A stretch of 45,770 bases of DNA. Source: Thraustochytrium sp. TN22. Lineage: Eukaryota > Sar > Bigyra > Thraustochytrida > Thraustochytriidae. The stretch spans positions 1-45,770 of the forward strand of contig JABLUY010000269.1 in NCBI GenBank assembly GCA_013306675.1, written 5' to 3'. The position numbers and the translations under genes were made by a program. Shown piece after piece: positions 1-45,770 of this stretch. Position 1 is the stretch's first letter, and the number at the start of each line of letters is the position of its first letter. Below the pieces are notes generated by a model, which was not told where the DNA came from, did not search any database, and saw only the letters and a list, made by a program, of their open reading frames with translations.

Positions 1-132
1 CGGCGGCCAGGCGGGCGGGGCGGCGGGCGAGGCCGGCACGCGCGCGCGCGGGTGTGCAGGAGGCGGCAGGCACGGAGGCAGGCGGGCTTGGCAAGCAGCA
101 GGCGCGCGCGCGCGCGCGGGCGGGCAAGCAGG

Positions 133-1095
133 ATGGCGGAGGAGGGGGAGATGGCGCGGCGGCCCACGGCCGACCCGGCGAGGATCATCGAGGTGATGCG
201 CAAGCTGGCGCAGGAGGAGGCGCAGCTGGACGTGGAGCAGCAGCGGCGTAGCAGGTCGCGCACGGCCGCCTCGACGTTGACGTCCTTCGTGACCCTGGCG
301 CGCCGGCAGCGCACCGGGTCCGCGTCCACGTCGGGCGACGGGGACGCCGTGCTGCGCTCCGAGGTCATGAGCAAGCAGGGCGGCAAGGTCAAGAGCTGGC
401 ACCGGCGCTTCTTCGTGCTGCACAAGACGGGCGGCCTGCGCTACTACGCGAACGAGGAGGCCTACGCCCAGGGCATGCAGCCGATGAACCGCATCTTCTT
501 CACAGACATGGCCGACCTCAGCAAAAAGAACGAACCGGCGCAGCGTTTCTCGCGCAACATCATCAAGTGGATAGGCCGCTCGAACATCTTCGCCGTGCAC
601 ACCAACACGAGGACCTACGTCATCTCGGCGCCGTCGCACGAGTCCGCCGAATCGTGGACCAGTATGATCAACGACGCTTGGCTCGAGCACCAACGCCAGC
701 GCCAGCGTCGCGACCGCATCCTCGCCGAGATCTGGCGCGTCGGCAACCATGAGGTCACCAAGCTGGCCCGCGAGCTGCGTCGTGGTGCTGCTGACGACGA
801 AGACGTCGTCGAAAGCATGTTCGATCAAATTCTGGGCTCTTTCGAAAAGCAACTCGTGCATCTGCGCGAGCGCCACACTATGAGCAGAACCTTCGTCGCC
901 TGGCAGGCCTTCGCCAAGTACAAGAAGCTGAACGCGAACAAGGAAGAGGCTGAGGAAGCAGAGGCGAGAGCGGCGGAGCGCCACCGCAGTTTCTGGATCA
1001 ACCCCAGCTTCCTCTTTGGGACCAGCGGAAGCAACCGTAGTTTGGAGTTCACTCCTTCCAAGGACGACGACGACGACGACGACGACGAGGACTGA
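133..1095 (+). CDS. PH-domain protein with acidic tail
   Basis: This is a 320-residue protein with one pleckstrin-homology domain at about residues 75-185. The domain opens with a basic strand (KVKSWHRRFFVLH) followed by GLRYY, and ends in the C-terminal helix that carries the near-invariant Trp (ESWTSMINDAW, W175). The spacing fits the PH fold, which usually binds phosphoinositides or protein partners at membranes. A charged helical stretch follows (about 185-290), and the protein ends in a run of Asp encoded by a GAC repeat. The first ATG in frame is at 133, and a second lies at 151; upstream codons are open but contain no ATG. No catalytic domain is present, so an adaptor role is inferred only. 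The partner and the exact lipid are unknown. Confidence 0.8.
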   Translation: MAEEGEMARRPTADPARIIEVMRKLAQEEAQLDVEQQRRSRSRTAASTLTSFVTLARRQRTGSASTSGDGDAVLRSEVMSKQGGKVKSWHRRFFVLHKTGGLRYYANEEAYAQGMQPMNRIFFTDMADLSKKNEPAQRFSRNIIKWIGRSNIFAVHTNTRTYVISAPSHESAESWTSMINDAWLEHQRQRQRRDRILAEIWRVGNHEVTKLARELRRGAADDEDVVESMFDQILGSFEKQLVHLRERHTMSRTFVAWQAFAKYKKLNANKEEAEEAEARAAERHRSFWINPSFLFGTSGSNRSLEFTPSKDDDDDDDDED

Positions 1096-1902
1096 TGGCC
1101 ACGACTGCTTGGCTGGCTGGCTGGCTGGCCGGCTGGCTGGCTGGCTGGCTCGAGCCCTGAGCCCTGAGTCTGGCCGCGAGCGCGAGCGCGAGCGCGATCC
1201 TGAGCCTATGCCCGAGCCTGAGCTTGAGCTTGAGCGCGACGCAAGACACCTCGACCCGTTTGCTCGTCCGATGCGGCTGGAGCCTGTGTGCGTGTGCAGC
1301 GACCAGCTTTGGTCCTCTCTCTGGCTCGTGCATCCATTCAGTTGGCGATTGTGTATGTGTGTGTGTTTTTTGTTTCCCATTCTGCTTTGCTGTTTTGCGG
1401 GCGTACCATCAGGGCTCTCTGTGTTTGTTTTCTTCATGCCCCCAGCCAACTCTGCCCTAGTCTCCCAGAATCTCCCTTGACGCACATTCGCACGCACCTA
1501 CGCACGCACGCGCATACACACACACTCACACGCACGCATGTATGGATGCATTTGAAATGCATTCTTTCATTCATGCACTCACTCGCTCACCCATCTCTTC
1601 TTGCAGTGCTCCTCGTGATCAAAGATTGTTTTCGAAACTTGCTTGATGCGCGCGACCCTCCCTCACGGCGGGTCCCACGAATACATTAGGCTACAGCAGG
1701 CATTGCACATGAAGCGAGGACAAGCCTGGGCTTGAACCTTTGCTTCTTCGATGGCTCTGACAGGGGCTCCATCGGCCCCGGCCGGGTCGTCCGTCCGTCC
1801 GTGCAACTCCTTCCTTTCTCCCTCGCCCAGTGCCCTGGGACAAGTCGACGACGGCGCGCATGCCGCACGCACGGCTCTAATCCGGTGCGATAGGCAAAGG
1901 CG
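1096..1902. other. Spacer between two convergent genes
   Basis: This stretch lies between the stop codons of two convergent genes and probably holds both 3' untranslated regions. It contains a TGGC tetranucleotide run, a GAGCGC-rich run near 1178-1195, T-rich and TG-rich sequence near 1350-1440, and CA-rich sequence near 1485-1540. I see no convincing gene. Confidence 0.5.
1110..1150. repeat. (TGGC)n microsatellite
   Basis: Tandem TGGC units with one CCGG interruption lie just after the stop codon of the PH-domain gene. Similar GGCA or CAAG tetranucleotide arrays occur beside several other genes in this window. Confidence 0.9.
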
Positions 1903-4900
1903 TCAGTTGAAAAAGTACTTGGAGTTGCGAACCTCGCGCAGGTCGAGGTCGCCAATGATGGGCGGCTCGGGGATCTTGTGGGCCTGCTGAGGGAATCGGA
2001 GCTTGAACTGAAGGTAGAGGTCCTGCAGGAGCTCCTGCGAGTGGAGCTTGATGAACTGGTCGCGGAGCTCCTCGTTCATGGCCTCGACGTCGCCAGCGTG
2101 GGTCCAGTAGGAGTCGTGCACGGCGGTGAAGCAAATGCCCTTCTCGGCGCAGGCGCGCGCGGTCATGAGCATGTGGGTTGAGTCGATGGAGTGCACAAAG
2201 TTGGGCGGAAATGCGGTCTGCTGCTTTTGCTTGTTGACGGCGAGGTCCTCGTGGTACTCGGCGATGACGACCTTCTGCATGAGGGTGCGCACCTGAGAGA
2301 CGTGGCGCGCGCGGTACGGTTGCACGACCGGGAGGCCAAGCGGGGTGACCCACGAAATGGGCTCGCCGGCGTCGGTGGCGACGCGGCCGACAGACTTGAA
2401 CCACTCCTTGATGTCACGCGCCGAGCGGAAGGTGTCACCGATGGCGTCCAGCACGGTCTTGGCCAGGAGGCCGGAGGCCGAAAAGAGCTCGTCGTCGGTC
2501 TCGAAGATGGCGCCATGGTCAGTGTCGCCATTGCGGCGCAGCTCCTTGTTGCGGTCGTTGACGGTTTCGAGCTGGCGCATGATCTGGTCGCGGGCGCCAA
2601 TGTAGGTGACGCCGTAGACCGAGGTCATGACGGTCTGCTTGACGACCTTGCGGGAGATCTGGCCATTGAGCTTCTGCGCGAGGCGCGCGTTGGCGAGCGA
2701 GTCCTCGCCGGTGGCCTTGGAGATGTCCATGATCTTCTCGCGCACGACCTCAGCAACGGCCGTGTAGACGTCACCGGGCTTCTCGCGCGGCACGAGGTTG
2801 ACCTGCTCGCCGCCGCGGCGGTCGCGGCCGAGCGCGGCGTAGTGCTGCAGGCCGTTACAGGAGCCGTCCTGGTGCACGGGCATGCCGGAGAGGAAGTTCT
2901 CCGGGTCGCCGCTGTCGAGGGCCGCCTTGATCTCCATGCAGGTGGCAAGCGCCTGCCAGCAGTTGTCGGAGCCCGAGGCCCAGAGCTTGGGCTCGCGCGG
3001 GCGGTCCGGGTACAGCGGCTCGCGCGCGCAGTCCATGAGCTCGTCCAGGTGCTCGTCGACCCAGGCGACGCGGTCGTCGAAGGAGGCCTTGTCCTGGCCC
3101 ATCTGGTTGGCCAGGTGCACCTTGAGCCAGTACATGCCACGCGGGCCGAGCGGGCGCTTGTCCTTGAAGACCAGCAGCGAACGCGCCAGGTCGTCGCCCA
3201 TGTGGCTCACGGGTGGGATCGGGTAGGCGCGGCCGCGAAAGTCGAGCGAATACGGGAACCAGAACTGCTCGTACTGGCTGACAAAGTTCGCCAGGCTCAT
3301 CTTGCTGCGAAAGTCCATGTTCTTGGACATGTACTCCTGGCGCACGCGCTTGATCTTGAGCAACTCGGCCTGCGTGACGCGCCTGCTGGATTCGTCGTGC
3401 CGGTACCGCTTCTGGTGCGCCAGGAACTTCTCGAGCGAGCGCGCGCGCGCCTCCATCATGCGAAAGCGGTCGTCGTCCGTGGACGGCCGGCCAGTGAAGG
3501 TGATATCCAGCTCCAGCACCTTCTGCGCGACGCGGAAGAGCGGCTCGTTCAGCGTCCACGCGACGTTACCCAGCGCGTTGAGCCCGGCGTAGAGGTCCTC
3601 GCACGACGCCGGGTCCGCCTTGCGCAGCAGCGTGAGCTGCTCCTTGCCGCCCGTCACCACGCGCAGCAGCGGGAAGCGCTGCGTCAAGAAGCCGCCGTTG
3701 AAGGGCGTGGACCAAGGGCGCGGCGGGCACACCATGGGCCGCGTCAGCGGCTGGTGCATCTGCAGAAAGTCGTTGAGGTCCTGCGACTGCAGCATCTTGG
3801 CCACGAGTGCGTGGTGCGCCACCACCATGCCCACGCGCTTCAGCGAGTGCTGCGCGTGCGTGTGGTAAAACGCCGGCACGCGCAGCGGCTTGCCATCCTC
3901 CGCGCGATTGACGGCCGGGTCTGAGACCAGCTGCAGGAGCGCGCAGCGGCAGAGCTTCTCGATGAGCAGGGCGCCCACCTGCGCCGTGGTCTTGGCGTCC
4001 CAGGTCGGATGCCGCACGATCGAGTCCAGCAGCATCTCGAAGCTCGACATGGTGCCCTCGTCGGCCGACACACGCCGCCGCAGCTCGGTCCAGACGTCCA
4101 CCTCGCTAGAGGACTTGATCAGATTCACCTCGTCCAGCACCGCGCGCCCCATGCGCATCGCCAGGCTCGAGAAGACCACGCCCTGCGGCTGCGCCTGCAG
4201 CGCGTGGATCACCTCCTGCATGGCCAGGATGGCCAGCAGGTCCGCCGGCAGCAGCATCAGGTACGCCGCCACGCGCGGCGCCTTGCCGCCAGCCTTGACG
4301 GTCTGCTGCTCGCGCTCGATCTCCTCCGCCAGCGTCTTGAACCACGAGAGGAACTGCTGCTCCATCGACTTGAGGTGCACGTCGTGCACGCGCGGCACGC
4401 CCGCCGCCTCCTCGTCCTCGCCGCTCGCCAGCGTCACCAGCTTCGTCATCGGGTCCACGTACCGCATCGACCCGCGCATCGGCTCGCTCAGGGGCTCCAC
4501 GCGCTCCGGCACGCCGCCCTCCTCGCTCGCGCCCGCCACGGCCGTCAGCAGCGAGGCGCGCGTCTGCAGCGCGCCCTCCACGCGCCGCTCGCGCTCCACG
4601 CGCAGCTGCGCCTCCTCCAGCGCCGCCACGTACGACGGCGTCAGCCGGTTCACCACGTCATCCGGCCTCCCGTGCTGCTGCTGCTGCCGCACCGTCTCCC
4701 TGAACGCCACCGCGGCGGCCGCCGTCTCGCGCGGCTGCAGCCGCACGCGCCGCTGCCGCTCCTCGTCGCCGCTGCTGCCCAGCGCGCGCTCGGCCTCCTC
4801 CGCCGTCACGCGCGCCACGGCTGCGCCCTGCGCCGTGCCATACCACGTGCCCTCCGCCGCGCGCACCGCGCCGCCGGCCAGCCCGCCGCCCGCGCTGCCG

Positions 4901-4977
4901 CGCGCGCGCACGCGCGCTCCCGCGCTCGCCGCGGCCACCCGCGCCGCGGCGCCGCGCGCCGCGGGCCCCAGCATCAT
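1903..4977 (-). CDS. POLRMT: Mitochondrial single-subunit RNA polymerase
   Basis: This is a T7-like single-subunit DNA-directed RNA polymerase of 1024 residues that transcribes mitochondrial DNA. All three palm/fingers motifs are intact. Motif A (HQDGSCNGLQHYAAL) carries the metal-binding Asp at D704. Motif B has K780 and Y788 at the spacing of T7 K631 and Y639 (KQTVMTSVYG). Motif C (HDSYWTHAGD) carries the second catalytic Asp, D955, and PNFVHSIDSTH precedes it. The first ATG codons of the frame encode a leader with many Arg and Ala and no acidic residue (MMLGPAARGAAARVAAASAG), typical of a mitochondrial presequence. The frame stays open upstream of this start but with no ATG close by and only GC-repeat coding. 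The N-terminal extension before the catalytic core (about residues 1-400) is not recognisable. The call is near certain. Targeting to a plastid instead cannot be excluded from the leader alone. Confidence 0.95.
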   Translation of the reverse strand: MMLGPAARGAAARVAAASAGARVRARGSAGGGLAGGAVRAAEGTWYGTAQGAAVARVTAEEAERALGSSGDEERQRRVRLQPRETAAAAVAFRETVRQQQQHGRPDDVVNRLTPSYVAALEEAQLRVERERRVEGALQTRASLLTAVAGASEEGGVPERVEPLSEPMRGSMRYVDPMTKLVTLASGEDEEAAGVPRVHDVHLKSMEQQFLSWFKTLAEEIEREQQTVKAGGKAPRVAAYLMLLPADLLAILAMQEVIHALQAQPQGVVFSSLAMRMGRAVLDEVNLIKSSSEVDVWTELRRRVSADEGTMSSFEMLLDSIVRHPTWDAKTTAQVGALLIEKLCRCALLQLVSDPAVNRAEDGKPLRVPAFYHTHAQHSLKRVGMVVAHHALVAKMLQSQDLNDFLQMHQPLTRPMVCPPRPWSTPFNGGFLTQRFPLLRVVTGGKEQLTLLRKADPASCEDLYAGLNALGNVAWTLNEPLFRVAQKVLELDITFTGRPSTDDDRFRMMEARARSLEKFLAHQKRYRHDESSRRVTQAELLKIKRVRQEYMSKNMDFRSKMSLANFVSQYEQFWFPYSLDFRGRAYPIPPVSHMGDDLARSLLVFKDKRPLGPRGMYWLKVHLANQMGQDKASFDDRVAWVDEHLDELMDCAREPLYPDRPREPKLWASGSDNCWQALATCMEIKAALDSGDPENFLSGMPVHQDGSCNGLQHYAALGRDRRGGEQVNLVPREKPGDVYTAVAEVVREKIMDISKATGEDSLANARLAQKLNGQISRKVVKQTVMTSVYGVTYIGARDQIMRQLETVNDRNKELRRNGDTDHGAIFETDDELFSASGLLAKTVLDAIGDTFRSARDIKEWFKSVGRVATDAGEPISWVTPLGLPVVQPYRARHVSQVRTLMQKVVIAEYHEDLAVNKQKQQTAFPPNFVHSIDSTHMLMTARACAEKGICFTAVHDSYWTHAGDVEAMNEELRDQFIKLHSQELLQDLYLQFKLRFPQQAHKIPEPPIIGDLDLREVRNSKYFFN

Positions 4978-5027
4978 CGCCCCTCTCCTTCGCCCGCGCG
5001 CGCTCGCCGCTGCTGCGCTGCTGCGCG

Positions 5028-5106
5028 CGCTGCGCCGCGCTGCGCCGCGCCGCGCCGCGCTGCGCCGCGCCGCGCTGCGCCGCGCTGCGCCGCGCCGCGC
5101 CGCTCG
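5028..5106. repeat. GC-rich (GCGCCGCGCT)-like tandem repeat
   Basis: Imperfect alternation of TGCGCCGCGC and CGCGC units begins about 50 bases upstream of the RNA polymerase ATG. Similar (GGCGC)n runs lie upstream of the kinase and of both SMC5 genes. Confidence 0.8.
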
Positions 5107-5546
5107 CGCCGCCAGAGGTTTGCTTTCAAAATGTCCGCGCTCGCGCTGGTCTGGCGTTGAGCGCGCGAGCGGGTGGCTCCGCGCCGCCGCGCCGGGGGGC
5201 ACGCGGGGCGTCTTCCGCCGCAACCCATTTTGGTCCCGGCCGCGCCCCCCGCCGCTCGCGGCCGCGCCGCCTTCGCGCTGCGCGCCCTGCCCCCCGCGCC
5301 GCGCGGTCGCTGGGACATTTCCCGGTTCAACCTGCCCTCGATTGGCGTGCCGATGATGGTTGGCGGTCACGGCGACCACGGCGAGGTGGAGCTCGCGGGG
5401 CTCGCGGAGCTCCAGCGAGACGAGGCGCGGCAGCGGGAAGCCTTCAGGTTGCGCCTCCTGGCTATGCGTGGGTGAGGCGCGCAAGCAAGGCTTCATACTG
5501 ACCTGGGAAGAGTTCTCGGTCCACTGCCCTGCCACTGATAGGCCAG

Positions 5547-5554
5547 TGACGTCA
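5547..5554. promoter_or_regulatory. TGACGTCA palindrome (CRE-like site)
   Basis: This is a perfect eight-base TGACGTCA, the core bound by many bZIP factors, in the flanks GGCCAG and GCGAGC. It lies 570 bases upstream of the RNA polymerase ATG. A second perfect copy occurs at 22770. Function is inferred only from the motif. Confidence 0.3.
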
Positions 5555-5685
5555 GCGAGCAAAGCAGAGAGTCTTGAAGAGATCAGTGAAGAGGCCGGAA
5601 AGGTGGTGCTCACTGATGCACGCCACTGGCGACGACGGGAATGCAACACCTTCTTGTGCGAAGAGGAGCGCACCACTGCCGGCGC

Positions 5686-5720
<35 letters not shown>
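5686..5720. repeat. (GGCA)n microsatellite
   Basis: An uninterrupted tetranucleotide run lies about 70 bases beyond the stop codon of the ZIP transporter, outside any gene. Confidence 0.9.
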
Positions 5721-5788
5721 TTCGGTCCGAGTCACACACCCACTCATCATGATTCATAGTCACAGTCAGTCTCTCAAGCAAAATTAGG

Positions 5789-7568
5789 CTAGGCGACGCG
5801 TGCGAGCAGCGTCATAGCGACGGTGCCGACGAGAAAACACATGAACTTGAGGATGCGGTACTCCTCGTCCTCGAACTCCTCGGCGAGGACCTCGACGAGC
5901 GCAATGTAGATGAAGCTCCCGGCGGAGAGGCCGAGCGTGACCACCTCGGTGCCGCCCTCGAGCAGCGCAAAGTGCTCGGCGGTGAGGCCAATGAGGATGC
6001 CGAGGGGAGCGGCGAAATTGTAAGCGATGAGCTCCGCCTTGACGGCGCGCGTGACAGGGTGCTGCGCAGCGGAGATGCCGAGCGCGAGTGACTCAAACAC
6101 CTTGTGGATGAGGACGGCGATAAAGGCGTTCTGCTGCGAGTGCAACTCCTCGATGGAGATGGAGCCGATCGTAAAGCCCACGATGAGCGAGTGCACCGAG
6201 AGCACCATGAACATGATAAAGGTGGCGAAGAACATGTGGCTGTGCTTTTCCGGGTGGTCGTGCAGGCCGGTGCTACCGAGGCTGTGCGTGGTGCCAAAGT
6301 CCATGGCCGCGGTGTCGGCGCCGGCACCAGCGCCGGCGTCGCCGCCCGCCGAGGCGTCCTTGGTCGTGCCGCCAGCGGCCATACTGGGTGCGGGCGCCAG
6401 CGCCTCAGGCGGCATCATCTCGCCGACGCCCGGTTCCGAGCTGGCGGTACGGCCGCCCATCTTGCGGCGGCGCGTCGCCGTTGAGGTCGGCAGCTCCGGC
6501 ATGCCGGCGCGCAGCCAGTTGTGTGCCTCGAGCATGTCCGGCCCGTCTTCCGCCGCCGCGTAGACGAGCGGCGCGTGCGAGAGCGTGCGACCTGGCATGC
6601 TCCCGAGCGACTTGAAGACGTCGAGCCGCCCCTGTAGGCGCAGCGACGCGAGGCCCGGGACCACGCACTTGCTACGGCACGCGTCCGGCCCTGCCAGGAA
6701 GAGCCCCTCTTCGGCGCCCGGCGGCAGGCACACCATGGTCATGGGCCCAGTCTGCAGTCGAGGGTCAACGCTGCCGTAGTGCCCGAAGCTGCGGCTGCGG
6801 TCCATCATGTGGATGGGGGCGGGCGGCGGTGCCAGATGGCTCAAGGCGTGCGCGTGCGGCACCGCACCATATCCGTGGCTGTGTCCGTGGCTGTGGCTGT
6901 GGCTGTGGCTATGGCCGTGACCGGACCGCTTTTTCTCCATCGTCTTCTCCTTCTTCGTCTTCGTCTTCGCCGCGCTGCCGGCGTCCGCGGCCAGGGACGC
7001 CGCGCCATCGCCCGCCTTGAGGGGCGTGCGCTCGTCCGCGGCGGGCCCTTCGTCGTTGCTGGGCTGGAGCCCGCGCGCCGCGTACGTGTCGATGCTTGTG
7101 GGCCCGACCGCAGCCTCACTCCGCTTCTCGCCGGCCCCTGGCTCGATTCGCACGTCGACGCAGTCCTCGTCGAGACACTCCTCGTCTCCGTGGTCGTCCT
7201 CCTCGCAGTCGTCGCGCTTAAGCAAGCCCATGTCATGCAGGAACGTGTAGTGGCTCGTGAAGCAGCTGCCGCTACTAAGCAGCCAAAAGAGGAGGCCGCT
7301 CTTCTCCACGAAGAACGGCACCAGGATGCCCACGAGGCAGTAGCAGATTGGCGTGAAGATGGCCATCTCCAAGACGCCCTTGGGCGAGGTGCTGTCCAGC
7401 GCCGAGCTCTTGAGCGAGACCTTGATGGCGTCGCCCAGAATGTGCGCCATGCCGGCGGCCAGCATCACGCCGCCCGCAAAGGCATTGCCGAGCGAGAGCC
7501 CGACGCTGACGACCTCGCCCAGGCGCGACTCGGATGCTTGCCGCTGCAGCTGCGGCAGCTCCGTCTTT

Positions 7569-7601
<33 letters not shown>

Positions 7602-7711
7602 TGCTTGTGGGCCGCGCGCCGTACCAGCACCGTTGGCAACGCCGTACCCGCCGCGCTCGCCGCCAGCAGCGCCACGGCCTGCAGGCACTTTTCTGTCGTC
7701 ACGTCCACCAT
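5789..7711 (-). CDS. ZIP-family metal transporter (SLC39-like)
   Basis: This 640-residue membrane protein of the ZIP family moves zinc or iron into the cytosol. The two signature helices are present: HSLIVGFTIG (TM4, near residue 507) and HKVFESLALG (TM5, near 536), which supply the His and Glu residues that bind metal. Three hydrophobic segments lie near the N-terminus, and three more follow TM5. The long cytosolic loop between TM3 and TM4 carries a His-Ser-Gly repeat at about residues 265-285, a usual metal sensor or buffer, preceded by an acidic Cys-containing stretch (DDCEEDDHGDEECLDEDC). A run of about 12 Gln follows TM1. The start used is the ATG whose product begins MVDVTTEKCLQAVALL. 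Another in-frame ATG at 8116 would add 135 low-complexity residues and is less likely. The metal specificity is not readable from sequence. Confidence 0.92.
7571..7604. repeat. Coding CTG/CAG run (polyglutamine)
   Basis: A trinucleotide run within the ZIP gene encodes about 12 consecutive Gln just after the first membrane segment. Such runs vary readily in length. Confidence 0.9.
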
Positions 7712-7741
7712 GACGACGCCAGCAGCGGCCGTAGAGCCGTA

Positions 7742-7744
<3 letters not shown>

Positions 7745-7777
<33 letters not shown>

Positions 7778-7779
7778 AC
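7745..7779. repeat. (GCT)n microsatellite
   Basis: A perfect trinucleotide run lies directly upstream of the chosen ZIP start codon. It would encode polyserine if translation began further upstream. Confidence 0.9.
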
Positions 7780-8182
7780 GGCTACGGCTGCTGCACTGCT
7801 GCAGCCGCCGCCGGCCGCCGCCGGCCGCCGCCGCCGCTGCTGCCGCCACCGCTCGCGCGCGCTCTTGGCAAGTCTGCCTGACTGTGGCTCGCGCGTCTCT
7901 TGACGGGAAGCCGAAGCCAAGGCCAGCCAAGCCCGCGCCGCGGGAGAGAGAGAGAGAGGGAGAGAGAGGAGAGAGGAGAGAAGGCTCTGAGGCGGGGGCC
8001 GCCGGGCCCTGGCCACGGCAAGAGGCACGGTGGCAGCCGCCACCGCTGGCCGAGGCGTCCCGGCCAACAAAGCAGTAAGCGCAGTAGAGCGCATCGCAGG
8101 GCAGCGCAAGGCGCATCGCAGCGCAGAGCAAAGCAGAACAGAGCTTCTGCCTCGGTGTCACGGTTGGCAACGCCGCTGCCAG

Positions 8183-8198
8183 TGAGTGGCCGCTCACA
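8183..8198. other. Short inverted repeat downstream of the coiled-coil gene
   Basis: GTGAG and CTCAC flank a six-base loop, 13 bases past the stop codon of the upstream minus-strand gene. It could form a small hairpin in the 3' untranslated RNA. Its role is unknown. Confidence 0.3.
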
Positions 8199-8210
8199 TG
8201 GGTCACTCAC

Positions 8211-9629
8211 TCACTGGTCGTCGCCACTGGAGGCTCCAGATTCGCCAGACTCCTCAAAGAGATCGAGGGACTCACGCTTGCGTGCCGGCGCGCCACCACC
8301 GCCGTTCACGCCGCGCCGCTTGAAGCCGGCGCTGCGCGCCGCGCCGGCGGGCTGCCGCCGGAAGGCCTGCGACGCGGCGCGCGGTGCACGACGCTGAAAG
8401 CAGCCGTGGCCGGTGGCGCTGCTGCTGCGCGCCGACGCAGCCTGCGCCGAGACGCAGCTTGAGGCCGCCAAACGGCGCAGAGGTCGCCGCCGTGCGGTGA
8501 CCTCCATCTCGGCGTCCTCGGCAGCCGCGTCTTGGTCAGAAGCGGTCACGGCAACGCAGGGCTTGGCGTCTTCAAGGAGGACAACCTCGGCAGGCGTCCT
8601 GAGGCCTTGCTCTTGAGGTTGCTCGCGGCGCTGCTCGACGCGCGCCTGTAGCAGCAGCACGGGCTGAGCGTGGGGTAGCTCCTGGCGCTGGTCTCGCTCC
8701 TGGTGTTCATCGACTCGCTCTTGGTGATGATTGACTCGCGCTTGGTGCTCTTCGGCTCGCTCTTGTTGGAGTCGCGCGCGATCCCGTGCACAAGCCCGGG
8801 CACGAGCGTCCGCACGGGTCTGTGCAAGTTCCGCTTCATGGCGCTGCTGCCGGCGCCGGGCCTCGAGCGCGTGGCGCAGACGCAGACGGCGAATGCAGAG
8901 CGCCTTGGCGCGCAAGAGGCCGCGCAGCTGGTCGCGGCGGCGCGCCGTCTCGGCCTGGAGCGCCTCGTGGCGTGCGCGGGCATCCTTGAGCCTGTCGCGC
9001 AGGTCTTGCACGCGCGCGTCGCGGAGAAGCACCTCGCGCTCCTTGGCGCGAGCGCGGCGTGCAGCCTGCTCCGCGGCGCTCTGGGCGTCCTGTGCTGCGC
9101 AGCGCAGCGAGCCCCGCTCGCGGTCCAGGTCTGCGCGGCGTGCGAGGAGATCGCTGCGCCGCCCGCTGGCCACCTCGCGCATCTGCTCCAGATCCTTGAG
9201 CGCCGCGCGCATCCACGCAACGTTGGCGTCGCGGAGTCGGAGCGCCTCTCGCCACGCTGCGACCGTCTCGCGCTCGGTGGCGGCAGCGCGCTTCGCAATG
9301 CAAGCCCGAACGCGGCGCGAGCACAGCGCTTCCCGCTGGGACGCCAGCTCGGCCTCGCACTGTCCCAGCGCCGACGGCTGCGCCGCGCGCTGTGCGTGGA
9401 CCGTCGCAAGCGTCTGCTCCAGGTCGCTGCAGTCCACACTCAGGCTCTCCATGCGCCGCGCCATTTCGTCGCACGCCGACTCGTACCGCTCTGCTGCACG
9501 CCGCGCTTCCACCGCCTGCTCTGTGCGCGTTTCCATCTTGGCGCGGCACGCGCTCATGAGTCGCTGCGCAGGCGCCAAGATGAGCGAGATGGAAAAGCCA
9601 TCGTCAATCTTCGTCGTCGATCGCATCAT
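8211..9629 (-). CDS. Coiled-coil protein of unknown function
   Basis: I do not recognise this 472-residue protein. Residues from about 25 to 330 are rich in Ala, Arg, Glu and Gln with heptad-like spacing (for example LRDRLKDARARHEALQAETA), indicating a long coiled coil. It includes an imperfect repeat of HQERV and HQARV units near the middle. The C-terminal third is basic and disordered and ends in an acidic Ser/Gly tail (FEESGESGASSGDDQ). The start used is the tandem ATG pair at 9629, whose product begins MMRSTTKIDDGFSISLILAP. An in-frame ATG at 9908 would add 93 basic low-complexity residues and cannot be excluded. No transmembrane or enzymatic motif is visible. A structural or scaffold role is a guess from the coiled coil alone. 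Confidence 0.6.
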   Translation of the reverse strand: MMRSTTKIDDGFSISLILAPAQRLMSACRAKMETRTEQAVEARRAAERYESACDEMARRMESLSVDCSDLEQTLATVHAQRAAQPSALGQCEAELASQREALCSRRVRACIAKRAAATERETVAAWREALRLRDANVAWMRAALKDLEQMREVASGRRSDLLARRADLDRERGSLRCAAQDAQSAAEQAARRARAKEREVLLRDARVQDLRDRLKDARARHEALQAETARRRDQLRGLLRAKALCIRRLRLRHALEARRRQQRHEAELAQTRADARARACARDRARLQQERAEEHQARVNHHQERVDEHQERDQRQELPHAQPVLLLQARVEQRREQPQEQGLRTPAEVVLLEDAKPCVAVTASDQDAAAEDAEMEVTARRRPLRRLAASSCVSAQAASARSSSATGHGCFQRRAPRAASQAFRRQPAGAARSAGFKRRGVNGGGGAPARKRESLDLFEESGESGASSGDDQ

Positions 9630-10901
9630 GCGCACCTCTGTGTCCACACACGCACCTCGGCTTGGTCCAGGTACCTGTGGACGACGGGCTGCAGCGGCCT
9701 CGTGCTTGCCGTCACCAGCTCCATGCTTGCGTCTTCGTGCCCGTCCATGTCTGCGCTTTGCTTCGCCCTGCGCGCCGTGCAGCAGCCCCCAGCTCTTTGC
9801 AGTCTTCGCGCGCTCGTCGTTGTCGTTCTGCGCCCGCTCCGAGTCCCTCCACTGGCCCGGCAGTTCAAATTTCAAACTTGCACCACGGCCACTGCGCCGC
9901 TGCCCCATCCGAGTCCTCGCGGCCCTCGCCTGCCTCGCCTCGCCTCCGAGGCTCGCATTGCGCTGTGCGCTGGGCGCTGAGCGCGGCCCGCGACCGGCCT
10001 GGGCTTCGCGCCTCCATCCTGACTCGCGCTTTTCGGCCGCCACGCAGTCGCTTCGCCGCCGAGTCGCCGACCGCAGAATCTGGCCCCGGGCTAGCTAGCT
10101 AGCCCAGCTCCAACCGCCGTCGCTTCCAACCCGGCGGCCGGCGGGCCGCGGCGGGGCTTGCCTCAGGCTCGGGCGCGGCCGCCGCGACTGGACCCTCCTC
10201 GCTTCGCTCCGCCGCTGCTGGGCGATGGATCGATTGATTCTCGCCCCTTTGAGGCTCCACGTCGAGCTCGACGATGAGCCTCGAGCCAAAGCTCGCATTC
10301 CGAAGGTGTGCACCGGGCGCGCGCGGGCCTCTCGTTCCTGGCGCCGTGGCCTTCCCCCCCTTCTCCTCTGACCCAACCGCTCTCCACAGATCCACTGGCG
10401 CGGGACTGGCGGCGCCCCCACCCAATCACCGCGAGTACGGCGCAGTGGCGCCAGGGGCACTGTGGAGGGCCTGGCGCCAGTGGCGCCCAGGCGGCGCGGG
10501 GGGGCGCGTACACGCGGGGTATCCAGTCGGGGGAGGGGGAAGGAACGCGCGGCGCGGGATGGAACGCCCCCCCGGCGCCCTCTGCCGCGCGCGCACCGCC
10601 CGGCAGGCTTGGCCGGCAAAGCGGACTCGACCTTGCCAGACTCCCGCGCCGCGCCGCGCCGCGCCGCCGCGCCGCCCGCGCCCGCCCCCGCGCGCAGGAG
10701 GCAGACCCGCTGCGCGCGCCGTCCCGCCGCCGTCGCCGCCGCCGCTCCGGCCCGGCCGCGCCGCCCTGCGCGAGCGAGCTTTAGCTAGGCTAGCTGGCTA
10801 GGCAAGCGAGCGAGCGTGCGTGCTGGCGTGCGTTTCCTGTGCAAGCAAGCAAAGCAGCTATAGCTAGCTAGCTCAAGGGCGCGGTGGCGAGGGCGCCCGC
10901 G
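9630..10901. other. Divergent spacer between coiled-coil and kinase genes
   Basis: This 1.27 kb region separates two divergent genes and should hold both promoters. It contains TTCAAATTTCAAACTTG near 9867-9883, a perfect 18-base CTAG-rich palindrome, (CCGCG)n-like sequence near 10648-10680, and more CTAG-rich sequence near 10785-10873. Open frames are present on both strands, but they overlap and look like GC artefacts. Confidence 0.5.
10088..10105. repeat. Perfect 18-base palindrome of GCTAGC units
   Basis: GGGCTAGCTAGCTAGCCC reads the same on both strands. Related CTAG-rich stretches recur at 10785-10801 and 10859-10872, close to the kinase start. It may be a protein-binding site or merely a short tetranucleotide repeat. 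Confidence 0.5.
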
Positions 10902-12623
10902 ATGTTTTCGACGGAGACCAAGGGCAGCGGCGGCGCGCCGCCGCTGTCGGCCGTGATGGCGCAGCGCAAAAACCTGGACTACCTGGCCGTGGCCCAGAAC
11001 GCGAACGTGCGCAAGCTGCTGGACAAGTCGGCCAAGACGACGGGGTTTGCGGAGAAGGTGTACTTTTCTGACTTTCTGGTGAAGATCAACCCGCGCGACA
11101 AGCCGCAGGAGCGCGTGCTGCTCATCACGGACCGCGCCTTGTACAACCTGCTGCCGACGGACTACAGCAAGTGCAAGCGGCGCATCCCGCTCGAGTCGGT
11201 GGACTTCGTGACGGTGAGCCAGGCGTCGGACGAGTTCGTGCTGCACGTGCCGGCGGAGTACGACTACCGCATGATGAGCCTGCGCAAGGCGGAGGTGGTG
11301 GACGTCCTGCAAAAGGTCTTCAAGGGCTGCACGGGCGAGGATCTCATCGTCGAGTACTCGCCGGCGATGCTGCTCAAGTCCGTGTGCGTGACGCGCTCGC
11401 AGGCCAAAAAGGGCAAGCGCCAGGGCCGGCGGTCGTCGACCATGTCGGAGTCCTCTGGCGGCACCAACAGCAGCCTGCACCGCGGGAGCAACGGCGCCTC
11501 GTCCGGCACGGCCATCCCGGGCGGTGCGGCCAGCCCGAGCAGTGGCACGGGCCGCACGGACTCCATGTCGCACGTCAACAAGAAGCGCAACGTGTCGGGC
11601 TGGGGTAAGGACACCTCCGATGTTGGGCCCGAGGACTTCCAGCTGCTCAAGGTCGTGGGCCGCGGCAGCTTCGGCAAGGTCATGATGGTGCGCCGCAAGG
11701 GAGACGCCAACAAGAACCGCGTCTTCGCCATGAAGGTGCTACGCAAGGAGGCCATCATCAAGCGCAACCAGGTCGAGCACACCAAGGCGGAGCGCGAGAT
11801 CCTCGAGGAGATCAAGCACCCCTTCCTCATGGGCCTGCACTTTGCTTTCCAGACCGAGAGCAAGCTCTATCTGGTCATGGACTACCTCACGGGCGGCGAG
11901 CTCTTCTTTCACCTCAAGAACGAACGTCGCTTCGCCGAGAGCCGCGCGCGCTTCTACACGGCCGAGATCGCGCTGGGCCTTGGCCATCTGCACTCCAAGA
12001 ACATCATCTACCGCGACCTCAAGCCGGAGAACATCCTGCTTGACTCCGAGGGCCACATCAAGCTCACTGACTTTGGCCTCTCCAAGCGCTACACAGAGGG
12101 TACGCAGGCGCAGACCTTTTGCGGCACGCCCGAGTACCTCGCGCCCGAAGTCATCACTGGCGTCGGTCACGGCAAGGAGGTCGACTGGTGGAGCCTCGGC
12201 ATCTTGCTCTTTGAGATGCTCGTGGGCCTCCCGCCCTTCTACTCCGAGAACGTCAGTCTCATGTACAATCTCATCCAGGTCGGTGAGCTGCGCATCCCGT
12301 CCTTTGTCAGCCGCTCCGCCACCAACCTCATCTCCGGTCTCCTGCAGCGCGACCCGGCCGACCGCCTTGGCAGCGGCCCCGAGGACGTTGAGTCTGTCAA
12401 GCTCGCCGACTTCTTCCGCCAGATCGACTGGGAGGCGCTCTACAACCGCGAGGTGGAGCCCGAGTTCGTTCCTCGCACCAAGGGGGCGGCCGATACTTCC
12501 AACTTCGACGCTGAGTTCACCAACGAGCCCGTCGTCGACTCGGTCGTCCCGCCCTCGGCCATGCACAATGCCGCCGAGTTCAAGGGCTTCACCTACCAGG
12601 ATGGCTCCGCCATCAACCACTGA
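10902..12623 (+). CDS. AGC-family protein kinase with TH1-like N-terminal domain
   Basis: This is a 573-residue serine/threonine kinase of the AGC class (AKT/S6K-like). The catalytic domain spans about 246-505: Gly loop GRGSFGKV, ATP Lys K278 (FAMKVL), catalytic D372 (YRDLKPEN), DFG D390, and activation-loop TFCGTPEYLAPE with T405 as the expected PDK1 site. The C-terminal tail holds NFDAEFT and the hydrophobic motif FKGFTY (T564), the usual TORC2/PDK1-linked site. All catalytic residues are present, so it should be active. The N-terminal 50-160 region (VLLITDRALYNL, IPLESVDFVTVSQASDEFVLHV) resembles the lipid-binding TH1 domain of class I myosins rather than a standard PH domain. A Ser-rich linker joins the two. 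The first ATG in frame is at 10902. The gene appears intronless. The kinase call is certain; the TH1 likeness is by eye. Confidence 0.93.
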   Translation: MFSTETKGSGGAPPLSAVMAQRKNLDYLAVAQNANVRKLLDKSAKTTGFAEKVYFSDFLVKINPRDKPQERVLLITDRALYNLLPTDYSKCKRRIPLESVDFVTVSQASDEFVLHVPAEYDYRMMSLRKAEVVDVLQKVFKGCTGEDLIVEYSPAMLLKSVCVTRSQAKKGKRQGRRSSTMSESSGGTNSSLHRGSNGASSGTAIPGGAASPSSGTGRTDSMSHVNKKRNVSGWGKDTSDVGPEDFQLLKVVGRGSFGKVMMVRRKGDANKNRVFAMKVLRKEAIIKRNQVEHTKAEREILEEIKHPFLMGLHFAFQTESKLYLVMDYLTGGELFFHLKNERRFAESRARFYTAEIALGLGHLHSKNIIYRDLKPENILLDSEGHIKLTDFGLSKRYTEGTQAQTFCGTPEYLAPEVITGVGHGKEVDWWSLGILLFEMLVGLPPFYSENVSLMYNLIQVGELRIPSFVSRSATNLISGLLQRDPADRLGSGPEDVESVKLADFFRQIDWEALYNREVEPEFVPRTKGAADTSNFDAEFTNEPVVDSVVPPSAMHNAAEFKGFTYQDGSAINH

Positions 12624-12934
12624 TTGTCCTTTGATGACGTTCTCTCTCCCTCTCTCGCACGCTCACGCTCACGCATTCACGGTCAGAGCAACGCAAGCAT
12701 CTTGCGAAGAGAGCTATCGCCACCGCCAGCCAGCCAGCCGGCCGGCAAGTCAACAAGTACACGCCTGCAAGCCTACAACGCCCAGACCCACAACATCGTC
12801 TGCACCACCACCACCACCACCACCATCATCATCATCACCATCATCATCATCACTTTTACTTCGAGTAACTTAGCCATTGGTTCCACCACACTTTCTTTCT
12901 CTCTCTCGTTCAAGTTGTTGTTGTTTACTGTTCG
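12624..12934. other. Short spacer between convergent kinase and dynactin genes
   Basis: This 311-base stretch between two stop codons holds a CCA/CAT trinucleotide run and pyrimidine-rich tracts near 12638-12660 and 12890-12910. These fit overlapping 3' untranslated regions. No gene is seen. Confidence 0.5.
12807..12852. repeat. (CCA)n/(CAT)n trinucleotide run
   Basis: ACC/CCA units are followed by CAT/CAC units, ending shortly before CTTTTACTTC. It lies in non-coding sequence between two convergent genes. Confidence 0.85.
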
Positions 12935-15900
12935 TTAGGCCGCCTTACAGAGCGACCCCGGCACGCGCGCAAACAATTCGTCCAGCTCGCCCCGCGACAG
13001 GACAAGCTTGACCGGAGGAGGCGGAGGAAAAGTCATCATGGCGCCGCCGTCGTCCATGTCCGGGATGCGCAGGCGGCCCACCTGACGCGGATGCCCGCCT
13101 ACGCGAGCACCCGCGCCATGTGCAGGTGCGACAGACCGCGTTAGGCGCAGCGCAGCGAGACGCTTGGCCAGAGCGCGGGCCTGTGCCTGCGCGTCCCGGA
13201 CCTGCTCGCGCACGCCGACTTCTGGCAAGCGCTTCGGGTCCGGAAGACGGGCGTTCGCCTGCGCTAGGAGCGCGACGCGCTCCAGCTCGCTGGCACGCGC
13301 TGTGTTCACCGTGTCCTCGCCGCCGCGCAGCGAGCCAGCCGCGGGCTCCGGCCGCTGCCGCGGCACCGCCGCGCCGCCGTACACCTTGCGCGGCGCAAAC
13401 TGCAGAGGCTTGAGTTTGGCCAGCTGCGCATCCACGGAGCGTGCGCGCCAGAACGAGATCTCGTCCTGGAGTGCGCTGAGCAGCGCCGGGTCGTGCACCG
13501 CGTGCGTCGCGAGGCCGTCCGCGGCTGGTGTCGCGGCTGCTGCGGTGGTGGTTGGGCCGCCTTCCGTCGCGGCAAGCAGGGACGCGAGCGGACCCTGGCG
13601 CGGACTCGACGAGGGCCGCTCTGGCATCGAGGCAGGCCGCTTCGGCTCGGCCGCCTGCGACTCGCGCGCCAGCTTCACGGCCTGCTCGAGCTCAAGCTCC
13701 TTGGCACGCAGCTGCGCAGCGAGCTGGTCGGCGCTGCGCTGAAGCGCGTCCTGGTCCTTGAGCGCGGCGCGCGCAGCGTCCAGTTTGGTGTCCAACTCCT
13801 CGCGCACGGTCTGCAGCGCCTGCACTTCGGCCGTCTTGCCGTGCACTTCGAGCACGCGCCGCTTGAGCGCGCTCTTGACGTTGTCCAGCTCGACGCGCGT
13901 CGCCGCCGCGCTCGAGAGCGTGCCTTCCACGGCGTGCACATGCTCCGTCCAGAGCGGCGGTGGCGTCGGCTGCGCCTCCACGGCCGCGGCCTCCTGCTGC
14001 TGCAGGGCGGAGCGCACCCCCGCAAGAGCGGCACGCAGCGCCGCGGCCGGCTCGGCGGCGTCCGCGCCCACGAGCGCCGCGGTCTGGTCCTCTCGGAGTG
14101 GCGGCGCGATCAGGGCGGCGGCGGACGACTCGAGCGCGGCTGCGCACGAGGCCAGGTCGAAGAGCGCCGCCTCGCGGTCGTCCTCGTCCGCCTCGCGCGC
14201 CAGCAGCGCCAGCTGCAGCCGGCGTGCAGCCTCATAGGCGCCGGCGGTGGGCGGCGGCAGCGCCACCTCACGGTCCGCGGCCGCGGCGCGCAGCTTCTCC
14301 GCGACGGTCGCGTAGGTGGTGCAAGCGGTGCGCAGCAGGCGCACGACGACGTCGACCTGGCTGGCATCCTCGGCGGCGGCAAGCTGCGCCACGCCCCGAT
14401 CGCCGCGCCGAAGCACGACGAGTAGCTGCTGCACGCCCTGCTCCATCTGCTGCAGCAGCGAGAGCGCGTCGCCGCCGGCGGCCTCCAGAACGCCAAAGGG
14501 GAGCGCGGGCGAGCGCGAGACGCGCCAGAAGTGCGCCGCGCACGAGTGCGCAGCCAGGGCCGCGGTGACCACGTCCTGCGCCGGCGGCGGCGCGGCCTCG
14601 GCGTCCCAGGCCGTGACCCGCGCGGCGCCAGCGCGCATGATGAGCGAGACGAGCAGACCACTGGCGTCCGCGACGCGCAGCGAGGCGGCCAGTGCGTCCA
14701 ACACGCGCGCGCCGCCACCCATGACGGCCTCTGGCACGAGCGCGCTCATGCAGGCGACCCGCAGCGCCTCGGCGCGCGCGCGCGCCACGCCGGCCTGCGC
14801 CTCGATGGTCTGCGCGAGGCGCGTCTCGGTCTCGGCCAAGAGCGCGAGGTTCGCGGACCGCGCCGCCTCCTTGGCCTGCTGCAGCTGGGCACGCAATTCC
14901 CCGAGCGCCGAGAGCTCGCCGCTCAGCTCGCCCTCGCGGCGCTGGCCCTCCAGCAGCGAGTTGCGCAGCTTGTCGAGGCCGGCCTCGCCCGCCGCCAGCT
15001 CGCGTCGCAGGCGCTCCGCGTCCAGCTGCGCGTTCACCATCTCGGTGCGGTTCGCCTCCATGTCGCGCTCCAGCTGCTGCTGCAGGTCCACGTGCTGCTG
15101 CTCCACTTCCTCGGAGAGCAGGCGTAGCTCTTCGAGCTCTTCGTTGGCCTCCTTGAGCGCCGCGTTCTCGTCCGCCAGCTCCAGGTTCTTCTCCGAGAGG
15201 CTTTCCACCATGCTCTCGTACGCCTGGGCCGTGTCCAGCATGCTCTTGAGCTCTTCCACCTGGGCCTCCAGCTGCTTCTTGGCCTCCGCAGCGCCGTCCA
15301 GCACGCGCGCGCGCTCTGCCAGCGCGTCGCGCTCCTTGGTCAGCGCCTTGATCTCGCGCGTCGCCGTGTCCTTGTCCGCCTTGCTCGCGCCGTGCAGTCG
15401 CTTCAGCGCCTCGCGCAGCTTTCCGTTGTCCTCAGTCACCTGCGCCAGCTTGGCCGCGATCTCCTCGGCGCCCTGCGGCACGTTGGCGGCGGCCGCCTGG
15501 GTGGCCGCGGTGATGGCTTTCTCCTTTTCGTCTGCCAACTGCAGCCTCTCCTCCTCGATGTCCAGCTTCAATTGCTCCAGCTCCAGCTCCAGCTCCGTTG
15601 CTTTCTCCTCAGCCATGTCCTTGTCCATCTCCAGCTGCTCCTTGTCCAGCGACAGCGTCTCAACCATGGTCTGCAGCTCCTCGAGCTCCTTGGACTGCTT
15701 TTCCAGGGCGCGCTCCTGCTTGGCGGCGGCCGCGGTCGCCCTGGCCTCCACGTCCATCTCGGACCGCTCTAGCCGGCTCGTGAGCGACCGGATAGTCGCC
15801 TCCAGCTCGGCGCGCTGCGCCTTTTCGGCGTCCAACGTCGCGGTTGACTCATCTTGCTGCGCCTGCCGGTCGTTCACGTCAGCGCGCAGCGTGTCCAGCT

Positions 15901-16820
15901 CCGCGCGGATCTGCGCTTGTTCGGCCTGAGCCCTTTCTGCCTGGGATTTGGCGTCCGCCAGCTCGCGCTGCAGCAGCTGTACCTTGGCCTGGGCTTCTTG
16001 CGTTGCCGCCTGCGCCTCTTCAATCGCCTTGGAGTCCCCGGCGGCGGCTGCCGTGGGTGCGGCGGCGGCGGCGGCGGCGGCGGCGAGTGCCGGAGGGGCC
16101 GGCACGGGTACGGAGGCAGCCGCGGCCGCCGCAGAAGTCGCTGCCGCTGGCGCCGGAGGCTGGGCGGCGGGCGTCGCTGCGGCGTTGCGCTGCAGGCGTT
16201 GCGCCAGCAGACGCTTCTTTTCGCGCGCGGCTTGAATCTTGCTCAGCCCCGGCCGCACGCCGGGCGTCGCGGGTGGCGACGAGCTTGTCCCACCGCTCGA
16301 GGCCGGTGACCGCGCAGAAGGGGGCGACCTCGGCGGCGCCGCTGACGTAGCAGTGCTCGGAGCGGGAGCCTCGGGAGCAACAGCTGCTGCTGCAGCTGCA
16401 GCAGCTGGAGAAGGACGAGGCGGCGCCGCTGCGGCCTCGCGGGGAGCAGCATCAGCAGCCTTAGCAGCAGCAGGGACAGCTTCTGCTGCTGGTGCTGGTG
16501 CTGCTGCTGGCGGCGTGACCGGCACGACCGTGAGCGCGTCCTCCTTCACAAAGCATCCATGGTCATTGGGGCACTCAAAGTACTGCGCAGCGCACGACAT
16601 CTCACGTCAGCCGGCCGCGCCTCGGGCTCACACTCGTCGTCCGTCCATACATCCAGCCACTTACCCGGACGCCCTGCACGCTGCCGTCGTTTTTCCCGGT
16701 GGGCCCGGCCAGCTCCACGCCGTACCAGGTGATGCCGGGCGCGAACTGCGTCTCGCCCACGAAGCGCACAACGCCGCGCCCGCGGTTCGCCACCTCCACG
16801 CGGTCGCCCTCGGCCGCCAT
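12935..16820 (-). CDS. DCTN1: Dynactin subunit 1 (p150Glued)
   Basis: This is the large dynactin subunit, which joins dynein to cargo and to microtubule plus ends. It is split by one intron: exon 1 is 16820-16665 (52 codons) and exon 2 is 16582-12935. The joined product is 1267 residues, close to human p150 (about 1280). The CAP-Gly domain (about 1-75) holds the GKNDG motif at 42-46 and is only complete after splicing, where exon 1 ...GSVQGVR joins [12 protein letters not shown]. Then come an Ala/Pro/Ser-rich linker (about 75-240), coiled coil 1 (about 240-630, including [19 protein letters not shown], the most recognisable p150 stretch), a globular dynactin-type region (about 630-900) and a second coiled coil (about 930-1035). 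The order matches p150. The first ATG in frame is at 16820. It is divergent from IFT38. Confidence 0.92.
16583..16664 (-). other. Intron in the dynactin gene
   Basis: This 82-base phase-0 GT-AG intron starts GTAAGTGG and ends GCGCAG. Removing it restores the CAP-Gly domain, which is otherwise broken exactly after the GKNDG motif. Confidence 0.93.
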
Positions 16821-17205
16821 CGCGTCGACCGAGCGCCGCGCCCCGCCCCCGCGCGCGCCCGCGGTGAGACCGGCGATGGTGGTTTGCGCCTGGGCTCCAG
16901 GGGCCAAGATTTACCCCGATCACCCCGCCTCTCCGGCGGACGGGGGCATTGAAACGGTAACCTCAAAAACCTCGCGCACGGACTCGGAGCACTGCATTGG
17001 CACCGAAGCGGCCTCGTGGCACCATCATTCACTGTCAGTCGGTCGAGGACTCGAGAGGGCAACAGCGGGAGCAGGACCAAGAGCAGCAGCAACAGGGCGC
17101 AGAAGCTCGACGTCGGCGGGGCGCCGAGGCGGCGTCAGCGCCCAGAGGCGGGAGGGGGAGCGAGCGCTCGCTGGCTCGCCTTGCGCGCGCGCCCAAGCGC
17201 ACAAG
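16821..17205. promoter_or_regulatory. Divergent promoter region for dynactin and IFT38
   Basis: These 385 bases lie between the start codons of two oppositely transcribed genes, so both promoters must sit here or overlap the genes. I see GGTAACC near 16956, a short AT-richer stretch near 16956-16972 and no TATA box. Shared control is inferred from spacing only. Confidence 0.5.
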
Positions 17206-18599
17206 ATGGCGTTCCGTGAGCTGCGAGGTAGGTGACGGAGATCGGGCAGACGACGCGAGAGAGAAGGGGAGAAACGAGATGCTGACAGCGCTTGCGCGAG
17301 GTCGCTTGCGACAGACTTCACGGAGTATATGAGGGTGCTGGGCTACCCGAGGCGGGTGTCGGTGGACAACTTCCGCACGCCCAACTTCCCGCTGGTGGCT
17401 GACATTCTGTACTGGATGGTGCACCGGTACGACCCGTCGGTGTCGGTGTCGGACGACATTAGCACGGAGGACTGCCGCGTAGAGTTCCTGACGAGCATCG
17501 CACAGGTGATGGGCGTCAAGGCGGCGGTGAAGCTGAACACGCGGCGACTCTACGCGGCGGACGGCAAGGCGGTCAAGGAGCTTCTCAAAGTGGCGAAGCT
17601 ACTGTATGCGGCGCACCAGGCGAACGTGTCCAAGTCGTTGACGAGCGACGGCGCCGAGGGCAAGGAGCAGGACGGCCAGCACGAGGACGCGTCCCGCGGG
17701 CCGGAGACGGAGGCCTCGTACAACCAGCTGCACGCGCGGCTGCCGGACGTGAAGGCGACGCGGCGGCTGGCGTCGCAGATCACGGAAAGCGGCGCGAAGC
17801 TCTTCGACCTGCTGCACGACGAGCGCGAGCTCTCGGCGGAACGTCAGCAGTGCCTGCGTTTCCTGGACAGCGTGTCGAACAAGCTGGACAGCGGTGCGGA
17901 GCACGGTTTCGTGGAGCAGCGCCTGGAGCAGCTGCTGGCGGCCGCGCGCGAGAACGTAGCGGCCATGGAGAAGCAGTGCCAGGACCTGGCGAGCGACGAG
18001 AAGACGCTGCAGGTGAAGATCAAGAAGCGGCAGAGCGAGCTGGAGCGCAACGACAAGCGGCTCAAGAGCCTGCAGAACGTGCGGCCGGCCTTTATGGACG
18101 AGTACGAGAAGCTTGAGGCGGAGCTCGAGAAGATGTACGAGGTGTACATGGAGAAGTTCCGCAACCTGGACTACCTGGAGCACCGCCTGGAGCTCTTCAA
18201 CCAGCGCGACCGTGAGAAGACGGAGCAGGCGGAGCGTGCCCGCAAGCGCATTCAGGTGAGCATCATGGAGAAGAAGGCGCGCGAGTTGCGCGGCGACGAG
18301 GACGACCACCTCTTCCAGGACGACGACGCCGACGAGGACGATCTGGGCGACGCCAACCCTGCGTCGGGCGCCATGGCGCAGGGCCGCCCGGACTCGCGCC
18401 TGAGCCGCAAGTCCTCCAGCGGTCGCGGGGGCAGCGCTAGCAACAACGGTGGCAGCAAAAACAACAATGCCAAGCCGTCCGCCGCCGCGGACGAGGAGAG
18501 CGACATCAGCGCCGAGAGCGATGTCTCCGAGGACGACGGCGCCAGCGGGGACTCCTCGCTCTCCGGCAGCCTTTCCGACGAGAATGACGACGATGTCAT

Positions 18600-18644
<45 letters not shown>

Positions 18645-18747
18645 TGACTCCTCCGGATCCTCGGATGTCTCCGACGAGGACGACGCGCTGGGCGCTGGCG
18701 CCGGCGCTGGTGAGAGCGACCTTGACGAATCCGACGATAATTTCTGA
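17206..18747 (+). CDS. CLUAP1: Intraflagellar transport protein 38 (CLUAP1)
   Basis: This is the IFT-B subunit IFT38/CLUAP1 (DYF-3, FAP22), needed to build cilia. There are two exons, 17206-17227 and 17315-18747, giving 484 residues. The short first exon encodes MAFRELR, and the split Asp codon joins it to DFTEYMRVLGYPRRVSVDNF, matching the known N-terminus of the family ([20 protein letters not shown] in human). The N-terminal calponin-like fold (about 1-130) includes FRTPNFPLVADILYWMVHRY and KLNTRRLYAADG. A coiled coil follows with RPAFMDEYEKLEAELEKMYE, a family hallmark. The tail is acidic, with a GAC-encoded poly-Asp run, and ends DESDDNF, nearly the same as human DESDNDF. Its presence implies a motile ciliated stage. 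It shares a 385-base divergent spacer with dynactin p150. Confidence 0.96.
17228..17314 (+). other. Intron in the IFT38 gene
   Basis: This 87-base phase-1 GT-AG intron (GTAGGTGA to GCGACAG) falls after only 22 coding bases. Splicing restores the conserved N-terminus of the family, which strongly supports it. Confidence 0.94.
18601..18648. repeat. Coding (GAC)n poly-aspartate run
   Basis: A nearly perfect GAC run inside the IFT38 acidic tail encodes about 16 consecutive Asp. An acidic tail is usual in this family, but this run length is a microsatellite. Confidence 0.9.
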
Positions 18748-19122
18748 GTCAAACAAATGAGTGCATGTATGGGCCCTGACTTGAAGTTCGAGTTTGTCCC
18801 GCCCGCCACCGCAGCGCCGCCGTAGGGCTCGGACTTGCAGTCTGGGAGGCCCGAGATCTTTCTCGTCTTCTCGGACTTCTCCACTCAGCCTGGCCGCGTG
18901 GCGGCAGGCGGGCCACTCACTCCGGCTCCGGCGAAGAACTTGGACCGTGGCCAGCCTGAGGGCCAGCGGGGATTGGCGGGGATCGACGAGGAGAACCTCG
19001 ACTTGAAGCAAGCCGCGCCAAGCCGCTGATCGCAAACGGGCGAGGCAGGCCGGCGCGGCCCGGCCACCGGCGGCGGTCGTCGCAACGCGCGGAGAGGGAA
19101 GAGAGAGCAAGAGCAAGGACAG

Positions 19123-19139
19123 CAACTTATAACAAGTTG
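19123..19139. repeat. CAACTT / AAGTTG inverted repeat
   Basis: Six-base arms flank a five-base loop (ATAAC). Related CAACTTG or CAAGTTG words recur upstream of the SDR gene near 22700-22764. Confidence 0.5.
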
Positions 19140-19260
19140 ACTCGGAGTCGGGAGCGAGAGAGAAGAGCGGCGAATCCTGGAGAACCGCCTCAAGACGACT
19201 CGGACGGACTCGGCCGTCACGGCACGCCGACGATTGGCCACGCGCTCACTGTCCGTCGTC

Positions 19261-19283
19261 AGCGAGTCTCAACATGACTCGCT
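19261..19283. repeat. AGCGAGT / ACTCGCT inverted repeat
   Basis: Seven-base arms flank a nine-base loop, about 320 bases upstream of the thermospermine synthase ATG. A GGTAC-type repeat follows immediately. Function is unknown. Confidence 0.5.
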
Positions 19284-19528
19284 GTCAAGTCACCGCAACG
19301 GTACGGTACGGTAGCTGATCTACAGTAAGTTAGGTTGGTTCCCCAGGCCGCTGGCGGCTGCGGCTGTGCTGCGCCTTCCTGCTTGCTCTCCGCAGGCAGG
19401 CCAGGCAAGCAGCTTGAAGGCACAAGCAGGGCGTGGCTGGCAGCCAGCCACAGGCCGCCGCGGCCAGGCCCGCGCCCGCGCGGCGGCGCAGCAAAACCGG
19501 AGCGCAACGCGAGCGGGCGGAGGAGCGA

Positions 19529-19582
19529 GCGGAGGCAGGCAGGCAGGCAGGCGGGCAGGCAGGCAGGCAGGCAGGCAGGCAG
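19529..19582. repeat. (GGCA)n microsatellite in 5' leader
   Basis: A tetranucleotide array with one GGCG unit ends about 20 bases before the thermospermine synthase ATG, so it is probably in the mRNA leader. Confidence 0.88.
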
Positions 19583-19603
19583 CGAGGAGCGAAGCCGGCA
19601 GGC

Positions 19604-20635
19604 ATGGCGAGCCACGCGAACGGCGTGGCCAGCAGCGGCGCGCCGCCCGACGTCAAGGCGGTGCCGCGCGAGACGGCGCGCATGACGTACTCGGAGGCGA
19701 ACAGCCCGTTCTATGACGTGCAGCTGCGGCTGCAGAGGGTGCTGTACGACGGCCGCAGCGAGTACCAGCAGATGCAGATCATCGAGACGACGCAGTTCGG
19801 CAAGACGCTGGTGCTGGACGGCAAGACGCAGAGCGCGCTCTTTGACGAGTTCATGTACCACGAGACGCTGGTGCACCCGGCCATGCTGCTGCACCCGTGC
19901 CCGAAGACGGTGTACATTGGCGGCGGCGGTGAGCTGGCCACGGCGCGCGAGGTGCTGCGGCACCCGTGCGTGGAGCGCGTGGTGATGGTGGACCTGGACA
20001 AGGAGGTGGTGGATCTGTGCCGCAAGCACCTGCCGGAGTGGCACGGCGGCTGCGTGGACGACCCGCGTCTGGAGATCGTCTACGATGACGCGCACGCGTA
20101 CCTGCGCCGGCACGAGGGCAACTTCGACGTGATTATCATGGACATTGCCGACCCGATCGAGGCCGGCCCGGGCATCGTGCTGTACACGCAGGAGTTTTAC
20201 CAGTACGCGGCGTCCAAGCTCAACCCGCACGGCGTCATCGTCACGCAGAGTGGCGCCTGCTCGCTCTACAACTTCGAGGAGTGCTTCACGGCGATCCACA
20301 GCACCATGAAGGCGTCCTTTGAGAAGGTCCTCGGCTACCGCGTCGACATCCCTTCCTTCGCCGGCTGCTGGGGCTTTAACATTGCCTTCAACGATCCGGA
20401 CATGGACGACCGCGGCTCCTTTGCCGACTGGTCGCCGGAGCGCCTCGATGACCGCATCCGCGAGCGTCTCGCGAGCTCCGAGTCCGCGTCGTCAATACCC
20501 GCTGCTCAGACTACCTTTCGCTTCTACGACGGCGTCACGCACCGTGGTCTCTTTGGCCTGCCCAAGCCGATCCGCGATGGCATGGACAAGGAGGATCGCA
20601 TCATCACCGAGGCCAACCCGGTCTTTATGTACTGA
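19604..20635 (+). CDS. ACL5: Thermospermine synthase-like aminopropyltransferase
   Basis: This 343-residue enzyme transfers an aminopropyl group from decarboxylated S-adenosylmethionine to a polyamine. Family marks include SEYQQMQIIET, DGKTQSALFDEFMYHE, the nucleotide-binding YIGGGGE (104-110), acidic D130 (VVMVDLD) and the catalytic MDIADPIEAGP (D180, D183). The DxADPxExGP form, together with VPSFAGCWGF, matches plant ACAULIS5-type thermospermine synthase rather than spermidine synthase, which has a DSSDPxGPA form. The family motif GGGEG reads GGGEL here, a change next to the cofactor. The first ATG in frame is 19604, and the length agrees with the family. The gene is intronless. The aminopropyltransferase call is certain; which polyamine is made (thermospermine, or spermidine/spermine) is an inference from the motif. 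Confidence 0.9.
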   Translation: MASHANGVASSGAPPDVKAVPRETARMTYSEANSPFYDVQLRLQRVLYDGRSEYQQMQIIETTQFGKTLVLDGKTQSALFDEFMYHETLVHPAMLLHPCPKTVYIGGGGELATAREVLRHPCVERVVMVDLDKEVVDLCRKHLPEWHGGCVDDPRLEIVYDDAHAYLRRHEGNFDVIIMDIADPIEAGPGIVLYTQEFYQYAASKLNPHGVIVTQSGACSLYNFEECFTAIHSTMKASFEKVLGYRVDIPSFAGCWGFNIAFNDPDMDDRGSFADWSPERLDDRIRERLASSESASSIPAAQTTFRFYDGVTHRGLFGLPKPIRDGMDKEDRIITEANPVFMY

Positions 20636-20669
20636 TGCTGGAGAGCGAATGCAGCCAGCGAGAGCCTAA

Positions 20670-20702
20670 GCGAGCGAGCGAGCGAGAGAGAGAGAGAGAG
20701 AG
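20670..20702. repeat. (GCGA)n-(GA)n microsatellite
   Basis: GCGA units run into a pure GA tract shortly after the stop codon of the aminopropyltransferase, so it is probably in the 3' untranslated region. Confidence 0.88.
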
Positions 20703-21046
20703 TACGAGCAAGAAGTGATGACATTTGGAAATTGACAAGAGACGCGAACCGGCTTGGGCTGCGCCATTCGAAAGACCGCGTAGAAGCTCGCGCGCCGCTA
20801 ACAACAACAAATCTTGTCTCGCAATGCGCGACACCTTTGAGCGAGGAGGACTCTTGCGGCCAGCGCTCCCCGGCGCAATGCCGCATTTCCAACACTGCGT
20901 CCTTGGCAAGGCCCAGCATACAGCGATCCGCATCCTCGACGAGAGACCGACCGCCTACGCGCGCGTTCTCGCTCAGCCCGAAAAGGCACAGGGCTGATCC
21001 ATGACACAGAATTCAGCTGCCGGCTCGCCATCGCTCGCCATCCGCC

Positions 21047-21113
21047 CGAGTCCGAGTCCGGGTCGGGGTCCGGGTCGGAGTCCGAGTCCGAGTCCGAGTC
21101 CGAGCCCGAGCCC
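21047..21113. repeat. (GAGTCC)n hexanucleotide repeat
   Basis: Imperfect GAGTCC and GGGTCC units repeat across this stretch, upstream of the unknown gene starting at 21397. Confidence 0.85.
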
Positions 21114-21396
21114 GCACGTGCCGCGCGTGGACCCGCCACCGGCACGTGCGAGCTCGACTCGGACTGGGCGATCCCTGAGATGTCAGGAGATGAGCGCGGG
21201 CAGCATACCTACTTCGGGCCAGGGCCGGCGGCGCGCGGGCGCGGGCGGCGCTGGCGGGGGGGCTGGAGCCGCGCGGCCGGCCCGTCGCTGCGGGCGGGGC
21301 CGCAGTGGCCAGCGCGGCGGCAGCGGCGGCGGCAGCGGCGGCGGGGCGAGGCGCGCGGGGCGGCGGCCGCCGCGGGCCTCCTTGTTGCCGCGCGCC

Positions 21397-22386
21397 ATGG
21401 AGCGCGCCAGGACCAGCACTGGGCGCGCGAGCGTCGTGCGCTTCGACCTGACGCCAGTGGTGCACGAGCTCCCGGAGGAGGAGGCCAAGGACGCCTGGCT
21501 GGCGCGACACGGGCCCTGGGTCTGCGCGCCCAAGCACGACGAGATCTGGGACGGCACGCTGAGGGAGTTCCGCCCGCGCGAGCTCTCGGCCGCCGAGCTA
21601 CGCAGGCTGCGCAGGGACGACCGCCTGCGCCGTGCGCTCCCGCTCTCGGTCTTCTGGCTCTACAAGCGCTACCGCAAGAGGCTCCCGCCGGTGGAGGCGC
21701 TGGAGCACGCGGCTTGCGACGATGAGGGCGAAGGAGAGGCCGAGGCCGAGGCCGCGGCCGAGGCCGGCAGCGAGGACGGCAACGTGGCATCAAGGTCCGC
21801 GCTCGCCGAGCGCGCCCACGAGCACGTCCAGGCCGTGTCGCCGGACTTCATCGAGGCCTTGCTCATGGACAGCCGCCGCGCGTGCGCGTCCGCAGGCATC
21901 AAGCCCGCGCTCAAGAAGCGCGTCAGCCTGCGCGCCAGCCTGCGCGCCAGCCTGGGCCGCGGGCTCACCCGGCAGAGCCGCGCCTCTGCGATGGACAGCG
22001 TCGAACAGGACGCGGAGGACGACGAGGACGACGACGGCCTCGACAACGACCCGGTCAGCCGCGCCATGGCCACGGCGGGCGCCGTGAGCAGCCATCGGCG
22101 CGTCTCGACGCTCATGGACTTTTTGCCCACACGTCTCTTCGGCAGCGGCGGGGATGGCGGCAGCACTGGCGCTGCCGCCGACGACTTCGACGACGAGGAG
22201 ACCTCTGCCATGTCCTGGCTCGAGTCGCTGCAGCGCCTTGACGGCCTCAGCAAGACCACCGTGCCGCGCTCCGACGCCGTCAACGACCTCTGGGTCCTCC
22301 TCGCCGACGGCCTCGAGTCCATGGGCCTGCCCGGTGGCTCCTGGGTCCGCAGCCTCTTCGCGCACAATGGGCCCAACGGCGAGTGA
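21397..22386 (+). CDS. Unknown acidic protein with VRF...W N-terminal motif
   Basis: I do not recognise this 329-residue protein. After a short basic start comes VVRFDLTPVVHELPEEE, then a Trp-rich stretch (AWLARHGPWVCAPKHDEIW) and basic helices. The pattern V-x-F, V-x-E-[IL]-P and Trp resembles a short N-terminal module I associate with many uncharacterised stramenopile proteins; this is recollection, not a search result. The middle is acidic (DEGEGEAEAEAAAEAGSEDG), with a basic KKRVSLRASLRAS stretch and another Asp/Glu run later. The start at 21397 is chosen because residues before it are Gly/Arg/Pro low complexity; in-frame ATGs also occur at 21190 and 21001. There is no membrane segment or catalytic motif. 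It is probably a real gene, because the composition changes sharply at the chosen start. Confidence 0.6.
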   Translation: MERARTSTGRASVVRFDLTPVVHELPEEEAKDAWLARHGPWVCAPKHDEIWDGTLREFRPRELSAAELRRLRRDDRLRRALPLSVFWLYKRYRKRLPPVEALEHAACDDEGEGEAEAEAAAEAGSEDGNVASRSALAERAHEHVQAVSPDFIEALLMDSRRACASAGIKPALKKRVSLRASLRASLGRGLTRQSRASAMDSVEQDAEDDEDDDGLDNDPVSRAMATAGAVSSHRRVSTLMDFLPTRLFGSGGDGGSTGAAADDFDDEETSAMSWLESLQRLDGLSKTTVPRSDAVNDLWVLLADGLESMGLPGGSWVRSLFAHNGPNGE

Positions 22387-23633
22387 CGAGGAGGCTGCTC
22401 GCTCCAAGTCCTGCGCGCGTCCAGCGGGTCGTTTTGATCTCTATGACATTTGTTTGCTATTGGCCTCCTCCTTTGACTGACTGACAGCCAGCGAGAGAGG
22501 CCCCTCGCCATCTCTATTTCTTTCTTTATCAGTGTGGTCATCTCCGCGACTTGTTCAGGGCGGCGTCCGCGAGCTCCTGCGTCCGTCTGTCCTAGCGTTT
22601 CTGCCGCTCCGCCGCGGCTGCAGTGCCAGTCAGAGCTGTCGCTGCCAGCTACCGTGACTAATCCTGCACCGCCGTCGCCCGCGACCCGCCTCCCCTCGCT
22701 TCAACTTGGAGTTCAACTTGACGTTTAGGCCTGCTTGCCAGTCTTGGAGACTTCAAGTTGGAGTCGTGTTGACGTCAGCCGCGGGTTCGTCTCCGAGTCC
22801 GCCTCGTCGTCGCCAGCTCGCGGCACGGCGTACTGTCCGTGTCACGTCCGCTCGCGACGCGTGGCGCTCGCTGCGCTCGAGACGGACGGACTCCGCGAGC
22901 GCGGTGTCGGCGGCCGTCGCGTCGAGCCTGCGTGCCGCGAGCCTGCTCGAGCCGCCCGGTTTCGCGCGCCGCGCCGCCTATTACAGCGCGCGGCGCCGCG
23001 CGCTCTCCGCCTCGGCGCGCAATGTAACGCGCCGCTTTCAGCCTTCGCCCCGGACCCGGCCTCAGTGGCGAGTCTGGCCCGCCACTTGCCGCCCTCCCAT
23101 GTCCACTTGCGCGAGCAGTCAAGTAAGTAATCAAGAAAGGGGCAATGGAAGCGCAGGGCACCAGCCAGCCAGGCAGCAGCGCGACCCGCCCCGCGCAATC
23201 CAGTCCCGAATCAAGCGCAACAAGCGAGCAACCAGCGAGCGAGGTACGTGCGAGCGGCGGCCGCCCCGCCCGCTGCGCTGCGCTGCGCTGCGGCGAGCGG
23301 CGAGCGGCGAGCGGAGCGAGGCTTGGCCTCGGGCTGGAGCGCGTGGGACTCGGACGGGGCGGAGGAGGAGACGAGCAGCGGCCTGGGACGCGACGCCGCG
23401 CGCGCCTCGTGCTTGTCTTGCCCGGGGCGAAGGCCGCCTCGGGCTTCTTTCTCCTCAGGCTGCTTCTTTCGCCTCAGGCCGCCTCGGGCTTCTCCTCGGA
23501 ACGCCCTGCTCCTCTGACGCGGCCCCTGGCTGGCGCTGTGCAGCGAGCGAGCGAGCGCTCCGTGGACTGCTTCGACTGACGGGAGCTTGCTTGACCGACG
23601 CAGACAGCCAAGCAAGGCAAGCAAACAGGAGAG
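22387..23633. other. Long spacer upstream of the SDR gene
   Basis: This 1.25 kb region carries repeated TTCAACTTG words at 22700-22720, CTTCAAGTTGGAG near 22751, a TGACGTCA site, and a (GCTGC)n/(GAGCG)n run near 23274-23312. Overlapping open frames on both strands are short or low complexity. No gene is supported, although a small exon could be missed. Confidence 0.45.
22770..22777. promoter_or_regulatory. TGACGTCA palindrome (CRE-like site)
   Basis: This is a perfect bZIP/CRE core, about 50 bases after two TTCAACTTG repeats and 860 bases upstream of the SDR start. Function is inferred from the motif only. Confidence 0.3.
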
Positions 23634-24651
23634 ATGTCCCAGCTGCGCTTCGACGGCAAGGTGGCGGTGGTGACGGGCGCCGGCAACGGCCTCGGCCGCG
23701 CGTGTAAGTCTAGCGATACGCGGCGTGGCGGGAGAAGGAGAAGAAGATGAAAAGACGGGACTGACATGCGGTACCCGGTACACCACACGCAACACAGATG
23801 CGCTTCTCCTGGCGTCGCGCGGCGCCAAGGTGGTGGTGAACGACCTGGGCGGCAGCACGCACGGCGAGGGCGCGTCGAGCGCGGCGGCCGACAAGGTGGT
23901 GGAGGAGATCAAGGCCGCGGGCGGCGAGGCCGTGGCGAACTACGAGTCGGTGGAGTTCGGCGAGAAGATCATCAAGACGGCGCTGGACGCCTTCGGCCGC
24001 GTGGACATCGTCATCAACAACGCGGGCATTCTGCGCGATGTGGCCTTCCACAAGATGGCGCAGAAGGATTGGGACCTCATTTACACGGTGCACCTCAAGG
24101 GCACGTACTCGGTGACCAAGGCGGCGTGGGAGGCGATGCGCAGCCAAGGTTACGGCCGCGTCATCAACGTGGCGAGCGCCGCCGGCCTGTACGGCAACTT
24201 CGGCCAGGCCAACTACTCGGCGGCGAAGTTGGGCATCCTGGGCCTGACCAAGACGCTGGCGCGCGAGGGCGCGGCCAAGAACATCAAGGTGAACTGCATC
24301 GCGCCGCTGGCCGGCTCGCGCATGACCGCCACGGTCATGCCGGAGGAGATGGTGGACGCCCTGCGCCCTGAGTTCGTGGCGCCCGTCGTGGCCTACCTGG
24401 CGCACGACTCGTGCGAGAGCAGCGGCCAGGTGTACGAGCTGGGCGCTGGCTGGGTGGCGGAGCTGCGCTGGCAGCGCGCCCAGGGCGGCTTCCTGCCGTA
24501 CGGCGACGCCTCGCCCGAGGCGGTGGCCAAGATCTGGGACAAGGTCACGGACTACGACGACGAGCCCGAGTACCCGGAGACCACGCAGGACTCCTTCGGC
24601 CCCGTTATGGGCAACCTGGAGCGCTACAAGGAGGCCGCCTCCAAGCTCTAG
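23634..24651 (+). CDS. Peroxisomal (3R)-hydroxyacyl-CoA dehydrogenase-type SDR
   Basis: This short-chain dehydrogenase is closest in sequence to the first domain of peroxisomal multifunctional enzyme 2 (HSD17B4), which oxidises 3-hydroxyacyl-CoA in beta-oxidation. Exons are 23634-23703 and 23798-24651, giving 307 residues. The NAD-binding motif is TGAGNGLGRA, followed by KVVVNDLGG; the catalytic set is S150, Y163 and K167 (NYSAAKLG). NNAGILRD, YGNFGQANYSAAK, GSRMTATVMPE and ELGAGWVAELRW are strongly HSD17B4-like. Unlike HSD17B4 there is no hydratase or SCP2 domain; the protein stops after the SDR domain and ends in Ser-Lys-Leu, a classic peroxisomal targeting signal (PTS1). The hydratase step must then come from another protein. 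The exact substrate is inferred from family resemblance. Confidence 0.92.
23704..23797 (+). other. Intron in the SDR gene
   Basis: This 94-base phase-1 GT-AG intron begins GTAAGTCT and ends CAACACAG. Splicing rebuilds GNGLGRAYALLLASRGAKV, the normal continuation of the NAD-binding motif in this family. Confidence 0.94.
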
Positions 24652-24734
24652 GCTAACTTATGATAAGATGTTTCGATTCTCTCACCTCACTGCAAGCAAA
24701 GCCTGAAGATGCCAGCTGCCTGCCGAGCAACGCC

Positions 24735-24786
<52 letters not shown>
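24735..24786. repeat. (CAAG)n microsatellite
   Basis: A perfect tetranucleotide run of about 13 units lies in the short spacer between the convergent SDR and myosin genes. Confidence 0.92.
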
Positions 24787-24918
24787 AGCTGGCCAGCTGG
24801 AGTCAGCCTGAGGGGCTGTCGGGCAGGGCAGAACCGAACAAACACGCACGCACACAAAGAGACAGACTTTTATCTTTTTGGATAAATCATGCAGTGATGT
24901 AGGCTCCTCTCAGCCAGG

Positions 24919-27900
24919 TCAGGAGCTTGGCGCGTACGAGGGCGCACTTGCAAGCGCAGCCGCGGCCACGGGCGCCCGCGGCGACCGCCGACCTCGACTG
25001 CGACGCTTCTGCGCGGCGCGAGCCTGGAGGCGAGTGAGCATGTCCTTGGCGTCGCGTAGCAGACCTTGAGGGTCGTCCTTGGCCATGCCGAAGCGCACGG
25101 CCTGGTCGATGGCGTGGATCAGGGCCTCCAGGTCCTGGAGGACCATTGCCTCGCGCAGAATGTGTTGTGCATGCAACGTCTTGACGCGGTAAATCATGTG
25201 CTCCGCAGCGAGCACCTCGGGCGTGGTCAGGTTGAGCTCGCGGGCGCGCACAAGCGCCTCAATCACCTGGCGGTAGTGCTTCTTGCGCATGCCGGCCTTG
25301 AGCTTCTTAAGAACGATTCGCTCCTCACGGTGGCGGAGCGTGAAGATGGCGGAGATCTTGAACTTGCGAAGCGGCTTGAGTCGCCCCGGCGACCGGAGCG
25401 AGTCGGCGCCCGTGCTGCGCTGACTGCGAAAGGACGCGTTGCTGCCGCCGCCGCCGCCACCGCCACCACCCTGGTTACTGCCACTCAGGATGAGCCCTAG
25501 CCCACTCCCATGCGAAGCGCCGCGGTAGTGCCCGCCGGGACCCTTGTAGTCGTCCATAACCTGCGCAAAGGTGCTCTCCTGGGCCTCGAGCCCGGACCTC
25601 GCGAACGGCGACAGGGGCGGGTCCGAGTCGTCTGAGCCGCGCCGCGCATGCTGCCGGCCACCGGAGGCCGGGTTGATCGCCAGCGCCTGGCGCATGCTGT
25701 TGGGCGAAAGCTGCAGGAGCATGGACGTGAGCTGGTCGTGCGACTGGGTCGGCCGGCGCCCGTGGTCTTCATTCGGCCGCAGCAGCTCCGTGGACACACG
25801 CAGGTTGGCGCGCTTGCCGGACAACGTCGTACTCGAGTCGCGGCTGGACCGGCGGCTCAGCCGCCGCTTGCCCTTGGGGCCAAGGTCCTCGATCGACGTC
25901 GCCATAGCCCGCGCCTCCTGCTGCTCGCCGGCCGCCTGCTCGCTGCTGCCGCGCGTCGCCTGCTCGCGCTCGTAGTACGAGCCGAGGCCGCCCGCAGCCG
26001 GGCCGCGCCCGGTGTGCGGTGCCCGCCCGCTCTGATCGGTGTCCTCGCCGTCGTCTTCATCGTCCTCGTGCGCGTCGTCGTCGGCGTGGTAGCCGCGGTC
26101 CTCGTCGTGCTCGTGCTCGTCCTCATCGCCCGAGAGGTGATTGATGAAGACGGCTGCGTCCGGAATGAGCGCATCCTCGTCCTCGGTGCGCTCGTCGAGT
26201 GCGGAGATGAAGATCTCCTCGTCGGCGGCGTTCTCGTCCACGTCGCTGAGCGCCTTACACTCGTCTTCGTCCACCTCGCGCTCTTTGACCTCGGGCTCGT
26301 TGTCCTCGTCATCCTCGTCGTCTTCGTCCTCGTCATCCTCGTCGTCGACACCCCGAATGCCAAGGACCGTGACATTGATGGGCTCCAGGGCTTCGTCGCG
26401 CAGGTCGCCGCTGGACGCCAAGCGAATGAGCTCGGCGGCCGTCTCGGCGTCGACGCAGCCGGCGAAGATCTCGTCGGCATCGAAGTCGCCGTAGCGGTGC
26501 AGGTCGGCCTCAATCTCGAGGCGGGCGTCCCAGGCGTCAGCCAGCTCGGAGTCGGTCGAGATGGTGTCGGCCTCGTCCGTGTCGGCCGGGTCCAGGCAGT
26601 TGTCTGAGGCGCTGTACTCGAAGAGGTCGGCCTTGAGGCGCCAGGCGTCCTGCAGGCGGCGCACGGCGCGGCGCAGGCGGCGCAGACGCCGGCGGCAGAG
26701 CCGGCGGCGAACGTGCGCCTGCAGGCACGCGATGGCGCGCGAGGCGGTCCGATGCGCCCGCCAGGTCTCCTGGATGAGCAGCACTGCCTCGCGCTGCTGC
26801 CGATACGCCTGGTGCGCCCGGAAGCGCCGGAAGTTGGTCTGCACGAAGAGCACGGCTTGGACGCGCTTCTGCTCGCGCCGCGCCAGGACGGCACGCCGGC
26901 GGCGCAGCGCGCCGACCATGATGAGCACGCGCCGCGCCGCAAAGACGGCGCATGCGGTCTCCACGCTCTCCACGAGGTCGTCCGGCACGGCGGCGCGGCC
27001 GGCGTCGAGCTCGCGCAGATGGTCGTGCACCGTGGCGAGCGCGCCGCTGGCGAAGAAGACGCAAGTCTTGCCGAACTTGCACTGATCTGCGTCGGCGCCA
27101 AGGCTGCGCAAAATGCAGCGCACGACGATGCGCTCGAAGCCGGACCCGGCCGGCATCTTGGAGGCGGCCAGGCTGTGCGGCGCGAGGCCGGCTCGCAAGA
27201 CTGGGTCGAAGTGCCTGCGCAGTACCTCGTACGGGATGCGGCCGGGCAGGCCGGCCCGCAGGAGCTGCGCGGTCTGTGGCACGCTGAGGCAGGCGAGCTG
27301 GCGGGCGACGAACTTGGGGTCGAAGCCGGCCTTGGGGTCGAGGGCGGCGTTCGGCTTGATGCAACGCACGAACGAGCACTGCGCCTCGCGCACGACGAGG
27401 TCCAGCTGGCGCATCTGGTCCTCGAAGACAGCGGCGACGGACCGCGTCTTGGCCTTGGCGGCCGGGCGCTGGTGCTGTGACTTGAACGACGAGCGGCGGC
27501 TCAGGCCTGCGCCCGTGAAGAGCGCGTCCATGATGAACGACTTGTCGGGCTGCGCCGCGAAGAATGACTCGGCCTCGGGCGGCACGCGGTCGAAGTTCTT
27601 CTCGATAAAACCTTGCACCGAGTACGAGACGGCGCCGGCGTAGTGGTCCACGATGAAGGTCGTGGACGCGAGGCGCGGGTGCGGGTCCACGTAGCAGGCG
27701 CGGCCCTTAAAGGTGCGGTGCAGGTAGGCGAGCAGCTTCTTGTCGCTGGGCTCCGGCCCGACCGAGATGGTGTTGATGGCGGAGAGCAGGCCCATGGTGG
27801 CTGGGTGCGGCCGGCCGGACGGCGCGCGGAAGAGGTTGAGGCAGGCGACGCACTTCTCGTTGGCCGGTGCCGTCATGCTGCTGGTGTCGAGACCCTCTTC

Positions 27901-29274
27901 CTCGTACAGATTGAGCTCCGCGGCAAAGAGCTGGTCGTTAAAGGTGGTCTGCAGCGCCTCGTTGGCGAAGTTGATGAGCAGCTGCTCGAAGCTGTTCCGC
28001 TCAAAGCACTCAAAGCCAAAGATGTCCAGGATGCCGATGAAGCGCGGGAAGGTCTGTGAGAGTCGCTTCGCGTCGAATCCGTGCGAGTTGCCGAGCGAGG
28101 AGTTGATCTGCGCCACGAGCCAGTCAAAGAGCCGCTGATAGAGTGCCTTGGCCAGGGCGTCGCGCGTGCGCGCCGCCTCGTCCGCATCCCGCTGCGACAC
28201 CATGGTCTCGCCGCGCAGCACCATGGTGCGCTCGCAGACGATGCGCAGCAGGTCGTCCTCGCCGACGCCGAGCATCTCAGCGGCAGCCATGAGCGAGGGC
28301 CGCGAGGCCTCGGTGACGCGCGCCACGTTGCCTTCCTCGGAGTCTGCGTTGGAGAAGCGCACGCCCGTCAGGTGCAGGACGGCCGCCACGACGGCAAAGA
28401 CCTCGGTGCGGCGCGTCTGGTCCATGCCGAAGAGCTCCATGCTCTGGGCAAGGCGCGCAAACCCGCGCTCGTCCACGTTTGCGATGACCTTGGACGCGAA
28501 GTGGCCTTGGTACCGGTCGAGCCACAGCGTGCGGCGCAGTTGCTCATCCGCGCCGGCCAGGAGCTGATAAAAGATGTGGAAGCTGCGCTCCTGGTCGTCC
28601 ACGGCCACGACGCGCGAGCGCTCCAGCAGGTAAGTCTCCACCGCGGCGTGGCGGAAGGCGTGGTGGTGAGGTGCAAAGTACAGGTTGACGAATTTGCCGA
28701 AGCGCGAGGAATTTCCGTTGCTGACGGTCTTGGCGTTGCCAAAGGACTCCAGCATAGGCGATGCCGCGAGCAGCTGCTCGTCCACTGTGCATGCCTTGCC
28801 CGTGCGCAACACGAGGTGGCGAATGACCCGCTTGCTCGTCTCTGTCTTGCCGGACCCGGACTCCCCACTGACCACGATGCATTGGCTCTTGTCGAAGCGT
28901 TGCAGCTGCTGAAACGCGTACTCGGCCACGCTGAACGGGTGTGGCTTCTCCAATGCGCGCGCGCTGCCGGCGACGTCGAGCGGCTCGTCCACGTCCACGA
29001 GCGGGTTCACGGAGAGCAGCACGCGTCGAATGAAGGTGTACGGCTGGCGCATGACAAATCTCCGCTCCAGGTTGTGCAGAATGCTCGCCTCGTGGATGTG
29101 CAGGAGGTTGGCGAGGTCCTGCTCCTGCGACTCATCCTGGTGCGCGCACTCTAAGAAACCATTCTCCAGGCCCACTGCCTCGTTGGAGCCCAGCTTTCGC
29201 GCGCACCCGTCCGTCTCTGACAGCAGAGCGCGCGTCCATACCGTCTCCTCGTCCTTGACCCAGACCAGCGCCAT
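24919..29274 (-). CDS. Unconventional myosin heavy chain
   Basis: This is an actin-based motor of 1451 residues. The motor domain (about 50-750) has an intact P-loop GESGSGKT (137-144), switch I NGNSSRFGKFV and switch II DIFGFECFERNSFEQLLINFANE. The actin-binding and relay regions follow (for example QLDLVVREAQCSFVRCIKPN). The neck (about 770-880) has three or four IQ-like helices (VQTNFRRFRAH, IQETWRAHRTAS, LQAHVRRRLCRR) for light chains. The tail is unlike common classes: an acidic Asp/Glu region near 975-1010, a low-complexity Ser/Gly region, then a C-terminal helical module (about 1300-1440) with FTLRHREERIVLKKLKAG and HMIYRVKTLHAQHILREAM, and no long coiled coil, MyTH4 or FERM domain. 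The first ATG in frame is 29274. I infer a stramenopile-type class but cannot assign it. Confidence 0.93.
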   Translation of the reverse strand: MALVWVKDEETVWTRALLSETDGCARKLGSNEAVGLENGFLECAHQDESQEQDLANLLHIHEASILHNLERRFVMRQPYTFIRRVLLSVNPLVDVDEPLDVAGSARALEKPHPFSVAEYAFQQLQRFDKSQCIVVSGESGSGKTETSKRVIRHLVLRTGKACTVDEQLLAASPMLESFGNAKTVSNGNSSRFGKFVNLYFAPHHHAFRHAAVETYLLERSRVVAVDDQERSFHIFYQLLAGADEQLRRTLWLDRYQGHFASKVIANVDERGFARLAQSMELFGMDQTRRTEVFAVVAAVLHLTGVRFSNADSEEGNVARVTEASRPSLMAAAEMLGVGEDDLLRIVCERTMVLRGETMVSQRDADEAARTRDALAKALYQRLFDWLVAQINSSLGNSHGFDAKRLSQTFPRFIGILDIFGFECFERNSFEQLLINFANEALQTTFNDQLFAAELNLYEEEGLDTSSMTAPANEKCVACLNLFRAPSGRPHPATMGLLSAINTISVGPEPSDKKLLAYLHRTFKGRACYVDPHPRLASTTFIVDHYAGAVSYSVQGFIEKNFDRVPPEAESFFAAQPDKSFIMDALFTGAGLSRRSSFKSQHQRPAAKAKTRSVAAVFEDQMRQLDLVVREAQCSFVRCIKPNAALDPKAGFDPKFVARQLACLSVPQTAQLLRAGLPGRIPYEVLRRHFDPVLRAGLAPHSLAASKMPAGSGFERIVVRCILRSLGADADQCKFGKTCVFFASGALATVHDHLRELDAGRAAVPDDLVESVETACAVFAARRVLIMVGALRRRRAVLARREQKRVQAVLFVQTNFRRFRAHQAYRQQREAVLLIQETWRAHRTASRAIACLQAHVRRRLCRRRLRRLRRAVRRLQDAWRLKADLFEYSASDNCLDPADTDEADTISTDSELADAWDARLEIEADLHRYGDFDADEIFAGCVDAETAAELIRLASSGDLRDEALEPINVTVLGIRGVDDEDDEDEDDEDDEDNEPEVKEREVDEDECKALSDVDENAADEEIFISALDERTEDEDALIPDAAVFINHLSGDEDEHEHDEDRGYHADDDAHEDDEDDGEDTDQSGRAPHTGRGPAAGGLGSYYEREQATRGSSEQAAGEQQEARAMATSIEDLGPKGKRRLSRRSSRDSSTTLSGKRANLRVSTELLRPNEDHGRRPTQSHDQLTSMLLQLSPNSMRQALAINPASGGRQHARRGSDDSDPPLSPFARSGLEAQESTFAQVMDDYKGPGGHYRGASHGSGLGLILSGSNQGGGGGGGGGSNASFRSQRSTGADSLRSPGRLKPLRKFKISAIFTLRHREERIVLKKLKAGMRKKHYRQVIEALVRARELNLTTPEVLAAEHMIYRVKTLHAQHILREAMVLQDLEALIHAIDQAVRFGMAKDDPQGLLRDAKDMLTRLQARAAQKRRSRGRRSPRAPVAAAALASAPSYAPSS

Positions 29275-31140
29275 CCTCTCGCGCGCCCGCTGCGCTGCAG
29301 CAGAGAGAGCCTGCACGCGTACGCTCTCTCGCTCTCACTCTCGCTCTCGCTCTTGCTCTTGCTCTTGCTCTTGCTCTTACTCTCGCTCTCTCTCAGTCTG
29401 AGCCTCGTCGCCGCGACCGAGAGCGCCGCCGCGAGCAAGAGCGAGCCCACCGGGGCCCGCTGACTACTGCTGCCCCTGCCGCTCGCGGCCTGCGGCCTTC
29501 GAGCTGAGGCGAGGCGATGCGAGGCGCCGCGAGCGAGCAGGCGAAAGAGCGACCACCACGATGATGCAAGGTCGCCCTCGTCCCGCTAACTCCGTCCCGC
29601 CCACCTGCTGGGGGGCCGAGTGCTTGCCCTGGGTCCCGAACCTTGCAGGCGGTCAGTGCCGCCGTGCCACAGGCAATTCACAAAGTCGAACGAAGGCCTG
29701 CCACCTCCAAGGCGGTCCAACAGCCACGAGTGCCCTCGGTGCTTGCCGCGAGACTCCCCCAAGCTCGCGGCTCCGACGCTGCACGTCGTTGCTGGACTGC
29801 TGTCCACACGAAGGCCAAGAACGCCACCTCCGTCTCGTGTGCAGCGGGCGACGCCGCGACAGCATTGATTTTGGTGCCTGGGCCAGTGGGCTATAATGGC
29901 ACGCAGCAGCAGCATGGCTGCAGCATGGCAGCAGCACACGACATGGTAGCAGCAGCAGCACTTTGCAACTTACAGCTGCCACTGCCCGGTAGACGTGTAG
30001 CCTTTCCTAGCTCTAAGTCTTAGCTCTAGCAGCATTAATAAGCAGCAGCAGCAGCCGATCTCTCCGCACACCGGCTGTTTCTGGTGATGACAAGGAGCAA
30101 GCATGCGCCCAGCGAGCGACGTTATCTTCCGTCATGCACGGAGGCAATGGCGAACCGGCATAGATGGGGCCCGTGCAGGCTCGACTTGGAGCCTGGGCCC
30201 AGCCTCGCTTCCCGAGCTTGTCGCCCCAGCGTTCTTGACGCGCTCCGAGACCGCAACGTCTAGATCGATTGTTGCGAGCTCTTTGCAGTGCGCGCACACC
30301 GGGCAGCTCGCCAGTCAGTCAGCCGCCACTGGCAGAGCGCCAAAACAACCCCAGGCAACAAAAAGCGATAAAGGTGCACTGAGGTGCGTCTGGCTCTTCT
30401 GCAACTCACACATCACATCACATCACCTCAACCAACCCCCCCCCCTGCCCCTTCCCCTTTCCGTACTTTTAAGCGAGGCCCAGCCCTCGCTCAGAGTCTC
30501 TCTGCATCAAATTTGCACGCTCGCACATAACTTACACGCAGGCATGGAAGGGATGAGGCGGACGAATGCTGCGCACGAGTCGCAAGAACAGGACCACCGC
30601 GCGCGCCGTTACGGCGACCCCGCAGAGACTCGACGGTGGCGGAGAAAAATCAATGATGAGCGCCCTCCACACCACGCACAGCACAGCAAGTCGAAGACTT
30701 CGTGACCGCTTTCCGAGTCCGCGCGCGGCCACGGCGCTGCGCTTGGTCTCCCAGGGCGGCTGGCCTCCAGGCGGCTGCCTGCTTGCCCGCATGCCTGTCT
30801 GGCGTGCCTTTGCCTGGCTGCCCTGGCTGCAGGTGCCTGCATTTCCCCCTCCAAGACCTCCAAGCCGTTAATGCACATGCGTGGCGCATCGTGATGATGG
30901 TCCCGGAGCGTGGTACCCAGAGGCGGCGCTGCGTGACTGCGAAGGACTGTGAAGCACCTGACTGTGAAGCAGGTCGTGGTTCGCTTTTCTGAGGTACACA
31001 CCGCAACCCATGACCAGCGTGCGCGCTGATCTCTGAGTCTGGCGGTGAAGCCGCGTCTTTGATCAAGGCGCGCTGAGCGAGCGCGGCAGAAAGATCATTG
31101 CCGTGGCGTCGCTGGCCGGCCGCCGGCCGCCGCCGCCGCC
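29275..31140. other. Longest gene-free stretch in the window
   Basis: These 1.87 kb lie between the divergent myosin and ankyrin genes. The region is less GC-biased than its neighbours and contains GCAGCA clusters near 29905-29962 and 30041-30055, GGGCTATAATGG near 29887, a run of ten C at 30436-30445, and a CATCA repeat near 30410-30427. Open frames here (for example 30103-30705) have no family resemblance, and their codon use is unlike the real genes. I found no tRNA-like fold. A non-coding RNA gene is possible but not supported. Confidence 0.45.
29323..29396. repeat. (CTCTCG/CTCTTG)n pyrimidine repeat
   Basis: Hexanucleotide CTCTTG and CTCTCG units lie 50-120 bases upstream of the myosin start. 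On the myosin strand this is a GA-rich tract in the leader or core promoter. Confidence 0.85.
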
Positions 31141-32004
31141 ATGGACACCCTGGAGATGGGCAAGGCGTACAAGGCGGACGTACTAGCGGATTGGCGGCGG
31201 CGCGACGCCAAGAAGCGGCGCGAGTGGACCGCCATGGTAGAGCGCACGCGCTTCGACGTGCGCAAGACGGCCAAGCGCGCGGCGGAATACGTGCGCATGT
31301 ACTTGAGCGGCGAGTTCGGCGAGCCGACCTTTGCCGACAAGCGCAGCTTCCTGTTTAGCGCCGTGGAGGGTGACTTCCACGCCTGCAAGACGTGGCTGCT
31401 CAAGTTTGGCGAAGTCCCAGGCGCCATCGACTGTCAGTACGAGCAGGATGGCAAGACAGCGCTGGCCATTGCTGCGGAGCGTGGGCACCTGCGCATCGTG
31501 CGTCTCCTGCTAACGCGCGGGGCGCGAACTGATGTGCGGGACCGCTTCGGGTGCCAGCCGCTGCATTACGCGTGCCAAGCGGGCGAGTTCGAGTGCTCGG
31601 AGCTATTACTGGAGGCTGGCGCCGACGTGGACGCGCGCGATCGCTTTGGGGTGCGTCCGCTCATGCGCGCGGCCGAGGCGGGCGACTCAGATCTCGTGGA
31701 CCTCGTGCTCGAGTTCGCCGCCGTGCCGAATGAGTGCGACCGCATCGAGAAGTGGACGGCGCTGCACTATGCAGCCAAGTCTGGCGACACGGACTGCATC
31801 CTCAGTCTGCTCAAGGCTGGCTGTGACTACGCCAAGGTCTCGAGCACCGGCTCTACCGCACAAGACATTGCGCTGGATCATAAGCGCAAGCGCGCAGCCA
31901 TCATGCTGGGCAAGTGGCGCCGTCGCAAGCTCTTCCCTGGGAGATCGAATATTGCCACGCGCACGCTCGAGGAGCTTGAGTGGGGATTCGGACCTGACGA
32001 CTGA
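31141..32004 (+). CDS. Ankyrin-repeat protein
   Basis: This is a 287-residue protein. Residues 1-75 are charged helices (ADWRRRDAKKRREWTAMVER). From about 80 to 260 there are about five ankyrin repeats: DGKTALAIAAERGHLRIVRLLL, then CQPLHYACQAGEFECSELLLEAGADV, VRPLMRAAEAGDSDLVDLVL, and WTALHYAAKSGDTDCILSLLKAG. It ends with a short basic segment (KRKRAAIMLGKWRRRKLF). Ankyrin repeats bind other proteins; no catalytic domain is present. The ATG at 31141 opens the frame in a good context (GCCGCCATGG). The partner and process are unknown, and the neighbours give no hint. Confidence 0.88.
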   Translation: MDTLEMGKAYKADVLADWRRRDAKKRREWTAMVERTRFDVRKTAKRAAEYVRMYLSGEFGEPTFADKRSFLFSAVEGDFHACKTWLLKFGEVPGAIDCQYEQDGKTALAIAAERGHLRIVRLLLTRGARTDVRDRFGCQPLHYACQAGEFECSELLLEAGADVDARDRFGVRPLMRAAEAGDSDLVDLVLEFAAVPNECDRIEKWTALHYAAKSGDTDCILSLLKAGCDYAKVSSTGSTAQDIALDHKRKRAAIMLGKWRRRKLFPGRSNIATRTLEELEWGFGPDD

Positions 32005-32577
32005 TAAGGCCAGGCCGCTTGTCGATCAGTGAAAATGTCAAGGAGGTGCGCCCGGCGCGACGATGAATTGCGTTGGAGGAAGAAGCGAGTCTCGAGCCCA
32101 GACGAGGCAAGACGACGCAGCTTTGGCCTGCTGACGCGATCAGAGGTGAGGCGAGGCAAGAGTACGCGTCGCGAACCTTCCGTCCAGGATTGGTGTGAAG
32201 CAGAGAGGCGCGCACTGCTACAGCAAAAGTTTTAAAAAGGCCCGAAGGTACGGACGCGCAGGCAAACCGTGCGCTGGTCGACGTGGCAACGGAAATGCCT
32301 TGATGCCTCTGCCAGGCACGCCATTTCAAAAGGCAAGGCAACGCGCATTGCAGGTCCTTTGAAAGGCTTGCGCGCAAGTACCTCTCACTATCTTTCTTTC
32401 TCTTTCTCTCTCTCCCTCTCTCTTGCGCACGCATACGCGTACGCGCCCACGACGCTCGTGACACTCACTCACTCACTCACTCACCCACTCGCTCACAGTC
32501 ATATTCCTGACGGGACCACCACCACCGATCATGAGACTCGAAAACAGGACAGGCCGCTCTTACCAAAAGTCTCTAAC
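32005..32577. other. Spacer between convergent ankyrin and NDUFV2 genes
   Basis: These 573 bases hold a long CT-rich pyrimidine tract (near 32390-32425) and a (CACT)n run (near 32462-32484). They fit the 3' untranslated regions of two convergent genes. No gene is seen. Confidence 0.5.
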
Positions 32578-33689
32578 TTAGTAGTGCATGGCATCCTTGA
32601 TGGTGGCAGGGTCGACCTTCTTCTCGAGGTCCTTGCGCATGAACTTCTCAATGCCGGGGAAGGGCTCCTTGAGAGAAGTCTTGCCGAGAGGACCCTCGCA
32701 ACTGAGCTGGCCGTTCATCGGCAGGCTGCCCCACTTGGTCATGGGAGGCGGCTGGTCCTTCTTGCAAGCCTCCAGGAGCTCAATGGTGGTCTCCTTGGTG
32801 AGCATCTCGTAAAAGTCGTCGTTGATCTGCACCATGGGCGCGTTCACGCAGGCGCCGAGACACTCAACCTCGAGCAGGGTGAACTTGCCGTCGGGCGTGG
32901 TCTCGCCGTCCTTGATGCCCAGGTGGTCCATGATGGTCTGCTTGATCTCGCCAGCACCGCAGGCCATGCACGGCGTGGTGCCGCACAGCTGGATGAAGTA
33001 CTTGCCGACCGGCTCCTTGTTGAACATGGTGTAGAAGGTGGCCACCTCGTACACGCGCATGGGGCTGCAGCCCAGGATCTCAGCCACCTTGTTCATGGCC
33101 GCCACCGGCAGGAAGTTGTTGTTCTGCCGCTGCGCGAGGTCCAGCAGCGGGATGCACGCCGACTGCTTGTAGTTGGCCGGGTACTGTGAGGTGCAGCGAG
33201 CGCGAGGCACGTTAGTTTGCGAATCCTGAGGCCGAGCAAGCGTGCGCCCGGAGCGCTTGAGGTCCGCTTGACTTGAGCACTTGGGCGATTCAGGGAGCGA
33301 CGGGGAGAGGGAGGGAGCCACGCCGCCCGACGCGCGCCGTGACGGACACGGCAGACGGGAGGGAGCGAGCCTGTGCGTCGCGTCGAGCCCCTGCCCAGCG
33401 CCCTCCCTGCAGGCTCTGCCCTGCCATGCTGGCCGCCCGCCCTCTCGCCCTCCGCCGCGCCGGTGCGCGGGGCGTCGCCGCGGGCACGTACCTTGGCCAT
33501 GATGATGGCGACGCGGTCATAGTTCTCCGCCGTGAAGTCGAAGTAGTCGTCCTGCATGTTGCCCTTGGTCGGGTGGTGCTGCGAGCTGCCGCCCGAGAGC
33601 GCGCGCGCCGCGCCCAGGCGCGCCGGCCGCAGCGCGCCGGCCGCGCGCGCCGCGCCGCCGCGGGCCGCCATGCTCACCGCGCGCTGCAT
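32578..33689 (-). CDS. NDUFV2: NADH dehydrogenase 24 kDa subunit (complex I)
   Basis: This is the 24 kDa (NuoE-type) subunit of mitochondrial complex I, which carries the N1a 2Fe-2S cluster in the electron-input module. Exons are 33689-33492 (66 codons) and 33183-32578, giving 267 residues (human: 249). The four cluster Cys are C133, C138, C174 and C178, in CGTTPC and ECLGAC, with normal spacing. Conserved stretches include [38 protein letters not shown] and [15 protein letters not shown]. The first about 35 residues ([20 protein letters not shown]) lack acidic residues and look like a mitochondrial presequence. An in-frame ATG at 33890 would give a longer, also basic leader beginning MLRSISSLAARRAAR; which start is used is open. 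Confidence 0.95.
33184..33491 (-). other. Intron in the NDUFV2 gene
   Basis: This 308-base phase-0 GT-AG intron starts GTACGTGC and ends CCTCACAG. Splicing joins AIIMAK to YPANYKQSA, the normal family continuation. It is the longest of the four introns found. Confidence 0.93.
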
Positions 33690-34312
33690 GCTCGCTCGCT
33701 CCGCCGCTCCCACGCGCGTCCGCGACCCGTCGGAGTAGGCGCCGCCGATGAGGGTTGCCGCCCGCCTCTCCCGCCGCGCGGCAGCGCAGCCGCGCTTAGG
33801 CGCCGCCCCTGCCCGCCCCATGGCGCCGCCTAGCGCCGCCTCCGTGCGCGCTGCGCGCCGCGCTGCTAAGGATGAGATCGAGCGTAACATGAGAAGCAAG
33901 GAGGAGGAGGAGGAGGAGTCCAGTCCAGGGTGCCGCGGGCTCTCTCTCGGCGGCGAGGGCCCCGCGGGCGCGAGCGGGCTGAGCGGGGCAACGAGAAGGA
34001 TGACTCGGACAACAACATGAGGTTCTTGGGGATTTCCTTGGTCTTGCAGGGGGCGTCGCACGGCTTGGCGAACGAACCGGCCGGCGGTGGGGGCGATGAA
34101 ATTACCAAGGCAGGGGGAACTACTAGTACAGGGTCAGAGGGGCGCAGAGTGATGAAGGTCGCTGCACGGTGAATGCACGGTCAGCTGCGCAGTCGAGGCG
34201 CCGTCGCTGCAATAGAGCGCTCGCTCGCATCGGGCCGGCCGACGCAGGCGGGGCTGACGGGCGCTGCGCGGCCACTGCCAGTGCACGGCCAGTGCACGGT
34301 CGCTGCACAGCG
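33690..34312. other. Spacer between NDUFV2 and membrane protein A
   Basis: This holds the NDUFV2 upstream region (its frame stays open for about 370 bases), a GAGGAG run near 33898-33918, and a cluster of TGCACGG words at 34163, 34174, 34282 and 34292. No separate gene is supported. Confidence 0.5.
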
Positions 34313-34864
34313 TCAGGCCTTCTTCGGCTTGGCGTCCGGGGCCACCAGCGCGGCTGGGATGGCCGTGGCCGCCGGGGGCTCGAGGTACTTGGTGGAGGCC
34401 TTGTTGGGGGACCTGGCGAGCGTGGCGAGCTCGGCAGCGGCCTCGGGCGGCGCCGCCACGACGACGACGGAGGAGCCGGACTTGTCGCGGCGCAGCACGG
34501 AGTCCACGACGCCGCGCGTGAAGCTCGTGGCCAGCGAAGGGAGCCGCTTGCCCAGCTCGCGCGCGGCCTCCTTCTCCGGCGCGCCGGCGATCAGGTGCTG
34601 AATGTGCCGCTGCGCATCCTTGTTGCGCAGCCACGCGTTGATGCCGCCGGCGATGAGGTTGACCAGCGTCTCGTTCACCTCTGGGTCCTCCAGCATGCGC
34701 ACCGTGAACCGGCCGGCGCTGCGCACGACCATGGTCTCCAGCTCCTCGCCCAGCTTCAGCAGGCGTTCCCGGTTGAGCACGGCGCGCAGCCAGGTCACCA
34801 GCACGACCACGGCCAGCACGCTGCCCACCACGAACCCGAGCCCGATGTTGATGGTCACGAGCAT
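34313..34864 (-). CDS. Single-pass membrane protein A (paired paralog)
   Basis: This 183-residue protein belongs to a family I do not recognise. It starts with one hydrophobic helix (about 10-27, FVVGSVLAVVVLVTWL), then a helical domain with EDPEV (59-63), GINAWL (74-79), QRHI (85-88), ELGKRLP (103-109) and TSFTRG (113-118), and ends in an Ala/Pro-rich tail with a basic end (KPKKA). The divergent gene at 36217 encodes a paralog: residues 59-118 align without gaps to its 108-167, with 25 of 60 identical by manual count. The start used is where this homology begins. An in-frame ATG at 35194 would add 110 Arg/Ala/Gly low-complexity residues. There is no signal-peptidase site or enzyme motif. A membrane-anchored, helical interaction module is the most that can be said. 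Confidence 0.72.
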   Translation of the reverse strand: MLVTINIGLGFVVGSVLAVVVLVTWLRAVLNRERLLKLGEELETMVVRSAGRFTVRMLEDPEVNETLVNLIAGGINAWLRNKDAQRHIQHLIAGAPEKEAARELGKRLPSLATSFTRGVVDSVLRRDKSGSSVVVVAAPPEAAAELATLARSPNKASTKYLEPPAATAIPAALVAPDAKPKKA

Positions 34865-36216
34865 CTCGCCTGCGTCGTCCCCGCGCCTGCCGGTGCTGCT
34901 GCCTGCGTTGCTACCCGGCCGGTGCTGGCTGTAGTAGTAATGTGCTCGCGGTTTCCGCCGGGCGCGTCTCTCCGCCGGCCGGGACCTGGCGCCGCCGCGC
35001 CTGGCGCCGCCGTGCGCCGCGTCGCCGCTCCGCGCGCCGAGTCCGCTCCGCGCGTGGCGTGCCGAGGCCTGCGGCGTGGCCTGGGCGTGGCCTGTGGAGT
35101 CTGGCTCGGGGTTTGCTGCTTGCGACTGGCGACTCGGACTTGGCAAGGCCAGCCTGAGCCAGGCGGGTCGACGCGCGCTCGCCACTGTCCTCATCCCTGT
35201 CAGTCACTATCAGTGAGTCAGTGAGATGATCTGCCATCTGAGTCAGATCAGCGTCGTAGGGCCTGGGCAAGCCTTCAACTGCTGACCTGACTGCCAGCAC
35301 CAGTGGTGAGCGTACACAGCAGCCAGGTCAGCGCCTGTCATCATCAGCCCGGCGCAGCCCGTGCCCGCCCAGCCTTCCCAGAGCTCAGCCAGCCTCGGCC
35401 AGCGCCTGTGCGGTTCGCAGCGCAACGCCGTGTGTCAGAGAAGCCGGCCAGCCTAGCTATCGCTCTCGCCGCTCTCATCACCTCCACGGCCCGCCAGCCA
35501 GGCGCTCCGGGCGCTGACCCGGCCTCCGAGCACTGCACTGCACAACTCCCGCCATCACCACCGCTGCGTCACCCATCCCTAAATCCGGGCTTCCCGAGCC
35601 CACAGGACTCCGCCATCGCTCCGCGGCCTCGCCGACTTTCCTCCCCGCCCCGCCGCGCGGGTCGCTCCGAGTCGCGCCGCTCGCCCGCCTGGGCCAGCGC
35701 GCCGGCCTCCTCCTCCTCCAGCTCCTCCCCGCCCTCCTCCGCCGCCTCCTCCTCGCCCTCCTCCTCCCGGACGGCGGCGCACACCCGCGCTCGGGGCGGC
35801 CGGCGGAGTGGCGGGGACCCCGCGCAGGCTTGCCCGGAAAGCGCAGCACGAGGCGCCGAGAGCCGCCAGGCCCCCAGCGCGCGCGCGAGGCGGAGCGCGC
35901 GCGGCGCGCGGCGCGGCGGCGGCAGTCCGGGAGCGCGCGGCCGGGCGCCCGCGCCCCGAGGGAGCAGAGCAGAGCGGAGCGGAGCCGGGCGGAGCGGGGC
36001 GGGGCGGCTGGCGCGGAGCGGAGGCCGGAAAGCGCGGCGAGGAGACCACGAAACGCCACGCTCGGGGCGCGACGGCAAGGCGCAGGCGAGGGCGAGGGCC
36101 AGGCCGGCGACGCGCGAGTGCCCCGCCCGGCGGCAGGCGGGCAAAGAAGGCCAGCCAGCCACGCAGGCCAGGCCAGGCCAGGCCAGGCCAGGCCGGCCAG
36201 CCGCCGCGCGGGCGAG
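34865..36216. other. Divergent spacer between the two membrane-protein paralogs
   Basis: This 1.35 kb head-to-head spacer holds CAGTCACTATCAGTGAGTCA near 35202-35221, a CTCCTCC-rich stretch near 35706-35768, purine-rich (GGAGC)n sequence near 35958-36000, and (GGCCA)n at the end. Open frames run through it on both strands but have low-complexity Arg/Ala/Pro products. Confidence 0.45.
36166..36194. repeat. (GGCCA)n pentanucleotide repeat
   Basis: About six GGCCA units end about 22 bases before the ATG of membrane protein B, probably in its mRNA leader. Confidence 0.88.
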
Positions 36217-36834
36217 ATGCGAGAGATGCGCGGCGAGGCGCTGGAGAACTCGTCGTGGCCGAGGTGCTGGGGCAGCGGCGGCGAGGCGGAGCTGGCGGCG
36301 GCCGCGGCCCAGACGCAGCACGCCGGCGCGCAGCACGCGGGCGCCACCGGCGCGTACACGCTGACGCTGCGCCTGGAGTTTAGCGCGGACTTTGCGCTCG
36401 GCGTGCTGGCCGTCGTTGCGGTGATCGCGCTCTGGATGCGCGTGTCGGGCTTCGCGACGCGCGTCGCCACGGCCATTGCGGACTGGGTCGAGGCGCGCGT
36501 CATCACCACCTCGTGCAAGTTCGTCGTGGCGCTCTGCGAGGACCCAGAGGTCGCGCGCGCCGCCTCCAAGCTCATGGCCTCCGGCATCAACCTCTGGCTC
36601 ATGCACCCCGAGACCGAACAGCACATTCGCGGCTTCTGGTCCAAGGCGCCCAACCGCGAGGTCGCCGCACAGCTCGGCCGCCAAGCGCCCGTCATGGTCA
36701 CCAGCTTCCTCGATGGCCTCTCGCAGCAGCTCCTCTACCAGGCCGCCAAGACCGTTTACTCGGACACGCGCACCTTCCGCGGCCTCTTCGGCCTCGGCTG
36801 CAACTTTATTCCCACGGCCTCTGGCTCCTCATGA
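36217..36834 (+). CDS. Single-pass membrane protein B (paired paralog)
   Basis: This 205-residue paralog of the divergent gene ends at 34313 on the other strand. An Ala/Gly/Gln-rich N-terminal segment (1-55) precedes a hydrophobic helix (57-74, DFALGVLAVVAVIALWM). The shared helical domain has EDPEV (108-112), GINLWL (123-128), EQHI (134-137), AQLGRQAP and VTSFLDG. The C-terminus differs from protein A: YSDTRTFRGLFGLGCNFIP in place of the Ala/Pro-rich tail. The first ATG (36217) is followed closely by another (MREM). I do not recognise the family and see no catalytic motif. Head-to-head placement of two diverged copies suggests an old inverted duplication. The gene is followed by a three-copy 97-base repeat. 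Confidence 0.75.
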   Translation: MREMRGEALENSSWPRCWGSGGEAELAAAAAQTQHAGAQHAGATGAYTLTLRLEFSADFALGVLAVVAVIALWMRVSGFATRVATAIADWVEARVITTSCKFVVALCEDPEVARAASKLMASGINLWLMHPETEQHIRGFWSKAPNREVAAQLGRQAPVMVTSFLDGLSQQLLYQAAKTVYSDTRTFRGLFGLGCNFIPTASGSS

Positions 36835-36874
36835 GTCTCCTCCTTGCGCTCGGGCTCGCACCATCTCGCGCTCT

Positions 36875-37170
36875 TAGTAGAGCAGCAGCACCTGCCCCTC
36901 CAGGCAGGCCCTGCATGGCGCATGCCCCCAGCGCGCTAGCCAACCGCGTATTTATGCCACGCGTCGCAGCCTAGTAGAGCAGCAGCACCTGCCCCTCCAG
37001 GCAGGCCATGCGCTGCGCATGCTCCCAGCGCGCTAGCCAATCGCGTATTTATGCCACACGTCGCAGCTTAGTAGAGCAGCAGCACCTGCCCCTCCAGGCA
37101 GGCCCTGCATGGCGCATGCCCCCAGCGCGCTAGCCTAGCCAACCGCGTATTTATGCCACCCGTCGCAGCT
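36875..37170. repeat. 97-base tandem repeat, three copies
   Basis: Units begin TAGTAGAGCAGCAGCACC at 36875, 36972 and 37069. The first two are 97 bases long; the third has a five-base TAGCC insertion. Each unit contains CCTGCC-CCTCCA-GGCAGG, a six-base-stem hairpin (36891-36908 in copy 1), then a second palindromic stretch and GCGTATTTATGCCAC. Copies differ by only a few bases. The array starts 40 bases after the stop codon of membrane protein B. Confidence 0.95.
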
Positions 37171-38035
37171 CACCTTCGCAAGCATGCGCTCACAGTCAGG
37201 CCCATTTATTATAATTATTTCATACCGCGTCGCGCTCTCACTTCCCAGCACGTAGGCCTCTCTTTGACTTGTAATTTTATTGAAAGCGTGGGGGAGCTTT
37301 GCGCTGGACGAGGCTTGGGCGTGGGCGCTCACGACAGGCGAATCCAAGGCCTGCAATCTTCACTTCTCGCAGTTCTTGCGCGATCGACGATCGCAACAAG
37401 CCACGTCAAGGCAAGCCTGAAATCTCCACGCTCTGAAGCTCTTGCGCGGTCGACGCTCGCTCTGCAGCCCCTTCCCGCTGTGGCTTGACCCACGCGCTTC
37501 ATCTCGGCTTTTCTTACCATACACGCCCATACACCCTGCACATCGTCTTCGTCCCTCAGCAGTCTCACGCTCTGTGTCAACGCTCTCGAGCCGCCGCTCC
37601 CAAGCGCAAAACGAGCGCAAAGCATCTCGTGCAGCCTCCCAGCTCCCGTGTCGGCCGCACGCGTCGTCCCCTGCCGCGCTCTGCCCCCATGCTCGTCGCG
37701 ATGGCAAGCGCCCCGCGGTGCCGTGCGATGCGCGCTGCTGCTCTCGCTGCACTCGCTGCGCTCCCGCGCGGCCTAGCTTCGAGGGCTCGCGACAGCACAA
37801 GGCGCGCCGCGCGCGAGGAGTGCGGCGGGATCGCGGCGCCGCCTACTGTGCGCGGCCGAAAGTCCCAGTGTGCGGGCGCGCGCAACAGGCGCAAAAGCCC
37901 TTGCGCGAGCGCGACAAGCCGCGACAAGTGGGAGAGAAGGGGCGAGCGCGGGCAGGCCATCAAGGCTGCAGGCACCTAACGACCGGCGCGAGCTCGCGCG
38001 GGCGGGCGCGCGGCGCTCGGGCGGAGGCGCGCGGG

Positions 38036-38069
38036 GGCGCGGCGCGGCGCGGCGCGGCGCGGCGGCGGG
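38036..38069. repeat. (GGCGC)n repeat upstream of SMC5-1
   Basis: About six GGCGC units end about 100 bases before the SMC5-1 ATG, followed by GGCCT-rich sequence. The same pentamer run lies upstream of SMC5-2 at the window edge. Confidence 0.88.
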
Positions 38070-38169
38070 CGCGCCTCGCCTGGCCTGGCCTCGCCGGGGC
38101 TGGCCTGGGCTGGCCTGGCCTGGCGCGGGTGGCTCGCCCTGAGGGAAGGCGCTTGCGGCGGGGGCGGCC

Positions 38170-41100
38170 ATGGTCTCGGCGGCGGCGGCGGCGTCCTCGG
38201 CGGCGCAAAATGGCGGCGGCGTGCAGATGAAGCAGGAGCTGGCGTTTTTGACGAACTACATCAAGCGCATCCGGCTCAAGGACTTCATGACGTACCATGA
38301 GATGGACCTGGTGCCCGGGCGCGGACTCAACCTCATCATCGGGCCGAACGGCACCGGCAAGAGCACGGTCATGTGCGCGCTGGTGCTGGGCCTGGGCGGA
38401 ACAGCCGAGCTGCTGTCGCGCGCCAAGGACCTGACGGGCTTCATCCGCAACAACGACCAGCCGCCTCTGCACCCGAGCACGGCGGAGATCGAGATCGAGC
38501 TCGTGTGCGGCGGCTCAGACAAGCCGCTCGTCATCAAGCGCACCCTACGTCGCGGCGAGGGCAAGTCGCGCCAGGCGCGCAACGCGTCCACCATCGAGGT
38601 GAACGGCGAGGAGTGCTCCCTGCAGGACCTGCAGGAGCGGATGCGCAAGGTCGGCATCCGCGTGGACAATCTGTGCCAATTCCTGCCACAAGACAAGGTG
38701 AGCATGTTCAGCCGACTCAACGAGAAGGAGCTCCTGGTGGAGTCTGTGCGCGCGGCCATCGGCGACGCCATGGTCAAGGAGCGGGACGAGATCTCTGAGC
38801 TGCAAAAGAAGCTCGGCGAATCCGACAACACTGCACAGCACGAGCAGGAGGCGCTGCAGCAGATGGAGACGCGCCTCGTGCAGCTCAAGCGCGAGGCGGA
38901 TGATTTCGAAAAGGTCGAGGCCATGAAGCGCACACTGTACTTCACGGACGCCAAGATCAAGTACGTGCAGTTTGACGAGGCGCGCACCAAATACAAGGAG
39001 GCCAAGACGCAGACGAAGGACCTCAAGGCCGCCTGCGTCAAGGCTAGCAGGGCCGAGGACGCTGCCAAGGCCGACCTCGACCGCGTCATCGCAGCCCAGC
39101 GCGACTCGGCGCCGGGCGGGGACAAGGAAGCCGACCGCCGCAGGCTGCAGGACGCGATCGGGGCACCACCTGCCTTCCGCGCGCACACCATAAAGTTCGA
39201 CGACGCTGCCAACAGGGCCATGGACGATATCAAGGACGTGGTGAACAAACGCAAAGCCGCGCAAAAAAAGGCGAGTGATGCGCACGCGGAGCTCGCGAGG
39301 CTGCAGGAGGGTCTCGAGAAGTGGAATCGCGAGAACGACGTCGATGCGCTCAAGCGGAAGCAGCAGGAGGCCAACGAGGAGAAGGAGCGCGTGCAAAAGG
39401 CTGTGGAGAAGGATCGCGCCGAGTACAGGGAGCTCGGCGACCGGATGAGCACCACTGCCCGGCAGCGGGATACGGCCCTTCAACAGGCTCGGCGAGCGGC
39501 CGAACGTGCCAAGTCCCAGACGAGCATCCTCGACAGGATGCACGGCGCGCACGACCTACGCAAGGCGTGGGGCCAGGTCGAGGCGCTCAGGGAGAGGAAT
39601 GAACTGGCCGGCAAGGTGTACATGCCGGTGCTCTTCATGAAGCCGCGCGACAAGCAGATCGCATCCTACGTGGAACGCCTCGTGCCGCGCAAAGTGCTCA
39701 CCACGCTGGTCTGCACCAGTGCGCAAGACCGCGAAAAGGTCATGGGCATCAGGGGCGTCAACGTCTTCATCTTGTCAGGCAACGCCACGCACACGAACGT
39801 CCGAAACCGCCCGCCCGCCTCCTTTCTGGAACAGATCGGAGCGCTCGGTTTCCTCGATGAGCTCATTGAGACGCCCAGGCCTGTGCTGGTTGCGCTGTGT
39901 GAGCTGGCGCACCTAAACACCTACGTCATCGGCGGGCCCGATACGGAGTCCCGCACCAGCGGCACCGGCCCGGGGCGCGTCGATGAGGAGGATCTCAAGG
40001 AGAAGCTCGAAGGCTTCAATCTCGCCACGCCTCACTCGACGTGGCGGTTCAAGCGCTCCAAGTTCAGCAACAAGGTATCGATCGACACCAAAGATCAGCA
40101 GTTCCTCCAGCCCAAGTTCCTCGGCCAGACCGAGGAGCTCGAAAAGGCTCAAGCCATGGTCAAGAAGTTCGAGGCCGACGCGGAAAAGGCCGCAAGTCAC
40201 CTCAAGAAGCTCGAAGAGGATCGGGCTTCTCTCAAGCCGCGCATCGACGACGCCGCTATCGCCGAGAAGAAATGCAGCGAGCGCCTGCAAGAGGCCCTGC
40301 AGGAGATCAAGGCGCAGCAGAAGATGCGCGTCCGCATTCGCAATGCCGAGGACGTCGTGCGCAGAGCCGAGGAACAAATGTCTGGGGACCCACGCGCCGC
40401 CGTGCAAACCCTCTTCAAGCAGGCCATCAAGGCCTGCGAGAACATCCATGCCCGCATGGAGCGGTCCGTTCAGTCCGTTTGCAGCGTCGACCAGAGCCTC
40501 GCCAATCACCTCGGCCGCCTCCTGCACGAGGCCGGCGCCGGCGCCAAGAAGGCGCTGGCAGAGCAGGTTCTCGCTGGCAAGAGGCAAGAGCGCCTGCGTG
40601 CAGAAGCCGCCTACAACACCCGCCAGCAGAAGGTCGAGAGCTTGAAGGAGGAGGCCCGCGTGCTCAAGGAAAGGTTCGAAAAGATCTACAAGAAGATGTC
40701 GAATGAGGAAACGGACGAGTTCGCGGAGATCGATGGCGCTGACCTCGACGCGCTCAGGGCGACCGTCAGCCTTCTCGAAGAGCGCATACGCAACGCGCCC
40801 ACCGACGAAGGCGTCGTGCAGCGCTACAAGGAAGTGCGCGCAAGCGTCGAGGAGCTCAGGGACAAGGTCAGCAAGCGCGAGCAGAACCAGGCCCAGCTCC
40901 GCGACGACGCCGCCACCAGGCTCGCCACATGGACGAAGCGCGTCAAGGCGCTCGTCAAGAAGGTCGACCACCACTTCACGAACTCCTTCGAGCGAATTCG
41001 GGAGAAGGGCTACGAGTGCGCAGGCCGCGTCGAGCTGCAGACCTCGGAATCTGACATCCTCCAGTACGGCCTCATTATCAAGATCAGCTTCCGCAAAGAC

Positions 41101-41547
41101 CAAGAGCCCCGTGCCCTCGATATCCGAGTCCAGTCCGGTGGCGAGCGATCGCTCGCCACTTTCCTCTTCATCCTGTCCCTCTCGGGCAGCGCGAACAGCT
41201 CCGGCATCGGCTGCACAGACGAGCTAAACCAAGGTCTCGACGAGGAGAAGGAGCGTCTCGCCATGCAGCAGCTCTTTGACTCCAAGGCCGATTCTCGCTC
41301 CGGACAGTTTTTCCTCATCACCCCCAAGCTGCTTGCCGGCATGACCTACCACGAGAACATCACCATCCACGTCATTTTTAACGGCCAGGGTGCCCTTCCC
41401 AAGGACAAGATGAGCATGGCCAACTTCCTCGAGGCTGCACGGACCGCCAACAAGCGTCGCCACCGGGAGGTCGGCGACCTGGTCGACGAGGAGGGTGACG
41501 AGAATGACGCCGCTTCTACGGCCAAGCGTCGCCGGGCCCGACACTGA
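38170..41547 (+). CDS. SMC5: SMC5 (copy 1), SMC5/6 complex ATPase
   Basis: This is a structural-maintenance-of-chromosomes ATPase of 1125 residues, the SMC5 arm of the SMC5/6 complex that handles joint DNA molecules and repair. The N-terminal head has LKDFMTYHEMDLVPGRGLN and Walker A GPNGTGKST (58-66). VDNLCQFLPQDKV is the SMC5 hallmark and separates it from SMC6. Two long coiled-coil arms flank a hinge (about 480-600), which includes LVPRKVLTTLVC. The C-terminal head has signature QSGGERS (988-994) and TDELNQGLD with D1017/E1018. The Walker B strand before DE reads IGCT, where SMC5 proteins normally have hydrophobic residues such as RVV. The tail is basic (AKRRRARH). The ATG at 38170 has GCC before it. 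A second, different SMC5 gene lies tail to tail 634 bases away. Confidence 0.93.
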   Translation: MVSAAAAASSAAQNGGGVQMKQELAFLTNYIKRIRLKDFMTYHEMDLVPGRGLNLIIGPNGTGKSTVMCALVLGLGGTAELLSRAKDLTGFIRNNDQPPLHPSTAEIEIELVCGGSDKPLVIKRTLRRGEGKSRQARNASTIEVNGEECSLQDLQERMRKVGIRVDNLCQFLPQDKVSMFSRLNEKELLVESVRAAIGDAMVKERDEISELQKKLGESDNTAQHEQEALQQMETRLVQLKREADDFEKVEAMKRTLYFTDAKIKYVQFDEARTKYKEAKTQTKDLKAACVKASRAEDAAKADLDRVIAAQRDSAPGGDKEADRRRLQDAIGAPPAFRAHTIKFDDAANRAMDDIKDVVNKRKAAQKKASDAHAELARLQEGLEKWNRENDVDALKRKQQEANEEKERVQKAVEKDRAEYRELGDRMSTTARQRDTALQQARRAAERAKSQTSILDRMHGAHDLRKAWGQVEALRERNELAGKVYMPVLFMKPRDKQIASYVERLVPRKVLTTLVCTSAQDREKVMGIRGVNVFILSGNATHTNVRNRPPASFLEQIGALGFLDELIETPRPVLVALCELAHLNTYVIGGPDTESRTSGTGPGRVDEEDLKEKLEGFNLATPHSTWRFKRSKFSNKVSIDTKDQQFLQPKFLGQTEELEKAQAMVKKFEADAEKAASHLKKLEEDRASLKPRIDDAAIAEKKCSERLQEALQEIKAQQKMRVRIRNAEDVVRRAEEQMSGDPRAAVQTLFKQAIKACENIHARMERSVQSVCSVDQSLANHLGRLLHEAGAGAKKALAEQVLAGKRQERLRAEAAYNTRQQKVESLKEEARVLKERFEKIYKKMSNEETDEFAEIDGADLDALRATVSLLEERIRNAPTDEGVVQRYKEVRASVEELRDKVSKREQNQAQLRDDAATRLATWTKRVKALVKKVDHHFTNSFERIREKGYECAGRVELQTSESDILQYGLIIKISFRKDQEPRALDIRVQSGGERSLATFLFILSLSGSANSSGIGCTDELNQGLDEEKERLAMQQLFDSKADSRSGQFFLITPKLLAGMTYHENITIHVIFNGQGALPKDKMSMANFLEAARTANKRRHREVGDLVDEEGDENDAASTAKRRRARH

Positions 41548-42181
41548 ATTTTGCCAAGCGCCCGCGGCTCGTCCCTCGTGTGTTCTCCTCTCTCTCCCCG
41601 TCTGTCGCGCCAGCCCCTGTAGGACTAAGTCGTAAGCAGTAACCGGTACACCCGAGAGCGCGCCTTGAGCGCCGAGGATCTGGGTGGGGCTCGGCGCTGC
41701 CGCCCAGCACGACCAGTGCCTTGATTTTGCTCGTCTGCTCGCGCTTCCGTGCTGGGTGAAAAGATGAAGAGACCCGGTGGGCCAAAAAAAAGAAGTGTGC
41801 CACCTGTCAAAAAAGTCATGTACGGTCGTGTGCGGCGGGCGCTCAGGGAGAGGAATGAACTGGCCGGCAAGGTGTACATGCCGGTGCGCGGTTCCTTGCC
41901 TCGACCAATCGCCGCGACCTCGATCCCTGTCGAATCGATACCAGATCTCGGTTCATCCCTTCCAAACCACCCAAAGGAGAGGAGAACAGCCTGCTCCACC
42001 ACCTTGAAGCAAACCCCAAAGACAAGCTCCGCTGCTGAAGCGGTATCATCAGAAGACATCCTGTCTCCCATGTGACGTTGAGAGACAGTGTGCACGGCGC
42101 CGTGTCCGAGTCGCGGCGCGCGGCGCAGATCCAAGCACAAGGCCAATCAAACCGTCCAAATCGCAAACATCGTGTCGGCCG
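41548..42181. other. Spacer between the two SMC5 genes, with an SMC5 fragment
   Basis: This lies between the stop codons of the two SMC5 genes. It contains an exact 50-base copy of the interior of SMC5-1 at 41838-41887. The surrounding 41745-42075 is less GC-rich than the genes and forms an open frame in which the copy is read in its original frame, but the rest resembles no protein I know. Confidence 0.55.
41838..41887 (+). pseudogene. Exact 50-base copy of SMC5-1 interior (39582-39631)
   Basis: The two segments are identical over 50 bases, same orientation, and encode ALRERNELAGKVYMPV in both places. Flanks do not match. It is a fragment, not a functional gene, and marks a past copying event between SMC5-1 and the spacer. 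Confidence 0.85.
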
Positions 42182-45100
42182 TCAAGCCAGAATGGCCGAA
42201 ATCGGCGCTTCGGCCTCGATACGGCGGCGCTTCGCAGCGCGCAGAAACTGAGCAAAGTCGACCTTGTCCTGTGGCAGCGAGCCGGAACCGTTAAAGACGA
42301 CATGAACGGTGGTGTTCGGGTGGTAGCGCAGGCCGGTAAGGAGCTTGGGCGTGATGACGAAGACCTGCCCGCCGTCGTGCGTGTCGCCCGACGAGCTGAA
42401 GAGGTGCTGCATGGCGATGCGCTCCTTGTCCTCGTCCATGCCGGCGTTGACTTCGTCGCAGATGAGCCAGCATTTCCGGGACATCTTCACGAGCGCGAGC
42501 AGGTAGAGAAAGGTGGTGAGCGAGCGCTCGCCGCCGGACTGCTCGTGCACGCTGAGGCGACGAAGTTCCTGGTCTTTGCGGAAGCGCACGCGAATGACAA
42601 TGCCGCAGTCTGCCGTGTTGGCCTCATTGGCCTCGAACTCGACTGCGCCGCCGCACTGGTAGCCTTGGTCCGCGACGTGGGCAAAGCCAGCCCGGAAGTT
42701 GGCGTCCACCTCCTTGACGAGCTGCGCGACGCGGTTGCGCCAGGCCGTGACGCGAGCCTGAATCTTTGCACCGCGGTCCTGCTGGCGATCGCGTGCCGTG
42801 GCAAGCGAGGCCTCCAGGTCGGCAATCTCCACCGCGAGGCGCTCCCAGGAGGCGATGGCCTGCGGGTCCGGCGTCACGGCCTCCACCTTGGCGCGATGCA
42901 TCTGCAGAAGCGCGTGGACTTCGTCTCTGCTCTCGGGGAGGGCGGCGATCTTGCCCTCCTCGTCCTCAGACAGCTCGCCGAGCTGCTTGATGAAAGCTCG
43001 GCGGCGCGCGCGATTCGCTTCGCGCTGCTCATTGAGGTTCGTGTGCTTGTTCTCGGTGCGCTGGCGCGTAGTTTGCGCCTCAAAGAGACGCGCTCGGAAG
43101 CCCGCCAGGAGCGTGCGGTGCCGCGCCTGGCGCATAGTGTAGAGCGCAACGTCCTCGAGCGCCGGGAGCGCGGCGGCAGAGGTCGCCGTGACCTTGGCCA
43201 GCAACGCGGCACTTCTTTCAAGGATCTGGAGCGCTCGAGCGCTCGCAGTGCGCGCGGCCTTGTTCAGGTCGCCATGGGGCTTGCTGCGCTCCAGCGCCTC
43301 GAGCTGCTTGCGGAAGGTGGCCGCTCTGACCTTTTGATCCTTGTGAAAGGTGAGCAACTTGGCGATGCGGCCGTGCTCGCGGTCAAGCGGCGCCACGGCC
43401 TCCTGCTCCGCGTCGCGCTGCGCCGCGAGATGGCGCCGCTCCTCCACGAGGGCCGCCAACTTGCGCCGCGAGTCCGCGAGCACGGCTTCTGCGGCGCGGA
43501 GGCGCTCCGTGGCGCCCTCGTCATCGCGACCGTCGCTGATCAAGACGGCCTTCTTGAGGCCAGAGGCGAACTCGTTCGTGGACATAAAGGCGCTGCGCGC
43601 GCCGAAGCTGGATCGCCGCACCGAGTACGATGTAAAGGGCGTCTGCACCTGGAGGCCCTCGAAGAGGCGATCGCGCTCCTCCTTGGGCAGCGCCAGAAAG
43701 GCCGCGCCGGCCTCGGCAGGGCCCACCACGCAGCGGTGGATGGAGGTGGTGTCGCGCAGCGCCTGCAGCACGGCGGGCGGCGCCTCGATGAGCTGGTCCA
43801 GGTAGCCGTAGAAGCCGAAGCGGTCGAGTTGCGCCTGGGAGAGGGTGCGGCGCGGCTCGTCGGGCTGCGCAACGCACAGCACATCGACGCCGCGCAGACC
43901 GTAGAGGGCCTGCCTGGCCTCCTGGGACGAGGTGGTGACCAGCGTGATGAGCTTCTTCACGCTCACGCAGCGTTCGAAGAAGGCAGCCGCATCTGGCGAG
44001 GACGCGCGCACCTCCATAATGGGCAGGAACGTCTCGCCGTGCGCCTCGCCGGACTCCTTGCGCGCGCGCACCACGCTCCATGCGCGCGTCACGGCACTGT
44101 TGTTGCGCACCTTGGCCAAGACGGCCTCCTTGTCGTGCAGCTGAGCGGACGCGCGGTCGCGCGCCAGGAGTGCCTTCTTCTCCTTGCTGCTCTCCGTGCT
44201 GATGCGATCGTCCACGGCTCTGACTCTGGAGCCTGCATCCCGGATCCCCACCCTACGCGCGTCCAGTTCCGCCGCCACACGCGCCATCTCCTTCCGGAGG
44301 GCGCTGGTGTCGTTCTCCGTCTCCCAGGCCTCCACCGTGGCTTCCGCCTCGCGCACGCGCATCTCCAACTGCGTGATGCGGTCCGCGTGCGCCTTGTGCG
44401 CAGCGCGCTCGTCGCGCCAGCCGTCCAGAACCCCGTCCACCTGGTCCGAGATCTCCGAGGCGGCCTTGCGCAGGTGCGGGGGCTGCAGTGCGGCCACCTG
44501 GATTGCGCGCTCGGCCTGCGCGGGCTGCCGGTCCGACTGGATGGCCTTTTCTTGCTCGGCGAGCGCGCGTTGCGCGTGCTCGTGCTGCTGGATCGCCTGC
44601 TGGCGCTCCACCTTGAGCGCATCCATCTGCTCGCGCAGCGTGGTGCTCTCTTGCTTGAGCGCCACGATCTCCAGGTGCAGGAGGCGCTTCTCGCACAAGC
44701 CGATCTGCTCCAGCGCCGCAGCGCGCGCCTCCAGCGCCTCCACGCGCGGCGCGAGGCTCTCCCTCTCGCGCTGCTTCTGCGTGAGCACCAAGGCCTCTGT
44801 ATCCACGTCATTCGCGACCGTGCGCAGGTGCTGTTGCTCCGTCGCCAGATTGGCCTGCTCCGTGACAGCTTCGTCGCCCAGGCCGGCGCGGAGCGTCTCC
44901 GTGAGCAGCTGCTTCTCGTCCATGCGGCTGAACATGGTCACCTTGTCCTGCGGCAGCACCTGGCACAGGTTGTCCACCTGCGTGCGGTATCGCTGCTCCA
45001 GGAGCTTGCGCACCTTCTTCTCCGACGAAGCCTTGCCGTTCAGGCGCCACGTCGACACGGCCGAGTCGCGCGTCGTGCGCCGCGTCGCGGGCTGGGCGGC

Positions 45101-45613
45101 CTGCTTCTTCCTCGTCGTCTTCGTCTTCGTCTTCTTCTTCTTCTTGGTCTCGTTGCGCCCCTCGCGCCCGCCGCGGTTGAGCGACGCCGCCGTCGTGTTC
45201 TCCCCGTCCGACACGGAAGCAGACGACGAGTCGGACTCCGAACCAGAGTCGTCGCCCTCGCCGCCCGCGCGCGGGATGACGGTGCCGGCCTTGACGCAGT
45301 CGATGATGCGTTCCACCACCGTGTTGCCCCGCTCCGGGTCGTGCAGCTCCACCTCGATGCGCGCTTGCTTCTTCCCAGTCTTGACAAACCCGGACAGGTC
45401 CGCGGCGCGTCCCAGCAGCTTCGGCTTGCCGCCCAGCCCGAGCGCCAGCGCCAGCAGCGTCGTGGACTTGCCCGCGCCGTTCTTGGCGATGATGAGGTTC
45501 ACGCGCGGGCCCGCGTGCAGCGTCGCGTCGTCGTACGTCATGAAGTCGCGCATGCGCAGCCGCCGCACCGCGCCCACCGCGAACGCCGCCGCCTCCTCGC
45601 CCGCGCCCGCCAT
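42182..45613 (-). CDS. SMC5 (copy 2), diverged SMC5 paralog
   Basis: This is a second SMC5-type ATPase of 1143 residues. VDNLCQVLPQDKVTMFSRM is the SMC5 hallmark; the N-terminal head aligns without gaps to copy 1 (34 of 64 identical, from VRRLRMRDFMTY onward, by manual count). Walker A reads AKNGAGKST (43-51), with Ala where nearly all SMC proteins have the first Gly; the critical GKST remains. The C-terminal head is canonical: QSGGERS (S1026) and Walker B WLICDE (D1053/E1054). Residues about 110-180 are an extra low-complexity insert, first acidic/Ser-rich, then Lys/Thr-rich, absent from copy 1. Coiled coils and a hinge-like centre (SVKKLITLVTTSSQEARQAL) are present. The first ATG in frame is 45613. 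It is probably functional because the frame is long and intact. Confidence 0.88.
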   Translation of the reverse strand: MAGAGEEAAAFAVGAVRRLRMRDFMTYDDATLHAGPRVNLIIAKNGAGKSTTLLALALGLGGKPKLLGRAADLSGFVKTGKKQARIEVELHDPERGNTVVERIIDCVKAGTVIPRAGGEGDDSGSESDSSSASVSDGENTTAASLNRGGREGRNETKKKKKTKTKTTRKKQAAQPATRRTTRDSAVSTWRLNGKASSEKKVRKLLEQRYRTQVDNLCQVLPQDKVTMFSRMDEKQLLTETLRAGLGDEAVTEQANLATEQQHLRTVANDVDTEALVLTQKQRERESLAPRVEALEARAAALEQIGLCEKRLLHLEIVALKQESTTLREQMDALKVERQQAIQQHEHAQRALAEQEKAIQSDRQPAQAERAIQVAALQPPHLRKAASEISDQVDGVLDGWRDERAAHKAHADRITQLEMRVREAEATVEAWETENDTSALRKEMARVAAELDARRVGIRDAGSRVRAVDDRISTESSKEKKALLARDRASAQLHDKEAVLAKVRNNSAVTRAWSVVRARKESGEAHGETFLPIMEVRASSPDAAAFFERCVSVKKLITLVTTSSQEARQALYGLRGVDVLCVAQPDEPRRTLSQAQLDRFGFYGYLDQLIEAPPAVLQALRDTTSIHRCVVGPAEAGAAFLALPKEERDRLFEGLQVQTPFTSYSVRRSSFGARSAFMSTNEFASGLKKAVLISDGRDDEGATERLRAAEAVLADSRRKLAALVEERRHLAAQRDAEQEAVAPLDREHGRIAKLLTFHKDQKVRAATFRKQLEALERSKPHGDLNKAARTASARALQILERSAALLAKVTATSAAALPALEDVALYTMRQARHRTLLAGFRARLFEAQTTRQRTENKHTNLNEQREANRARRRAFIKQLGELSEDEEGKIAALPESRDEVHALLQMHRAKVEAVTPDPQAIASWERLAVEIADLEASLATARDRQQDRGAKIQARVTAWRNRVAQLVKEVDANFRAGFAHVADQGYQCGGAVEFEANEANTADCGIVIRVRFRKDQELRRLSVHEQSGGERSLTTFLYLLALVKMSRKCWLICDEVNAGMDEDKERIAMQHLFSSSGDTHDGGQVFVITPKLLTGLRYHPNTTVHVVFNGSGSLPQDKVDFAQFLRAAKRRRIEAEAPISAILA

Positions 45614-45770
45614 CGCGCCGCCCGCCAGCGCGCTCGGCGCCGCCCGCGCGAGGGAAAAACCGGAATGGATGGATGGATGCACGAGCGCCGCGGATCTGCG
45701 CGCCGAGCCTAACCACCGCCGCCGCGGCGCCGGGCGCGGCGCGGCGCGGCGCGGCGGCGCGGCGGCGGCG
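45614..45770. other. Upstream region of SMC5-2, with (GGCGC)n
   Basis: This runs to the window edge. It contains GGAT repeats near 45662-45678 and a (GGCGC)n run from about 45729 to the end, similar to that upstream of SMC5-1. The promoter of SMC5-2 should lie here or beyond the window. Confidence 0.5.

What the first reader, a model, noticed from the sequence alone, without database searches (positions are those of the whole stretch)
38170..45613. Two diverged SMC5 genes lie tail to tail
Both genes carry the SMC5-specific VDNLCQ-LPQDKV motif and SMC5-type C-terminal heads, yet their N-terminal heads are only about half identical. Most eukaryotes have a single SMC5, which pairs with SMC6. Two long-lived SMC5 copies raise the possibility of two SMC5/6 complexes, or of an SMC5-SMC5 pair, in this lineage. 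The arrangement suggests an old inverted duplication.
Basis: partly seen in the sequence, partly recalled or inferred. Interest (0 to 1): 0.75.

Follow-up and report, generated by a model that had tools for sequence, protein, structure and literature searches.

The report
Two ancient SMC5 copies, one SMC6
A thraustochytrid-like protist carries two long-diverged copies of the DNA-repair motor protein SMC5 lying tail to tail, with only one copy found of its partner SMC6, which suggests two versions of the Smc5/6 machine built around shared parts.

Summary
Confirmed: the window holds two open SMC5-class genes, A (38170-41547, +) and B (42182-45613, -), tail to tail and 29% identical. Both match solved SMC5 chains far better than SMC6. 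The genome is labyrinthulomycete-like (nearest named relative of A: Hondaea SMC5). The split is old: A groups with Hondaea, B with an unnamed public protein (P0123), and A+B as sisters is rejected (p-AU 0.00012). I found one SMC6, one Nse1, one Nse3, one Nse4, one strong Nse2, and no third SMC5. B and P0123 share features absent from 120 other SMC5s: Walker A AxNGAGKS for GPNG[TS]GKS, CQVLPQ for CQFLPQ, and a long charged loop in the N-head (bounded stretch 89 and 52 residues, others 11-20). Both window copies keep the SMC5-type hinge latch that grips SMC6 elsewhere, with Phe for Tyr. A has an unusual in-frame Walker B strand. Best reading: two alternative SMC5 subunits share one SMC6 and the Nse parts, B being the derived isoform; this is inferred. 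An SMC5-SMC5 pair is unlikely but not excluded. Only this genome is shown to hold both copies. SMC paralogues, including a Trichomonas SMC5 pair, are known: a new variant of a known kind.

The parts
38170..41547 (+). SMC5 copy A, 1125 aa
   Evidence: ORF and translation; SMC5 in PDB 212 bits; sister to Hondaea SMC5 P0003 100/99
42182..45613 (-). SMC5 copy B, 1143 aa from Met at 45613
   Evidence: ORF and translation; SMC5 in PDB 196 bits; sister to P0123 100/100
38341..38367 (+). Walker A of A, GPNGTGKST (canonical)
45461..45487 (-). Walker A of B, AKNGAGKST; first Gly to Ala, shared with P0123 (AMNGAGKST)
   Evidence: 120 of 120 other SMC5s have Gly-Pro at these two columns; P0004 is GRNGAGKST
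38662..38700 (+). SMC5 motif of A, VDNLCQFLPQDKV
44939..44977 (-). SMC5 motif of B, VDNLCQVLPQDKV (Val for a Phe seen in 120 of 120 others)
45062..45298 (-). disordered insertion in the N-head of B (residues 106-184), an acidic Ser-rich run then a Lys/Arg run
   Evidence: bounded stretch 89 aa in B, 52 in P0123, 11-20 in 120 others; pLDDT below 50 over residues 109-182
41182..41223 (+). altered in-frame Walker B strand of A, SGSANSSGIGCTDE (usual ...PFRVVDE)
   Evidence: still modelled as a strand, 1013-1017
40036..40095 (+). SMC5-type hinge latch hairpin of A (KRSKF)
   Evidence: strands 623-629 and 636-642
43571..43633 (-). SMC5-type hinge latch hairpin of B (RRSSFG)
   Evidence: strands 661-667 and 675-681
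41548..42181 (.). 634-bp intergenic spacer between the two 3' ends
41838..41887 (+). exact 50-bp copy of part of gene A (39582-39631)

Best explanation
An inverted duplication of SMC5 within the labyrinthulomycete-like lineage gave two lasting paralogues. A is the canonical-lineage copy and B the derived copy. Both are SMC ATPase arms that dimerise through an SMC5-type hinge latch with the single SMC6 and use the single Nse1-Nse3-Nse4 set and Nse2, so the cell can build two alternative Smc5/6 complexes. B's altered Walker A turn and its charged N-head loop probably give that complex a different ATP cycle or regulation. Shown here: the two genes, their class, the age of the split, the partners found in one copy, and the motifs. 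Inferred: SMC6 binding by both, alternative complexes, and altered ATPase or regulation in B.
For: SMC5 class by sequence and by fold: the top four Foldseek hits of both models are 8i4x_A, 7qcd_A, 7yqh_A and 8i13_A, entries whose chain A I read as SMC5. Tree: six-row clade 100/99 and 100/100, A+P0003 100/99, B+P0123 100/100. A+B as sisters rejected, 175 lnL units, p-AU 0.00012. Partners: SMC6 at C177, Nse4 C196 (25), Nse1 C199 (26), Nse3 C222 (27), Nse2 C452 (28); no third SMC5. The latch Ser is kept and an aromatic stands at the Tyr612 site in both (PMC5290277). Both keep the Walker A Lys-Ser, SGGERS, the Walker B Asp-Glu and ITPKLL and ordinary GC3 (0.85 and 0.88). The B traits (Walker A Ala, Val in CQVLPQ, N-head loop) are shared by two distant proteins.
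Against: No expression, binding or ATPase data. Only this genome is shown to hold both copies. P0123's organism is unknown, and P0004's place is unresolved (p-AU 0.45 and 0.32 for alternatives). A and B keep 67 and 68 of 84 near-invariant SMC5 columns, fewer than any of the 120 others (lowest 76, though the columns were defined on those 120) and fewer than P0003 (73) and P0123 (70), so either copy could be under relaxed constraint. At the latch Tyr is replaced by Phe in both. Partner counts come from an assembly that may be incomplete, and the SMC_N family search itself failed to list B (13 of 37 candidates scored).
Confidence: 0.66

Rival explanations
1. SMC5-SMC5 pair: A and B dimerise with each other, making an SMC6-free complex.
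For: Two SMC5s lie side by side and are modified at different ATPase motifs (A at Walker B, B at Walker A), so a heterodimer could combine different head sites.
Against: One SMC6 is present, with ordinary-looking motifs by eye, and one Nse4. Both copies keep the SMC5-type latch, and neither scores as SMC6.
Confidence: 0.08
2. One copy is a relic under relaxed constraint while the other does the whole job.
For: A's Walker B strand has lost residues kept in 120 of 120 others while Hondaea's copy is normal, and A's end branch is 1.6 to 1.8 times P0003's (1.0 v 0.61; 1.18 v 0.64). B has lost the D-loop Gln kept in P0123 and in 120 of 120 others.
Against: Both frames are fully open over 1125 and 1143 codons with ordinary GC3. 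The catalytic Lys, Asp, Glu, the signature and the latch Ser are kept in both. The B lineage has persisted with shared traits in another sequence.
Confidence: 0.18
3. B came by transfer or hybridisation from another labyrinthulomycete and landed beside the resident SMC5.
For: A and B are not sisters and no other organism is yet shown to hold both.
Against: Tail-to-tail adjacency is simple for a local inverted duplication and would be a coincidence for a transfer. Codon third-position GC of B (0.884) is ordinary for the genome.
Confidence: 0.08

Closest known systems
Hondaea fermentalgiana SMC5 (P0003)
   Same: orthologue of A: 39% identity, sister at 100/99
   Different: usual Walker B PFRVVDE and Tyr at the latch; a second copy in Hondaea was neither found nor excluded
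Unnamed public SMC5 P0123
   Same: orthologue of B: 41-43% identity, Ala Walker A, Val in CQVLPQ, N-head insertion
   Different: usual FRIVDEINQG and Tyr at the latch; shorter insertion
Trichomonas vaginalis Smc5a/Smc5b
   Same: two SMC5 genes in one protist (PMC2488364, passages read)
   Different: listed there among recent duplicates, 53% nucleotide identity, tracing to within parabasalids; an independent event
Yeast Smc5 in the Smc5/6 holo-complex (7qcd, 8i4x)
   Same: among the best solved matches by sequence and the best by fold
   Different: single SMC5 (recalled); no B-type N-head insertion or Ala Walker A (recalled)
Paramecium SMC4-1/SMC4-2
   Same: SMC paralogues with separate jobs in a protist (PMC10700549, abstract start in search listing)
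   Different: a condensin subunit, not SMC5

Membership tests
SMC5 | Closer to SMC5 than to SMC6 or SMC1-4 | tested here: met
   PDB bits: A 212 v 55, B 196 v 43; tree with own SMC1-4 and SMC6
SMC5 | VDNLCQ-LPQDKV-type motif | tested here: met
   A VDNLCQFLPQDKV; B VDNLCQVLPQDKV with Phe to Val
SMC5 | Walker A GPNG[TS]GKS, copy A | tested here: met
   A is GPNGTGKS
SMC5 | Walker A GPNG[TS]GKS, copy B | tested here: not met
   B is AKNGAGKS: Lys-Ser kept, first Gly, Pro and Thr/Ser not. I treat this as a derived change within SMC5, since every other class test places B there; it does not by itself define the family
SMC5 | Signature SGGERS, Walker B Asp-Glu and ITPKLL | tested here: met
   present in both; the strand before Asp-Glu is altered in A, and NQG is NAG in B
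SMC5 | Loop C latch (S. pombe Ser610, Tyr612) that grips SMC6 | tested here: inconclusive
   Ser in both (79 of 120 others in this alignment); Phe in both where 104 of 120 others have Tyr, 13 His, 2 Phe, 1 Leu; hairpin modelled in both
Smc5/6 complex | SMC6 and Nse1-Nse4 encoded in the genome | tested here: met
   Nse5/6-type subunits not searched
Smc5/6 complex | Physical binding of each SMC5 to SMC6 and Nse4 | not testable with these tools
   needs biochemistry

The most novel reading that the evidence does not exclude
Some thraustochytrids run two Smc5/6-type machines that share SMC6 and the Nse subunits. The B-type motor has a conserved altered P-loop (A-x-N-G-A-G-K-S), a charged N-head loop open to phosphorylation, and perhaps an unusually well conserved hinge, so it would act as a distinct, fixed isoform with its own job (meiosis, zoospore stage, or defence against foreign DNA) and not as a redundant spare.
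Probability: 0.3. Interest if true: 0.68.

Novelty: new variant of a known kind. Interest (0 to 1): 0.45.

Why it matters
SMC paralogues with separate jobs are known for SMC1 (meiotic SMC1B, named in PMC11431564 passages) and SMC4 (Paramecium, listing), but as I recall Smc5/6 is usually described with one SMC5. A lineage with two long-lived SMC5s, one with a fixed change in the P-loop, would allow a natural test of which SMC5 features serve which Smc5/6 function. Thraustochytrids are cultured and used in biotechnology, so removing each copy is a realistic experiment.

Tried and rejected
Frameshift origin of A's odd Walker B: the other two frames, read by eye, give no PFRVV-like peptide, and the segment has 92% GC at third positions, so it is in frame; an assembly error cannot be excluded without reads.

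Gene conversion or general convergence of A and B: not supported; sites with A=B unlike P0003=P0123 number 11 against 13 in the control pattern, and the looser counts are 56 against 45 to 62. The shared Tyr-to-Phe change at the latch is one of those 11 and is only a weak hint of a common SMC6 partner.

Special hinge of B: 51% identity to P0123 against 32% for A-P0003. Of 2145 other pairs with head identity of 52-60% only 1 is as high; but only 5 of those also match on coil identity, and 1 of the 5 is as high, so it stays a lead.

Domain trees: heads and coils agree on A+P0003 (100/99, 97/97) and B+P0123 (100/99, 100/100); the hinge alone recovers B+P0123 (99/98) but not A+P0003. P0004 stands with B in all three, weakly (82/78, 72/80, 76/76).

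Relatives of B: two searches gave 7 hits each; P0003, which scores 451 bits with P0002, was in neither, so these lists are far from complete and the lack of a Hondaea B copy means nothing. One search listed 120 of 883 hits. Viral contigs: 29 pattern matches, none a relative.

Papers: thraustochytrid + SMC5, 0 papers; labyrinthulomycetes + structural maintenance of chromosomes, 0 papers; SMC5 paralogue terms, 15 papers, of which I opened three by passages: Trichomonas (relevant), a mammal selection study and a turbot study whose 'SmC5a' is another gene. The other 12 were judged by the listing only.

Full report
What is there. The window is an entire 45,770-bp contig (C187) of a 37.9-Mb, 453-contig genome. 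Gene A (38170-41547, +) and gene B (45613 down to 42182, -) are single open frames of 1125 and 1143 aa, pointing at each other across 634 bp. No tool names the organism. A's best relative is the SMC5 of the thraustochytrid Hondaea fermentalgiana (39%, E 2.7e-217), and in the trees A, B, P0003 (Hondaea), P0004, P0005 and P0123 form one clade (100/99, 100/100). Only Hondaea bears a name among them; calling the clade labyrinthulomycete is my inference.

Age of the split. A and B are 29% identical. In the 45-row tree A joins Hondaea (100/99) and B joins P0123 (100/100), a protein listed with one 3.7-kb contig. An 18-row tree repeats this, and holding A and B together costs 175 log-likelihood units (p-AU 0.00012). 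The duplication therefore predates these splits. Whether P0004 is on A's side, on B's side or outside is open: it stands with B (98/94) and in three domain trees, and its Walker A, GRNGAGKS, shares the Ala and the loss of Pro with B, but one search leaves it open and does not reject the alternatives (p-AU 0.45 and 0.32). P0005 branches first. In no organism but this one are both copies seen, because the searches could not list relatives exhaustively.

Partners. Own-genome searches found one SMC6 (C177), one Nse4 (C196), one Nse1 (C199), one Nse3/MAGE (C222) and one strong Nse2-type SP-RING (C452), with three weaker zf-Nse matches of which two pass the cut-off. Protein searches with A and with P0123 returned only A, B and the SMC6. 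Frames for SMC1-4 and RAD50 were also recovered (these names are my reading of the sequences). Limits: six-frame searches of an assembly that may be incomplete; the SMC_N family search scored 13 of 37 candidates and did not list B, which is why the protein searches, in which all candidates were scored, carry the argument.

Anatomy of B. B and P0123 share an altered Walker A (AKNGAGKST and AMNGAGKST) where 120 of 120 other SMC5s have Gly-Pro, a Val in CQVLPQ where 120 of 120 have Phe, and a long charged loop between two N-head strands: the bounded stretch is 89 aa in B and 52 in P0123 against 11-20 in 120 others, 20 in A, 27 in P0003, 14 in P0004 and 13 in P0005. In both B proteins the loop holds an acidic, Ser-containing run followed by Lys/Arg. 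These are heritable traits of a B lineage, not noise in one assembly. B alone has NAG for NQG after the Walker B; P0123 and 120 of 120 others have Gln.

Anatomy of A. Walker A is canonical, but the strand before the catalytic Asp-Glu reads SGIGCT instead of the usual PFRVV and the region is one residue longer, while Hondaea's copy is usual. The codons are in frame with GC-rich third positions, and the model still draws a strand there (1013-1017).

Partner choice. In fission yeast the SMC5 loop C latch (Ser610, Tyr612) grips SMC6, and changing both to Gly is lethal (PMC5290277; abstract, passages and section 6 read). A has KRSKF and B RRSSFG: the Ser is kept and Phe stands for Tyr in both, while P0003 and P0123 have Tyr. 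Own SMC6 aligns its RPYEI stretch with the FDY stretch of a yeast SMC6 (by eye). This favours SMC6 as the partner of both and speaks against an SMC5-SMC5 pair, without proving either. The Nse1-contacting loop described for yeast Smc5 (PMC9458440, passages) is present in both, with about five extra residues in all six proteins of the clade.

State of the genes. Of 84 columns at least 95% constant among 120 SMC5s, A keeps 67, B 68, P0003 73, P0004 73, P0123 70 and P0005 70; the lowest of the 120 keeps 76, though the columns were defined on those 120. GC3 is 0.847 and 0.884, against 0.838-0.929 in ten other frames. So SMC5s of this clade are divergent in general, and this genome's two copies somewhat more so. 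Each might have shed constraint once a second copy existed, which fits divided labour or slow decay of one.

Comparison. SMC5 duplication as such is not new: Trichomonas has Smc5a and Smc5b, listed as recent duplicates, with ESTs reported for both (PMC2488364, passages). Diatoms are tabulated with one SMC5 and one SMC6 entry each (PMC4647503, passages). Within the held library two searches found no paper that names SMC5 together with thraustochytrids, or SMC proteins together with labyrinthulomycetes. The Arabidopsis SMC6A/SMC6B pair is recalled and seen only in a search listing.

Noticed in passing
window 39582-39631 and 41838-41887: Exact 50-bp direct repeat: a piece of gene A (start of the hinge) stands again 290 bp past A's stop codon; these are the only two places found in the genome within 3 mismatches. 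Recent templated insertion or assembly artefact.
   Followed up: partly
window 41182-41223: In-frame replacement in A of the Walker B strand; its Phe and last Val are kept in 120 of 120 other SMC5s. Among the proteins aligned it is seen in this genome only.
   Followed up: partly
A residues about 944-949 and the matching part of P0002, P0003, P0004, P0005, P0123: All six SMC5s of the clade carry about 5 extra residues in the loop equivalent to the Nse1-contacting W/F-loop of yeast Smc5.
   Followed up: no
window 1906-5781 (-), 5792-8206 (-), 17329-18744 (+), 24922-29316 (-): Neighbours by Pfam: single-subunit (T7-like) RNA polymerase, ZIP zinc transporter, Cluap1 (ciliary), myosin head; 6 of the 10 frames tested had no Pfam match.
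   Followed up: no
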